Positions 1 through 64,000 of a stretch of DNA of 64,000 bases are shown piece after piece. The DNA comes from Antedon bifida (taxonomy: Eukaryota > Echinodermata > Crinoidea > Comatulida > Antedonidae). The stretch's first letter is position 1. The number at the start of each line of letters is the position of its first letter. A program made the translations under genes and the position numbers. Under the pieces are notes generated by a model. It did not search any database and was not told the DNA's origin. It worked only from the letters and a program-made list of their open reading frames with translations. The stretch lies in NCBI GenBank assembly GCA_963402885.1, contig OY727095.1, positions 4,531,001-4,595,000 on the forward strand, given 5' to 3'.

Positions 1-1452
1 GAGCACATTTAACATCTTTTTTTTTATTTAATTTTTTTTTTCAACCTGTATTCGATCTCGTAAATTTTATGTTTGCCGCCCTCAATTTTAAAATAAATTG
101 AATTTATATTTTCATCGCAGGTGTACAAAATGATTTGGTATGAAGTGCGTTGTTATGCAATGGTTGTGCAGGTGTAGTGGGAAAGATGGTATTGTTAGGT
201 CATTCGCGGTCAACACGCCACACTGTTAAATTTTGATTTTGTTAATCAATGTTGCTACATTGGTAGCGAAAATGTCCGATTCATGCAGATATTCTATTGT
301 AAAATGTTATTAATAAACTTTGATGGTAGTTGCTGTGTATGGCCGCAACCATCCCCAGAATAAACATGTTTTAAACAGATAGTTTGTCTTCGATGGTTTT
401 TGTATGGGGATAATGGAGAGTTAAATAAGATCAAATATAGAACATTTGCAAAGATGCCGATTTTTAGACCAATTTCGAAGCTTAGACTAATTCCGCCGCC
501 GGGCTAGGCCTTAGGTATATACGAAGTCGAGTTTTAAAGTAGAAAACCCCACCTAAAATTTTGAAGTCGCATCTGGATAGTTGAAATGTTAACATTATCA
601 TAATTATCATAGGTGATTATGTATAGTTATAAGTATAAGTGCAATTCTGGGCTCTATTTTCATTATTAGCTCTGCCCCTACCATGGTGGGCTAGTACTGG
701 AGACTTAATATTTAATTTCATACGTTAATGAATTATAGGAGCACTTTCCGATGACAAGCTCTAGTGTCCCTGGTGAGTCTTATATAGTTTGTTTCATATA
801 ATTTAAAATCATGTAAAGTGCCATTTTTTTTCGGGCGGGAACCTATGCAGCTCAATTTTTCAAAATTATCTTTGCTCAGCCCCAAGCATGGTGGGGTACT
901 GAAGATTCCTATACATGTTTGAAAAAATAAGATGTCATTTCCGGAGACCTTGCAGCTTTATTTTAAACAGTGTGATATGCCGCGCGTTGTTATGCAAATT
1001 AGTTTGTGCAGGTGTATTATGGGGAAGATGGTATGTTAGTCATTCGCGGTCAACACGCCACAATGTTAAATTTTGATGTTGTTAATCTTTACATTAGAAG
1101 ATTGTTCAAATCATGTAAATAAAACATTTTCCGGCCGGGAACCTATCAGCTCCCCTCTTTTAGTTTGCAAAAGTAATCTCGAAAAGAACTCCATGTGGAA
1201 AAGAAGCCCACCCAAGAGTGCTAAAAATGAAGGAGCACATGGGCTTCTTTTCGAGGTTTTATGGCAGTCTATTTAATGGAAAATAATGCCATGCAACTTT
1301 GTTTCTGATTTAAAAAAGGTCCACTTGTGTTAGGCCTGACATTTACAACCCTCAAAATATCTCTCTTTTAAAATAAAAGAAAAACAATATTCATTATTTT
1401 ATTTATTTATTTTTTTTTTATTTATTTTTTTTTTATTTCAAAAAAAAAAATA

Positions 1453-1528
1453 TCCGTAGTGGTTCGAACCCAATCTACTAGAGCTGAGAGCACCTAAAGC
1501 TGAGCATTACCCGTTAGGCCACAAAGTA
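1453..1528 (-). pseudogene. Degenerate tRNA-like sequence
   Basis: Read on the minus strand it has an A-box-like GTGGCCTAACGGGTAAT, a TTTAGGT loop that could hold a TAG anticodon, a long variable region and a GGTTCGAACC B box. The acceptor stem does not pair, so it is a decayed tRNA or a tRNA-derived repeat head. The same sequence occurs at about 3561-3636 in the second unit. Confidence 0.4.
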
Positions 1529-1626
1529 GTACATGACTGAACAGCTGATAATAGTCTATTTATACGTGTGTTACGTAATTCATCAGTACGTCATAACTAT
1601 CATATTAACCTTGTAACAACCAAAAT

Positions 1627-1699
1627 GATCAGTTAGCTCAGTCGCCTGAGCGTCGTGTTAACAACACGTATGTCGTGGGTTCGATTCCCACGCTGGTCG
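1627..1699 (+). tRNA. tRNA-Val(AAC)-like gene
   Basis: The 73 bases fold as a full cloverleaf: a 7-bp acceptor stem with G-T pairs (GATCAGT/GCTGGTC), a D arm with GCTC/GAGC, a seven-base anticodon loop TTAACAA giving anticodon AAC (valine), a T arm GTGGG/CCCAC with loop TTCGATT, and discriminator G. The outermost anticodon-stem pair is T-T. The B box GGTTCGATTCC is canonical. It lies in a repeated unit, so it may be a real tRNA gene amplified with the unit or the head of a tRNA-derived element. Confidence 0.6.
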
Positions 1700-2388
1700 G
1701 TGGAATAGAGTTAAAGGCATGCGGCCACTGTGTTTGGGGTTCACAGAATTATACGTCCCCCTTTCCACCACACATCATGAGGCGACAACATCAATGCATC
1801 TGGTGATGTGCTGGAAACGACCCCAAAAGGCTGTGGCAGGGCCTTAGTGCTGAGGCAGGGAGAGCACATTTAACATCTTTTTTTTTATTTAATTTTTTTT
1901 TTCAACCTGTATTCGATCTCGTAAATTTTATGTTTGCCGCCCTCAATTTTAAAATAAATTGAATTTATATTTTCATCGCAGGTGTACAAAATGATTTGGT
2001 ATGAAGTGCGTTGTTATGCAATGGTTGTGCAGGTGTAGTGGGAAAGATGGTATTGTTAGGTCATTCGCGGTCAACACGCCACACTGTTAAATTTTGATTT
2101 TGTTAATCAATGTTGCTACATTGGTAGCGAAAATGTCCGATTCATGCAGATATTCTATTGTAAAATGTTATTAATAAACTTTGATGGTAGTTGCTGTGTA
2201 TGGCCGCAACCATCCCCAGAATAAACATGTTTTAAACAGATAGTTTGTCTTCGATGGTTTTTGTATGGGGATAATGGAGAGTTAAATAAGATCAAATATA
2301 GAACATTTGCAAAGATGCCGATTTTTAGACCAATTTCGAAGCTTAGACTAATTCCGCCGCCGGGCTAGGTCTTAGGTATATACGAAGT

Positions 2389-2634
2389 TTTGTTTTGTTT
2401 TGTTTATTTACCCATAAATATAAATTATAAACATTGTAATAATATACAAATAATAATAATTATATCAAGGGAGGGCTAAAAAATAGTTAAAACTAATCAA
2501 GTTCAGCCCCTAAACATTGAAGTATAAATAGTTATATAAATAAATTAGGGCTACTTGTCTAAAATAAAATTAATATACATAAACATTTTTTTTTTTTTTT
2601 AAATACACTTTCTCTCAAATATATACAATAAGTC
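2389..2634 (-). mobile_element. Retroposon-like insertion in repeat copy 2
   Basis: This segment is in copy 2 of the tandem unit and absent from copies 1 and 3 at the same site. Its left edge is TTTTGTTTTGTTTTG, the complement of an A-rich tail, so it would be a retroposed element in minus orientation. AAG flanks both ends and may be a short target duplication. The family is not recognised. Confidence 0.6.
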
Positions 2635-3734
2635 GAGTTTTAAAGTAGAAAACCCCACCTAAAATGTTTGAAGTCGCATCTGGATAGTTGAAATTTTAAC
2701 ATTATCATAATTATCATAGGTGATTATGTATAGTTATAAGTATAAGTGCAATTCTGGGCTCTATTTTCATTATTAGCTCTGCCCCTACCATGGTGGGCTA
2801 GTACTGGAGACTTAATATTTAATTTCATACGTTAATGAATTATAGGAGCACTTTCCGATGACAAGCTCTAGTGTCCCTGGTGAGTCTTATATAGTTTGTT
2901 TCATATAATTTAAAATCATGTAAAGTGCCATTTTTTTTCGGGCGGGAACCTATGCAGCTCAATTTTTCAAAATTATCTTTGCTCAGCCCCAAGCATGGTG
3001 GGGTACTGAAGATTCCTATACATGTTTGAAAAAATAAGATGTCATTTCCGGAGACCTTGCAGCTTTATTTTAAACAGTGTGATATGCCGCGCGTTGTTAT
3101 GCAAATTAGTTTGTGCAGGTGTATTATGGGGAAGATGGTATGTTAGTCATTCGCGGTCAACACGCCACAATGTTAAATTTTGATGTTGTTAATCTTTACA
3201 TTAGAAGATTGTTCAAATCATGTAAATAAAACATTTTCCGGCCGGGAACCTATCAGCTCCCCTCTTTTAGTTTGCAAAAGTAATCTCGAAAAGAACTCCA
3301 TGTGGAAAAGAAGCCCACCGAAGAGTGCTAAAAATGAAGGAAGCACATGGGCTTCTTTTCGAGGTTTTATGGCAGTCTATTTAATGGAAAATAATGCCAT
3401 GCAACTTTGTTTCTGATTTAAAAAAAGGTCCACTTGTGTTAGGCCTGACATTTACAACCCTCAAAATATCTCTCTTTTAAAATAAAAGAAAAACAATATT
3501 CATTATTTTATTTATTTATTTTTTTTTTATTTATTTTTTTTTTATTTCAAAAAAAAAATATCCGTAGTGGTTCGAACCCAATCTACTAGAGCTGAGAGCA
3601 CCTAAAGCTGAGCATTACCCGTTAGGCCACAAAGTAGTACATGACTGAACAGCTGATAATAGTCTATTTATACGTGTATTACGTAATTCATCAGTACGTC
3701 ATAACTATCATATTAACCTTTTAACAACCAAAAT

Positions 3735-3807
3735 GATCAGTTAGCTCAGTCGCCTGAGCGTCGTGTTAACAACACGTATGTCGTGGGTTCGATTCCCACG
3801 CTGGTCG
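3735..3807 (+). tRNA. tRNA-Val(AAC)-like gene, second copy
   Basis: Identical in all cloverleaf parts to the copy at 1627 and carried in the second tandem unit. The reservation about a tRNA-derived repeat applies here too. Confidence 0.6.
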
Positions 3808-3969
3808 GTGGAATAGAGTTAAAGGCATGCGGCCACTGTGTTTGGGGTTCACAGAATTATACGTCCCCCTTTCCACCACACATCATGAGGCGACAACATC
3901 AATGCATCTGGTGATGTGCTGGAAACGACCCCAAAATGCTGTGGCAGGGCCTTAGTGCTGAGGCAGGGA

Positions 3970-4690
3970 GAGCACATTTAACATCTTTTTTTTTTATTTA
4001 ATTTTTTTTTTCAACCTGTTTTCGATCTCGTAAATTTTATGTTTGCCGCCCTCAATTTTAAAATAAATTGAATTTATATTTTCATCGCAGGTGTACGAAA
4101 TGATTTGGTATGCCGTGCGTTGTTATGCAATGGTTGTGCAGGTGTAGTGGGAAAGATGGTATTGTTAGTCATTCGCGGTCAACACGCCACACTGTTAAAT
4201 TTTGATTTTGTTAATCAATGTTGCTACATTGGTAGCGAAAATGTCCGATTCATGCAGATATTCTATTGTAAAATGTTATGAATAAACTTTGATGGTAGTT
4301 GCTGTGTATGGCCGCAACCATCCCCAGAATAAACATGTTTTAAACAGATAGTTTGTCTTCGATGGTTTTTGTATGGGGATAATGGAGAGTTAAATAAGAT
4401 CAAATATAGAACATTTGCAAAGATGCCGATTTTTAGACCAATTTCGAAGCTTAGACTAATTCCGCCGCCGGGCTAGGTCTTAGGTATATACGAAGTCGAG
4501 TTTTAAAGTAGAAAACCCCACCTAAAATTTTGAATTCGCATCTGGATAGTTGAAATTTTAACATTATCATAATTATCATAGGTGATTATGTATAGTTATA
4601 AGTATAAGTGCAATTCTGGGCTCTATTTTCATTATTAGCTCTGCCCTACCATGGTGGGCTAGTACTGGAGACTTAATATTTAATTTCATA
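3970..4690. repeat. Large tandem unit, partial copy 3
   Basis: Third copy of the unit. It matches the first ~720 bp of copies 1 and 2 and then diverges after an ATTTAATTTCATA motif, so it is truncated. From 4691 to 5174 I see only AT-rich sequence without a gene. Confidence 0.85.
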
Positions 4691-5174
4691 TTTCCATGAA
4701 TAGGTGCACTCTCCGGGGACACTAAATAAGTATTTATCTTAGACACAAACGCAAGTTATTAAAATAACTGATATGGCTTGAAACTAATTTTTATAGAGTA
4801 CCGATATTTAACATATATACCTGGAAGTTTGAAATATTTTTGAAGTATTTTCAGAAGTATTTTTCAAAATTCAAACATGATGTGGTTCCCGTAATTTCAC
4901 CTATGTTACACTGTATATAGATATACAGTACACTGTAGAGTATAGAGCATAATTATATTCTATGACACATAATCGGCGCCAATCAGCACCATAAGCATAA
5001 TATCAGGTCACAGGATTGCACAAATCAATATTTTGCAGTAATATTTAACATACGTGCATGTTTTTAAAAAATTAAATATCAGTAAAATTATAAAAATTAT
5101 CACCTAAAATTCGTCAAAGTGACGAATTAAATTCTAGTTCTCGATGTTTTTGTATGTGGCTATTTCGCTGTGCT

Positions 5175-5208
5175 CCCCCCCCCCCCCCCCCCCCCCCCAC
5201 AGGTGCCA
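5175..5208. repeat. Run of 34 cytosines
   Basis: An uninterrupted C tract (G on the other strand) directly abutting the satellite to its right. Its length is likely to vary and to be hard to assemble. Confidence 0.95.
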
Positions 5209-5955
5209 AATTGGATCCACTGGAGCACAGTGCATACGAAAATATATTGAAACTTAATTGAGTCCACTGGAGCACAGTTTAACATACGAAAAGATATTAA
5301 CATTCAATAACTTATTTCTAGTTTACATCACTGTGCTCCACTGGTACCAAATTGTGTCCACTTGAGCACAGTGTATTAACATACGAAAAGATATTTAAAC
5401 TTAAGTGACTTCAAATTAGGTGCACTTGAGCACAGTGTATTAACATACGAAAAGATATTTAAACTTAAGTGATTTCAAATTAGGTCCACTTGAGCACAGT
5501 GTATTAACATACGAAAAGATATTTAAACTTAAGTGACTTCAAATTAGGTCCACTTGAGCACAGTGTTTTAACATACGAAAAGATATTGAAACTTAAATTA
5601 CTTTATTTCTATTTTATATCACTGTGCTCCATTGGCGCCAAATTGGGTCCACTTGAGCACAGTGTATTAACATACGAAAAGATATTGAAACTTAAATGAC
5701 TTTATTTCTATTTTATATCACTGTGCTCCACTGGCGCCAAATTGTGTCCACTTGAGCACAGTGTATTAACATACGAAAAGATATTGAAACTTAAATTACT
5801 TTATGTCTATTTTATATCACTGTGCTCCACTGGCGCCAAATTGGGTCCACTTGAGCACAGTGTAACATACGAAAAGATATTGAAACTTAAATGACTTTAT
5901 TTCTATTTTATATCACTGTGCTCCACTGGCGCCAAATTGTGTCCACTTGAGCAGT
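5209..5955. repeat. Hairpin-forming satellite array
   Basis: Tandem units of about 99 bp and a shorter form of about 64 bp. Each has GAGCACAGTG followed by a CATACGAAAAGATATT block; the long form also has CACTGTGCTC, the complement of the first motif, so each long unit can fold back. The array ends about 135 bp upstream of the CCHCR1-like start codon. Confidence 0.9.
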
Positions 5956-6091
5956 TACCGTAGTACAATTTCTATTATTGAAGTTAATAAAGGCATAAAT
6001 GGCGCTTCGTAGAAAATAGAAAAATAGAGGATGCTCCAGTCGCCAGAATGACGCTCTGAATATACCTCGATCATCACAACATCAAAATAAC

Positions 6092-9000
6092 ATGGCGGGT
6101 AACTTAAAACCTCCGTCCTATTTTTCACGTCCTATTACAACAAAAGAACAGCAGGGTGGTAAATAATTTAATTTATATATTTGATTATAGTATTCTTGAT
6201 TTCTTAATTCCGAATAGAGCGTGTAAAGCCTGTAGGCCTACCCTTTCACATCATTTTATTAACTAGGCCTAGGCCTAGCTCTAGCCTAGAGTCTAGGTAG
6301 GCTAGGCTAGGCTAGCTACTACGCCTAGGTAGACCTAGCTAGCCTCTAGACTAGCCTAGGCCTAAACTAGGCCCTAGCTAGCTACTTAGCTAGGCCTACC
6401 TAGATTAGGTAGGCTAGACCTACTAGGCCTAGCCTACCCATAATAATTGATACCTACCTAGCTAAGTTAAAGTAGGATAAGGCCTAGTAGGCTAGTAAAC
6501 TATAGTAGGCCCTAGGTCTACTGAAAGTTTGAGATGATTTGCAATTACAAAAGGATAGTATAATCATAGTGCACACTTCACTGATACTTAGCTAGTCTTT
6601 ATAGTTAGTTGCAAGAAAGATATGCTTTAGGCCTATTATTGTTGCCAATAAAACAACATGAATATGACATCATGCAACAATGGCAATATTCATCATAATT
6701 AATTGTCTTTTAATTCCATTGCGGCAATGTCAAAATAATAATTTTCACTTGGATAGATAAAATTAAAGGACCTGAGCTAATCCCTCCATCATTATTTCAA
6801 AAGTCAAAGCAGAAGGCTGCTCAGAATGTGTGCCCAAACATACCACCTGTATCACGAGAAACAAAAGATGCAGCAGTTAGTGTAAATCAACATAGCATAC
6901 AGGATGAAGAGGTGAAAGGTCAAACTGAAACAACAAGTGACCCTCACATGATGACCATCCCACAACTGTCTCACTTGAAAGAGCTATCTGAAGCAACTAA
7001 AGCAATCATTGAACTAAACAAAGAAAACGTAAAACTACGGTAGGTGACAAGCATTTAACAAGTTAACATTTTTACATTGCAAGATTCTTATTTTGGTGGT
7101 CTATGCTTTATTTCACTGATGCAATTATGTGGGCAATTATAAAGGTTGTTCTTATATCTTTACTTTTAAAGTTGATTGATCATTACTGCTACATATGTAC
7201 TAGTACCTGCTGTTCCTAAATATTTTATTTTGTTTATGACAGTTTAGAGATAAGTCTCCTGGAGAGGCCAGGTAGCCACATAGACGTTAAGGCTAGTAGT
7301 TAATAAAGCGGCTTCCCCCTTAAATAATCACAAAGACAAAAATATACACAAGATACTCAACACAAACAAAGTCTTATTACAAGTCTTTGTGAGTGGAGTT
7401 GTTCTATCATGAGAAAAAAAATCCTGGCATCTGACAGGATTTGAACCCAAGGGCCTGGGAATGGTAGCCGAGCATCTAAACTACCAAGGTACAACTCCAC
7501 TCATAATTCTTAAATACTTTTGTTTGTTTTATCTTTTGTAGTTCTAAGGTTGAGGAAGATGAAGGTGCACATAAATTACAGGTAGTTTTCAAATCTTCAT
7601 ATTAAGATAATTTCGCATTAATTGGCCCATCTGGTATGAAATAGATTTAGGGGAGCAGCATTCTTGAAAAAACTAAAGGTTCATTTTGAGTGAAAAAATG
7701 GGTGTGCATAAATCTACTAGAATTTATTTTTATTTATGCTTTCAGAAAGAAAGATACAGAACACCTTCAGAGCTGAGACCACCAATTTTTTTGGAGCCTA
7801 GGCCCGACCCCTACCACCACACCAATGTATTTCCAATGCAGCACACCTCCGAGATAATTACAAAACAAGCAACTGAAATCGGACAACTAAAGGCCGAGAT
7901 ACAGACCCTTACGGGACAATACCAACAACAGATACAAGAATTGAAAACTTGTGTGCAAGAGAATGAGAGAGAGAATATCACGGTTGCTAGGCAACGGGAA
8001 GCTAGGCTTAAACAGAATGTCGAAGGTCATGTTAAAGAGGTACAGTTGAAATGTAGTTTTAAATGTTCTCAGTATAATTCCAATCATTTTGATATACATA
8101 AACCCCTCCCCCAGTAACTCCCTAATACCCCCAGCACACATTCTGCACTCATTGATTTTTGTATGTATAGTTTAAAACCTTCCCAGTACAACCATAAACC
8201 CTCTGATGATTTTCAAATGCAGTTTATTACATTCCCAGTACAATTTTAATACTTCAATACTCCTCTGAATCACCAACCCACTCTCGAGGAAGATTAAAAT
8301 AGTTTAAAACCTCCCTAGTAAAATTCGGGTCATTTTGACTATATACCCCCAGCCTCACCAAAGTTATAAAATATTTTACCTCATACATTCGTACCATGGT
8401 ATGATAACAATTTGTTAAACTCTGTCTACACTATCACACTTTATGTGAACAAAAAATGTGATTTGCCCATAATTAATATGGACATGATGATGTCCATATA
8501 TACACTATACACTATATTTGGTCATATCACTACCATATTTAGACACATCACACTTTTTTTGTCAAACTAGTTTGATAGTGTAGACATAAAGCTCTGTCTA
8601 CACTATGAAACTTTATGTGATAAAACATTGTGATGTGCCCATATATGAACATGATGATGTCATATCACTACTATACTTGGGCATATCACTGCCATATTTG
8701 GACACATCACACTTTTAGACATAACTTTACATTTACTCTAATAGATTGAACACCTAAGAAAAATGAGCATTCAGAAACAGAATCAACTTGAAGAAACAAT
8801 TAAAACACAGTCTATTGAATTAGAAAAAAGCCATGCCACTTTGAAACACATGAGTCATCAAAAATCAGATTTAGAAAAGTTACTAGAATCAACAGAATCT
8901 CAATATAAGGAACAACTTAGGTGAGACAAAAAATGTTATTTTATCAGGCTTAATAGCATTTTTATCTTTTCTGTATGAATCTATTTTTATGCATTTGAAT

Positions 9001-12000
9001 TCAATTCTATTCATAGATTCAGTAGTAGATTTGCTTAAACTACTTTGTGAAGTTCACATGCGCTAATATTTTCTACTCATTTTATTCCTCTGCCTGTAAA
9101 AGATACATTATTATTATATTAAGCCTAAAGCTCTGTCTACACTATCAAACTTTATGTGACATAACAATTTGATGTGGCCATATATGGACATGATGATGTC
9201 ATATCACTACCATATTTAAGCATATCACTACCATATTTGGGTACATCACACTTTTTTTCTCAAACTAGTTTGATAGTGTAGACAGACCTTTAGTAACATT
9301 CAATGTTACTCAAACTTTAAATGTGAAGGCAATATGTTTTACTGCAATTTTACTTTCTTTATTTAGTGTTTCAAGTCTTGACTAAACTTTTTAACCTAAT
9401 GTTTATTCCCTTCTAGAGAAAGTGAAAATCAATCGGCCGAATTAAAGGAACAAGTTAAAAGATTACAGACTTACATGAATGATTCATTTACGTCAAACAA
9501 GACGACAGCTACCTGGCAAATAGAGAAGCAACGATACAACCAACAGATCAAGGTACTAAATCTTCCCTTCAAGTGCGCTGCTTTTTTCCTCACTTTCTCT
9601 ATTCTCTGCCACCTACACGTTATCTGTAATCCCTAAAGCTCTGTCAAACTATCAAATTTTATGTGACAAAAAAGTGTGATGTGCCCAAGTATGGACATGA
9701 TCACTACCATATTTAAACTGTTATTTTATTATATTATATTTTTTTTTTGGTGTAATTTTAGAGCCTTGAAAAGGAACTCTCAAGTCTAAAAACCAGCTTA
9801 GAATTAACCAACCTAAGACTGACATCAGCCACTGAAATTCAAGCTATCCAGGACGTTGAACTTTCTAAGGTATGCTTGTTCAAATACTTGTAAACCGGTA
9901 TTTTTTTTCACAATAGTTGAAATTATATTCTGATTTTAGCAAATAACCTTTCTATAGTATAAGTTTTAAGTACTGAGATTTAAAAATGCACTCTGAAACT
10001 GAGTGAAGTACTTGGCATAATATATCAGGGAAAACTATATTCGGAGAGCGAGGGCTCAATACTTGTATTAATGTTAAAAGAATATAGAGGGCATGCTATT
10101 ATATCTAATATGGAAGATACAGGAAAGTCAGATTGTAATATAATAAGCTTTTGTGATGTGACCAATACTATAATATCAATTTTCATGAAAATCAATAGGC
10201 ATATTCTGTAAGAATATACCTATGTACACTGCAATTTTCAGAATGATAACTTGAAAATTGTAGATGCTATCTTGGTAAAAAATAAACAAAGCAAACTAGA
10301 ATTTTGCCAGGTAATAAACACGCTGTTACTATACTTTACAGGAGTCTGATGAAACTTGCACAAAAATGGAGAATATTTTGACAAAATGGCGAGAGAATGT
10401 CTTCAAACTAATGGTACAGAGAAAGTCACAAGACTTGGTAATGAAGAGGAATGATCACAACCACAAAATAATGGTAAAGGAATGTACTGTATGATTTTGT
10501 ATTTAAAATGGTTATGGTTGAATGTTAAAGTTTATATTTTCTTATTTGGTCATTTGTATAAAGCTCTGTCTACACTATCAAACTGATGATGATGATGTCA
10601 TTTCATTACCATGTTTAACTTTAAGCATATAACTACCATATTTGGGCACATCACACTCACATAGTTCGATAGTGTGGACAGAGCTTAAGATAGGAGAGGG
10701 TATTATTTCATATTGTAACCAAGCATCCAATTCAACTTTGGAACTTTTGTTATGTACATGATTAAATCTGTCTGTGGTTTTTGACTTACCACATTCAGCA
10801 TTTGTTTAACAGTAATTTAGTTTGCATTTTTTTTTAAGGTTGACGATATGCAGGCAAAGCTTCATAGTCTAAACAATGAAATGGAAATTGTCAAACACAA
10901 GATCAGTGACAGCCAGGCAGAGTTGCAAATACAACTTAATAGAAATAAGGTAACAATTACAAAAATGACATTTTCGAAACCCAACAAAGTGTCCACATAA
11001 TAAAGGTGTTCACTGAATGTGTTGACTGTAATGTTTAACATTGTTGCTTCCTCTGCATAAGGGGTGCCCTCTGAATAAGGGGTCCTCCAATGATGAGTTC
11101 TACCATAGCACAATCTAACAAAAGGAGGCTGAGCTCAAAGGGTTTATCTGTGGCTGCAACACAGAGAACATGTACATAGTAATTAAGGTCTTTTTATTTT
11201 TATTGGTGTTTTCCTTTGAGCACTTTCTTACTGAAAAGCAACTTTCAGTTGAGTTAAGTATCCGTGATTAAATAAAGCTTATTATTATTATTATTATTAT
11301 AGTACTGTTGGTATTTGTCGCAGCCAGACATACGATCAAAGGACTTTTAGAAGTTCCTATCTTGGCAAGGCGAACTTAGTCTCTCTTTAGAATGTCTTGG
11401 TTCTACTGTATGTTTAGAAAGGTATAAGATGAATGAAAATTTAATTTGAATTTCTTAAATATTTTTCCACAGGATCTCGAAGAAGAGTTGATCTCATCAC
11501 AAGAGGTCGCTGTTGTACTGGATCAACGTTTAGAAGAGTCTGTGCGAGCGAATCAACACATTTTATCTTTAGTTGACAGGTATGCTATTATTCTATTGTG
11601 ATTTGATAATGTCTTTTTAGGATAATAATGTGTGATTATGATGTGATGATTATGATCGATTGATCATGAAACATTTATTTCCAAAAAAAATGGTAGCGTC
11701 ACCTAGAAAGCAAATGCTTGTATCAGGAACGCCATAACAAAACAGACAAAAATAAACAAAAAAATAAATATATATCACAGAAATGAAAATAACGTAAGAG
11801 TAGATGCAATGGGAGGGCTTCCAGAAACGGCTTGGTCAGATGTGGTTATGATATGAAATACTGATTATGTGTGATTGACAATGATTAAAATGATGTGTTC
11901 TGGTACTGTGGTTATCATACAAGTATGATGTGTGGTAATGATTAAGTGATAATGATTATGATACTAATATAATTGATTATTATTCAACATACAGTCATGT

Positions 12001-15000
12001 CTGCAATGGGAATACTGTTGAAGATTCAATGCAAAGTGCTTTGAATAAACTCTCAAACTATGACCATAGGATTAGCTATGCTGTCAGCAGAATAGAGATG
12101 TTAAAAGGTACAAATTGTAATCAATATATAAATAAATTTAAATTAAACAAAACAGTGATAATGTAGACATTAATATACAGTAGTCTTTGAGACATAACAA
12201 AAGTGTCCCGTTAATAGAAATATCCTCTGAGGATTTAGAACATAATATTATTATTATTATAGTTATAGAATTATTATTTTAATAATAATAGAAACCAAAG
12301 CGCTGTACAAAAATATAAATCGTATATACAATAATTGACATAATCAAAAATATTACTGTACAGTATATTGATATATTGTTGCTTGTTTCATGGAAAAATG
12401 TCCACTTAAGCTTGGTTGCCACTAAGATGCAACGCAGCGACGTATTAGCACAATGCAAGCGAGTTGACCAAGCGACAGTTTGAATAATCCATCACCAGTG
12501 ATTGGTCAAATCACTTGCGTTGCGTTACATCCTTACCTTGCGTTTCTAGTGCGAACCAAGCATTAGTGGTGTCCCAAAGGATCAGTTCTATTGTATGTAA
12601 AAATGAGAATTTACAAAAATCAGTATTACTATGTTTTTATTCTAGGTCTCTTCCAAAGAAAAGATGCCATGTGGAGATTAAAGGTTGACGGCAAAGCCTC
12701 AGCTTCTACTGCACCTTTGGGCGATATGGCAGAAGTTCCAACTAATTGGTAGGCTTTCTTTGTCAACATCATATTTTATATACAGGCCACAAATTATGGT
12801 ATTCTTTAAAACCATTTCATTTAAATTTCTAGTTTTAAACATAATCTACAAAGCTACTCTGGAGCACTGTGGCCCCGACAAATATACACAATTAGTGGAG
12901 TCTGGCCCAAACGCTAATGAAATGGAGATGGGCACCACGGCCGTTAGCATTAGCTTAGATTTCGACATAACCTACTCTGGTGTCGGTTTATGGTTACTGA
13001 TCTCTTAATGCTCTATTGATTGATTGCTTGCATTCTGTCAGTTTTTTTTTGTGTTACTTTCCATTTCCAATGTTATAAACCTTGATTGTTTACACAATCA
13101 TTGACATCCTGTCATTTATCTTTAATTTTCTTTTTTTACTTTGTATTTTGTATTAATAGCCAATAATAGTCAAATGCCTTGTGTTTCTCTGGTGGCCTTA
13201 GCTTAAGTGAAATCTTGTCCTATAAAGACATCTTCCAATTTCATACTACAGTATTTCATTTTATTCTCAAAGTTTTGATCAACTTGTTTTATTTTGTATA
13301 TCATGGAAAATAAATGATATGAATGAATGAAAAATAAATGCTCTATAAACTTTCAGGACCAACAGTCACAATGAGTAGCCCAACACAAAAATATTAGCCA
13401 CCCACAGAATACTTGTTTTGCTTGATTAGCAAGAATAACTCAACCTAGTAAATGTGGTTTAAGATAAAATAATACAGCATACATTACATTATACAATAAT
13501 ATGTTCTTTTTTTTTTTATTACAGTGAGCTTGCTTTAAAAGAGGAACTAAAACAGACAATGGAGGAACGTGATTTGCTGGCGTCTCGTCTCAAAGAAGAC
13601 GCTCAAACTGCCCTACAACAGATACAAGATTTGAAATTAACAAAAGAGGAAGACTTAAAAGCCAAAGAAGAAACAATAAAAACATTGCAAGATTTGCTTG
13701 AAGAAAAATCAAAGGTAAATTTTTGTCAAAAACACAGTTTGGGATCTGACAAATTTATTATGGATCTATGTCCATTAGAAAACAACTTACAGTGTCTTGT
13801 CAATATATTATTATATTAGTATTGTTTTTATTTTTGAAAATTAGAACATCGACAAATCAAATGAAAAGTTTTTAGAGCTAGAAATTCAGTTCCAAGAAAC
13901 GAGCAAAGAAATTGCAGATCTGAAGGAAGAGTTAATCAAAGAAAGATGCAAGAATAAAAAAGGTTTGTTAAGATGTTCACAAAATGAACATGTTATGTTC
14001 CATTACAAAAAGATATTATTTTCCTATGTTCCGATTATGAGTCTCGCAGCGCAAATATAAATATTTACAGTAGTGTGTCCATGGCACTTCTATCAACCCA
14101 TCATATTATATAAATCAACATGCACAAAACACAAAACAATTTCTTAACTTCCTGTTGATATACTGAATATTAATAGCTCCCTACTCGTTTCAAGAGATGT
14201 ATTAGGTTCTTCGAAGTACACATGATCTAGATGTGTACACTAGACCTACGGTTTATAGTCCTTATCCGAGAAGACGCGTTCTACCACCAGAACCATGGAG
14301 CAAGTGAACCTCGAACCCTCAGAGTTTAAAGTTCATTCTTGTCGCATCTATTTTTTTTCTGTAGTATCTGATGAAAGGCAGCAAGCACTAGATACAGAGT
14401 ACAGTAATCAATTAGCAACAATGGAAGGTCACTTGAACACTGCTAGACGGGAACACACAAAAGCAGGTAAGTCTTGTGTACCGCCCCTAGAACTTTTTAT
14501 AAAATACCAAATACCGTATTCACACTTAGGGAAACACTTATCCTTAAAAAATCAAAAAAAAATCTCCTATCTTAGGAATATAATTTAAGGGAAATCAATT
14601 ATGCCTGGTTCCCACTAGAGAAGCAACACAAAGACGTAACGCAACGCAAGTTAGTTGAACAATCACAAGTGATGAATTATTTGATTGTTATTGATCAACA
14701 CGCTTGCGTTGCATTTATGTCCTTGCGTTACGTCCTAGTGGGAACCAAGCTTTAAGTTTTATAGGTAATACGGCCACTGACCCTCAACAAAACAAGGCCA
14801 TATACATGGCTACAGTCGCGTGCTCAAGTTAGTGTTTACTGACTGACCAACCGACCGACATAGTGAGCTGTAGAGTTGCGTTGTACTCTACTAAAAAAAC
14901 CCTACACACTGCAACATGTAATATTTCAATACTATATCTTAACTGACCTACTTTCAGTTGTGTCAATGAGACAGTGCGAAAGGAAGGCTGTGCGAGAGAA

Positions 15001-16305
15001 ACAGAGATTTAAAGATCTAATGAAATCACAAGAAACTTTCTACAAGAAGGAAGTAGAGAAATTACAAAAACAAGTCAAACATTTACAGAAAGACAATAAT
15101 ATTTTAAAGGTTTGTTTAACTTGCTGAAGACAAGTTCAAAAACTACACCTAGAAATGACATCTTTTAAAAACCACAGTTAAATACATACTAGCCAACTAG
15201 AGGCTGTGAGTAGAGACCAAATGGCCATTTAAACCACATAAAGACACGAACAAAAACCTTCTCCAAATTTTTCTTTAATTACGGACATATAGGCACTACC
15301 TGTATATCTTATTCAGTACATATGATATCTATAAAGCTCTGTCTACATTATCAAATTTTATGTGACAAAAAAATGTGCCCATATATAGACATGATGTCAT
15401 ATTACTGCTATGTTTAAGCATATCACTACCATATTTGGGCACATCAAACTAGTTTGATAGTGTAGATAAGGCTTTAAATTGTACTACTACTTGAACATGT
15501 TTATAGGGAGATCATTGGTAAAGTAGGCATGATTTAAGAAAACTTCAAAAATGGCTTCTACAATACAGTATTTTTTATTAAATTTATATTTATTGTTTGC
15601 CAAAGGTAACCCTTAGGCAAGAAGGCCTAATTGAGAGTTTGACAAAAGAAATGCATCATCGAGGAAAGGGTGATTTTATAGAGCCTTCAGAACCAGCGTA
15701 TGAAGAGCCACAACAAGATACAGGGCAACATGTTACAGGTATGCTTTAAATCACTCATAATCTTGTACATGTTATGTGTACATTTGATCTTTTTCCATTC
15801 AATATCGAACATAAAGCTCTGTCTGATAGTGTAGTGATATGACATGATCATGTCCATATATGGGCTATATAACATTTGATAGTGTAGACAGAACTTAATA
15901 CATGTGGAATATACAGAGAACACACTACATCATGTATTGTTCCCCCAAAAACATGAAAAATGAAGATTAATTAATAAGACTTTGAATAGGTTATTTTGTA
16001 GTTTTAATCAAGTTAATCACTTCCGGATAAAAAAAATGTTCACAAAATAAAACTACTATATGACATTAAAATGGCATATTTAATTTTTTTCAAATAAGAA
16101 TCAACCTAATAATTATAAAACGTAAAATTACATGGATGGTCATGTGATCTACCAATAAAAATTATATTTGTATGCGTGATATCATGAAAGATTGTTGATA
16201 GATGAGGCAGAAACATGATGAACTATTTACGTTTCAGATGCATCACTGAGTAACCTGGTCGATGATGTCAAATATTTGACGTCAGATGTGCTGACTTGTG
16301 ATTAA
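6092..16305 (+). CDS. CCHCR1: CCHCR1-like coiled-coil alpha-helical rod protein, 18 exons
   Basis: Exons: 6092-6158, 6757-7039, 7542-7581, 7746-8039, 8745-8920, 9417-9552, 9762-9869, 10342-10473, 10839-10949, 11473-11579, 11995-12107, 12646-12748, 13525-13714, 13845-13962, 14365-14466, 14958-15109, 15606-15738, 16238-16305. Phases agree at every junction, giving 2433 nt and 810 aa, close to the vertebrate protein. The start is MAGNLKPPSY. After an unstructured N-terminus (about 1-130) nearly everything is heptad-rich coiled coil. Identity rests on the C-terminal part: RREHTKAVVSMRQ, then LRQEGLIESL, then a terminal SLSNLVDDVKYLTSDVL, which match the order and character of the CCHCR1 C-terminus. 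Known relatives act at centrosomes and P-bodies. Exon 2 could instead begin at 6769 (4 residues fewer). Introns are crowded with inverted-repeat elements. It is tail-to-tail with DNTTIP2, and an AATAAATAAATAA polyadenylation signal lies near 16391. Confidence 0.87.
6226..6520. repeat. CTAG/GGCCTA-rich palindromic tract
   Basis: Intron 1 of the CCHCR1-like gene contains dense short palindromes built from CCTAGG, GCTAGC, AGGCCT and CTAG. Similar tracts occur at about 17740-17830 and 20590-20760. Confidence 0.75.
7389..7503 (-). mobile_element. tRNA-like repeat bounded by inverted ends
   Basis: The ends GAGTGGAGTTG and CAACTCCACTC are inverted copies. Read on the minus strand the interior has a GGTTCAAATCC B box and a tRNA-like D-arm region, but no complete cloverleaf. 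It lies in intron 2 of the CCHCR1-like gene. Confidence 0.5.
8417..8585. mobile_element. MITE, family A (CTCTGTCTACACTATCA ends)
   Basis: Terminal inverted repeats CTCTGTCTACACTATCA / TGATAGTGTAGAC enclose a conserved interior with ATGTGCCCATATATGGACAT-like and CATATCACTACCATATTT motifs and no open frame. Intron copy in the CCHCR1-like gene. Confidence 0.85.
8590..8722. mobile_element. MITE, family A, right end lost
   Basis: Begins with the family-A left end and carries the interior, but stops after CATCACACTTTTAGACATAA, so the right inverted end is degraded. It lies immediately next to the preceding copy. Confidence 0.75.
9127..9293. mobile_element. MITE, family A
   Basis: Both ends are present (CTCTGTCTACACTATCAAA and TTTGATAGTGTAGACAGA), in intron 5 of the CCHCR1-like gene. 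Confidence 0.85.
9636..9716. mobile_element. MITE, family A, truncated
   Basis: Only the left end and the first half of the interior remain, in intron 6 of the CCHCR1-like gene. Confidence 0.7.
10560..10686. mobile_element. MITE, family A, internally shortened
   Basis: Both inverted ends are present with part of the interior missing, in intron 8 of the CCHCR1-like gene. Confidence 0.8.
12408..12566. mobile_element. MITE, family B (GGTTCCCACTAG-type ends)
   Basis: Ends read AAGCTTGGTTGCCACTAAG and TAGTGCGAACCAAGC as inverted repeats, with an interior rich in AACGCAGCGACGTA-like and TTGCGTTGCGTTAC-like inverted motifs. It lies in intron 11 of the CCHCR1-like gene. Confidence 0.8.
14600..14755. 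mobile_element. MITE, family B
   Basis: Left end GGTTCCCACTAGAGAAGC and right end CCTAGTGGGAACCAAGCTT form the inverted repeats. It lies in intron 15 of the CCHCR1-like gene. Confidence 0.85.
14792..14885 (+). repeat. GCAGTCGCGTGCTCAAG / ACCGACCGAC repeat, single copy
   Basis: A unit of about 95 bp: CAAGGCCATATACATGGC, GTCGCGTGCTCAAG, an ACCGACCGACATAGTGAGC block and GTAGAGTTGCG. Related copies are at 24557-24885 (three in tandem), 37070-37152, 45882-45935, 45998-46092 and, more distantly, 54545-54625 and 63763-63852. Confidence 0.75.
15331..15473. mobile_element. MITE, family A
   Basis: Both ends are present (AAGCTCTGTCTACATTATCA and TTTGATAGTGTAGATAAG), in intron 16 of the CCHCR1-like gene. 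Confidence 0.8.
15811..15897. mobile_element. MITE, family A, deletion derivative
   Basis: A short derivative with both ends and little interior, in intron 17 of the CCHCR1-like gene. Confidence 0.7.
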
Positions 16306-16592
16306 AAACTAACGGTAATAGTTGAGTAACAAGTGAACTTGGTCTGAAATTAAATAACATTAACAATAACATCAGCTCTTTAGATAACTAAAGAATAAAT
16401 AAATAATGTTGATGTAGTATTATTCATTATGACATCAGCTCAATAAATAATTTTGATGTAGTATTATTCATTATAATTTCATTCATTTATTATCAGTTGT
16501 TATCAATCTTTTTCCATCCAATTTTGAACATAACACGTGCAAAACACAGAGAATGCACAATATAGTTCTACAAGCAAATATACCTAAACTTT
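16306..16592. other. Convergent 3' intergenic gap
   Basis: The 287-bp gap between the stop codons of the CCHCR1-like gene (+) and the DNTTIP2 gene (-). It holds plus-strand AATAAATAAATAA near 16391 and minus-strand AATAAA signals near 16489 and overlapping the DNTTIP2 stop codon. I see no gene in it. Confidence 0.7.
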
Positions 16593-19500
16593 TTATTTTC
16601 CTTTCTTTTTTCGCTTCCTTTCTTTGGAAAATTTATGCATACTTTTCTGTTGTAGATCAAGATATTTTCTCTTGTTTTTTCTGTAAAGAGAAAAAAAACG
16701 TTCATAAAATTTACAGATCCGTAAATAAAAAAAAGCACAATAATAATAATTTCGAAATAGAATAGGGCTAGAAAAATCTTACTTTCTTAAATCATCATCG
16801 GCAAGTAGCTCATCAACTATTGTGCTTTTTCGTTGTTTCTTTGGAACACGACTATTATAGAAATCTATATGACTATCAACAACTTTCCCAATCTGAAAAT
16901 AACAATGTTCAAATTAAAAAAAAAACTACAAAGACAGTGTTGTTTGTACAGGTCTGTGGGGACAAAAGTTAAATAAAAACATAATAATAAAAAATAGGTA
17001 AATTCTATAGAACAGTTAAGTGGAGCACAGATCTAAACAGACATGGCCCATAAAATTCATCAGGCACGATTCGAACCTACAACCTCTTGGTAAAAGGACA
17101 AGTTCTAAAATCACAATAGTACAGTACAGTAGTTTGAATTATACCTGAACAAATTTAGGAATAGTTTTCATATCATTGTTTTTGTAGAAACGTTTTGGAT
17201 CTAGAATTGATCTCATTTGAATAAGTTTCAAATCCCTTCTTAGTTCGTCTGTCATTTCGGCTGCTTTCATGTCGTACCATCCACTACCTGTGCTAGAATC
17301 CTTTTCTTTCTATAAAAAATATAAAACCAATTAAAAATCTTTTGAAATTAAATCCATCATTACTTATGTATACGTAACATCATATATTATACAAATAATG
17401 AATGTTTATGAGTGTAATGGTACAAATAATGGCATGAGGTGAATGATGAAAGGTTATATCAACGAGGCAACGCCGAGTTGATATAACCTTTCATCATTCA
17501 CCAAATGCCATTATTTGTACCATTACACGAATATTAAGCATTCATTATTTGTTTTATATAACATCTAAATAGATTCCTGTCATTTGAATCAAATATAAGG
17601 TAGCCTAGCCCTAGCCAAGCGGCCTACATTTCAGATTGATTAAAACAGTAACATTTGGTTTTTAATATTATAATATTAAATGTTATGGATTTTATAAACA
17701 CACCTACTTTAGTGTTAATTATGTCAACAAACGACCAAACAATCCTATGCCTAGCAAGGCTAAAACGCCTAGGCAGGCCTAGCCTAATACTAACAGGCCT
17801 AGCTAGGCTAGACCTAGTAGTAGTACTAGATTGGCTGAAAGGCAAAACTTTGACGGACAATTGGAACTTATCTTGGCTAATTATGGTTTTTCCAACGATT
17901 CCATGTCTTGTAGGGATGTCCCCATTAATTAATCAAAATCCTAAAAACGATCTAAAGCTAATTTAAATGCCTTTTTGAATGAAATTAGTACATATTTATA
18001 TCTCCAAATCGTACACAAAAATCTGCTGCTGTTGCATATCTCGCGGTGGTGTTTACAAACAGAGGCAGGACGACAGGTGGCGCTGTTGTATTTCAATGTA
18101 ATTTTTGTATTCTAAATTTTTTTTCATCCACGAAACGTTTTTTTTTTCGTACACAAAATGTTTAAAAAAGTACTATTAAACGATCGTTTAATAGTGCGTA
18201 CTATTGCACGCCATGTGACCCACAATCGTCCAATCAAATGACAGGAATTTATTTAGGTGTTATATAAATCCAATTATCTGCAGACAGTACTGTTTCAATC
18301 TTGTCAGTGAAGCTCAGGTTTTGAAATAAATATGAACCACAGAAATGGCACAATATAGCTTGAATCAGTTATGAGGGATGCAATATTTTTTTTCGTACAA
18401 AAGTTGGAGACCCTTATGAAACGTCACAAAATAAACATGAATATCCATAAGATGTGGTGTAAGAATTGATAACTACAATTCGCAAATAAATTAGACTATT
18501 CATGAACTTTGTATGTTGTTGTATGGGGTTCGAATCCCATGAGCAACTTCTTTTTACTTTAGTGAGAGAGATTATTTAGAGGGTTAAGTTATATATAAGT
18601 AGTTCGGCTATCTTTCACATAAAGAGTCCATGCATGTGGGACATGGTGCACAATGGTATGCAAATAGTACCATTTAAATTAACGAGTGCTATACAAAACC
18701 ACATACAGTACTACATTGGTACAGTATATACTGTAGCTGAATGTAGAGGGTATGGATTTATAACCATATGCCTACCCACTGCCCAGGCAAAAATAACAAA
18801 ACATTGAAAACCACAGTAATGATAAGCTCTTCTGGTCAATATGGCAGTTTCCAAGTTTAGCAGCATAATTAGTACCATTGGTCGCATATTTACCAGAATG
18901 TATGTTTCTAACATTGTGGTATATTATATATTATGCACATTATGTAATACATTATATCTTACTTTTCGTTGTTTTTTCATTTGTCTCTTTGATTCTTGGT
19001 AAGATGGTATTGAGTGACGTTTTTCAAAATCAGGCGTAATCACACTCTTTTCTAAAACCTATTGTAGAAAAAGTAATGTGCAATTAAAATAATACATTAA
19101 AAAATAATGGCAAAACATTTATTGTTCAATTTGACATTTTAAGGTCAATTTTTATTGGATTAAAACAATTTTTTACCAGATAAAACTAATTTTAAAGCGA
19201 AAAAATAGCCTATTGTTTGAAAGTCAATGAGTTAAACAAGACAATGCATTAAACAGTGCATAAATTTGTCAGCATACAGATGCCTGACGTGCTGTTTGCT
19301 CCACTACTTTGTACAATAGTTGAATTCATGCCCCTACTTACCTTTTCATGACTTTGTGATCGTTTTTTAACAACTGTGTTACTGTCTGGAAATGCCACAT
19401 ACAAATTATCAATGCAAATACCAGAATCTAGCTTTGATGCCAATTCAATCCTATGTAAAACAATTGCACCATATGTCTCATTATAACATTACAAATACTT

Positions 19501-20354
19501 TATGTGACAACAAAATGTGACATGCCCATATATGGACACGATGATTACCATTATCATCATGGGCACATCACACTTTTTTGTCAAAGTAGTTTGAGGTTTA
19601 TACATTACATAATTCTGATGTGTCTAAAGTTTTAAAATAGATTTGTTTACACTATCTTATTCCGGATTCCATACAAAACATATGTGTGTAATCGAAAAAC
19701 TAAACCCAGAGTTTTCTCCAGTCACTAGATTGAATTTGGGTCAGTATAAATGCAGCTTAAATTTTGGAAATTATTTAACAAGTTTTTAATATTGGATATA
19801 AGCAGGTTATTAATTCAAAGAATACTGGAAATGCAAAATTAGTTTAAAACATTTTTTAAGCTCTGTCTACACAGTGTGATGTACCCAAATATGGTAGTGA
19901 TATGCCTAAATATGGTAGTGGTATGACATCATCATGTCCACATATCATATCACATTCTTTGGTCACATAAAGTGTGATAGTGTAGACAGCTTTAGTGGAT
20001 ATAGCGAGTTATCAATACAGCAAATGGGAAATTTTAATTTCCATTTATTGTGTTCGCTTACTGTTCTGCAGATTCGCTAAATTTTAAACTAGGTGATTTA
20101 TCTTCAGTTGTCTCCTCAATCTCGTCACATCCAGTTTCCGAGGTAGTTAGGCACGACATATCAGTAGGAAGTTGAGATGTGGTATCAATAAAAAAATTGC
20201 ACTTTGTGTCTTCCCCATGCTCAACATCACTCTCAGTTTCCAATCTCTTTGAAGACACATCTTCGAGTTTTCCAACTGTGTTTTCTTTTATTTTTCTTTT
20301 TGCCAATAGTACTAATTCAGTCAAATCATTCTTGTCTAATAGATCTTCATTCAT
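16593..20354 (-). CDS. DNTTIP2: DNTTIP2 / Fcf2-family pre-rRNA processing protein, 6 exons
   Basis: Exons in coding order: 20062-20354, 19342-19450, 18963-19058, 17145-17309, 16783-16892, 16593-16680. Phases agree, giving 861 nt and 286 aa. The Fcf2 core is plain: VITPDFEKRHSIPSYQESK, GSGWYDMKAAEMTDELRRD, DPKRFYKNND, PKFVQIGKVVDS, DFYNSRVPKKQRK, TIVDELLADDDLRKKNKRKY and a lysine/arginine-rich tail. Vertebrate DNTTIP2 and yeast Fcf2 are nucleolar small-subunit processome proteins needed for early 18S rRNA cleavages. The N-terminus is much shorter than the ~750-aa vertebrate form. A possible acceptor just upstream of the first ATG (near 20372) means a 5' exon could be missing, so the start is uncertain. 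In exon 5 a TAA lies just past the donor, so retention of the last intron would truncate the protein. Confidence 0.92.
17412..17530. repeat. Long inverted repeat (hairpin element)
   Basis: Two arms of about 50 bp, starting ATGGTACAAATAATGGCAT and ending ATGCCATTATTTGTACCAT, flank a short GAGGCAACGCCGAG-type centre. The arms are near perfect complements. It lies in intron 3 of the DNTTIP2 gene and resembles a foldback element. Confidence 0.85.
18390..18620. mobile_element. tRNA-related short repeat with TTTTTTTTCGTACA end
   Basis: Starts TTTTTTTTCGTACAAAAG, contains a B-box-like GGTTCGAATCCCATGAG and ends near TTCGGCTATCTTTCACATA. A related copy in the opposite internal arrangement is at 31345-31510, and end fragments occur at 54530 and 63697. 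It is probably a tRNA-derived SINE. Confidence 0.5.
19495..19595. mobile_element. MITE, family A, internal remnant
   Basis: Matches the interior of family A (TTTATGTGACAACAAAATGTG through CATCACACTTTTTTGTCAAA) without the terminal repeats. It lies just upstream of DNTTIP2 exon 2. Confidence 0.6.
19855..19995. mobile_element. MITE, family A
   Basis: Both inverted ends are recognisable (AAGCTCTGTCTACACAGTG and GTGATAGTGTAGACAGCTT), in intron 1 of the DNTTIP2 gene. Confidence 0.8.
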
Positions 20355-22509
20355 TTTATTTGTTCCTTTACCTTAAAAGAAAAAAAATTAGTGTTTAAGT
20401 TATCATAATATAGAAAGTTACGGTAGGCCAGTAACTAACTAAGCTGCATACCCTGGCCTGGGCCTTAAAAAGGTATTATTACCGTATAGATATTTGCATA
20501 AAGATGAACTTATTAAATTGATTGACTATTATTTGTTTAACCTGACCTGATCCGTTTAACAAGTAATTTTTTAACCTATTACTACCTATACTACTGACTA
20601 GCCTAGTACTACTAGACATGGCCTCCTGTGTTGTGAGTGGGCTACTCTAGCTAGCTAGGCTAGATAGGCCTACTATTATACTACTACTAGTTCGTTAGTA
20701 GGCTAGGCCTAGACTTTTTTTTTAGATAGCTAGCTTTATTTATGCTAGGCCGCTACCTAAACTCCATGCGATCTGCGGGCCTAAATAAACATAAACAATG
20801 TGTTATTTTAGCTACAGGACGTAGTCTATTAATTAGTCTAGTTACAGTACCAACCAAAAAAAAGGACACGTGCAAAACAATAATAAAGCTTTTAATTTGC
20901 GCCCTCTATCGATAGTATTTTATGTAAGTGCGCCCCCACAGACACGCGTTTTACAAACTTATACAAATTGAGCTGACCCTTCCTTACCTGCCCTTAGTCT
21001 TGGTTTGTTTTCTTCACTTATTCCTCAACTCATAGGTTCCGTCTATAGGCCTAGTAAAATCAGACCTGATATTATTAGTTTATTATTACGGATGTTGGAA
21101 AGTTATGGAAATGATGGATTCAATGATTTAATAAGGTTCTTAATGACGTTGGTTTTGTAAATGTTTTAAAAATGTTTAAAATTGTTAGATGTTGATAAAT
21201 AATTATGTGTGTTTTTAAATGTTAATATCTTCAAAATGTGGGTTTTTTTAATTTTACATTTTTGGCTTTGAAGTACTGTATAATCCCGGAGGTTATGTAT
21301 TTTAGCAGCCAACAAACTTATCTTGTTGATAGATCAAAACAAAAAGCAATACTTAGTGCATTTTACATCCGGGCTTGGAATAAGCGAAAGTCCATCGGAA
21401 GGAAGGGCCCGTGTTCATTGATCCAGATTTTAAAATATAAGCATTAATGTACATAGGAGTGTCAAAAGAACTCCGACTCATTTAATCATTTTACAGGCAC
21501 GTCCGGATGGGATCGGTTAAGATCAGAGATTAAGAAGATTAAATGTATCCATGAACAGATTAAAAAGGATTAAACAGAATTGTATTATTTAATTACTAAA
21601 TATAACCTGGACCTACAAATTAGCCCATGATCATAACCTCTCTACAACCGCGATCAAATTTTCTTAAGTTTAAATTGCGTATAGGCCTGAGGCTTAAAGG
21701 TCTTTATAGACTTGCCCCAAGTCTGAAGTTAACCTCTTTTGATCCATCAGTCGTCGGCGTTTATATTTTTCCGAAATTATGAGCTCAAGTATTATACGTA
21801 TGAAACGCCATATGTGCCAAATTATTTATCGGTATAGAACCTAGACTGAGCTGGCCTTTAATCCGTGCTCGTCTTTTTTATTGTTGAATGTGTTAAAACA
21901 AAACATTGGCTTATCGAGGCTGGAAATTAGAGTCGGTTGCATTTTCGATTCCGCCGCTTCCCACAACGTCGACAAATTACACTCCATTTATGATACCAAG
22001 ACAGTATGTGGGCAATCTAAAGCGTAGCTCCGCGTTAAAAATTATTAGCATGGAATACCCTTTGCATCAACATTATTATAAACCCACCTGAGCATCATGA
22101 AATAAGTTTCTTTTTCTAAAATTGGTGTCCTTTTTAACGTTAAAAGATATAATAGAAAATTCACCAAAAATCATTTTTAAAATAATAAAAAGAACAATCA
22201 ATTTTACATACGAAAAATACTATTTTAAGTTCTTTTAAATCATTACAAATAAAGCAAAAAACACATTGACTTCCAGAAAATGAGTTTCATGTTGACTATT
22301 TTATCTTTAAATAGTGTTTCTATCAGTTAAATAATTTGTTTTCTGAAATAGCCAATTTAACAGCCTTGAACCACCAAGAAGACCTATGAGTGACGCCGTA
22401 CGATTCGTGCATCACCAACCAGGTTAGCCTCAAGGCCAAAGTTTACCTTCAACTTTTTGCAGTACGACATTAATTCACAAAGTGATCTTTTTTTCCGGTT
22501 AAATAAACA
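20355..22509. other. Intergenic, no gene seen
   Basis: About 2.1 kb between the DNTTIP2 start and the C3-like promoter. The left part (20590-20760) is a CTAG/GGCCTA palindromic tract. The rest has short open frames such as 21238-21447 and 21906-22091 with no recognisable protein features or splice support. It should contain the DNTTIP2 promoter, possibly with a 5' exon. Confidence 0.6.
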
Positions 22510-22660
22510 TTGCTGTCAATTATAAACACACCTCAATTATTACATCCTCTTGGAAAATCAAGATATATCTTATAGAATGAGAAACATTACTCATTTCATG
22601 TTGGAGGAGAGAAGTGGACAGTCGACCATCAACTTTCCGAGACATTCATAATTCTTAATT
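22510..22660 (+). promoter_or_regulatory. C3-like gene promoter / 5' UTR, shared with the mini-C3 genes
   Basis: The stretch upstream of the C3-like start shares blocks with those upstream of both mini-C3 genes: AAACACACCTCAATT, ACATCCTC, CTCATTTCA, GAGAAGTGGACAGTCGAC and a TTCATAATTCTTAATTATG-type segment before the ATG. A possible TATA-like ATTATAAAC precedes the first block. Order and spacing are similar in all three, so this is probably the core promoter plus 5' UTR. Confidence 0.6.
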
Positions 22661-25600
22661 ATGTTGAGATTTATTGTGTTGTTAACGGTGTTTTCTTTGC
22701 CGTGTGCTTTTTGTGGGTAAGTTATTTTACTTTTTGTCTGCAACATAATGTTATTTCAGGAACAAACGGTATACATATGCGTTATCTTATTACAACTTGT
22801 ACTTCAAGAACGGGCAGCAGTTATCGGGCTTCTAAATAGTCCGATCCTCTGCAACTCTGAAAACCTCTTCAGCATTGCTATTATAATCTCTTTTCTATAG
22901 TACCGGTGTATATATTTAATGATTCCCTGCTTTCCTTTAAGGTTCTTTCAATGTCCTGTTTTTTCTTTTTAAACAAATGTAGAAATATATATTCTCTTAT
23001 TTCTCGCCTGATATTTCACTTCTTCGTCGTAATTACTATCCTGCTGTAATTAATACTTTAAGTCTTATTTCCTACCTAAGTGATTTAAATCACTGATCTG
23101 AGAATTCTCTGATCCTTAGAGAGATAATAGATGGTTCTCGACATAATTAGATATGTTGTATTGCCTTACATCCATACACCAGCATAGTCGGGTATTGTGC
23201 AAATACGTCACCAAGTGTAATACTCTGGAAAATCACATTTAACCATAACCATTCAATTCAAAGAACCATAGAGGTAGATCATTCTGAATGTATTGAGATG
23301 TTAACCACCGCGAAAGAATTATTGTGATTTTGCGTAGATAGTAAACAATAATTATGGATATGGGAATTCAGAGAACAGCACAAAGTATTTCATATGTCAA
23401 CCATTTAAATTTCTGAGAGGATGGTAAACAGACGTCATGCACCAACACAGGATGTGGATGGTCATCTTTAGAGTTTGGAAGAAAGGTGACCTCTGAGGTA
23501 CATTTAAAAATGAAGGAATCTTTCACAATGTTTATGTGTGACAACAGGGGAAGTAGATAAGGCATGCGCAGTGGTGTATGTTTGAGAAGGGCTACCATGT
23601 GGTCGTAAGAAGTGACATGTTTTGGGCCGGGTTATCAAATTTTAATATAGTACTAATGAAATATTGGGACTGATAGGCCCTAGTGGGACAGAAAATCAGC
23701 ACCAGCATCAGTCGGTTCTTGCAATGCTAACATATGCAAGCACCAATGAAGTCATAAAAAAGTGGATGTGACGTGGTATATGTAACTAGTGACCAACACT
23801 AGGATACTTCAGCAACTAGACATTTGAGAGAGACATTCTTTAGATTATTACCTAAATGACTCAATCTTTAACATTATTTAATGGCATGAAAGGAGTTTAG
23901 GAGAAGATAAATTTGAGAAAAGGTGTAGAAGTTAACAAATTCCATTTCTCTCCCGGCTCTCTGTAGCCAAAGAAGGCAGTCCTTTATGACACTTTGGAAA
24001 TGTCAGAGCAAACGCAAGCCCAGAGGTCCAGCATGTTCCTTATGGTGGCACATTACCCACCAGGAAAACAGCAAATTGTACCGGTGTTACAGTACACTTC
24101 ACATGTTGAAAACGTCAACAAACCGCTCTTCATCTTGCTTTTCAAGTACAGTAGGCCTGCCTAACTAGAAAGTCTCACAGATTTCCCAATCTTTGCTCGA
24201 TTCTATATCTGTTGAATTCTTTTTAAGAATATTTATTATAATATTTTAATATTCAATTGCAGCGCATAAGTCCTATCGAAATACAAGTAGCCTACTATAT
24301 AACAATGTCTCCAATTATTAACAAAATACATGATGTGCGATAACATAAGTCGCCATTAAAATACCAAATTAATTAACAACTACTAGTTTGAATACAAGTT
24401 ACCTCGTAGCATTTAATGTATAGCATGATTGAAAGTAAATGAAAATAATAATGTTTCTATTTTACAATACTGTATAATGATTTGAATGTTAAGTTAAAAT
24501 ACCAATACCTCTTAAAAATTAATTAGTTATTCCTGAAATGTATCATTAGCATGTGTCCAAATGAAACAAGGCCATATACATGGCTGCAGTCGCGTGCTGA
24601 AGTTAGTGTTTACCGACCGACCGACCGACATAGTGAGCTGTAGAGTTGCGTTGCACGCGACGCGACTAAAAACAAGGCCATACACATGGCTGCAGTCGCG
24701 TGCTCAAGTGGTGTTTACCGACCGACTGACTAACCGACCGACATAGTGAGCTGTAGAGTTGCGTTGCACGCGACGCGACTAAAAACAAGGCCATACACAT
24801 GGCTGCACTCGCGTGCTCAAGTTAGTGTTTACCGACCAACCGACCGACATAATGAGCTGTAGAGTCGCGTTGCACGCGACTAAAAATGGAAGGAAAAAAA
24901 GTGGAAATAATTGTTCCCACGAAAGACAAAAAAAAATGTGTCCAAATGCTACCCACTGTTTGTAAATAGTCAATTTGTGTTTTGAATAAAAAGAAAGTAC
25001 AGGCTTAATTTCAACATAAAATATTTTTGTTCTTTTCTTGTTCTATTCAAGTGACTATTTAATCACTGCTCCAGACGTTTTCCGTGCTAATGTTGAAGAA
25101 GATGTACTAGTATCGATTTTTGGATCAGATGGAAATGGACCGTTAACTGTTTCAGTAACAGTTACTCTTACTACCAGTGACGGTGTAGAGGTTGCCAGTA
25201 AAACCACTGACGTAACATCTGGTAAAATGCTTAATTTTCAAATACTCAGTATCTTCAATTCTGTGTGCTAATTGCAAAAAAATATTGTCAGTTATTTTGT
25301 TATTAAATTTCTTTCAATGATTGATGCTACGATGCGCCTAACTCGTAGTAATTTAATTTTAATAATAGTATACAAAAATGAAGGTTTATGAGTTGAATGG
25401 CGGTTGTATTAAACTTACAACAAATGTGGACATTACCTCCATTCAACGAACAGAACAAATATCCATTATTTTTTGTATAACATACCTTCTGTTTTAAACA
25501 TTTATTCTTAGTTAATCCACCGCGTTCTATCTTCAATCTCCATGCAAAATGGCTCTTGGATTTTGTTCAGGAGTTTTATCATTTTATACGTCGTACAAAA

Positions 25601-28600
25601 ATCGTTTTAAAACTTTAAAAAATATCTGGCCGTTGATTGCAACCATTTAGTAATACTGGTACATCTTCTTGAATTTGAAAGTAACATATAGATTCGTTAA
25701 TTTAACCAGGTGTACCGAAGGTGTTAACATTCATTGTGAACGTAGCCGATGTACCATCAGATGAGGAGATTCCAACATTGGTTGTACGTGCAGTTTCTAC
25801 CCACAATAGTCTGTCTTTTAACTCACGTGCTGTTGTGTTATTGACAACAAAAAATCAAGTTGTTTTCATCCAAACCGACAAGCCTATTTATACTCCTGAC
25901 CAAGAAGGTATGTGTCATTGTGTCATACTCTAGTCACACAAGAAAGAAGAAAATAAATGTTTTGATTGAATTGACTTGATATATTAATACATACTGTAGG
26001 TAATTTAAGTGCAAAAATCACATTTTCAAATACATTTCTCTACTTATTAGTAAAAATTCGAGTAATTTCTTTGAACGAGGAAATGAAACCAACTGACAGA
26101 AACGTACGTCTAGAGATTACAACGCCAAGAGGTTCGATAATCGAGCGACGAGATGACCTTAGCACTAACACGGGATACATCACTGAGATTTTCTCATTCT
26201 CCAGCTATCCAACTTTTGGAATCTGGACTATCAATGTGTATTATGGCCGGAACGTAAGTCCTGTATGGTCTTGTCTCCAAAAACATGAAAACTAAAGATA
26301 GATACTCAATCTTTGACCTTTTTTAGTTTTATTAGTTATGTTGAAAAATTATTATTTTTACCTTTAAAGATGTATTGTTCCTCTGAAAAAATAATTCTTA
26401 AAAAAAAACTTTAATATGGCATTTTAAAGTCACATAATAGTTATCCATTTTGACCAAAAATTGGATAGAAAAAAATGTATTTACCTGAAGAAACTGTAAT
26501 TTAAAGCAAAAAAATATTCCAAAAAAAAATGTTGTCATTTTATAAGTGAACAAATTATTTTTTTCATTTTTTTTACCTATAATCTATCCAAAGTCTGATT
26601 AAATTAATCTTCATTTTTCATGTTTTTGGGGACAATACATCTTTAAATGATTAAAATCAGCTAGATAACTTTTTTCTCCTAACATTTTGTAAAAAACTAC
26701 ATGTGACATTAAAATGGCCTATTAAACAAAACATTTTTTTAAAATTAATTTTCATCAGAGAGGTAATATATCTTTAAATAATCTTCACTGTCACTTTTTT
26801 GTTTGTCATTTTATGCAAAATTTCTTTTTAAAAGGTCCGTTCTAAAGATTAAATTGTTAAAATAATTATGTTTTGATTTGATTATGTTTTATTATTGTTA
26901 TGGGTTTTTTATATTAAAAACTCAATTCAACAATAAATAAATAATTAGTTGTTAATTTTTTCATTTAAATTGTGTGATCTACTATTTCCTTATATTCTGT
27001 ATAGTTAAACACTATGGTAAAAGTCTCAGTTCAGTTATTTCTTCTAAAATGAAAATTGTTGGAATTAAAAATATTATTATGTTCGTTTAGTATGAATGGA
27101 AAAGTACTGTTGAGTTTGAACTTAAGAAATACGGTAAGTGAATCTTATTTTATTACCCAATATTTACGAGTTAAAACTAAAATCCGCATAAATGTGTATT
27201 TTAATACACATTTATTAAAATAATAAAATAATAAAAAAAATGCCAAATTGTATGTAAGCTCTCGACTTCTTACAACAGACAGGGCAGTGACTACTGTAAT
27301 TGCTATTGGAACATAGACCTTTTGTAGGCCTACAGTACATGACATGATCGTGCAGCAACAATAGGCCTAGTTATATTTTGAACTATTTCCATTCACAGTT
27401 TTACCAACATTTGAAGTTATCGTCGAAGGTCAAAGCCAAATTATTCCTTCTGACAATGCAATCTTTGCTACAGTTACTGCCAGGTAAGTTGTCGACCAAG
27501 GTTGATAAATAATATCATACAATATGCATTAAAACCCATATTAAGGGAGAGGGACATCTTCAAAAACCAAAAAAGTGTCTCTTTAATTATACTAAACATG
27601 GGTTTACCATAGTGTTACATGTTAATTATACAAACACCGGACACCCTTGGGCTGGGCTAATATATCTTTTTTTATCTGGTATTACGAATGAATTTTTATT
27701 GTTAAAACAGAATTTGGAACCTTTTCGACTACAAGACATTTCTAAATTCCGGTTTTGTTTAGTCTGGTATTCTTTTTACTTTTATTTCGGAAACGTACCT
27801 CCATAGTTACAAAATCAATTGCATCACAAGAAAAAACAAGTTTAAATAAAAAGGGCAAACACACACACGCACACAAAAAAGACACAGGTATCAGATCATC
27901 TCAGGATCTCCATCATTTTGTTATGGAGCCTGGATGATTCAAATGATGAAACGATAATACATTCTATCATTTCTTTCTTGCTAGCAGACATTCTCTAACA
28001 ATAAAAAGACAGATTTTCTTAGATATTCCCCAAAAGAGGGTGACGCCATTAACAAACATGTCTCTAGCACTGCAGTGTCTTGGCAATCATAACGATAATC
28101 GAAGGGCATTGTTGTAATATACCCGTAGGGCATTAGGTGCACTTTGAGTCTGATTAGACCACAGAGAAGTGCAATACATACTCATTGAGAGAGTTAACTG
28201 CCATGAGTCCTCGCAATGGTAGTGATAAATAATCATTCGTATAAGAAAATGTTTTTGAAACAGTACCGAAATTATAAACACATTTTTAACCTTACAGATA
28301 TGTATACAATAAAGAAGTTAGAGGCAAAGCTCAAGTAGTAATGAGTGTTTTTAAAAAAGATGAGGAAATTAAAAAGTTTGCAGCTGAAGCTAAAGAAGTA
28401 AGTAGGTCAGAGAAATACTAAACAACTAGAGTGAACATTCAAACTGACGTTCCGTGAAGTAGCTATTATGACAATAGTTGATAACTCTATTTTTTTTCCA
28501 TCATTAAGAACGTTTAGGCCTATATAATTCTTAAGTATGGCACATACATCTCCATAATCAATTCTTCATAAAGTATGATTCTTTTTTTCTTTTTGTGGCA

Positions 28601-31600
28601 TGCACCACTTTTATTTAATTTCATTCAATTCAATACCTGTATATGATGCATAATAAAAGTATTGTACATAATTAATACATAATTAAAAACATTCACTTAT
28701 TTATTGACATTAATCATAATAATTGTTTAATTTCAAATGTTTAAGAGAAATTATAGAAATGTAAAAAGATAGGCATCAACAAATATAAGTATAAAGAACT
28801 GTACTGTAAAAGTCCGCATGTAATGGACTGTACATCATGTATCCATCCATTTATTATAATTGTTAATATTAATTTACTATTTCATTGAGTTATTTTTATT
28901 TTACAAGGTTTTAATAGATCATTACTTTAAATGCACATAACATATTATTTCTTGCACTACTCAAGGATTGATAGGTGTACAGCAATACATTGTAGTTAAT
29001 AACTCTATGATTTAGACAGCAAAAATATATTGTTTTTTTATCAGCTCAATGAACAAGGTAAGGCCACATTTACTATAACGCCAGCAGACACTGACGGTGT
29101 AAATTGGTTCGACAAATTTGAAGGTGCCAGGTTGAAAATAGAAGCTGTAGTTACAGAACAAGCGACTGGTGATAGAGAGAACACGACTATCAGTGCTGCT
29201 AAATTTGTGAGGCAAGTGTACACATTCAAACGAGATAGAACCATTAGCCATTACAAGAAAGGCACAACTTTTGACGTCAAGGTAACTCAGGTTGTTTTTC
29301 TACCATATATAGGATTGTGTTTCCAATTCTATCCATAAGGTATCAAAGACAATTCAGGACAAAGTAAAAGTGTTCGCGTAAGGAGAATTAAAAGCGACGT
29401 GTAGGAGAATTTTGCAACAAAGGAAATGTTCTATATGAGCCGAAAGGGAATTATTTTATTTACATAAGCATACTTTTTATATTGTTCTCATTCTTTCTTG
29501 CTAAGATTGACTTATTCCATTCTGATGGCACCCCTGGTGTCAATGTACCGACATTAATAGAAGGGCTTGGTTACAACCCAGCAGGAGTAGGCACTCCTCT
29601 TACTGGCACTGCAGACTTTGAGTTGCTGAGAAGTAGTAATGGCCTTGGTCAAGTCGACTTCAGACTTGACGTTAACCAGAATACTGAAAGAATTGAAGTT
29701 ACAGTAAGTATTTAGAGAATGAGTTGGAATCGTCAAAATTTGGTTGTTATTGGGAACGCCCGCATCTCGTTTGAATTGATGTCTTCACCAAAAGCCTCCA
29801 CTCCAACAAGTAGCAGTTAAGTAACCCTATTTTGTTATGACTAGTCTATTCTTGATTGTATTTCAGATCAAAACACTGGATAATAATTATCCAGATGAGT
29901 CTAACGGTGTGTACACACTTACGGTCTATCCCATCGACAGCCCAAGCGGTGCGTATTTGCAAATTCGTGTACCTGCTGGTGAAATTCAGGTAAACCATAG
30001 AGATAGTAAATAAACAAACCAGAGAACCATCACCGTGTCACATGAGCCTACATTCGTTATACAGTATTAAGTGTACTGTCTGGGAAAAAAAAGCTCATGG
30101 AATTCTTTTCGAGGTTATATTTGCATACCAAAGGGAAGGAGAGGGTAGGCTTTCTTTTTCTTATTTTTATAATTCTTTTCTTCTCATTTTAGGTTATAGA
30201 AAACTACGAAGCAGAAGTAGTGAAGTCTGGCACCGTCGATGTTTTTGGTATTAGCTATTTTGTAAGTTATTTTTTAGTAATTGTTTTCTTTTGTGTAATA
30301 TGATCACCAAGATTTAAAGATGTATTGTCCCCCAAAAACATGAAAAATAAAGATTAATTAAACCAGATTTGAATAGGTTATTTTGTAGTTTTAATAAAAT
30401 TAATCACTTCCATAGAAAACAAAATGGAAAAAAATAGTGTTTTCACTTATAAAATGACAAAACAAACGGTTAAATTCAACCAAAAATCCATGGGATGGCA
30501 GCCAATTTGACTATTTTTTGCTTTAAATTACAGTTTTTTCAGATATAATTTTTTTTTGATCCAATTTTTGGTCAAAGTGGATAACTCTTATGGGACATTA
30601 AAATGGCATATTCAACACAATTTCTTTAAAGAATTATTTTTTCAGGGGGACAATACATCTTTAACAAATGACGATTTGGCCAATTTTAGTTTTCTATATG
30701 GAAAATAAAGTGGATTAGTGCTATAGTGCTGTTATTTTAAATTCCCAACCCTGCTTTGTTATTTGCAGGTTATAGTACGCGGGAAAATCGTGCAAACTTA
30801 CACAGACTTAAATTCTAATCTTGGAGCTCAGAAAACAATCCGAATCGGCATAACGAAAGACATGGCTCCAAGTGCAAGACTTGTTATATTTTCATTTGTT
30901 GGCGATGAAATTGTTGCAGACTCCATTTTGTTGGATATTGTTGATAAATGCCAATCTCAGGTAATATACCCAAAAAGCAATACTTATAAATAAAATAAAT
31001 GCAACATGCACAAAACAAAAGTTACAGAGTTAAATATACTTATACGTGACTACTTTGCGATCCTCGACTAACACTCGACCAAGACTCGACCACTCGATTA
31101 TTATTGCTGTATCTCCACATACGACAGTACTTTATCATAGGAAAATTCCGTAATACAGGATACTATGTGTATGTAATTATATAATAATTTAAGAAAACAA
31201 CAACTTCCATCTTTTTACTTTACTCTTTACTATTGAACAATTTATTTTATTAATTTCAAGTAAAAAAGATTCTAACCTTGCTACGTTCATTTACTAGGAT
31301 AGAAAGAAGGAAAGTATCACAAGATAGACGCGCCTGCGACTTTTTTTTCGTACATAAGTTGGTGACCCCTATGTGAAAGATAGCCGAATTACTTCCTAAA
31401 TAATAACTAAACCCAACTCTCTAAATAATCTCTATCTCACTATAAAGTAAAAAGAAGTGCTCATGGGATTCAAACCCCATACATCGGCATGTATAGTCCA
31501 TAGTCTAATCTAATTGACTACACAGATAGATATGCAGTGAAAAGCTTGCTACAAATTATTATTGCGTTTTGCTGATTCTAATGAACAGATTTGTAAATTA

Positions 31601-34600
31601 AGAAATATTGGTACGGAGAAAATAATGTTGATTATGAATATTTATACTTAATATTGCAGCTCATTGTGAATATAGACGATGATGATGATACTCGTTCACC
31701 CGGTGATGTTGTTCAATTTACAATCATTGCGGAACCTCAGAGTCGAGTAGGATTGCTTGCTGTTGACGAAGCCGTCTACTTTCTCAAAGACTTCCATCGT
31801 TTGACGAAAAAGAAGGTTTGAAATAATGTGTTTAGACCAGCCATATTACTCATTAGTTTACATTTATTATTTATACCTGCGTGTTTATTCAGTACTGTAG
31901 AGCTCTACAAATTTCGCATGCCAATATAGCCTATTGTACACTATAGCAATCATTACACAAAATGTGTTTGCAAACTCTGAGTTTTCTACCGTTTGGAGAA
32001 GTTATTAAAAACTACTAACTTTTAATTGTGGTCATGTGATTCTACAGGAGCACAGTCACATGACTACAAAGGTATTTCATTCGCTGAGTTCACACACAAC
32101 AACCCTAGTTTGTCAAGAAGAGGCACCGCCTAAAAAACTAGTTGTCCATAGTTTGCAAAGTGTTAACTGGTCTACACTTTTTATCGTTAATATGATTCAA
32201 ATATCTAGCAAGTTTTTACTTCTCGGTAGCAGCAAAGTTTTCTTCAGATGTCAGGCCGTATGAACCAAAAGTAAAAATATAAGGTGTCAAATGAAGAGAT
32301 ATTAACAGTAGTAAACAAACTACTTTTCTAAATACTTTTTTGAAATCAATATTTCTACTGAAATGTATTCATATACTAGCATTTAAATAATATTATAATG
32401 GAAAGAGACTCCTCATTTAACATTTTTCTCAAGCGTTTCCAAGATTTTTTTTTTCTAATTGTTTTTTTTATTGTTTTGATATTGATTTTGTAGTTTTTTT
32501 TTCTCTATTCTTTTGAAACTTTTTAAATGAATTTAAAACAAAAATGTAATTAAAACTGTTGAAAAGTTTAAATTGATAATTTACTTTTAGTTTTTTTGTA
32601 AATCTCAGATGTTCCAAAGAATGGAGACTCTTGACCTTGGATGTGGACCAGGCGGCGGTGGAAGTAGCAAAGAAATATTTGAAAATGCCGGACTGATCGC
32701 ACTTACAAGTGCAAATTTCGGTAAAACTAGTGTTCGCCAAGGTATGTGAAATCAAATTCGAAATATTTTGTTTGACATGTATGTCCAATAAGACAAACCT
32801 GTATCTCTGCTTAAGGAGATCAGAAAGGCGCATTGAAACTGATAATTAGAAGCATTTATACTGGAGCAAAATGTTATTCAAATATATACTGGGCTGAAGA
32901 GCATAGCCCAAAAGATAGCTGATTGAAGGATACAGTATCTTATTCCGATGTTAGTCAATATTTTAGACTAAGCCAAAGCGGATGTAGGCCTAAAACATTA
33001 ACTAGATCGCCGCGAAGAAAAGCAAGCACTCATCATCTATCAAGGCAAAAATTCATCGCTTCCCGATACAAAAATTAAAGTATACTTGTACTTTACTTGT
33101 TTCTTAATTGGATGATCTAAGTTTGCTTCCTCTACAAGTTTGACCGGTTATTTACGTCACTAGGACGCTGCCTATTTTACCAAAAACTGTCTGTGTTTTA
33201 AAAAGACTAAAAACCGAATACATGAAATAATTGCTTACGTGAATGTTTTTATTTAGGGTATGAATGTCCAACAGAATCAGACAGGAGAAGAAAACGTGGA
33301 GTTTCAGGTTAGTGTAGTTTGTAGGTTCCTTTCACCATCACGTGATGATCATGATGATGATAATGATGATCTCATTTTCAACATGATATAATTTGAATAT
33401 TGATTATTCATTAGAAAATCAGAAATGTTACAAAGAGTTCGAACATGACGCTGATCTGTGCTCCGCTTGTGAAAGTGGTTTCCTCCACATCCCAGGAATA
33501 ACATGTGTAGATCGAATCAAGAAATTCGCAAAAAGAAAAAACATCGACCTTCCAGAGGATTATGGCAGTCCGCCAGATCATGACTTGTTGGGTGAAGTGG
33601 TTTCAGCTTTCCTTTTCTGTTGTGAAAAAAAGGAAGAGGAACGCAATGTGGTTGCCGGTAGAAATGCAAATGTAGATATTGACATAGATGAGGACGAATC
33701 AACTGTCAACGTCAGAAGTAATTTCCCAGAAACTTGGATTTTTGAGGAGTATGAAATTCCGTAAGTAGGCCTACTTTATAATATAATATTTGAAAAATGT
33801 ACAGTGGTCAAAATAAGTAATGTCAACCGGTCCTATATTGAATACCATAAACATACAAATATTGTTTTTGAACCTCCTGTATTATTTATTTATAATTTCT
33901 ATTCTGAATTCGTGGATCAGGTGCCTGATATTTCAATTCTAAACGCATTTTAAAATGAATAATTATCTTTTTTTAACATCTAGTGATAGTAGACAGATAG
34001 TCATTGACTTCTCCGTGCCTGACAGTATCACTAACTGGATTGTACAGGCTTCATCAGTGTCCGCTGCAATGGGAATGTGTGTAGCAGAAGAAAAGGAGAT
34101 AGAGGTTTCAAAAGATGTATTTATACAGCTGAAGATGCCGTATTCAATGGTCAGAGGCGAACAGACACAAATCCAAGCTACGCTTTTTAATTATGGAAGT
34201 AGAGAAGTCACCGTTAGTATTTAACAGTTTAGTTTATTGCACCTTATATATAGTCAATCTATTATATGATCTATTATAGAGTTAGGTCTACATCAATTAT
34301 CAACGTGGTGATTGTCATAACCGACGAGTTGTATTGCAGTATGTCATTTAAAATAAAATCATTACCCTTTTTATATTCGTTTATTCTTCGAAGGGAAACG
34401 TATATTTGTATGGTGTAGACGGCGTTTGTTCAGAAAGTCTCCCTGGAAAAAGGGGACCTAAGCACCAGTTGACTGTACCAAAGAATGATGCAAGGACAAC
34501 ATACTTTAATATTATCCCCTTTAACGTCGGTAATCCTCAAATTGAGGTCAAAGCATTCACTGATTCTGGAAATGACGGAATTAGAAAACAAATATTGGTT

Positions 34601-37600
34601 GTGGTAAGTTTGCTTTATTCAATGTATTGGTGTAGTAATAGTTAGAGTTTTTATGCCGTTCAATCAAGTTAAATTTATTAAAATGTGGCCTGTTACAATT
34701 GAATAACCTTCACGATAGTAACAATGAACGTCGAAACACATCGAAAGTGGACACCGTGTTGTACACTATTGTGCATTACGTCATCATTTATTTTTTAATC
34801 ATGCATAACGAACAGTAACTAGCGTCATCATCCGTCTGATTGGAGGCCATATCTTTTTCTTTTTTTTTAAATCTATTTTGCTGTGTTAAAATATGTAATG
34901 TGCATTTCTCTAACAAAATATTTTCTTTGAAAATGGATACACATTTTTTTTAAATATAATTGTATATTTAATATTTTCAACATAACAGCCTGAAGGAGTT
35001 GAAAGGTACCATTCTAAAGTATTGTTGATCGATCCTACTGGGTCACGTGCAAGTGAAGCTGAAGACGGAGAAGTTCAAGAGCCTGATCAACCGTTGGATA
35101 ACGAATTCCCATTTAAGCCAGAAAGTTAGTAGACCTTTTGGAATTCATTGTTTTCAAAACTATTTTTTGTTGTTGAAACATTTTAATAAAATTGTTGATC
35201 AGTTCTAATAAGGACAATGGTCCATTAGGTTGACACTTGATTAAAGTAACTTGACACCGATAATAATAAGTAATGAACATATTTGTTACAGCATTCACTG
35301 ACCATGAAAATAGTCTGCAGAGGGACACTTTTGATATAGCAATTGTTGACTTCAATGCAATTCCAGGAACAGAACAATGTTTCATCACGTTCTTTGGTAA
35401 GTTTAATAACATTGTTTTTCGAAACACCATGCACTCAGGAGTGAGAGTAAGTGAGAATGTGAGTGCTTTTACTTTTCTGAGGACGATTGAAAGATAACTC
35501 AAAACATCGAGAATCTCAAAAGTGTCTTTACAGAACTACATGCGTTATAATATCGCCATAAACTTTCAAACAACATACATTAACACATTTTACATAGATG
35601 CTACGGGGCGCCGGTTGGGACAACGTTATGTAAGGACTGTTATAATTAAAGATAGGAAGTATCCCTGAGTTTATTATGAATACATTTAAGAATATTTAAT
35701 GCCAGATTTCCCGGGTAAAACTCTTCTGTTTTAGTAATTAAATCTATTTTATATTACAGGTGATGTTATGGCTCCTTCTGTAAGTTCAATAATTGAAGGG
35801 TTAGACCCTGGTTCATTACTCGGTAAGCCAATGGGTTGCGGTGAACAGACCATGATGTTTATGTCTGCTAATGTTTACACAATGTTATACCTCGACAAAA
35901 CCGCTCAAATCACTGCAGAGGTTGAGGAAAGCGGCTTTAGCAAGGTTGACAAAAGTATGTATATTTTTTTAATTGAATATTTAAAATTGTGTATAATATA
36001 TTATCAATCATAATGCAAATGTATATTATTATTATTAATAATTAAATTATTACCTATAGTATAGGTACCTTACCTATACATATAGTCTATATGTATTCAT
36101 GAAAGATTCTATTCGGTCTTTGTAGCAATCTGGAACAGGATCCCAATTCTGGACCACTTGCTAAAAACAAGACAGATCTTATCCCGATTCTTGATCCATT
36201 TTCTTTTTTTAGGCCTACTCGTCAACATTCATTATATGTACTAGTCCACTCATTGTAATTACCCTGCACACCACTGCATGACTATTGTATTTTTTTCTAA
36301 AGTTTATCTGTCTTACAATAGGTTACCAGAGAATGATCAACTATCAGAGAACGGATGACGGGTCATTTTCAGCGTGGGGAGATCGCCGACCTGGCAGTAC
36401 TTGGTGCGTATATTTCAATCTTATTTCACGATATAGAAAAGGAATGACTTGTAAATAAATACGTTTCGTCAGAATTTTTTTAGTTTCCCATTAAGATATA
36501 ATCGTGAGGTGTTTCCCCGAATGATCGTACGATAAAAAACGGTACAGGGTTAGATCGCAACTAACGTTCATGCTCCCAACTGTAATAATCGATTCATATA
36601 AGTACTGATGGAGTAGTCAATCTGTGGCGACTATAGACTGGACCCGAGACCTAACTTTATTCGACTTTTAAATAATACAAAGTTTTGAATAGTTTGTTAG
36701 AATAGAAATGTACGATGTAGGCCTATGATATATAAGTTTATTTAAAATTGTTGACGTTTTAAAATTATTTTGTACATGATTTGCGATGAGAAAATAGTTA
36801 TTTGGTCGTTGGATACGTTCATTAAATATAATTAACAAATAAAAGTGGTTAGTATTAACTTTTAGTAAGAGTAAATATATAAGGAAGAAAAGCAAAGCAT
36901 GAAACGGCTGTTCCAGTAAACACCAGGTATATGTATATATGTATAAATGAAATAAATAAAAGTATATATAACACACCTGATTGTATTCTTGCAATTTCAT
37001 TGGTCAATTAAGCATCACCTGTTATTTGAATTTGCCGTAGTTTGTGGAAAATTGATAACTTGAATAACAAGGCCATATACATGGCTGCAGTCGCGTGCTC
37101 AAGTTAGTGTTTACCGACCAACCGACCGACTGACGTAGTGAGCTGTAGAGTAAATTAGGTGTGCTATAAACAAATAATTAATGCTTTGTATTCGCTGATT
37201 GGAGAGAATGTTTCATTCGTTGAAACATTGAATATACTCTATTTAACTCGGCTCCGCACTATAGCAGTTAATTTTTCAACTCCTGAAATATTCTCACCAC
37301 TCAACTCATAAAAATTAATTATTTGTATACTATTTATGAAACAGGGAAAACTACAGATAATTTGGAAATGTATTATTAATCGATTGTTTAGCTGCGCACT
37401 TAGCCTTGATATTATTGGCGTTTAGTTTTTGTAGAACTTTTTATGAATGAATACCATTCGTTATTGTTATGTTATGTTACCTTTACATAGTAAATCGAGG
37501 ATAGTAGAAAATACTGTACTGTTTAATATTCCTTTATAATATAATTATGGCAACATTCACACACTTTTAATAGGCTGACGGCTTACACGGTCAAAGTGTT

Positions 37601-40600
37601 CTACAATGTGATCGAACTAGGACGATTTGTTGACGACACTGTACTATGTAACGCGTATAATTTTTTTGAAACGCGATACATGAGTGTAACTGATGATCAG
37701 GGCAGATTCCGCGAAGGAAACACTGTGGTTCACAGAGATATGGCCGTAAGTATACAATTAATATAGGAGTGACTTTAATTTCTCTAACACTTTATTTATT
37801 TATTTCAGTTTAAAAAATCTAAAAAACAAAGCGGTAGCTGAGCTAAAATACTTGCATTGAAAAATAAGATAAGACAAGACAGCTAACAATACATACAAAA
37901 ATCGCAACGAACAAATCAGTAGTTAATATTTCAAAACATATGATATAGTATGCATTGATTATGCTGGTTTCTTAAATTAACAATATATTACATGAATTGA
38001 TTTTATTTATTATCTATTAATTAAGATTTGTATATATATATTTCCGATAACTGTGCAATAAAATACCAATAACTTCATATACATATTGATACTTGTATAT
38101 CTTAGGGTGGAATTAGTGGAGAGGTCATGATGACAGCATTTGTTGTTACGACTTTGGTAAAATACAATCCAGGAAACTTAGTACAGCCTGTCGTTTGTGA
38201 TGTGGTACGTATCAACATTATTTTACTGATTGTATAGAAAAACGATAATTAATTACCATGTTTTCGTCAAATCACCGAACTTAAGCAACGTTGGGTCTGG
38301 TTAGAGCTCGGATGGGAGACCATCTGGAGCTGGGATCCCATTTGAAATCAGCACTGCTGACTCTTATGGCAACCCCTTCATCTAGCTGCCCTCTGGTTTA
38401 ATGTGGGCTCTGGACGAAAGAAGCCATTGATCAATGATGGAACCAGCCAGAGGTGCTTTAAACAGTCCTGACTTAGTTTCAAGTTTCAGAGATGAATGCA
38501 AGACTAATTTAACATTTTCGTTCACGACCGAAGTCGGCCATAATGAAATAATATCCACGAATATTTATTAATAATATAATTAAATATTATTCATTATTTG
38601 CAGGACTATGATGACAAACTTACAAAAGCTATTGCGTTTCTCGAAGACAGTTTCAATACTTTAGAAACGGTTTACCATCGTACAGTCGTAGCATACGCAT
38701 TGAATGTTGTAGGTAGTAAATTTCAAGATGACGTATGGAACAAAGTGAAAGAAGAAGCATCGTTTGATCCAGTTAAGGGCCTACGTCACTTTACCATGAA
38801 CTCAAAAGCACTGACGGTCGAAGCAACAAGCTATGCGCTGTTGACTGCTGTCCACAGAAATGAGATTACGTATGCGAACGGTATGGTGAATTGGCTGACG
38901 GAACACAGAGATTTCAAACGCGGGTTCAGTTCAACCTCTGTTAGTATTTTATATTTATTTATTTATATCTTCTTTTTTTAGCTGTCTTAGCATTTCCTGT
39001 TTTTCTTTTAATTTGAAGAAAAACACAAATGTGGTATTCTTAAAGAAATACAACCTTCTAATATAATTTAAAAAACGTCAATCTTATTTAATGAAAGCGT
39101 ATAAAGCTCTTTCTACACTATCAAACAAGTTTAACAAAAAAAGTATGATCTGCCTAAATATAATAGTGATATAATGCTCAAATATGGTAGTGATATGACA
39201 TCATCATGTCCATATATGGGCACATCACATTTTTTTGTCATATAAAGTTTAATAGTGTAGACAGAGCTTAAGCCAAATTAATATGGCACTGCAAGAAATA
39301 CATAGGCCTACCATTTCATGAGATCCAATATTTCGATAATAATTTTGTCATTATTATTAGTACTTAGGCCTATAATTGAATTGAATCTTTAAATTATATT
39401 TCATTATTTATTTTATGCAATTAATAAGAACGATTTGTTTCAAATATAGGACACTGCTATTGCCTTCGAAGCTCTAGCAACATATTCAAGCGAAACCTCA
39501 ACTACGTCTGTTAATATGAGATGTGAATTGTCTTCTACATCAACCAACACTTACGAGGAGATTGTAGAAATCACCGACGCCACAGCTACCTTATCGCAGA
39601 GAAGAGAAGTGAGTTAAACACATTCAACATAATCGATTCGAATTAATTTACATTCATAAAAAGAACGAATTACAGTAAGTCTTTGAAATGGGATTAAAAG
39701 TTTTTTTGGTAAGATTCCGGTATAGTAATCATGTTGTAAATCATTTTGTTTTTAGTGTCCCACAGATGGCTTACTTGTTATAGAATGTTCAGGAGACGGC
39801 GTTGCACAGGCTGAGGTAATGTATCTTTTCGACAGGGTTTTGAAAGTGGTTCATAACTTCTGAAACTTGCAACAAGCATACTTTGTAAAGAGTGTCTGAA
39901 ATACACCACCACAAAACAAAAGGCATCCCGATATAAGTCAACTTTAATCGTGTGGACCTTAGTAAAAAAAGTAACTATTTAAATATTTGATTTCCTGCAT
40001 CAACATACATAAAACATTTAACCCTTAATAACGGCTTGCTATACAAATTATGGAGATCTGATTTGTTTTCGTTTGTTTTTTTAGGTTGAGGTTATTTACA
40101 ACACTCAAGCTGATACAGCAGGAGAAGAATGTGCCTTTTTTATTTTTGCACAAATGATAGAATTAGAAGCAGATCCAGGCTCCGAAAAACTATTGTATAG
40201 AATGGAAGTTACTGTTAAGTAAGTGTGTGTTTTTAAAGACAAATAGACTGTCATTGTTTGACAAAACAACAATTCAAATCAAACCAAGTATTAAATAACG
40301 TCATGATCAAAATTCATACGATGGAACGATCATAACTATTCTCATTAATGACGTCATTTTTTATTAACCTTGTGAAAATATTAATTCCCTCGAGGAGAGT
40401 ATGCATAATAATAGAAATAGAAAATACTTGCACTTGTTCTTTTTCAAATAAAAAAATAATTAATATCTATTATAGGTATCAATTAGAAGCTCGTGGACAA
40501 ACAGATATGGCGATTATTGAAGTTGGTTTGTTTACTGGCTTTACTCCAGTGCAAAGCACATTAGATAATGTAAGAATTTTCATCATATTTTGTTTGCATA

Positions 40601-43600
40601 TTGAAATTTTCGTTTATTATTGTAATTGTCTGTGTTATAGCATGCCGAAATGCACTAACACCCATTTCTAAATATTGTGGTAAATATTGTTTCTAATAGT
40701 GACCTGGGTGACCTCCGACCACCATTTTAATAACAATCAATTTAACAATCAACCCCAAGTTTGACTGGTATTCGATATTTATGATTCAAATTGTAAACCT
40801 TATGGGCTGGTTTAGAATATATATTGGGTTATTATATTACGTTTAGGTTACTAATGCTCTGTCTACATTATTTGTGACAAAAAAATGATGTGCCTATATA
40901 TGGACATGATGACGTTATATTACTACCATATTTGGGTACTTAACACTTTTTTTGTCAAACTAGTGTAGACAGAGCCTAAGAGATAACGTTGTAAATAGAG
41001 TAGTATGGGTTACTATTGTGTATATAATTCTTTTAAAGATATTTTCACACGAATATTTTTTTTAAGTGCTTACTTTTCCTTTATTTCAGTGTTTTTCATT
41101 ATTTTCCTGGCTATTTTTTTGAGTTGCATAATGCCATAAGACTTCGTTTCATCTATGATTTTTCTAAAGTAGGCTTTGCTTTGTTTGTTCGCATGATAAC
41201 GTCAAAAACAAGTTTATCGTCCTAAATTGAGTGTTAATAAGTATATATGCTTACAGAACATGCCTATTTAAAAATATATATATTGGTCACGTCACAAAGG
41301 CTTATTATTTTAAAATCTGACTTACCTGTAACTTCCATATGAGATATTTCATATTAAATCTATATTCCTTTAACATGGACCGAAATATCAAGAAGTAAGC
41401 CCTCTCTCTCCGAATATAGTTTTCCCTGATGTATTTTGTCACCTTCACTCAGTTTCTAAGTGCTTTCGTTTTAGCTTGTTGCTTCTGCTGAGTATCCTGT
41501 AGAACGCTATGAAACATCGGACAAAAAGGTTATATTCTATCTAGAATTTGTAAGTTTCCTTCTATTGTTATTATCTTATACAATACTTTTAAATGATGAT
41601 AGTCGAAAATCAACCAATTGTAAAACTTCCTTTTATGACGTAACGGTTATTGAACATACTTACATACAAGACCAGATATAGGTTATGTGTTTTTTTATTT
41701 AAATCTATTCAGACCCCAAATGCTCCCTTTTCATGTTCATCTAACAACCTAACCTTTTTACATAGAGGTGACAATTACTTACAGTTCATGTCAATTTTAA
41801 TTACTTTAGAATTAAACATTGTCTTTTTGTACAGATGCTCACAGAATTAACAACCTTACGATTTAATGTCGAGCAAACAGTAGCAATGGCTAATGTACAG
41901 TCAGCTAGCGTCACAGTTTATGATTACTATTTCCCAGGTAAGTTGATTTTCCACTAACACCACTAACGATCCTATCTCATAGTGTTTTTATTTATAAACA
42001 AATTCAAATGTTGACTACTAATACTTTTTATTTTAAAAAAAAATTATGTTTTCAACTTTTCCAGAGAAAAGATGCACTGCGTTTTATAACCCACATGACG
42101 ATCAAACTGAATTGAGACAAGCTTGTGAAGGTGATGTTTGTGTTTGTGCCGCAGGTAACTCTTTTTATTTAGTATTACTTCTCACTGTTCCAAATGATGT
42201 AACATACTCTTGTCTTTGTATATCCCTTACTTAACTATAATTACATATTGGACAATACTTTTTATGTTAACGTCATTCATCTATACATTTATTCATCAAT
42301 CAATCAATCACCCTTAACATAAATTGAATAATCTCGAAAATAAATAAACTATTGAAGGGCCACAAACTAGAAGGCGAAGCCTTGTCTCGTGAGTAAACCT
42401 AGCAACTCTCTTTGAGTATATTGTGAGAAATAATGTGTTATGTGCATTTAAAGTAATGATCTATTAAAACCTTGTAAAATAACAAAAAATGAAATAGTAA
42501 ATTAACAATTATAATAAATGTATGGATATGTGTGTGATTGTATGATGTACAGTCCATTACATGCGAACTTGTACAGTTCGTTTTATATTTATATTTATTT
42601 ATGCCTATCCTTTTACACATCTATAATTATGATTTTTATTTTTTTTAAACAATTAAAAAAAATTAAAATGATTAATAAATGAGTAAATGATTACAATTAT
42701 TGTACAATAATTGTATTATGCATTACGTGATATTATTGAATGAAATTGATTAAAGATGCATGCCACAAAACGAAAAACAAAATGACCGTATATATTTTTT
42801 TTTAAATGACCATCATATAATAAGTAATTGGTACGACTTGATAAGACATTTCAACTAGTGATTAAAGACCATTGACGACGGGTTGCTTATAGCAATTAAC
42901 CATGTTCTTATTAAGTGTTTGTTTTATGTTATGTTGTGATATTTAATATAATAATAATAATTTATTAGGAAATGACACCTTTGCATCGGTGGCACACACA
43001 GAAGTGGTGCATCCAAATTAACATAATACATCAAAACAATACATTATATGACGGATACAGGTTCTTAAACTATTTGCAAAAATATAAAAGAAAAATCATT
43101 ATCAACATGGTAATACAGGTACTAAATTGTCCTACAGTATCATATGTTTGTTATTAACATATTATTATCTCATTATATTATTGTAGGTCCTTGTCCAGAT
43201 TGTGCATTCGCTGTGGCAACACATTCTTATGAAGAGCTGTATAACGAGATAGCTTGTGGTCCACAAAGCGGAATCGATTATGGTAAAATTGGTTACGTTT
43301 CATGCATGAAAGAGGAAGTAGGAGAGGATGAGGAGTCAGTTAACCCCTGAAATTAAATTGATGATGTTACAAACACATCCAAACATTTTTCGGCAACTCG
43401 TTACTTTATAAATATCATTTTGACTGTTTCCAAAATCTTCCTAGCGCTCCTTTGTGTAATAGGCTCCACAACGAAACAATTAATGGCCTATTATAATAGA
43501 TAAGGTTTCAGTCCAATGTTGATTGGAGTCCCTTTTTCTCTCCAGTTTTCGAAGTTATTATGCAAGCTGTAGATGTGACCAATGGCTTCATAACCCTCAC

Positions 43601-45204
43601 AGCGACGGTTAACACAAGACTAAAAAAAGGTAGGCATATGTATGTGCATTATTATCCTAAAATTAATACATTTGCAAATTTACGAAGTAAAAGTGTACTC
43701 ATGTTTTCATCTAGACTTCCAAATTCATCTCTACGCATGCGTATAAGTTGACGCTTTCGATTCGCGTTCGCGCGAACAAATTTTCCTAGTGGAAAATCGG
43801 CTTATGGGTCATTTAACGTAATCCTCTTTAAAAAACAAAAACTAAGCTTAAAAAAGAACAAATTAAAATTCTAAATGTTTTTCTCTGCTCGTTGTAAATA
43901 CGAAAGTCTTGTCATTATAAATCTATTTACCCCATTTCATAAGTTTTTGTCGGCCTACCTTTTGTGAATGTATCGATTTCTTTGTAGGCAGAGATACATT
44001 TGAAGAGGTGGGAGATGACGAACCATCCCCTCGCTTTTTCATTATAAAGAGTTCGTGTCCCGGTTGTGAATTATTTGAAATTGGCCGTAAGTATCTGATA
44101 ATGGGCAAAGATGGTATTCCTTACAAAGATGTCAACGTTACAAAGTAAGTTTGTCTAGATTAAATTTTATTTGTAAGATAAAAAAAACATTCCTAATTCA
44201 ATCATAAAAGAAGTTCCATTACGTCGTGTCCACTAAACACCACGGTGCAGTGAATATGATAACACCAACCTAAGCAATACTGTAATGTAAATTGCCCTCT
44301 AGAGTAAAATAATGTCCACGCGCGTGGTAATATTATGTATCATAGTTTGTATTGGTGTTTTAAGAAACGCTAAGCTCGGACAAATCAAAAGATTTACCTC
44401 TAGTTTCGAAACGCTTGAATGATTTGCTTCCTCGACATCAGTGGGTACCAAAACGGTACCATCCCATGGGTACAGGCTGGGGATGTGCGCGGGGTATGGA
44501 TCCACGGTGCAGTAGGCGCGACTACAGTATAAGTCCAATTTCCGAAGACCTAGAAACTCTATTTTGCACAATTTTCTTAGCTCTACCCCGAATTCCGTAG
44601 ACTTATAATTTCGTTTTATATATCAATCAATGTATAAGTGCAATTTCCGAGCACCTAGAAGCTCAAAATGTTCTTAGCTCCACCCCAACCATGGTAGGGC
44701 TGGAGATTTCTATAGTGTGTTTCATAATTCGAAGTATATTCTAATTTCCGGGCACCTAGCAACTCTATTTTTTTTAAAATTAGCCCCACCCAAGCATGGT
44801 GTGCTGGTCCTGTACACTTATAATTTCGTTTCATTTATCAATGTATAAGTGCAAATTCCGGGCACCTAGCAGCTCTATTTTCCTTAGCTCAACCCCAACC
44901 ATGGTAGGGCTGGTCATGGTCATATATTTTGTTTCATATTCGTCGATACCTAACCGCAGATCAAAGCCTATTTGGCAAGTCGAGCTCAGTGTAGTGTCCT
45001 GTTGTTAGATTGTCTTGGTGTTAGGAGGATCGGTTGACATATTTTTTCCATTCTAGTATTTATTCAATCTATTTCAGATACAAATATTTGCTTGATAGAA
45101 CTTCCTATATCGAAAAATGGCCCAAGAAAGCAGAAAACAAATCGCGTGCTAAGGAGCTGAACAAGTTTAAAAATGCCATGAAGAACGAAGGATGCGCAGC
45201 CTAA
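22661..45204 (+). CDS. C3: Complement C3-like thioester protein, 36 exons, 1700 aa
   Basis: A complete alpha-2-macroglobulin/complement-family gene; the 36 exons sum to 5103 nt with consistent phase. Family members are secreted, cleaved into beta and alpha chains, and activated by proteolysis to bind targets through an internal thioester. Visible marks: signal peptide (1-19), QTDKPIYTP (130-138), DLGCGPGG (619 on), furin-like RRRKR (664-668), six-cysteine anaphylatoxin-like segment (676-741), possible convertase site after VVAGR (R754), thioester GCGEQ (Cys1040, Gln1043), catalytic-type histidine in VVHRDMAGG (His1159, 119 residues after the Cys as expected for C3) and a C345C/NTR domain (1517-1700). 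Anaphylatoxin plus C345C exclude plain alpha-2-macroglobulin or insect TEP. C3 rather than C4 or C5 is inferred from the intact thioester, the histidine and the single processing site. AATAAA signals cluster near 45790. Exon positions are in the four block entries. Confidence 0.95.
24557..24892 (+). repeat. Three tandem ACCGACCG-type repeat units
   Basis: Three head-to-tail copies of about 110 bp, each with AAGGCCATA(T/C)ACATGGC, GTCGCGTGCT, an ACCGACCGAC block, ATAGTGAGCTGTAGAG (ATAATGAGC in the third) and GCGTTGCACGCGAC, in intron 1 of the C3-like gene. Confidence 0.85.
26360..26770. mobile_element. Element family C (AAAGATGTATTGT ends)
   Basis: Starts AAAGATGTATTGTTCC and has inverted ends GGGGACAATACATCTTTAA at about 26628-26646, followed by a second partial copy to about 26775. 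The interior is AT-rich without a long frame. Other copies: 15936-16085 (partial), 30318-30664, 53524-53690 and 62369-62694. Confidence 0.7.
30318..30664. mobile_element. Element family C, complete copy
   Basis: Bounded by AAAGATGTATTGTCCCCC on the left and GGGGGACAATACATCTTTAA on the right, perfect inverted ends over about 18 bp. It lies in intron 11 of the C3-like gene. Confidence 0.85.
31345..31510. mobile_element. tRNA-related short repeat, second copy
   Basis: Contains the TTTTTTTTCGTACATAAG end, GTGAAAGATAGCCGAA and a GGGATTCAAACCCCATAC motif equivalent to the 18390 copy. It lies in intron 12 of the C3-like gene. Confidence 0.5.
33415..33760 (+). other. C3: C3-like exon 16: divergent anaphylatoxin domain and alpha-chain N-terminus
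   Basis: One exon encodes residues 672-787. Cysteines are at 676, 687, 690, 702, 740 and 741. Classical anaphylatoxins have CC-x12-C-x12-C-x6-CC. Here the first pair is Cys-Tyr, spacing is altered and about 30 extra residues separate Cys702 from the final CC. After the CC come acidic residues, VVAGR and an Asp/Glu-rich stretch leading to FPETWIFEEYEIP, which is the normal C3 alpha'-N-terminal motif. Confidence 0.85.
37070..37152 (+). repeat. ACCGACCG-type repeat, single copy
   Basis: One unit of the family at 24557, in intron 22 of the C3-like gene, truncated after GAGCTGTAGAG. Confidence 0.75.
38262..38470 (+). mobile_element. 5S rRNA-derived SINE-like element
   Basis: Bases 38268-38330 match the internal-control half of 5S rRNA: GAACTTAAGCAACGTTGGG, TCTGGTTAG, then CTCGGATGGGAGACC, which covers the A box, intermediate element and C box. 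The 5S 5' half is absent and a non-5S body follows (CAGCACTGCTGACTC through CCAGCCAGAGGTGCTTTAA). That architecture fits a 5S-headed SINE rather than a 5S gene. It lies in intron 24 of the C3-like gene. Confidence 0.75.
39103..39270. mobile_element. MITE, family A
   Basis: Full-length copy with ends AAGCTCTTTCTACACTATCA and TAGTGTAGACAGAGCTT, in intron 25 of the C3-like gene. Confidence 0.85.
40853..40978. mobile_element. MITE, family A
   Basis: Ends TGCTCTGTCTACATTA and AGTGTAGACAGAGCCTAA, in intron 29 of the C3-like gene; somewhat shortened. Confidence 0.8.
42065..45204 (+). other. C3: C3-like exons 32-36: C345C/NTR domain
   Basis: Exons: 42065-42154, 43187-43282, 43546-43629, 43988-44144, 45078-45204 (stop included). 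They begin EKRCTAFYNPHDD with CVCAAG, as in the C3 anchor/C345C start, and contain two CxxC pairs, CPDC (1549-1552) and CPGC (1630-1633), then KYLIMGKDG and a charged C-terminus ending GCAA. These five exons are the ones kept in both mini-C3 genes downstream. Confidence 0.92.
44480..44960 (+). repeat. Tandem array with CCATGGTAGGG cores
   Basis: About four units of 110-130 bp, each with ATAAGTGCAATTTCCG, CACCTAGCAGCTCTATTTT, TTAGCTCCACCCCAACCATG and GGGCTGG. It lies in intron 35 of the C3-like gene. The same family is recognisable in the 5' tandem unit at about 640-930. Confidence 0.75.
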
Positions 45205-45787
45205 GAAACACACCAGAAAGCTACAGTATAATGTTAATACATCTTTTTCTCTTATGAAAAAACCTTCAACATTATATTTGCAAAAATACCTTCCCTTCTG
45301 TCATGTCTTTACATTTTTTAAAAAGATCAATTTATGACCCTACCTTCGTCGAAAAATATTATCAATATAGATAATAGTTTTTAAATTAACTATTAAATAT
45401 TTCGAACTCTACTATTCTAATATTACAATTTACAGTTTTTTCATACTCTTGTAATATATAAAAAAAATATATATAGAAAATCAGACTACAAAATTAGACT
45501 ATTATAAGAAGCAATGTAAAGTGTCTTTTGTTATAGAGGGTCATATATAGTGTGTTTATTAATTATTACATTTGTTGAATTAAAAAAAAATATGATCGGC
45601 CGTTACGTTACTAAGAGATATTATTATTACGTTATTTCAGAGATTAGCTCAAAATCCCTTTTTTCAAATAGTTTATCCATTTTTAGATCTAAAATTGTAA
45701 AAGTTGTGTAATGTTTATTGTGTTCTTTGTTTTGTTTTATCTCTGCCTGTTGGTGGAGGTTTTTTTTTATCTCCGTTGGTTGTGCAT

Positions 45788-45812
45788 TGAATAAAATAAA
45801 AAATAAATAAAA
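45788..45812 (+). terminator. Polyadenylation signal cluster of the C3-like gene
   Basis: Overlapping AATAAA hexamers (GAATAAAATAAA followed by AATAAATAAA) about 590 bp past the stop codon. No earlier strong AATAAA stands out, so the 3' UTR probably runs to here. Confidence 0.55.
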
Positions 45813-47626
45813 TTACGGATTTAAATGTAGGCCTACTCACACTTACATGTGACCATTGGTGTTTGTTTTATTCTGACAAGGCCGTAAAATGGCTGCAGTC
45901 GCGTGCTCAAGTTAGTGTTTACCGACCAACATCTGACCAATTACTCAACACCCTGATGCAACGCTACTCCACAGTCATTACAAAAGAATACAAAATATGT
46001 ATACATGGCTGCAGTCGCGTGCTCAAGTTAGTGTTTACCGACCAACCGACCAACAAAGTGAGCTGTAGAGTCGCGTTGCACGCGACTAAAGCTCCGTCAC
46101 GCCGACTTTGTGGTGACATGCAGTCACGTTATGTTCGTGTTGTCGACGCCCTCTTTATTACATTTCTAGGACAACTATAAAGCAACGCTAGAATGATTAT
46201 TTGATGGTATATAAAGTTGGTTCGTACTTTCGGTACTGATTTTAACCACCTGATGTAACCCTCGCTGGCTCGCGTACCATCTATTTTAAATAATTTATAT
46301 TACATATTAGAACTGTTTCGTAATTTTACAAAGAATTGACACAATTTGAAAAGAATCGCGGCAACAATGTGGTGGCGCTATGTTAAGCTCATTTGAATAT
46401 CATACCTGTGTATACTGCTGGTTGGCTATCAATTGCTTAATAGTTTTCCTTCTGTTAAGGCCTGTTTATACTACGACGATAACTATAACGATACACGATA
46501 GAAAAAAATCGTTTAAACTCAATAGTTAAACTCAATAGAACCAATAGTTCACCCTAGGACGAAAAACTATTATAGTATGCTTAGATTCGACAGTGGTGGT
46601 GGAAACAGCATTTTGAAATATAGACCCTGTTCTTTAAAATAATAATATAGGCATTCAAGAAGGGCTACTTATTGGAATCATACTATCGTAGGCCTCCACA
46701 CCAATCATTTTTTTGGATGACAGTATGAGTAACGTATAGTATATCAGTTCCTTGGGATAAATATTGGAAATATTTTAGCTACCTACACTCACAAATTTAT
46801 AACAGTGTTCCTGTATGATGCAACTGCAGAATTTATAAAATGTGAATCACCAGCATACCTTGGAAATTCACTTATTTTATCAAGGTAAGTAATGTATCTT
46901 TATAAAAAATAAACACGCAATACAACAAACTATCATTACCTGCTTCGAACATGCAGTTGTACAGTTAGGCGTGGTTCCCACTAGCGACGCATCGCTTAAG
47001 AAAATGCCCTTCCAATAATTGTGTTTTCCCCCGCCTGCGTGAAGTCAAACCTGCTTGTTGCGCGTCAACGTTAGTTGCCGTAGACTTTGACCTGGTTCAC
47101 CCCGCGTTAGGCCTGCCGCCTACTTGTCGAGTACTATGCTTTCCAGTGTTATCTTGCCTTGCGTTAGGTGGTTTCCCGAATGATCGTAAAATCTTTGTGT
47201 TGCGTTAAGTGTGGTTCCCACTAGAACGCAGCGACGTATTGACGCAAAGTGATGTATTGCGTAATCACAAGTGTGAACCGACGACGCAACAGTGCTGGTG
47301 CTGTGCTGATTTCACGCAGGCGGGGGCAAACACAATTATTGAAAGGGCATGTTCTTACGTTGCGTATAGGTTGCGTTACGTTGCGTCGCTAGTGAGAACC
47401 AAGCTTTAGTAATAAGTAATCTCACAGATGATACTGGAAAAAAATTGTCGTATGCAGTAACAGTATGTAATATGGGTAGATAATCGCGTTTTTGGGACTA
47501 CTGTAAACGAACGTTGATACCGTAATCAAATTATAAATAATCCCAGCCTCGATTCGTTACTATTATACTTTGTTTTAAAAACATAACACATTTTCTGTGC
47601 AAAATAGTGACGAGTTTGTATTGATT
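45813..47626. other. Intergenic, repeats only
   Basis: Between the C3-like gene and the first mini-C3 segment. It holds two ACCGACCG-type units (45882-45935, 45998-46092) and family-B elements around 46965-47407, one inserted near or into another. The open frames at 45863-46180 and 47209-47409 lie inside these repeats, so no gene is called. Confidence 0.65.
46965..47407. mobile_element. MITE family B cluster
   Basis: Several copies of GTGGTTCCCACTAG and its complement with interiors rich in GCGTTGCGTT/AACGCAACGC. The arrangement suggests nested or adjacent copies. Confidence 0.7.
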
Positions 47627-47682
47627 CAACAGTTTTCTGTATTGAACTTACAATATTTATACGCAATAATAATAATAATAAA

Positions 47683-47896
47683 GCGTGGTTCCTACTAGAA
47701 AGCAAGCCAACGCAACGCAGCGACGTATCGACGCAAAGTGCTGTATTGCGTAATATAATCACAAGTGGGAACCGACGATGAAACAGCGCTGCAAACATCG
47801 CAGGTTTGATTTCTCGCAGGCGGGGGCAAACACAAATATTGGAAGGACATTTTCTTACGTTGCGTCGGTTGCGTCCAAATGGGAACCACGCTTTAG
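47683..47896. mobile_element. MITE, family B
   Basis: Ends AAAGCGTGGTTCCTACTAG and GGGAACCACGCTTTA. A nearly identical copy sits at the equivalent place in the second segment (56300-56518). The 64-codon minus frame inside both is a by-product of the element. Confidence 0.85.
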
Positions 47897-48009
47897 TATT
47901 ATAGTGCCGACGTCGTATGTCTAAGTTCTAGAGAAAAATATCAGGTTCGATTATTACGTATCACCTCGCCTTTTGGCATCAGAAGAGAGTGATCTCTCTA
48001 TATCCGGTG

Positions 48010-48264
48010 AACTATTATTGCTGCCAATTACAAACACACCTCAATTCCACATCCTCTATGAAAATTAAGTTAAGCTTAAGTTAGCTTAAGAAATATTTCT
48101 CATTTCAGTTCATGATCAAGTGAAGACGACAAGTAGATTGTCTAGATACAGTTAGATTAAGAAATTTTCTCATTTCAAATTGGTGCTCAAGAGAAGTGGA
48201 CAGTCGACTGTAACTTGTCTATACAGAATTGAATATTCAAAATAGACATTAATAGTTCTCAACT
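48010..48264 (+). promoter_or_regulatory. Promoter / 5' UTR of mini-C3 gene 1
   Basis: Shares AAACACACCTCAATT, ACATCCTC, CTCATTTCA and AGAAGTGGACAGTCGAC with the region upstream of the full C3-like gene. Relative to that gene a segment of about 75 bp containing TTCTCATTTCA and a GTCTAGATACAG/GTCTATACAG motif is present twice. TTTCTCATTTC resembles an interferon-response-type element with a 3-bp spacer, which is only suggestive. Confidence 0.55.
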
Positions 48265-51200
48265 ATGTTGAGATTTATTATTTTATTGACGGCGTTTTCT
48301 TTGCCGTATGCTTTATGTGGGTAAGTTATTTTACATTTTTCTGTAACATATTGTTATTGAAGGAGCAAACGGTAAATATTATTCAATATTATCTTATTAC
48401 TATACTTACAATAATTCATTTTCTAATTAATATTTCTATACTGTTGTGACTAATAGGTTAGATAAGCAAACTTTCGTTTCTTCAGTAATAGAACCACGTT
48501 CTTAACTTATAATTTTAAAAATTATTCCTGTGTCTGTTTTTTGGGGTTTTTTCCCCTGCGGAAGTGAATTTTAAACTTGATTAAAACTAAAAACTGGCCT
48601 ATTCAAACTCTCTGTTTTCATCTTTATTTTTCATGTTTTGAGGATATATTTTAAAGGTTCCATTAACTGGATGAAAAGGTTCTGTTTTACAAATACTGAA
48701 TGTTATGAGTTGGATGATGGAGAATATTTGATGAGTTGAAAGAATGACTACTATATTTAACGAGGCGGCAGTTTAGTTAATTATAGTAGTCTATCTTTCA
48801 ACGAATATAATATTCACCACCATCCAACGAAAACAAAGCATTTACTATTTGTTTTATAGAACAATTACTTTGAATTATTTCAACATACAAAACAACAGGC
48901 TATTCCTAGGCATAGCTAGGCAGGCCTGTGTAAAAAAGCAGATTAGCATTACGAAAAACAGACAACTGAAACTGATCTAGGCTGTTTTTTGCAACGATTC
49001 CACGTCTTGTATAATCAGTTAATCAAATCATACAAATGATGATCTAGGTAATTTAATTGCCCTTTTTTGTCTAATTCGCTCTACAAAAAATGTTTATTTT
49101 CGTACCAAAAAAAGCTAAAAAAACTATCACACAATCGTTTAATAGTATACGTCTATCAAACACCATGTGACCCATACTCGCGTGTTATAATTTACAATAC
49201 TACTATCGTTGAAATGCATACTAATTCCTATTATTTACCTTCAGCATATTATAAACTGCTAGGCATTGTCCCAGAATGTCAAACAGCATGTCCACATTTG
49301 TAATAATCATTTTCTGAATAATGACAAGCCAATACAGGGTCGTTCAGTTTTCCGTAAAACATTGTGCGAAGTAAACAAACAATACATTTTTTCAGTTCAA
49401 GTCATTATATAATCACTGCTCCAGGGGTATTCAGTGATAATGTTGAAGAAGATGTACTCGTATCGATCTTTGGATCAGATGTAAATGATGAACCCTTAAC
49501 TGTTCCAGTAACAATTACTCTTACTACCAGTGACGGCATTAAGGTTGCCAGTCAAACCGCTGACGTAACATCTGGTAAAATGCTTAGTTTTTAAATACAA
49601 CTTCTCCTCGTGTGTGTGCCAGTATATAAAAATAAATATTTTCAGTTCTTCATACCTCCCAAGGTTTATGAAACCAAAGCTCTATAATAATCCATCAAAT
49701 CATAGAGGGCACATCTACATTTGATTCACATTGATTAAAACAGTAACAATTGGTTTTTAATAATTATATTAGATATTATTATTATTTATATGGATTTTAT
49801 AAATGCACCTACTACCTACCTAATTATGTCAACAAACGACCAAATCGGCCTTTCGCGTCCAACAAAAATATCAAATTGTAAAAAAAAAACAGTTGATTGC
49901 AACCATTCAATAATACCTACATTTAATAGTACATCTACTTGTATTTCAAAATAACATTAGACTGATTGATTTAACCAGGTACACCAAAGGTGTTAACATT
50001 CATTGTGAATGTAGCTGATTTACCATCGGATGAGGAGTTTCCAAAGTTGACTTTACGTGCGTTTTCTGCCCACACTAGTCTGCCTTTTGACAAAAGTGAA
50101 GTTGTGTTAGTGGCAACTAAAGTTATTCTTACTCCTGATCAAGACGGTATGTGTCATTTTATTTGTTTACTAGTCCCACAGTCCTAGTGAATCCTATTTA
50201 CTGGCAATTGGTATATAATTGTGTTAACTAATCGCTGCTTCTGGCCTGGCTACATAATGTGTTATGTATTCGCTTGATATCATGGTTTTTGAATGCACCA
50301 CTCTACTATCATTATTTAAAGTAGGCCTACTGAATTTTGCTTTTTAGATTTTTTCTGTTTTGATTTTTTCTGTTATGTGTTAAAAATAAGAAACGAACTA
50401 CGCTCAAATATGCACAATTTGAGGTATTTTTACTAAAACTGTAATCAAACATTAAGGTAGAATGCCTACAGACAGTAGTATTTTGTAATTTTATATTTTA
50501 AAGATTACAAAGCTAACAACTGTTTAATGTTGAGGAAAAATTTGCGATGGCGTTAATATATCCATTCAGCTAGCGGAACAGTTTTTGATTACTATTTCTC
50601 AGTGAGTTAACAATACTTCCAAGACACAGCTAAACTCATTCACATCTAATAATGTTTGTATATTTAGTTCATAATATTTTCAAGTTCAATTATTAAATAC
50701 TAAGTTGTGATATGTGTTAATGATAATATTTTTATCCTTCCAAACAGAAAATTGCACTATTTTTTACAACCCGTATGACGACCAAATTGAGTTGTGGCCA
50801 GCGTGTGAGGATAATTGTGCCTGTGCTGCAGGTAACTACATTTTGTTGTACAGTTTAAAGGGTCTTTCACACCTGTTCCGGCACGATTCCGGTCCGGCGC
50901 CGGCAAATCCAATCGAACGTCAATGTTTCGTTTTTACGCGGCTACGCGCATATCGATTGGCGCATAGCCGCGTGGAGCGTCGTCAAAACGAAACATTGAT
51001 GTTCGATTCGCCGGACCGGAACCGTGCCGGAACAGGTGTGAAAGGCCCTTAACAAAAAGGATTGTACGAAACGGCTTCCTATAGTCAAATTAGTAGTTAT
51101 AATAAAGTTGAAAACACCGGATAAGAATTAACATCAAGATGTACAGTCAATGTTACACTCATCCCTATAGGCTTAGCCCGTGTTAAGTAAGTAATAATAG

Positions 51201-53219
51201 ATCAATCACAGCTGCAGCGTAAGTTTCACTTCTGTATAGGAATGTTATGACCATTGAGTCTCATTTTCAATGAACACTAGCAACCTACTACATAGCGTAC
51301 GGGCCTTCTATACTTTGAAGGGCAGAAGAATTTAACTTAAGCCACTAAAAGGCATCAAATTGCATATCTCTTTCAAGGTCAAGTTATCCACACAGTACTC
51401 AGTGTATTCCCGTCGTGCAATGTTGTCATGCCTGCTCTTTATTCTTTCTGGCACAGCATCTTAGGCCTACATTGTTTTAGAGAGTTGAACAATCCAGCGT
51501 GTCATCAATGTAATTTACTTCGTTCTTAATGCCTAGGTTTGCGCACCTTATATTAACTTATCTGTACCAGATTCCAAGTCACTTTTATAAAATAAAATGT
51601 TTGTCTGTTAGCCGACTACTTCAAAACAAAGGCACTTTGGTAAAAACTACTAGGCGGATGATCACGATTCTGGATCCGTTAGGCCATAGAGATATTATAT
51701 CACTATAACATCTCTATGGTTAGGCCTATTTTCCACTACTCGAAAATCGAAAGCGCATTATATCATATTCTAAATCCCTCTCTACGCTTGCGTCTAAGCT
51801 GACGCTTTCGATTCTCGCGAACAAATTTGCTTCATGGCCTCACTTTTTACACTGGCGGAGGCCAAAACTCTGTCATTGTTCTTGTTATTATTGTTTTTTT
51901 TTATCTCGTTATATTTCTAGGTCCTTGCCCAGACTGTGAAAGACCTGAGGCAGAATTTGCGTCTCAAAATGATCTTTATCACGAGTGGGCTTGTGGTCAA
52001 CAAAAAGGAATCGATTATGGTAACGTAAACAGTGATTATTTTGATTTATTCATGCAAAAGTATATGAGTGTTTAAGAAATGAAATTATGGGCGTAAGATT
52101 TCTTTTTATGATAAACCTTTTGCTCATTTGACTTGCTCATCCCAATAATGGTCCTATTGAGAAATAATCAATTGAAGTCCAGTGCATCTTCGCATATTTA
52201 CCTACCAAGTGTTCTGTTATAGCTAAATAACTCATTCTCTGTTATGTTATCACCAGTGTTTGAAGCTATTGCTCAGGCTGTAGATGAAAAAGACGGCTTC
52301 ATCACCCTCACAGCGACGGTATATAGATTGAAAACAGGTACAGGTTGAATTATAAATAACATTTGAAATATTGAGATGCAAATTCGGGGCTTCAGAATTT
52401 TTCCGAAACACTGTGATTGGTTTAACGTTATTTACAGACTAATCTGGAACATATACTCTCACAATATCTCTCATCTTTACTCGATTTTCTTAATTTTTCT
52501 CTGACGTCTTACCTTTTTTGTAGGCAGAGATCAATTTGAAGATGTGGCGGATAAAACATATGGTGCAATTCGCTTTTTTATCATAAACAGTTCGTGCGCA
52601 GGCTGTGAATTGTTTAAGCCTGGTCACAAGTATCTGATAATGGGCAAAGATGGTATTCCATACCAGGATGGCATATATACCAAGTAAGTTGTTTTTGTTA
52701 GATGCGGATGACCATTGCGATTGTCAAGAGTCATCTTTTTCTTTATGACCACGTTCTTTTATTTAGACCTGAGTTTAAAATATTTCACATCAATTATAGA
52801 ACCACAGAAACTGTCTGTATTCTTTATTATGTTTATATTATCATTTGTAATTGCTTATGTTGTAATACCTTTCTTGTTAAAATTACTTAAACAAATATGT
52901 GTAATAAGAGAAAAAATGTTCTTCCTTTATCATCCTTTATTCACGAATAAAAAATTGTACTTTGGAACTCAAACAAGCCAAGACACAATTAAAATGCAAG
53001 GAAATAATACACGAAGATACAAATACAGATAAAAAACGTTCCTCCATTACTACTCTAATTTTTTATTTATAAACGTATTTTACTTTTTCCAGATACAAGT
53101 ATTTGCTGGATAACACTTCCTATATCGAAAAATGGTCCAAGAAATCAGACAACAAATCACGTGCTAAACTTTTGAACACTTTTGAAAATACCATGATTGA
53201 TGAGGGCTGTCCTACCTAA
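48265..53219 (+). CDS. Mini-C3 gene 1: signal peptide + MG1 + C345C/NTR, 8 exons, 315 aa
   Basis: Exons: 48265-48320, 49402-49574, 49979-50146, 50748-50831, 51921-52019, 52257-52337, 52524-52683, 53093-53219. Phases agree (948 nt). Exons 1-3 correspond to C3-like exons 1-3 (MLRFIILLTAFSLPYALC signal; HYIITAPGVFSDNVEEDV; VLTFIVNVADLPSDEEF). Exons 4-8 correspond to C3-like exons 32-36 (ENCTIFYNPYDD; GPCPDCERPEAEF; SSCAGCELF; YLIMGKDGIPY; ends GCPT). Everything between is missing, including thioester, anaphylatoxin and processing site. Exon 3 also lacks FIQTDKPIY. The product should be a small secreted disulphide-rich protein. No full-length family member has this architecture to my knowledge. 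Exon 2 has an in-frame alternative acceptor 6 bp upstream. Function unknown; a decoy or regulator of C3 interactions is inference. Confidence 0.86.
50523..50602 (+). pseudogene. Relic of C3-like exon 31 in mini-C3 gene 1
   Basis: AATGTTGAGGAAAAATTTGC and CAGCTAGCGGAACAGTTTTT followed by GATTACTATTTCTCAG align with C3-like exon 31 at 41860-41937. It has an in-frame TAG, a frame shift and a lost donor (CAGTGAG for CAGGTAAG), so it is no longer an exon. It sits just before the exon equivalent to C3-like exon 32, where exon 31 should be. Confidence 0.85.
50865..51052. mobile_element. Long inverted-repeat MITE
   Basis: About 190 bp with long imperfect inverted arms: AAGGGTCTTTCACACCTGTT at the left and AACAGGTGTGAAAGGCCCTT at the right, continuing inward through GGCACGATTCCGGTCCGGC-type sequence to a GCGGCTACGCGCATATCGAT centre. 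It lies in intron 4 of mini-C3 gene 1 and is absent from gene 2, so it inserted after the duplication or was lost there. Confidence 0.88.
51680..51726. repeat. Short perfect hairpin
   Basis: TAGGCCATAGAGAT and ATCTCTATGGTTAGGCC are inverted arms around an AT-rich loop, in intron 4 of mini-C3 gene 1. Confidence 0.75.
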
Positions 53220-54003
53220 GAACTCCGCCAGTGAACAAGCAGCAAATGCCGAGTCTTTTCTTTGTATTCAACCGTGCCTTCTTAATACCATATTCCATAG
53301 AGAGAGCCATTTCCCTTATTCAATATTACTTTGTAGAACAGCATTATTGTGTTCCACATTCATTTCAATCAGTAATTTGATCCTTTTATAAAAATATGAA
53401 AATATGTTTCTAAAAAACAAATATTTCTTATTCAATTTCCAGTAGGCCTAAAATGGTGTATGTAATTCATAAGATTTATTCCCCGAGATTATGTATAATA
53501 CATTCTGAATAGGTTTCTCTTAAAGATGTATTGTCCCCCTGAAAAAATAATTTGTAACATTTTTTGGATTGAATATGCCATTTTAATGTCACATAATAGG
53601 TATCCACTTTGAACAAAAATTGATCGAAAAAAAATGTATACCTAAAAAAATGGCTTTTTGGCTGAATTTGACCATTTATTTTGTCATTTTATATGATCAT
53701 TTAGAGTATAGAACATTATAATAACATAGCATCATTATTTCATGATTAAATTCTTTTTAACATATAAATCCGATTTATTTAATATGAAATTAAATTTGCT
53801 TACACTGAAGAATTGATTTTATCTGACTTTGGTGTTTTGTTCTATGAAACCGTTATACGCTTTTACATTTACGACACGTGATGTAAATTTAAATTCAAGA
53901 AGCAACCAATCAGCCGTCGTTCGTTGTTGGTAGGATATAGCAAATATAATATGTGGCGTATCCTGGACTTTTAAACCATACAATTTGACAGATTTACGAT
54001 GTT

Positions 54004-54500
54004 TTACCTCTCTACGCAGCTTCTTCGAATATCCATGTGTTTCTGAGCGTGCGCATAATGACGTTTTGTAGCGTCGTGAGAATCGACTTTACCTTGGCTA
54101 GCCCAAACATTTGAGCCCTGCATATGATGATATATTATTACATACACAGCAAAGACATAGTTATTACTAAATGCATCAAACAATTTTGATTTGAAAACAC
54201 TTACTATTGAATTCCGGTGTTCGATTATTGAATGGTTGATTTGCATGGTATGCCGGTTACCTGTATTCATAGTCAAGAACAGCAACAAATCCGTCGTCAT
54301 CGGTGTAATGGCAGGACTTCGGTTGAAAGGTATGTTACTAGCAGATAGGCTCATACCAATTTAGCAAATTTTTACCCGGTTAGTATATTTCAACATTTCC
54401 GTACAAAATGTACGTTCGTCCGACTAACGACGAATTACCACGGGAGCCGTACAAAAACAAAATCCAAGGACTGAGCGATGCCGAACTGCCGGAATAAGGT
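54004..54500. other. Unassigned candidate exons in a duplicated block
   Basis: On the minus strand an open frame at 54216-54354 and an exon-like 54094-54118 (acceptor ATATGCAG, donor GGTAAAG) could splice in phase in more than one frame. One version reads DDDGFVAVLDYEY then AQMFGLAKVKS. On the plus strand 54408-54497 is a 29-codon frame (YVRPTNDELPREPYKNK, then a stop) after a fair acceptor at 54383. The block recurs at 63170-63665. I recognise no family and the strands conflict, so no gene is called. Confidence 0.3.
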
Positions 54501-55289
54501 TAAGCCAGTATAGTTATATCCGAATCGCGATTTTTTTTTCGTACATAAGGCCAACAGCCATAAGTCGCGTGCTAAAACGCATAGTGATACCGGACCGACA
54601 GACAGACCGACCGACCGACCGACATAAACCTGAAAAATATAACAATTTAAGACAATATTATTATCTTTAATTAAATGGGAAAATTGTGTTCAAGTAATCG
54701 GGGACTAGAGTGCCACTTGATTGAAGTTACAAGTGAGCCTTTGAAGTCGAATTATGTTCGTATACCGGAATTCGATTAAGAAAGACTTGGACTGACGGTA
54801 CTGCACATTATTTATTGTTATTTATATTCATGTTAACATGCTGATGCGAATAAATGATAAATAGATTCACTTTTAGATTTAAAGATATTTTGTCTCCCTA
54901 AAATAATAATTTCTTAAAATGTTTTGTCGAATATGTCTATACTAATATGTCCATATACTAGATAGTCACTTTGACGACAAAAAAAATGGATCGAAAAAAA
55001 ATATTTATCTGAAAAATGTAATTTAAAGCAAAAAAACGTCAAATATCAGTGTATTTCCAAATTTTCTTACAATATGTATACGTAAATACTTAAGTATGAT
55101 TCACCTTTAGATTTAAAGATATCATTGCCCCTCTGAAAAATGTTTTGGTCAAATTACATTATATAAATAACTATTTAAAAGGAATCATTATAACTAGCAA
55201 GGAATTAGAGTGTCATTTCACTCTATCCCTGATAACTAGTAAATAAAAAACATATTTATAATGAATATTACTTTTTTTGCTCACGTTAC

Positions 55290-55600
55290 AGAAAAAGTAA
55301 AGTAACTTACCCACAAAACACCGTCAACAAAATAATAAATCTCTACACAGTTGAGAATTAATAATGTCTACTTAGACATTAAATTCTGTTAGACAAGTTG
55401 CTTGTCGATTGTCCAGTGATTGACCACAAACTTGAAATGAGAAAAGTTTCTCAATCTAACTATATCTTTGCTTTTCAAAAACGATATAAATTTTATATTG
55501 AAATTTTATTTAGGTCAACGGATATAAGAGATCACTCTCTTTTGTTACAAAAAGACGAGAAGAAATTGACCATTAGGATAAATGAGCTTGACCATCGGTG
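55290..55600 (-). pseudogene. Inverted dead copy of C3-like promoter and exon 1
   Basis: Read on the minus strand it has AGAGAGTGATCTCTTATATCC, CTCATTTCA, ATTAATTCTCAACT, then AGAGATTTATTATTTTG and TTGTGGGTAAGTTACTTTAC. These are the promoter, signal-peptide exon and donor of the mini-C3/C3-like genes in order. The start codon is changed to GTG, a base is lost just after it (TTGAG to TAGAG) and the middle of the signal peptide is deleted. No downstream exons follow, so it is a 5' fragment. Confidence 0.82.
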
Positions 55601-56299
55601 ATTACACTTGGACGCAACCGAACACAGCTTACGACGTAGACATAGCTCCAGTGAGTTGTCCAATCACAAGTGACTGTTCTAATGATCTATCGCGTCGTCG
55701 TGATTGGTTAAATCACTTGCGGCCACTATAATTAAGCTTTGATAAAATTAAGTCATGATTTGTCAAAAGTTGAATGGCCTGGCCCATAGGAGTGGACGGG
55801 CATCCGGAGTGATTAACTTCTTAATTGTTAGAGAATTTAGGAGCGGTAAGAAGTACAAATTAATTTCGAGCATGATCCAGATCTAAAAAGAAATTTACTA
55901 ATTTAACCAAGAGATATATAACTCCAATCCATCATATCACGTAGTTGTAATTGAATACAGTACGCAATTCAGCCAACCGATTCTCGGTTCTAGACCTAGA
56001 TCTCCAGAGTATCGTAATAGATTTCCGTAATGTGTTCGTCATTGTTTGTTATTTTTTCAGTTTTATGAACATAACTTTATTAAAACCACGAAATTGCCTA
56101 TTCAAAATCTGATTTTGAGGACAATACATCTTTAAAAGTTCTGTTAAAAATTCATGATTGGAACTAAATAATTATGATGTTCTATTTTACAAACTGTTAT
56201 ATCGTTGGAATGTTAGCATATACTACCTTTTATAAAAAATAATCCAACAGTTTTCTGTATTGAACTTACAATATTTATACGCAATAATAATAATAATTA

Positions 56300-56518
56300 A
56301 GCGTGGTTCCTACTAGAAAGCAAGCCAACGCAACGCAGAGATGTATTGACGCAAAGTGCTGTATTGCGTAATATAATCACAAGTGGGAACCGACGACGAA
56401 ACAGCGCTGCAAACATCGCAGGTTTGATTTCTCGCAGGCGGGGGCAAACACAAATATTGGAAGGACATTTTCTTACGTTGCGTCGGTTGCGTCCAAGTGG
56501 GAACCACGCTTTAGTATT
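56300..56518. mobile_element. MITE, family B, duplicated with the segment
   Basis: Near-identical counterpart of 47683-47896, so it was in place before the segmental duplication. Confidence 0.85.
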
Positions 56519-56624
56519 ATAGTGCCGACGTCGTATGTCTAAGTTCTAGAGAAAAATATCAGGTTCGATTATTACGTATCACCTCGCCTTTTGGCATCAG
56601 AAGAGAGAGATCTCTCTATATCCG

Positions 56625-56877
56625 GTGAACTATTATTGCTGCCAATTACAAACACACCTCAATTCCACATCCTCTATGAAAATTAAGATAAGTTAGCTTA
56701 AGAAATATTTCTCATTTCAGTTCATGATCAAGTGAAGTCGACAAGTAGATTGTCTAGATACAGTTAGGTTAAGACATATTTTTCATTTCAAATTGGTGGT
56801 CAAGAGAAGTGGACAGTCGACTGTAACTTGTCTATACAGAATTGATTATTCAAAATAGACATTAATAATTCTCAACT
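56625..56877 (+). promoter_or_regulatory. Promoter / 5' UTR of mini-C3 gene 2
   Basis: Nearly identical to 48010-48264, including the doubled CTCATTTCA segment, so the internal duplication predates the split of the two mini genes. Confidence 0.55.
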
Positions 56878-59800
56878 ATGTTGAAATTTATTATTTTATT
56901 GACGGTGCTTTCTTTGCCGTATGCTTTATGTGGGTAAGTTATTTTACATTTTTCTGTAACATGTTGATATTGCAGGAGCAAACGGTAAATATATTATTCA
57001 ATATTATCTTATTACTATACTTACAATAATTCATTTTCTAATTAATATGTATATACTGTTTCGGGAATAGAGCCATGTTCTTAACTTATAATTTAAAAAA
57101 TGATTCGTGTGTCTGTTTTTTTGTTTTTTTTTTCTCTTGCGAAAGAATTGTAAACTTTATTAAAACTAAAAACTGGCCTATTCAAAGTTGGTGTTTTTTC
57201 ATCTTTATTTTTCATGTTTTGACGATATATTTATGGTTCCATTAACGAGTCATGAATTGGATGAACAGGTTCTGTTTTATAAATACTGAATGTTATGAGT
57301 TGAAAGATTGACTGCTATAATTAACTAGATGGCAGTTGACTTAAATGTAAAGCAGTCTATCTTTCAACGAATATAGGCCTAATATTCACCATCATCCAAC
57401 GAAAACAGAGCATTTATTATTTGTTTGTTTTATAGAACACCTACTTTGAATTATGTCAACAATCGAATCGTTATTCCTAGGCCTAGTGTAAAAAAGCATG
57501 ATTAACATGCAACTGAAACTGATCTAGGCTAATTCTGTTTTTTTTTTCAACGAGTCCACGGATAATTAATCAGTGATAAAAAGTGGTCCAGAATTGGGAC
57601 CATGGTCCCAAAATGTAATGGAATGGTCCTTGACCACATATCTATCTGTACATTCATTTTGGTAAAGATATTGTAATTACTTTTTGAGTAATCCTACTAA
57701 CAAACAAACAAACAGACAAACAAATGAAAGTACTTGGCAAAATATATCCACTGAGCATGTTGAATGATACATTTTTTTCTTTAGGTATTAGCCTTACATG
57801 GTTCAAATCCTGCTTGGATTTATACTTTTTTTTAAATAATTTTTAATACAAACAAACTCCGTCATTGCAACAATGACCTTTCTAAAATCAAGATTGACCA
57901 GGAGTTGGGGAGTGTCTTGAAGCTGTGCCGATTTGCGGCGCCCCTGCCTTAACCCATGGAGTAAGCTTAACCGCTCGACCAGTCGACTAATATTTTGGTC
58001 CATATCAAAGAATATGTCCATGTTAAAAGAAGACAGAATGCGTGCTATTTAATATATCATACAGAAGATAAGCTTTTGTGACATGACTAATATATCAATT
58101 TTCCTGAAAAGTAATAGGCATGTTCTGTAAGTATATACATGGAGAAATGGTATATACCTATGTACAGAATGAAATAAGGAAGGACATACGCTGGTACTAA
58201 AAAAATAATTTTCAACTAACAATAGATAAACAGCAACGCGAAAAACAAACGGGTGAATTTTAAAAGAAATAGGTTTTTTAAACTATGCGTATAAAAAATC
58301 ATGTACATTAAATCAAATTATATTTGAAAATTACAAATCACAATTTATAACTCTTGCCTCCTGTACAAATATGATGTTTTTTCGACAAGTAGTTCGAGAA
58401 AATGCAATTTCAGTACATTTGTTACTTTAAGACTGCTCGCCGGCTTTTGAAAATTGTCTCCTATCTTTTAACACTAGCCGGTCTGAAAATAATATCATTT
58501 TTGTTATTTGTGAAGTTATTAATAAACCAATTTTGCTGAATTTCAATAGGCATGGTCTGAAGGTATATACCTATCTACATCCATAACTTGAAAACTGTAG
58601 GCGCTATCGTGCTAACAAACAAACAAACAAACACACAAACAAAGTGAATACTATACTTGGCAAAATTCTTTTTGCCAAGTAACAAACAAACAGACAGACA
58701 AACAAACACACGCGATCAATTACATATACCTCCTTTTTTCCATAAAACATTGTGCAAAGTAAAAAACAATACATTTTTTTTCAGTTTAAGTCATTATATA
58801 ATCACTGCTCCAGAGGTTTTCGGTTATAATGTTGAAGAATATGTACTCATATCGATCTTTGATGGAAATAATGAACCCTTAACTGTTCCAGTAACAGTTA
58901 CTCTTACTACAAGTGAAGGCATAGAGGTTGGCAATAAAACTAGTGACGTAACAGCAGGTAAAATGCTTAGTTTTTTAATACAACTTCTCCTCGTTTGTGT
59001 GTGCCAGTATATTATATATAAATATTTTCAGTTCTTCAAATGAACGGTTTATGAAACCATAGCTGTATAATAATCCATCAAATCATAGAGAGCAATGCGA
59101 AAATAAATTGGCATCTTATAATATGTCGTTCCAATGGTTGTAAATGCCGTGTCAACACATTATTACTTCACTTAATAAAGAACACATGAGTTAATTATAA
59201 ACATCTTACGGACCGAATTTGTTGGTTCGGTCGCGCTCATAATCGGCCTGTCGCGTCCAACAAATATCAAATTATTTTATAAAAAAAAAGCAGTTGATTG
59301 CAATCATTCAGTATTAACTATAGTACATACTTGTATTTATTAAATAACATTAGACTGATTGATTTAACCAGGTACACCAAAGGTGTTAACATTCATTGTG
59401 AATGGAGCTGATTTACCATCGGATGAGGAGGTTCCAAAGTTGACTTTACGTGCGTTTTCCTCCCACAATAGTCTGTCTTTTGACAAAAGTGCAGTTGTGT
59501 TAGTAGCAACTAAAAGCCAAGTTATTCTTACTCAAGGTATATGTCATTTTATTTGTTTACTAGTCCCACAGTCCTAGGTCTAAGTGAATATGGCAATTAA
59601 CTGGCAATTGGTATATAATTATGTTATTAGGCTACTGATCGCTGATTCTGGCCTGGCTACATGATTTATGTATTCGTCTGACCTCGTGGTTTTTCATTAA
59701 TTTTGAATGTACCTAAGTTATCTACAACATACATAAAGTAGACCTACTCCCTTTATCTGCTTTAATCGATTTTTTTTTTTTCGTTAGGTGTTAAAAATAA

Positions 59801-62053
59801 GAAACGAAATACGCTTTACAATTTGCAATATTTTTACTAAAAACTGTAAATTGAACAAAACTGATGTTTTAACTCTAATGAAGTGAATGCCTAGTATTTT
59901 GTACTTTTATATTTAATGATTGCGGAGCTAACAACTCTTTAATTTACTGTTGAGGAAAAATTTGCGATGGCGCTAATATATCTATTCAGCTAGCGTAACA
60001 GTTTTTGATTACTATTTCCCACTGAGGTAACAAAACTTCCCATACACATTTAGTTAATAAGTTCACTGTTTAAATACTAAGTTGTGATATGTCTTAATAC
60101 ATTTTGTAATCTTTCAAAACAGAAAACTGCACTGCATTTTACAACCCCGACGATAAAAATGAGTTGTGGCCAGCGTGTGAGGGCGATGTTTGTATATGTG
60201 CTGCAGGTAATTTTTCGATTACGTCGTCAAAACCAGGGAAGAGTGAAATTCCACTTGGTAAAAACTACTAAGCGGATGATCTGGATCTGTTAGACCTATT
60301 TTCCGTTAGTCAAAACTCTTCCAAATCCTCTCTACGCATGCGTATAAGCGAACGCTTTCGATCGTTGTTGCGAACAAATTTGCTTTGTGGAAAATCGATT
60401 TCATGGCCTCACTTTTTACACTGGCGGAGGCAAAAACTCTGTCATTGTTCTTGGGATTATTTTATCTCGTTATATTTCTAGGTCCTTGTCCTGAGTGTGA
60501 AAGACCTGAGGCAGAATTTGCGTCTGAAAATGATCTTTATCACGAGTGGGCCTGTGGTCAACAAAAAGGAGTCGATTATGGTAACGTAAACAGTGATTAT
60601 TTTGATTTCTTCATGCAAAAGTATATGAGTGTTTAAGAAATGAAATTATGGGCGTAAGATTTTTTTTATGATAAACTTTTTTTTGCTCATTTTACTCGCT
60701 CACCCCAATAATGGTCCTATTGAGAAATAATTGATTCTCTGGTTTTGTACCCTCAGTAAGATTTTAATCAATTGCAGTCCAAGGTAATTGAAGGCCCATC
60801 CTTGCATATTTACATTACATAAGTGTTCTGTTATAGTTAAATAACTGGTTCTCTGTTATGTTATCACCAGTGTTTGAAGCTATTCCTCAGGCTGTAGATG
60901 AAAAAGACGGCTTCATCACCCTCACAGCGACGGTATATAGATTGAAAACAGGTACAGGTTGCATTATAAATACCATTTGAAATATTGAGATGCAAATTCG
61001 GGGCTTCAGAATTTTTCCGAAACACTGTGATTGGTTTAACGTTATTTACAGACTAACCTGGAACATATACTCTCACAATATCTCTCATCTTTACTCGATT
61101 TTCTTAATTTTTCTCTGACGTCTTACCTTTTTTGTAGGCAGAGATCAATTTGAAGATGTGGCGGATAAAACATATGGTGCAATTCGCTTTTTTATCATAA
61201 ACAGTTCGTGCGCAGGCTGTGAATTGTTTAAGCTTGGTCACAAGTATCTGATAATGGGCAAAGATGGTATTCCATACCAGGATGGTATCTATACCAAGTA
61301 AGTTGTTTTTGTTAGATGCGGATAACCATTGCGATTGTCAAGAGTCATCTTTTGTTTATTACCACGTTCTTATTTATTTCAACCTGAGTTTAAAATATTT
61401 AACATCCATATTATAGAACCAAAAAAACTGTCTGTATTCTTTATTATGTTTATATTATCACTTGTAATTGCCTTTTTTTGTTTAAATTACTTAAACAAAT
61501 GTTTAAAGGTTTTAAAGCTTTTAAATTTATATAGCGCAAAATACAAATAGTCTCTATGCGCTGGTTAGCACAATTGTGAAAATGAAAATGTTGAGGTAAA
61601 ATAAACCACAAAATAGCCTAATAAAACTGAATAAATTGACCAAGACAACAGAAAAAAGTTTGAAAACGGAATCTCACATCACCACACTGTTTCACTAACT
61701 TGTCAAGATGTGTGTAATAAGAGAAAAAGTGTTCTTTTGTTTTTCAATCATCCTTTATTCACGAATATAAAAATTGTAAAAAAGAAAGTTTACATTCCAT
61801 CCAGGTCAATGTCTGGAACTCAAAAAGGCAGAACACAACTAAAATTCAAGGAAATAATACACAAGATACAAATACAGATAAAAAACGTTCCTCCATTACT
61901 ACTAATATTTTATTTCAATATTCCAGATACAAATATTTGCTTGATAACACTTCATATATCGAAGAATGGTCCAAGAAAGCAGACAACAAATCACGTGCTA
62001 AGGAGTTGAACATTTTTAAAAATGACATGATTAATAATGGCTGTCCTACCTAA
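56878..62053 (+). CDS. Mini-C3 gene 2: signal peptide + MG1 + C345C/NTR, 8 exons, 312 aa
   Basis: Exons: 56878-56933, 58791-58957, 59372-59536, 60123-60206, 60482-60580, 60871-60951, 61138-61297, 61927-62053. Phases agree (939 nt). Same domain order as mini-C3 gene 1: signal MLKFIILLTVLSLPYALC, MG1 (HYIITAPEVFGYNVEEYV), C345C/NTR start ENCTAFYNPDDKNE, CPEC, SSCAGCELF, YLIMGKDGIPY, end GCPT. Exon 3 ends ATKSQVILTQ, so it has lost different codons from gene 1 while staying in frame. MG1 is the most diverged part and the C345C exons are nearly unchanged between the two genes. Exon 2 again has an alternative in-frame acceptor 6 bp upstream. Intron 1 is enlarged by ACAAACAAAC-rich repeat sequence (57700-58690). 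Function unknown. Confidence 0.86.
57690..58690. repeat. CAAACAAACAGA-rich repeat region
   Basis: Two related blocks in intron 1 of mini-C3 gene 2 share AGTACTTGGCAAAAT, TAAGTATATAC/TATATACCTATGTAC and CAAACAAACAAACA runs. A related stretch lies at about 9995-10310 in the CCHCR1-like gene, and an inverted piece at about 41395-41470 in the C3-like gene. Minus-strand frame 57803-58021 lies inside and is not supported as a gene. Confidence 0.65.
59944..60026 (+). pseudogene. Relic of C3-like exon 31 in mini-C3 gene 2
   Basis: Same relic as in mini-C3 gene 1 (TGTTGAGGAAAAATTTGCG; CAGCTAGCGTAACAGTTTTT; GATTACTATTTCCCA), with the donor destroyed (CCCACTGAGG). It lies about 95 bp before the exon equivalent to C3-like exon 32. 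Confidence 0.85.
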
Positions 62054-64000
62054 GAACTCCGCCAGAAAACAGCAACAGCAAATGCCGAGTCTTTTCTTTG
62101 TATTCAGCGTTACCTTCTTAATACCATATTCCACAGAGAGAGCCATTTCCTTTATTCAATATTACTTTGTAGAACAGCATTTTAGTATTCCATATGGAGC
62201 TGTTATTATTTCAATCAGTAATTTGATCCTTTTATCATAAAATATGAAAATAATATTTCTAAAAACAAGTATTCCTTATTCAATTTCCAGTAGGCCTAAA
62301 ATGGTGTATGCAATTCATAGGATTTATTCCCCGAGATTCTGTATAATACATTCTAAATAGGTTTCTCTTAAAGATGTATTGTCCCCCTGAAAAAATAATT
62401 TGTAACATTTTTTGGATTGAATATGCCATTTTAATGTCACATAATAAGCATCCACTTTGAACAAAAATTGATCGAAAAAAAATGTATACCTAAAACAAAT
62501 AGTCAAATTGGCTGCCAGCCAATGGCTTTTTGGCTGAATTTGATCATTTATTTTGTCATTTTATTTGAGAAGACATTTATTTTTTGGGTTTTTTTTACGG
62601 AAAGGATTAACTTAATAAAACTACAAAATAACCTATTCAAAGTCTGATTTACTTCATTTTTCATGTTTTTGGGGGAACAATACATCTTTAATAATCATTT
62701 GCAAAAATATCATGTCATTGTATGTATCTTGTTTACTACCACATACGGACAGGTGCCATATAGTATTTATATTAAACACTAGGCTTAGCTAAACCCGGAG
62801 AAGTTCTAAAAATTACAATTTACAGTTTTCTATACTCATCTCTAGAGTATAGAACATTATAATAACATAGAATCATTATTTCATGATTAAATTTTTTTTA
62901 TATAAATAAATCCGATTTATTAAATGCGAATATAAATTTGCTTACACTGAAGAATTGATTTTATCTGACTTTGGTGTTTTGTTCTATGAAACCGTTATAC
63001 GCTTTTACATTTACGACACGTGATAACACGCGCGCTGACGTGACGCTTGTAAATTTAAATTCAAGAAGCAACCAATCAGCCGTCGTTCGTTGTTGGTAGG
63101 ATATAGCAAATATAATATGTGGCGTATCCTGGACTTTTAAACCATACAATTTGACAGATTTACGATGTTTTACCTCTCTACACAGCTTCTTCGAATATCC
63201 ATGTGTTTCTGAGCGTGCGCAGAATGACGTTTTGTAGCGTCGTGAGAATCGACTTTACCTTGGCTAGCCCAAACATTTGAGCCCTGCATATGATGATATA
63301 TTATTACATACACAGCAAAGACTTAGTTATTACTAAATGCATCAAACAATTTTGATTTGAAAACACTTACTATTGAATTCCGGTGTTCGATTATTGAATG
63401 GTTGTTTTGCATGGTATGCCGGTTACCTGTATTCATAGTCAAGAACAGCAACAAATCCGTCGTCATCGGTGTAATGGCAGGACTTCGGTTGAAAGGTATG
63501 TTACTAGCAGATAGGCTCATACCAATTTAGCAAATTTTTACCCGGTTAGTATATTTCAACATTTCCGTACAAAATGTACGTTCGTCCGACTAACGACGAA
63601 TTACCACGGGAGCCGTACAAAAACAAAATCCAAGGACTGAGCGATGCCGAACTGCCGGAATAAGGTTAAGCCAGTATAGTTATATCCGAATCGCGATTTT
63701 TTTTTCGTACATAAGTTTGGAACCCCATGTGAAAGATAGCCAAACTACTGTACTTCCGTAGAAAAACAAGGCCAACAGCCATAAGTCGCGTGCTAAAACG
63801 CACAGTGATACCGGACCGACAGACAGACCGACAGACCGACCGACCGACATAGTGAACTAAAAACCTGAAAAATATAACAATTTAAGACAATATTATTATC
63901 TTTAATTAAACGGGAAAATTGTGTTCAAGTAATCGGGGACTAGAGTGCCACTTGATTGAAGTTACAAGTGAGCCTTTGAAGTCGAATTATGTTCGTATAC
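62054..64000. other. 3' flank of mini-C3 gene 2
   Basis: Contains a family-C element at 62369-62694 (longer than its counterpart at 53524), the duplicated block with ambiguous short frames (62900-63665), a TTTTTTTTCGTACATAAG fragment at 63697 with GTGAAAGATAGCC, and an ACCGACCG-type unit (63763-63852). I see no complete gene up to the window edge. Confidence 0.65.

Follow-up and report, generated by a model that had tools for sequence, protein, structure and literature searches.

Two short genes standing in tandem in the C3 cluster of Antedon bifida encode the two ends of complement C3, with a signal peptide, MG1, an anchor, and C345C, and none of the middle. These mini-C3 genes (mini 1 and mini 2) stand in the window, a stretch of 64,000 nucleotides (Table 1), between two long C3 genes of the cluster, and are probably real genes. 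To judge from their sequence, they arose by internal deletion inside a duplicated C3. At a probability of roughly 0.4, the minis are read here as a free C345C that competes for the partners of this domain and so damps C3 activation, for which expression, secretion, folding, target, and inhibition are all inferred.

The spliced frame of mini 1 comprises 954 nt (317 aa and the stop), with GT-AG borders at 7/7 introns and no internal stop. The eight in-phase exons of the initial annotation thus stand, while its length of about 315 aa is corrected to 317. A second AG lies 6 bases inside exon 2, and its use as acceptor would shorten the product by two residues. The tail of exon 3 is trimmed in frame across the stretch that carries VFIQTDKPIY in C3, which we take to be the start of MG2. 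Stops, frameshifts, and broken splice sites are absent from all eight exons of both genes. The region upstream of mini 1 is presumed, from its likeness to that of C3-2, to be a C3 promoter acquired by inheritance.

Table 1. Coordinates of the mini-C3 genes and of C3-1 in the window.
Feature	Position	Strand	Remarks
C3-1	22661..45204	+	33-exon model; no internal stops; thioester GCGEQ
C3-1, last exon	45078..45204	+	
Mini 1, upstream region and 5' leader	47983..48264	+	C3-2-like: 47983-48110, 83%; 48150-48342, 89%
Mini-C3 gene 1	48265..53219	+	8 coding exons, 317 aa
Mini 1, exon 1	48265..48320	+	presumed signal peptide (MLRFIILLTAFSLPYALCG); resembles exon 1 of C3-1 and C3-2
Mini 1, exon 2	49396..49574	+	MG1, first part; 49396-49598 has 88% DNA identity to C3-1
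Mini 1, exon 3	49979..50146	+	MG1, second part
Mini 1, relic of C3 exon 28	50523..50608	+	in intron 3; in C3 this is the last MG8 exon
Mini 1, exon 4	50748..50831	+	anchor ahead of C345C; Cys137, 154, 158, 160
Mini 1, exon 5	51921..52019	+	C345C
Mini 1, exon 6	52257..52337	+	C345C
Mini 1, exon 7	52524..52683	+	C345C
Mini 1, exon 8	53093..53219	+	C345C end; C-terminus GCPT, then stop
Mini 1, candidate poly(A) signals	53745 and 53789 (53745..53794)	+	pattern match only
Mini-C3 gene 2	56878..62053	+	8 exons, 314 aa
Mini 2, exon 1	56878..56933	+	
Mini 2, exon 2	58785..58957	+	
Mini 2, exon 3	59372..59536	+	
Mini 2, relic of C3 exon 28	59929..60021	+	in intron 3; same 4-nt insertion as mini 1, in-frame stop
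Mini 2, exon 4	60123..60206	+	
Mini 2, exon 5	60482..60580	+	
Mini 2, exon 6	60871..60951	+	
Mini 2, exon 7	61138..61297	+	
Mini 2, exon 8	61927..62053	+	

The identity of the C345C half is clear from the spliced protein of mini 1, in which the Pfam NTR profile scores 45 bits (E 1e-11) against a curated cut-off of 21.9, and which finds PDB matches to C4, C5, CVF, and C3. An exon-by-exon NTR scan of the whole genome gave five matches and none within this C3 cluster, because the domain is split across exons. The Pfam MG1 score of mini 1 (16.5 bits, E 0.01) falls below the cut-off of 23.6, and MG1 is therefore called from DNA identity to C3-1, which reaches 88% in the stretch with exon 2 and 81% in that with exon 3. 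A precomputed MG1 domain (PF17790) is present in P0002, a C3 of A. mediterranea.

With P0002 as query, tblastn (E 1, positions 45300-64000) returned each mini as its eight exons and no further C3 match except the relic in mini 2; the relic of mini 1 was detected with query P0005 (E 0.87). In the same interval, neither mini showed exons for the thioester, CUB, or MG2-MG7, though an exon of few residues could slip through. GCGEQ and the thioester domain had no match there, nor did the anaphylatoxin region with its cleavage site, and the macroglobulin ring MG1-MG6 is represented by its MG1 exons alone. The Pfam anaphylatoxin domain (PF01821) is unlisted for P0002 and P0003 as well. The minis thus share with complement C3 (C3-1, C3-2, and P0002) the signal peptide, MG1, anchor, and C345C exons, their phases, and a related upstream region, whereas MG2-MG8, the linker, and the anaphylatoxin-like, CUB, and thioester parts are missing. 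The absence of matching exons bears out the initial annotation in its claim that mini 1 lacks the thioester and anaphylatoxin regions, and an intact MG1-C345C frame without the middle of C3 agrees with its view that mini 1 cannot work as C3.

An origin by internal deletion is indicated because the last MG8 exon survives, broken, in intron 3 of both minis. The two relics have the same 4-nt frameshifting insertion, although the sharing could also have come about through gene conversion between the minis. In mini 1, the relic has lost the acceptor AG at the aligned place and has a private 5-nt loss. A longer C3-type transcript running through the mini exons was rejected, as the sole C3 match between exons 3 and 4 is this out-of-frame relic and each mini has its own start exon and a C3-like upstream region. 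In the MG1 tree, the minis group with C3-1 (support 83/89), whereas the C345C tree leaves this grouping undecided. Because the two trees disagree, C3-1 is not accepted as proven parent, and of the full-length parent initially proposed for mini 1 what stands is a close relative adjoining it. C3-1, C3-2, and C3-3 are distinct genes; C3-1 has three further short exons (near 27094, 33256, and 35309) outside its 33-exon model, and C3-2 was modelled through its MG1 and C345C exons only. The aligned introns of mini 1 and mini 2 diverge by about 10%, and dating by protein distance is loose since the minis evolve faster.

Reading-frame preservation and codon substitution both bear on whether the products matter. 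All exon indels separating mini 1 from mini 2 are multiples of three (6/6), compared with 20/89 in introns. In 20,000 neutral simulation runs at the intron distance of the two minis, both copies were stop-free in 1.2% and free of both stops and frameshifts in none, with an indel rate that, like the 26 frameshifts expected, is an upper estimate because intron indels were overcounted under low gap penalties. A comparison of dN/dS had been proposed in the initial annotation, and it found constraint in C345C and none in MG1. By a codon model (a custom script on an assumed four-gene tree, the p values coming uncorrected from several tests), ω for C345C was 0.39 on the mini branches with their stem (p 0.0004 against 1) and 0.41 on the mini tips (p 0.015), and the tips did not differ from other branches (p 0.13). 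For MG1, ω was about 1 (0.98-1.28), and for the whole protein on the mini tips it was 0.69, not significantly below 1 (p 0.17). The pairwise ω between the minis was 0.39 for C345C (bootstrap 0.20-0.74), and over the whole length the bootstrap reached 1.10. The C345C cysteines are preserved in both minis, and the C-terminal Cys with two further residues occurs in 8/8 aligned rows. As constraint is confined to the C345C half, each mini resembles a free C345C preceded by an MG1 leader more than it does a two-domain machine.

Searches of protein databases turned up no further short protein of MG1 and C345C, and none appeared among the matches listed for open-licence papers, which accords with the earlier statement that no complement protein of such a layout has been described. 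The text of PMC8960428 contains none of the words crinoid, truncated, Antedon, or Anneissia. No mini was found among A. mediterranea proteins, though three C3-like proteins of this species are in the database. P0001 of Anneissia japonica (326 aa) is likewise a short C3-like model with C345C, but it was rejected as another mini-C3, having MG8 and no MG1; P0001 and P0004, whose contigs are equal in length (676864), appear to be two annotated pieces of a single C3 gene.

The competitor reading starts from a duplicated C3 gene whose middle was deleted, between intron 3 and a point shortly ahead of the last MG8 exon. The shortened gene, encoding a predicted secreted protein of signal peptide, MG1, anchor, and C345C, then duplicated in tandem to give mini 1 and mini 2. 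The product would be in effect a gene-encoded free C345C retaining the C-terminal tail of C3. It would occupy the proteins that dock at this domain in C3 or C3b, damping or tuning C3 activation near the long C3s of the cluster. Factor H-related proteins resemble the minis as short duplicates that adjoin their parent gene and compete with it, but belong to a different family, with CCP repeats. Cobra venom factor is also a duplicate of a C3 gene that took a new role and kept C345C, although much more of C3 is left in it and it forms a convertase.

A further likeness is offered by human C3-LHF1 (PMC12706077), a free C345C domain ending in the C3 C-terminus, which differs in lacking MG1 and in being postulated to be cut proteolytically from C3, whereas each mini is a separate gene. 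According to that paper, recombinant C3-LHF1 (1514-1663) inhibits the MBL pathway (IC50 5.4 uM) and the classical pathway (21 uM) without inhibiting the alternative pathway, and the inhibitory effects require micromolar amounts. Since the branches affected by free human C345C are the lectin and classical ones, initiating proteases or a convertase step are suggested as candidate partners, while the lack of alternative-pathway inhibition weakens a plain factor B decoy or an effect on convertase assembly by the factor B route. Human C3b supplies its C-terminal carboxylate to complete the Mg site of Bb (PMC6713926). The tail retained by the minis would also permit a factor B metal site. The classical pathway belongs to vertebrates, so findings on the human fragment may not transfer to a crinoid.

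Competition with C3 is favored by the upstream region common with C3 genes and by two intact frames whose coding exons stayed open while the relic exon broke; a whole-protein ω on the mini tips not significantly below 1, an MG1 ω of about 1, and the failure to find a mini in A. mediterranea count against it. It is somewhat unlikely that the protein is made and useful in another way, with free C345C (NTR fold) acting by itself, either as a ligand in the manner of a cytokine or by inhibiting an enzyme. To our knowledge, no receptor or enzyme target of free C345C is known in crinoids, which speaks against such a role. Constraint on C345C with none on MG1 would suit it, as would human C3-LHF1, which is reported to be a gp130 partial agonist and in whose presence MASP-1 and MASP-3 digests came out differently (PMC12706077).

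The MG1 and whole-protein values, together with the lack of an A. mediterranea counterpart, would also be expected if both minis were unexpressed or early pseudogenes, open by chance. This is unlikely given two copies with 8/8 exons open and GT-AG borders, the rarity of such an outcome in the simulation, a C345C ω below 1, and a relic exon that did decay within the same genes. Cys137 and Cys160 are kept in both copies. In human C3, the cysteines bonded to their equivalents lie in MG8 and in the alpha-prime N-terminal region, both missing from the minis. It is improbable, though conceivable, that the two cysteines, left without their C3 partners, link two minis or a mini to another protein; they may instead bond to each other. 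Tandem near-copies can also point to false duplication or misjoined haplotypes in the assembly, but the intron divergence of the minis and the distinctness of the three C3 genes make an artefact very improbable.

If made, the mini proteins of this invertebrate deuterostome would represent a natural isolated C345C of C3-gene origin, and would provide a ready minimal protein for learning what free C345C does. They would also imply that the terminal part of C3 is useful in its own right and kept by selection as a gene, consistent with human C3-LHF1. That this crinoid has dedicated genes beside C3 for a secreted C345C decoy regulating C3 activation is a tentative and rather doubtful proposition. 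If true, the decoy would be a complement regulator built from C3 itself, and the gene-level counterpart of C3-LHF1, which is thought to be cut from C3 in human plasma.

Both short C3-derived genes of the complement C3 cluster, mini 1 and mini 2, are real, well-formed coding genes. As the initial annotation had claimed for mini 1, this gene comprises eight exons with in-phase joins and GT-AG introns; it encodes 317 aa, and the same exon set in mini 2 encodes 314 aa. The frame consists of the C3 start exon, presumed to encode the signal peptide, two MG1 exons, an anchor exon, and four C345C exons. NTR in mini 1 is confirmed by Pfam (E 1e-11), and the solved-structure relatives of the C-terminal part are the C345C regions of C4, C5, cobra venom factor, and C3. 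MG1 in mini 1 scores under the Pfam cut-off and is recognized through its likeness to the long gene C3-1 (88% and 81% DNA identity). The region upstream of the minis resembles that of C3 genes. Intron 4 of mini 1 holds an inverted-repeat element, its arms read by eye, that looks like a MITE; in mini 2 this intron is much shorter and lacks the element.

Genes of the C3 cluster, within and beyond the window, and other features of the window (C8, contig OY727095.1)
Feature	Position	Remarks
C3-1	window 22661-45204	first in cluster
Mini 1	window 48265-53219	second
Mini 2	window 56878-62053	third
C3-2	C8 4600049-4618733	fourth
C3-3	C8, ends ~4640581	last
Long direct repeats	window 1-4650	three copies, ~1861 and 2108 bases apart, with 94-100% identity over many parts
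Open frame	window 14867-15127	Pfam HCR coiled-coil match (E 3.2e-7, above cut-off); probably belongs to an upstream coiled-coil gene
Repeated element upstream of mini 1	window 47225-47410 and 47680-47900	also occurs upstream of mini 2 and within C3-2 and C3-3; one of the matches is in reverse orientation (47000-47054 to 56472-56418)
Inverted-repeat element	window 50857-51050	intron 4 of mini 1
Exons 6-7 stretch of minis	window 52185-52863 and 60797-61481	
3′ flank of minis	window 53687-54549	

With mini 1 as the query against the whole genome (315,563,634 bases, 27 contigs), 36 matches were obtained among the best candidates scored, all on C8 at 4556038-4640578. The Pfam NTR model, run across the genome, found five matches; none falls within the C3 cluster, because the NTR domain is split across exons here. 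In protein comparison, the nearest proteins to C3-1 are C3-like proteins of Antedon mediterranea, with an 85% match to P0002. For the two genes just downstream of the window, 24 of 34 tblastn pieces to P0002 and 21 of 32 to P0003 reach at least 90%. Within C3-3, tblastn pieces at C8 4630273-4636173 (approximately residues 863-1425 of P0003) are 46-89% identical to P0003, some of the low values being due to pieces that extend into introns, and the flanking pieces are mostly 94-100%; the surroundings of the thioester domain may have undergone replacement or fast change.

The minis originated through internal deletion. Intron 3 of both contains a stretch 79-80% alike to exon 28 of C3-1, the last MG8 exon. 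Relative to C3-1 and C3-2, this relic carries an identical 4-nt insertion in both minis, with an additional 5-nt loss in mini 1 and a stop in mini 2. The acceptor AG is lost at the aligned place in both, and mini 1 has another AG nearby. A C3 copy thus lost everything between intron 3 and a point shortly ahead of exon 28, after which exon 28 decayed and exons 1-3 and 29-33 were retained. The phases agree with this deletion, as exons 4 and 29 of C3-1 both start in phase 1. In exon 3 of the minis, the VFIQTDKPIY part, which leads into MG2 in C3, was lost in frame, and the exact cut is not the same in the two genes. Since the 4-nt insertion is common to both, the death of exon 28 would precede the mini 1/mini 2 split, unless it was spread by conversion. 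The exons 6-7 stretch and the 3′ flank are each 95% identical between the minis, compared with 79-92% for the remainder of the gene, and gene conversion is a possible cause of the 95% stretches.

The initial annotation knew of no described complement protein with the MG1-plus-NTR layout, and we likewise found it nowhere else. Two protein searches were compared. The first took mini 1 as its query (935 candidates at E up to 0.001); the second used a profile built from the two minis together with MG1-C345C pieces joined from four other C3s (2805 candidates at E up to 0.00001). Both gave a single protein, the 326-aa P0001 of Anneissia japonica, which was excluded as another mini-C3 because it is without MG1; both searches rely on shared five-residue words, so remote cases can escape. 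Neither found a mini-C3 of A. mediterranea, for which the database has three C3-like proteins. Mini branches are long in the C345C tree (stem 0.32, tips 0.055-0.063, against a C3-2/P0002 distance of 0.016) and in the MG1 tree (stem 0.11, tips 0.14-0.21, against 0.074), so the minis are probably older than the C3-2/P0002 split and were lost or left unannotated in A. mediterranea. C3-1 has no close counterpart among the A. mediterranea C3-like proteins listed, nor does P0005 (1099 aa) of that species have one in this genome (best exon match 88%), which together indicate turnover within the C3 cluster.

The two minis differ at 259 of 2518 columns in the aligned introns and at 72 of 936 in the exons, and indels are multiples of three in 6/6 cases in exons and 20/89 in introns. 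Pairwise omega (dN/dS) is 0.65 over the whole length (bootstrap 0.37-1.10), 0.39 for the anchor plus C345C (0.20-0.74), and 1.26 for the signal peptide plus MG1 (0.59-3.97). The dN/dS comparison proposed in the initial annotation divides the protein: in our own four-gene codon model, where several tests were made and p values are uncorrected, C345C is constrained on the mini branches (omega 0.39 when the stem is included, tested against 1 at p 0.0004; 0.41 when the tips alone are counted, p 0.015), whereas MG1, at 0.98 or 1.28, is indistinguishable from 1. Whole-protein omega is 0.58 with the stem (p 0.009), and for the tips alone, at 0.69, it does not differ from 1 (p 0.17). C3 branches, in the fits with the stem, have omega of 0.17 in C345C and 0.32 in MG1, and constraint is therefore weaker in the minis than in C3 (p 0.02 and p 0.01, respectively). 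As far as constraint on the minis is present, it is located in C345C, and we consider the genes probably functional.

Ten cysteines follow the signal peptide in mini 1, and their pairing was assigned from alignments with C3-1 and C4. Going by the disulfides of human C3, pairs 154-158, 165-247, and 187-315 are presumably as in C3, and the partners of Cys 137 and Cys 160 presumably lay in the deleted part. Both of the latter are retained in the two minis, so they may pair together or with another chain. C3-1 and C3-2 have equivalents of Cys 168 and Cys 250, which may form a further pair. In the C345C alignment, each of the eight sequences terminates in a Cys followed by two residues: the minis have CPT, and the others CAA, CSV, or CVV. 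According to PMC6713926, the C-terminal carboxylate of human C3b completes the Mg site of Bb.

The only tested precedent found for a free C345C is C3-LHF1, human C3 residues 1514-1663, whose N-terminus is abundant in plasma. Recombinant C3-LHF1 is reported to suppress the MBL and classical pathways, with IC50 values of 5.4 and 21 uM, respectively, and not the alternative pathway, and to be a partial gp130 agonist; the authors of that study propose that it interferes with MASP function or with the C4b2a convertase (PMC12706077). The kept C-terminal tail of the minis would suit factor B, although factor B is disfavored as the main target because C3-LHF1 spares the human alternative pathway. A signaling or inhibitor role is possible, and the minis may also be pseudogenes. 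A secreted mini-C3 would supply the same free C345C domain from its own gene, and the simplest use we propose, a plausible one, is that it would compete for the partners of C345C in C3 activation.
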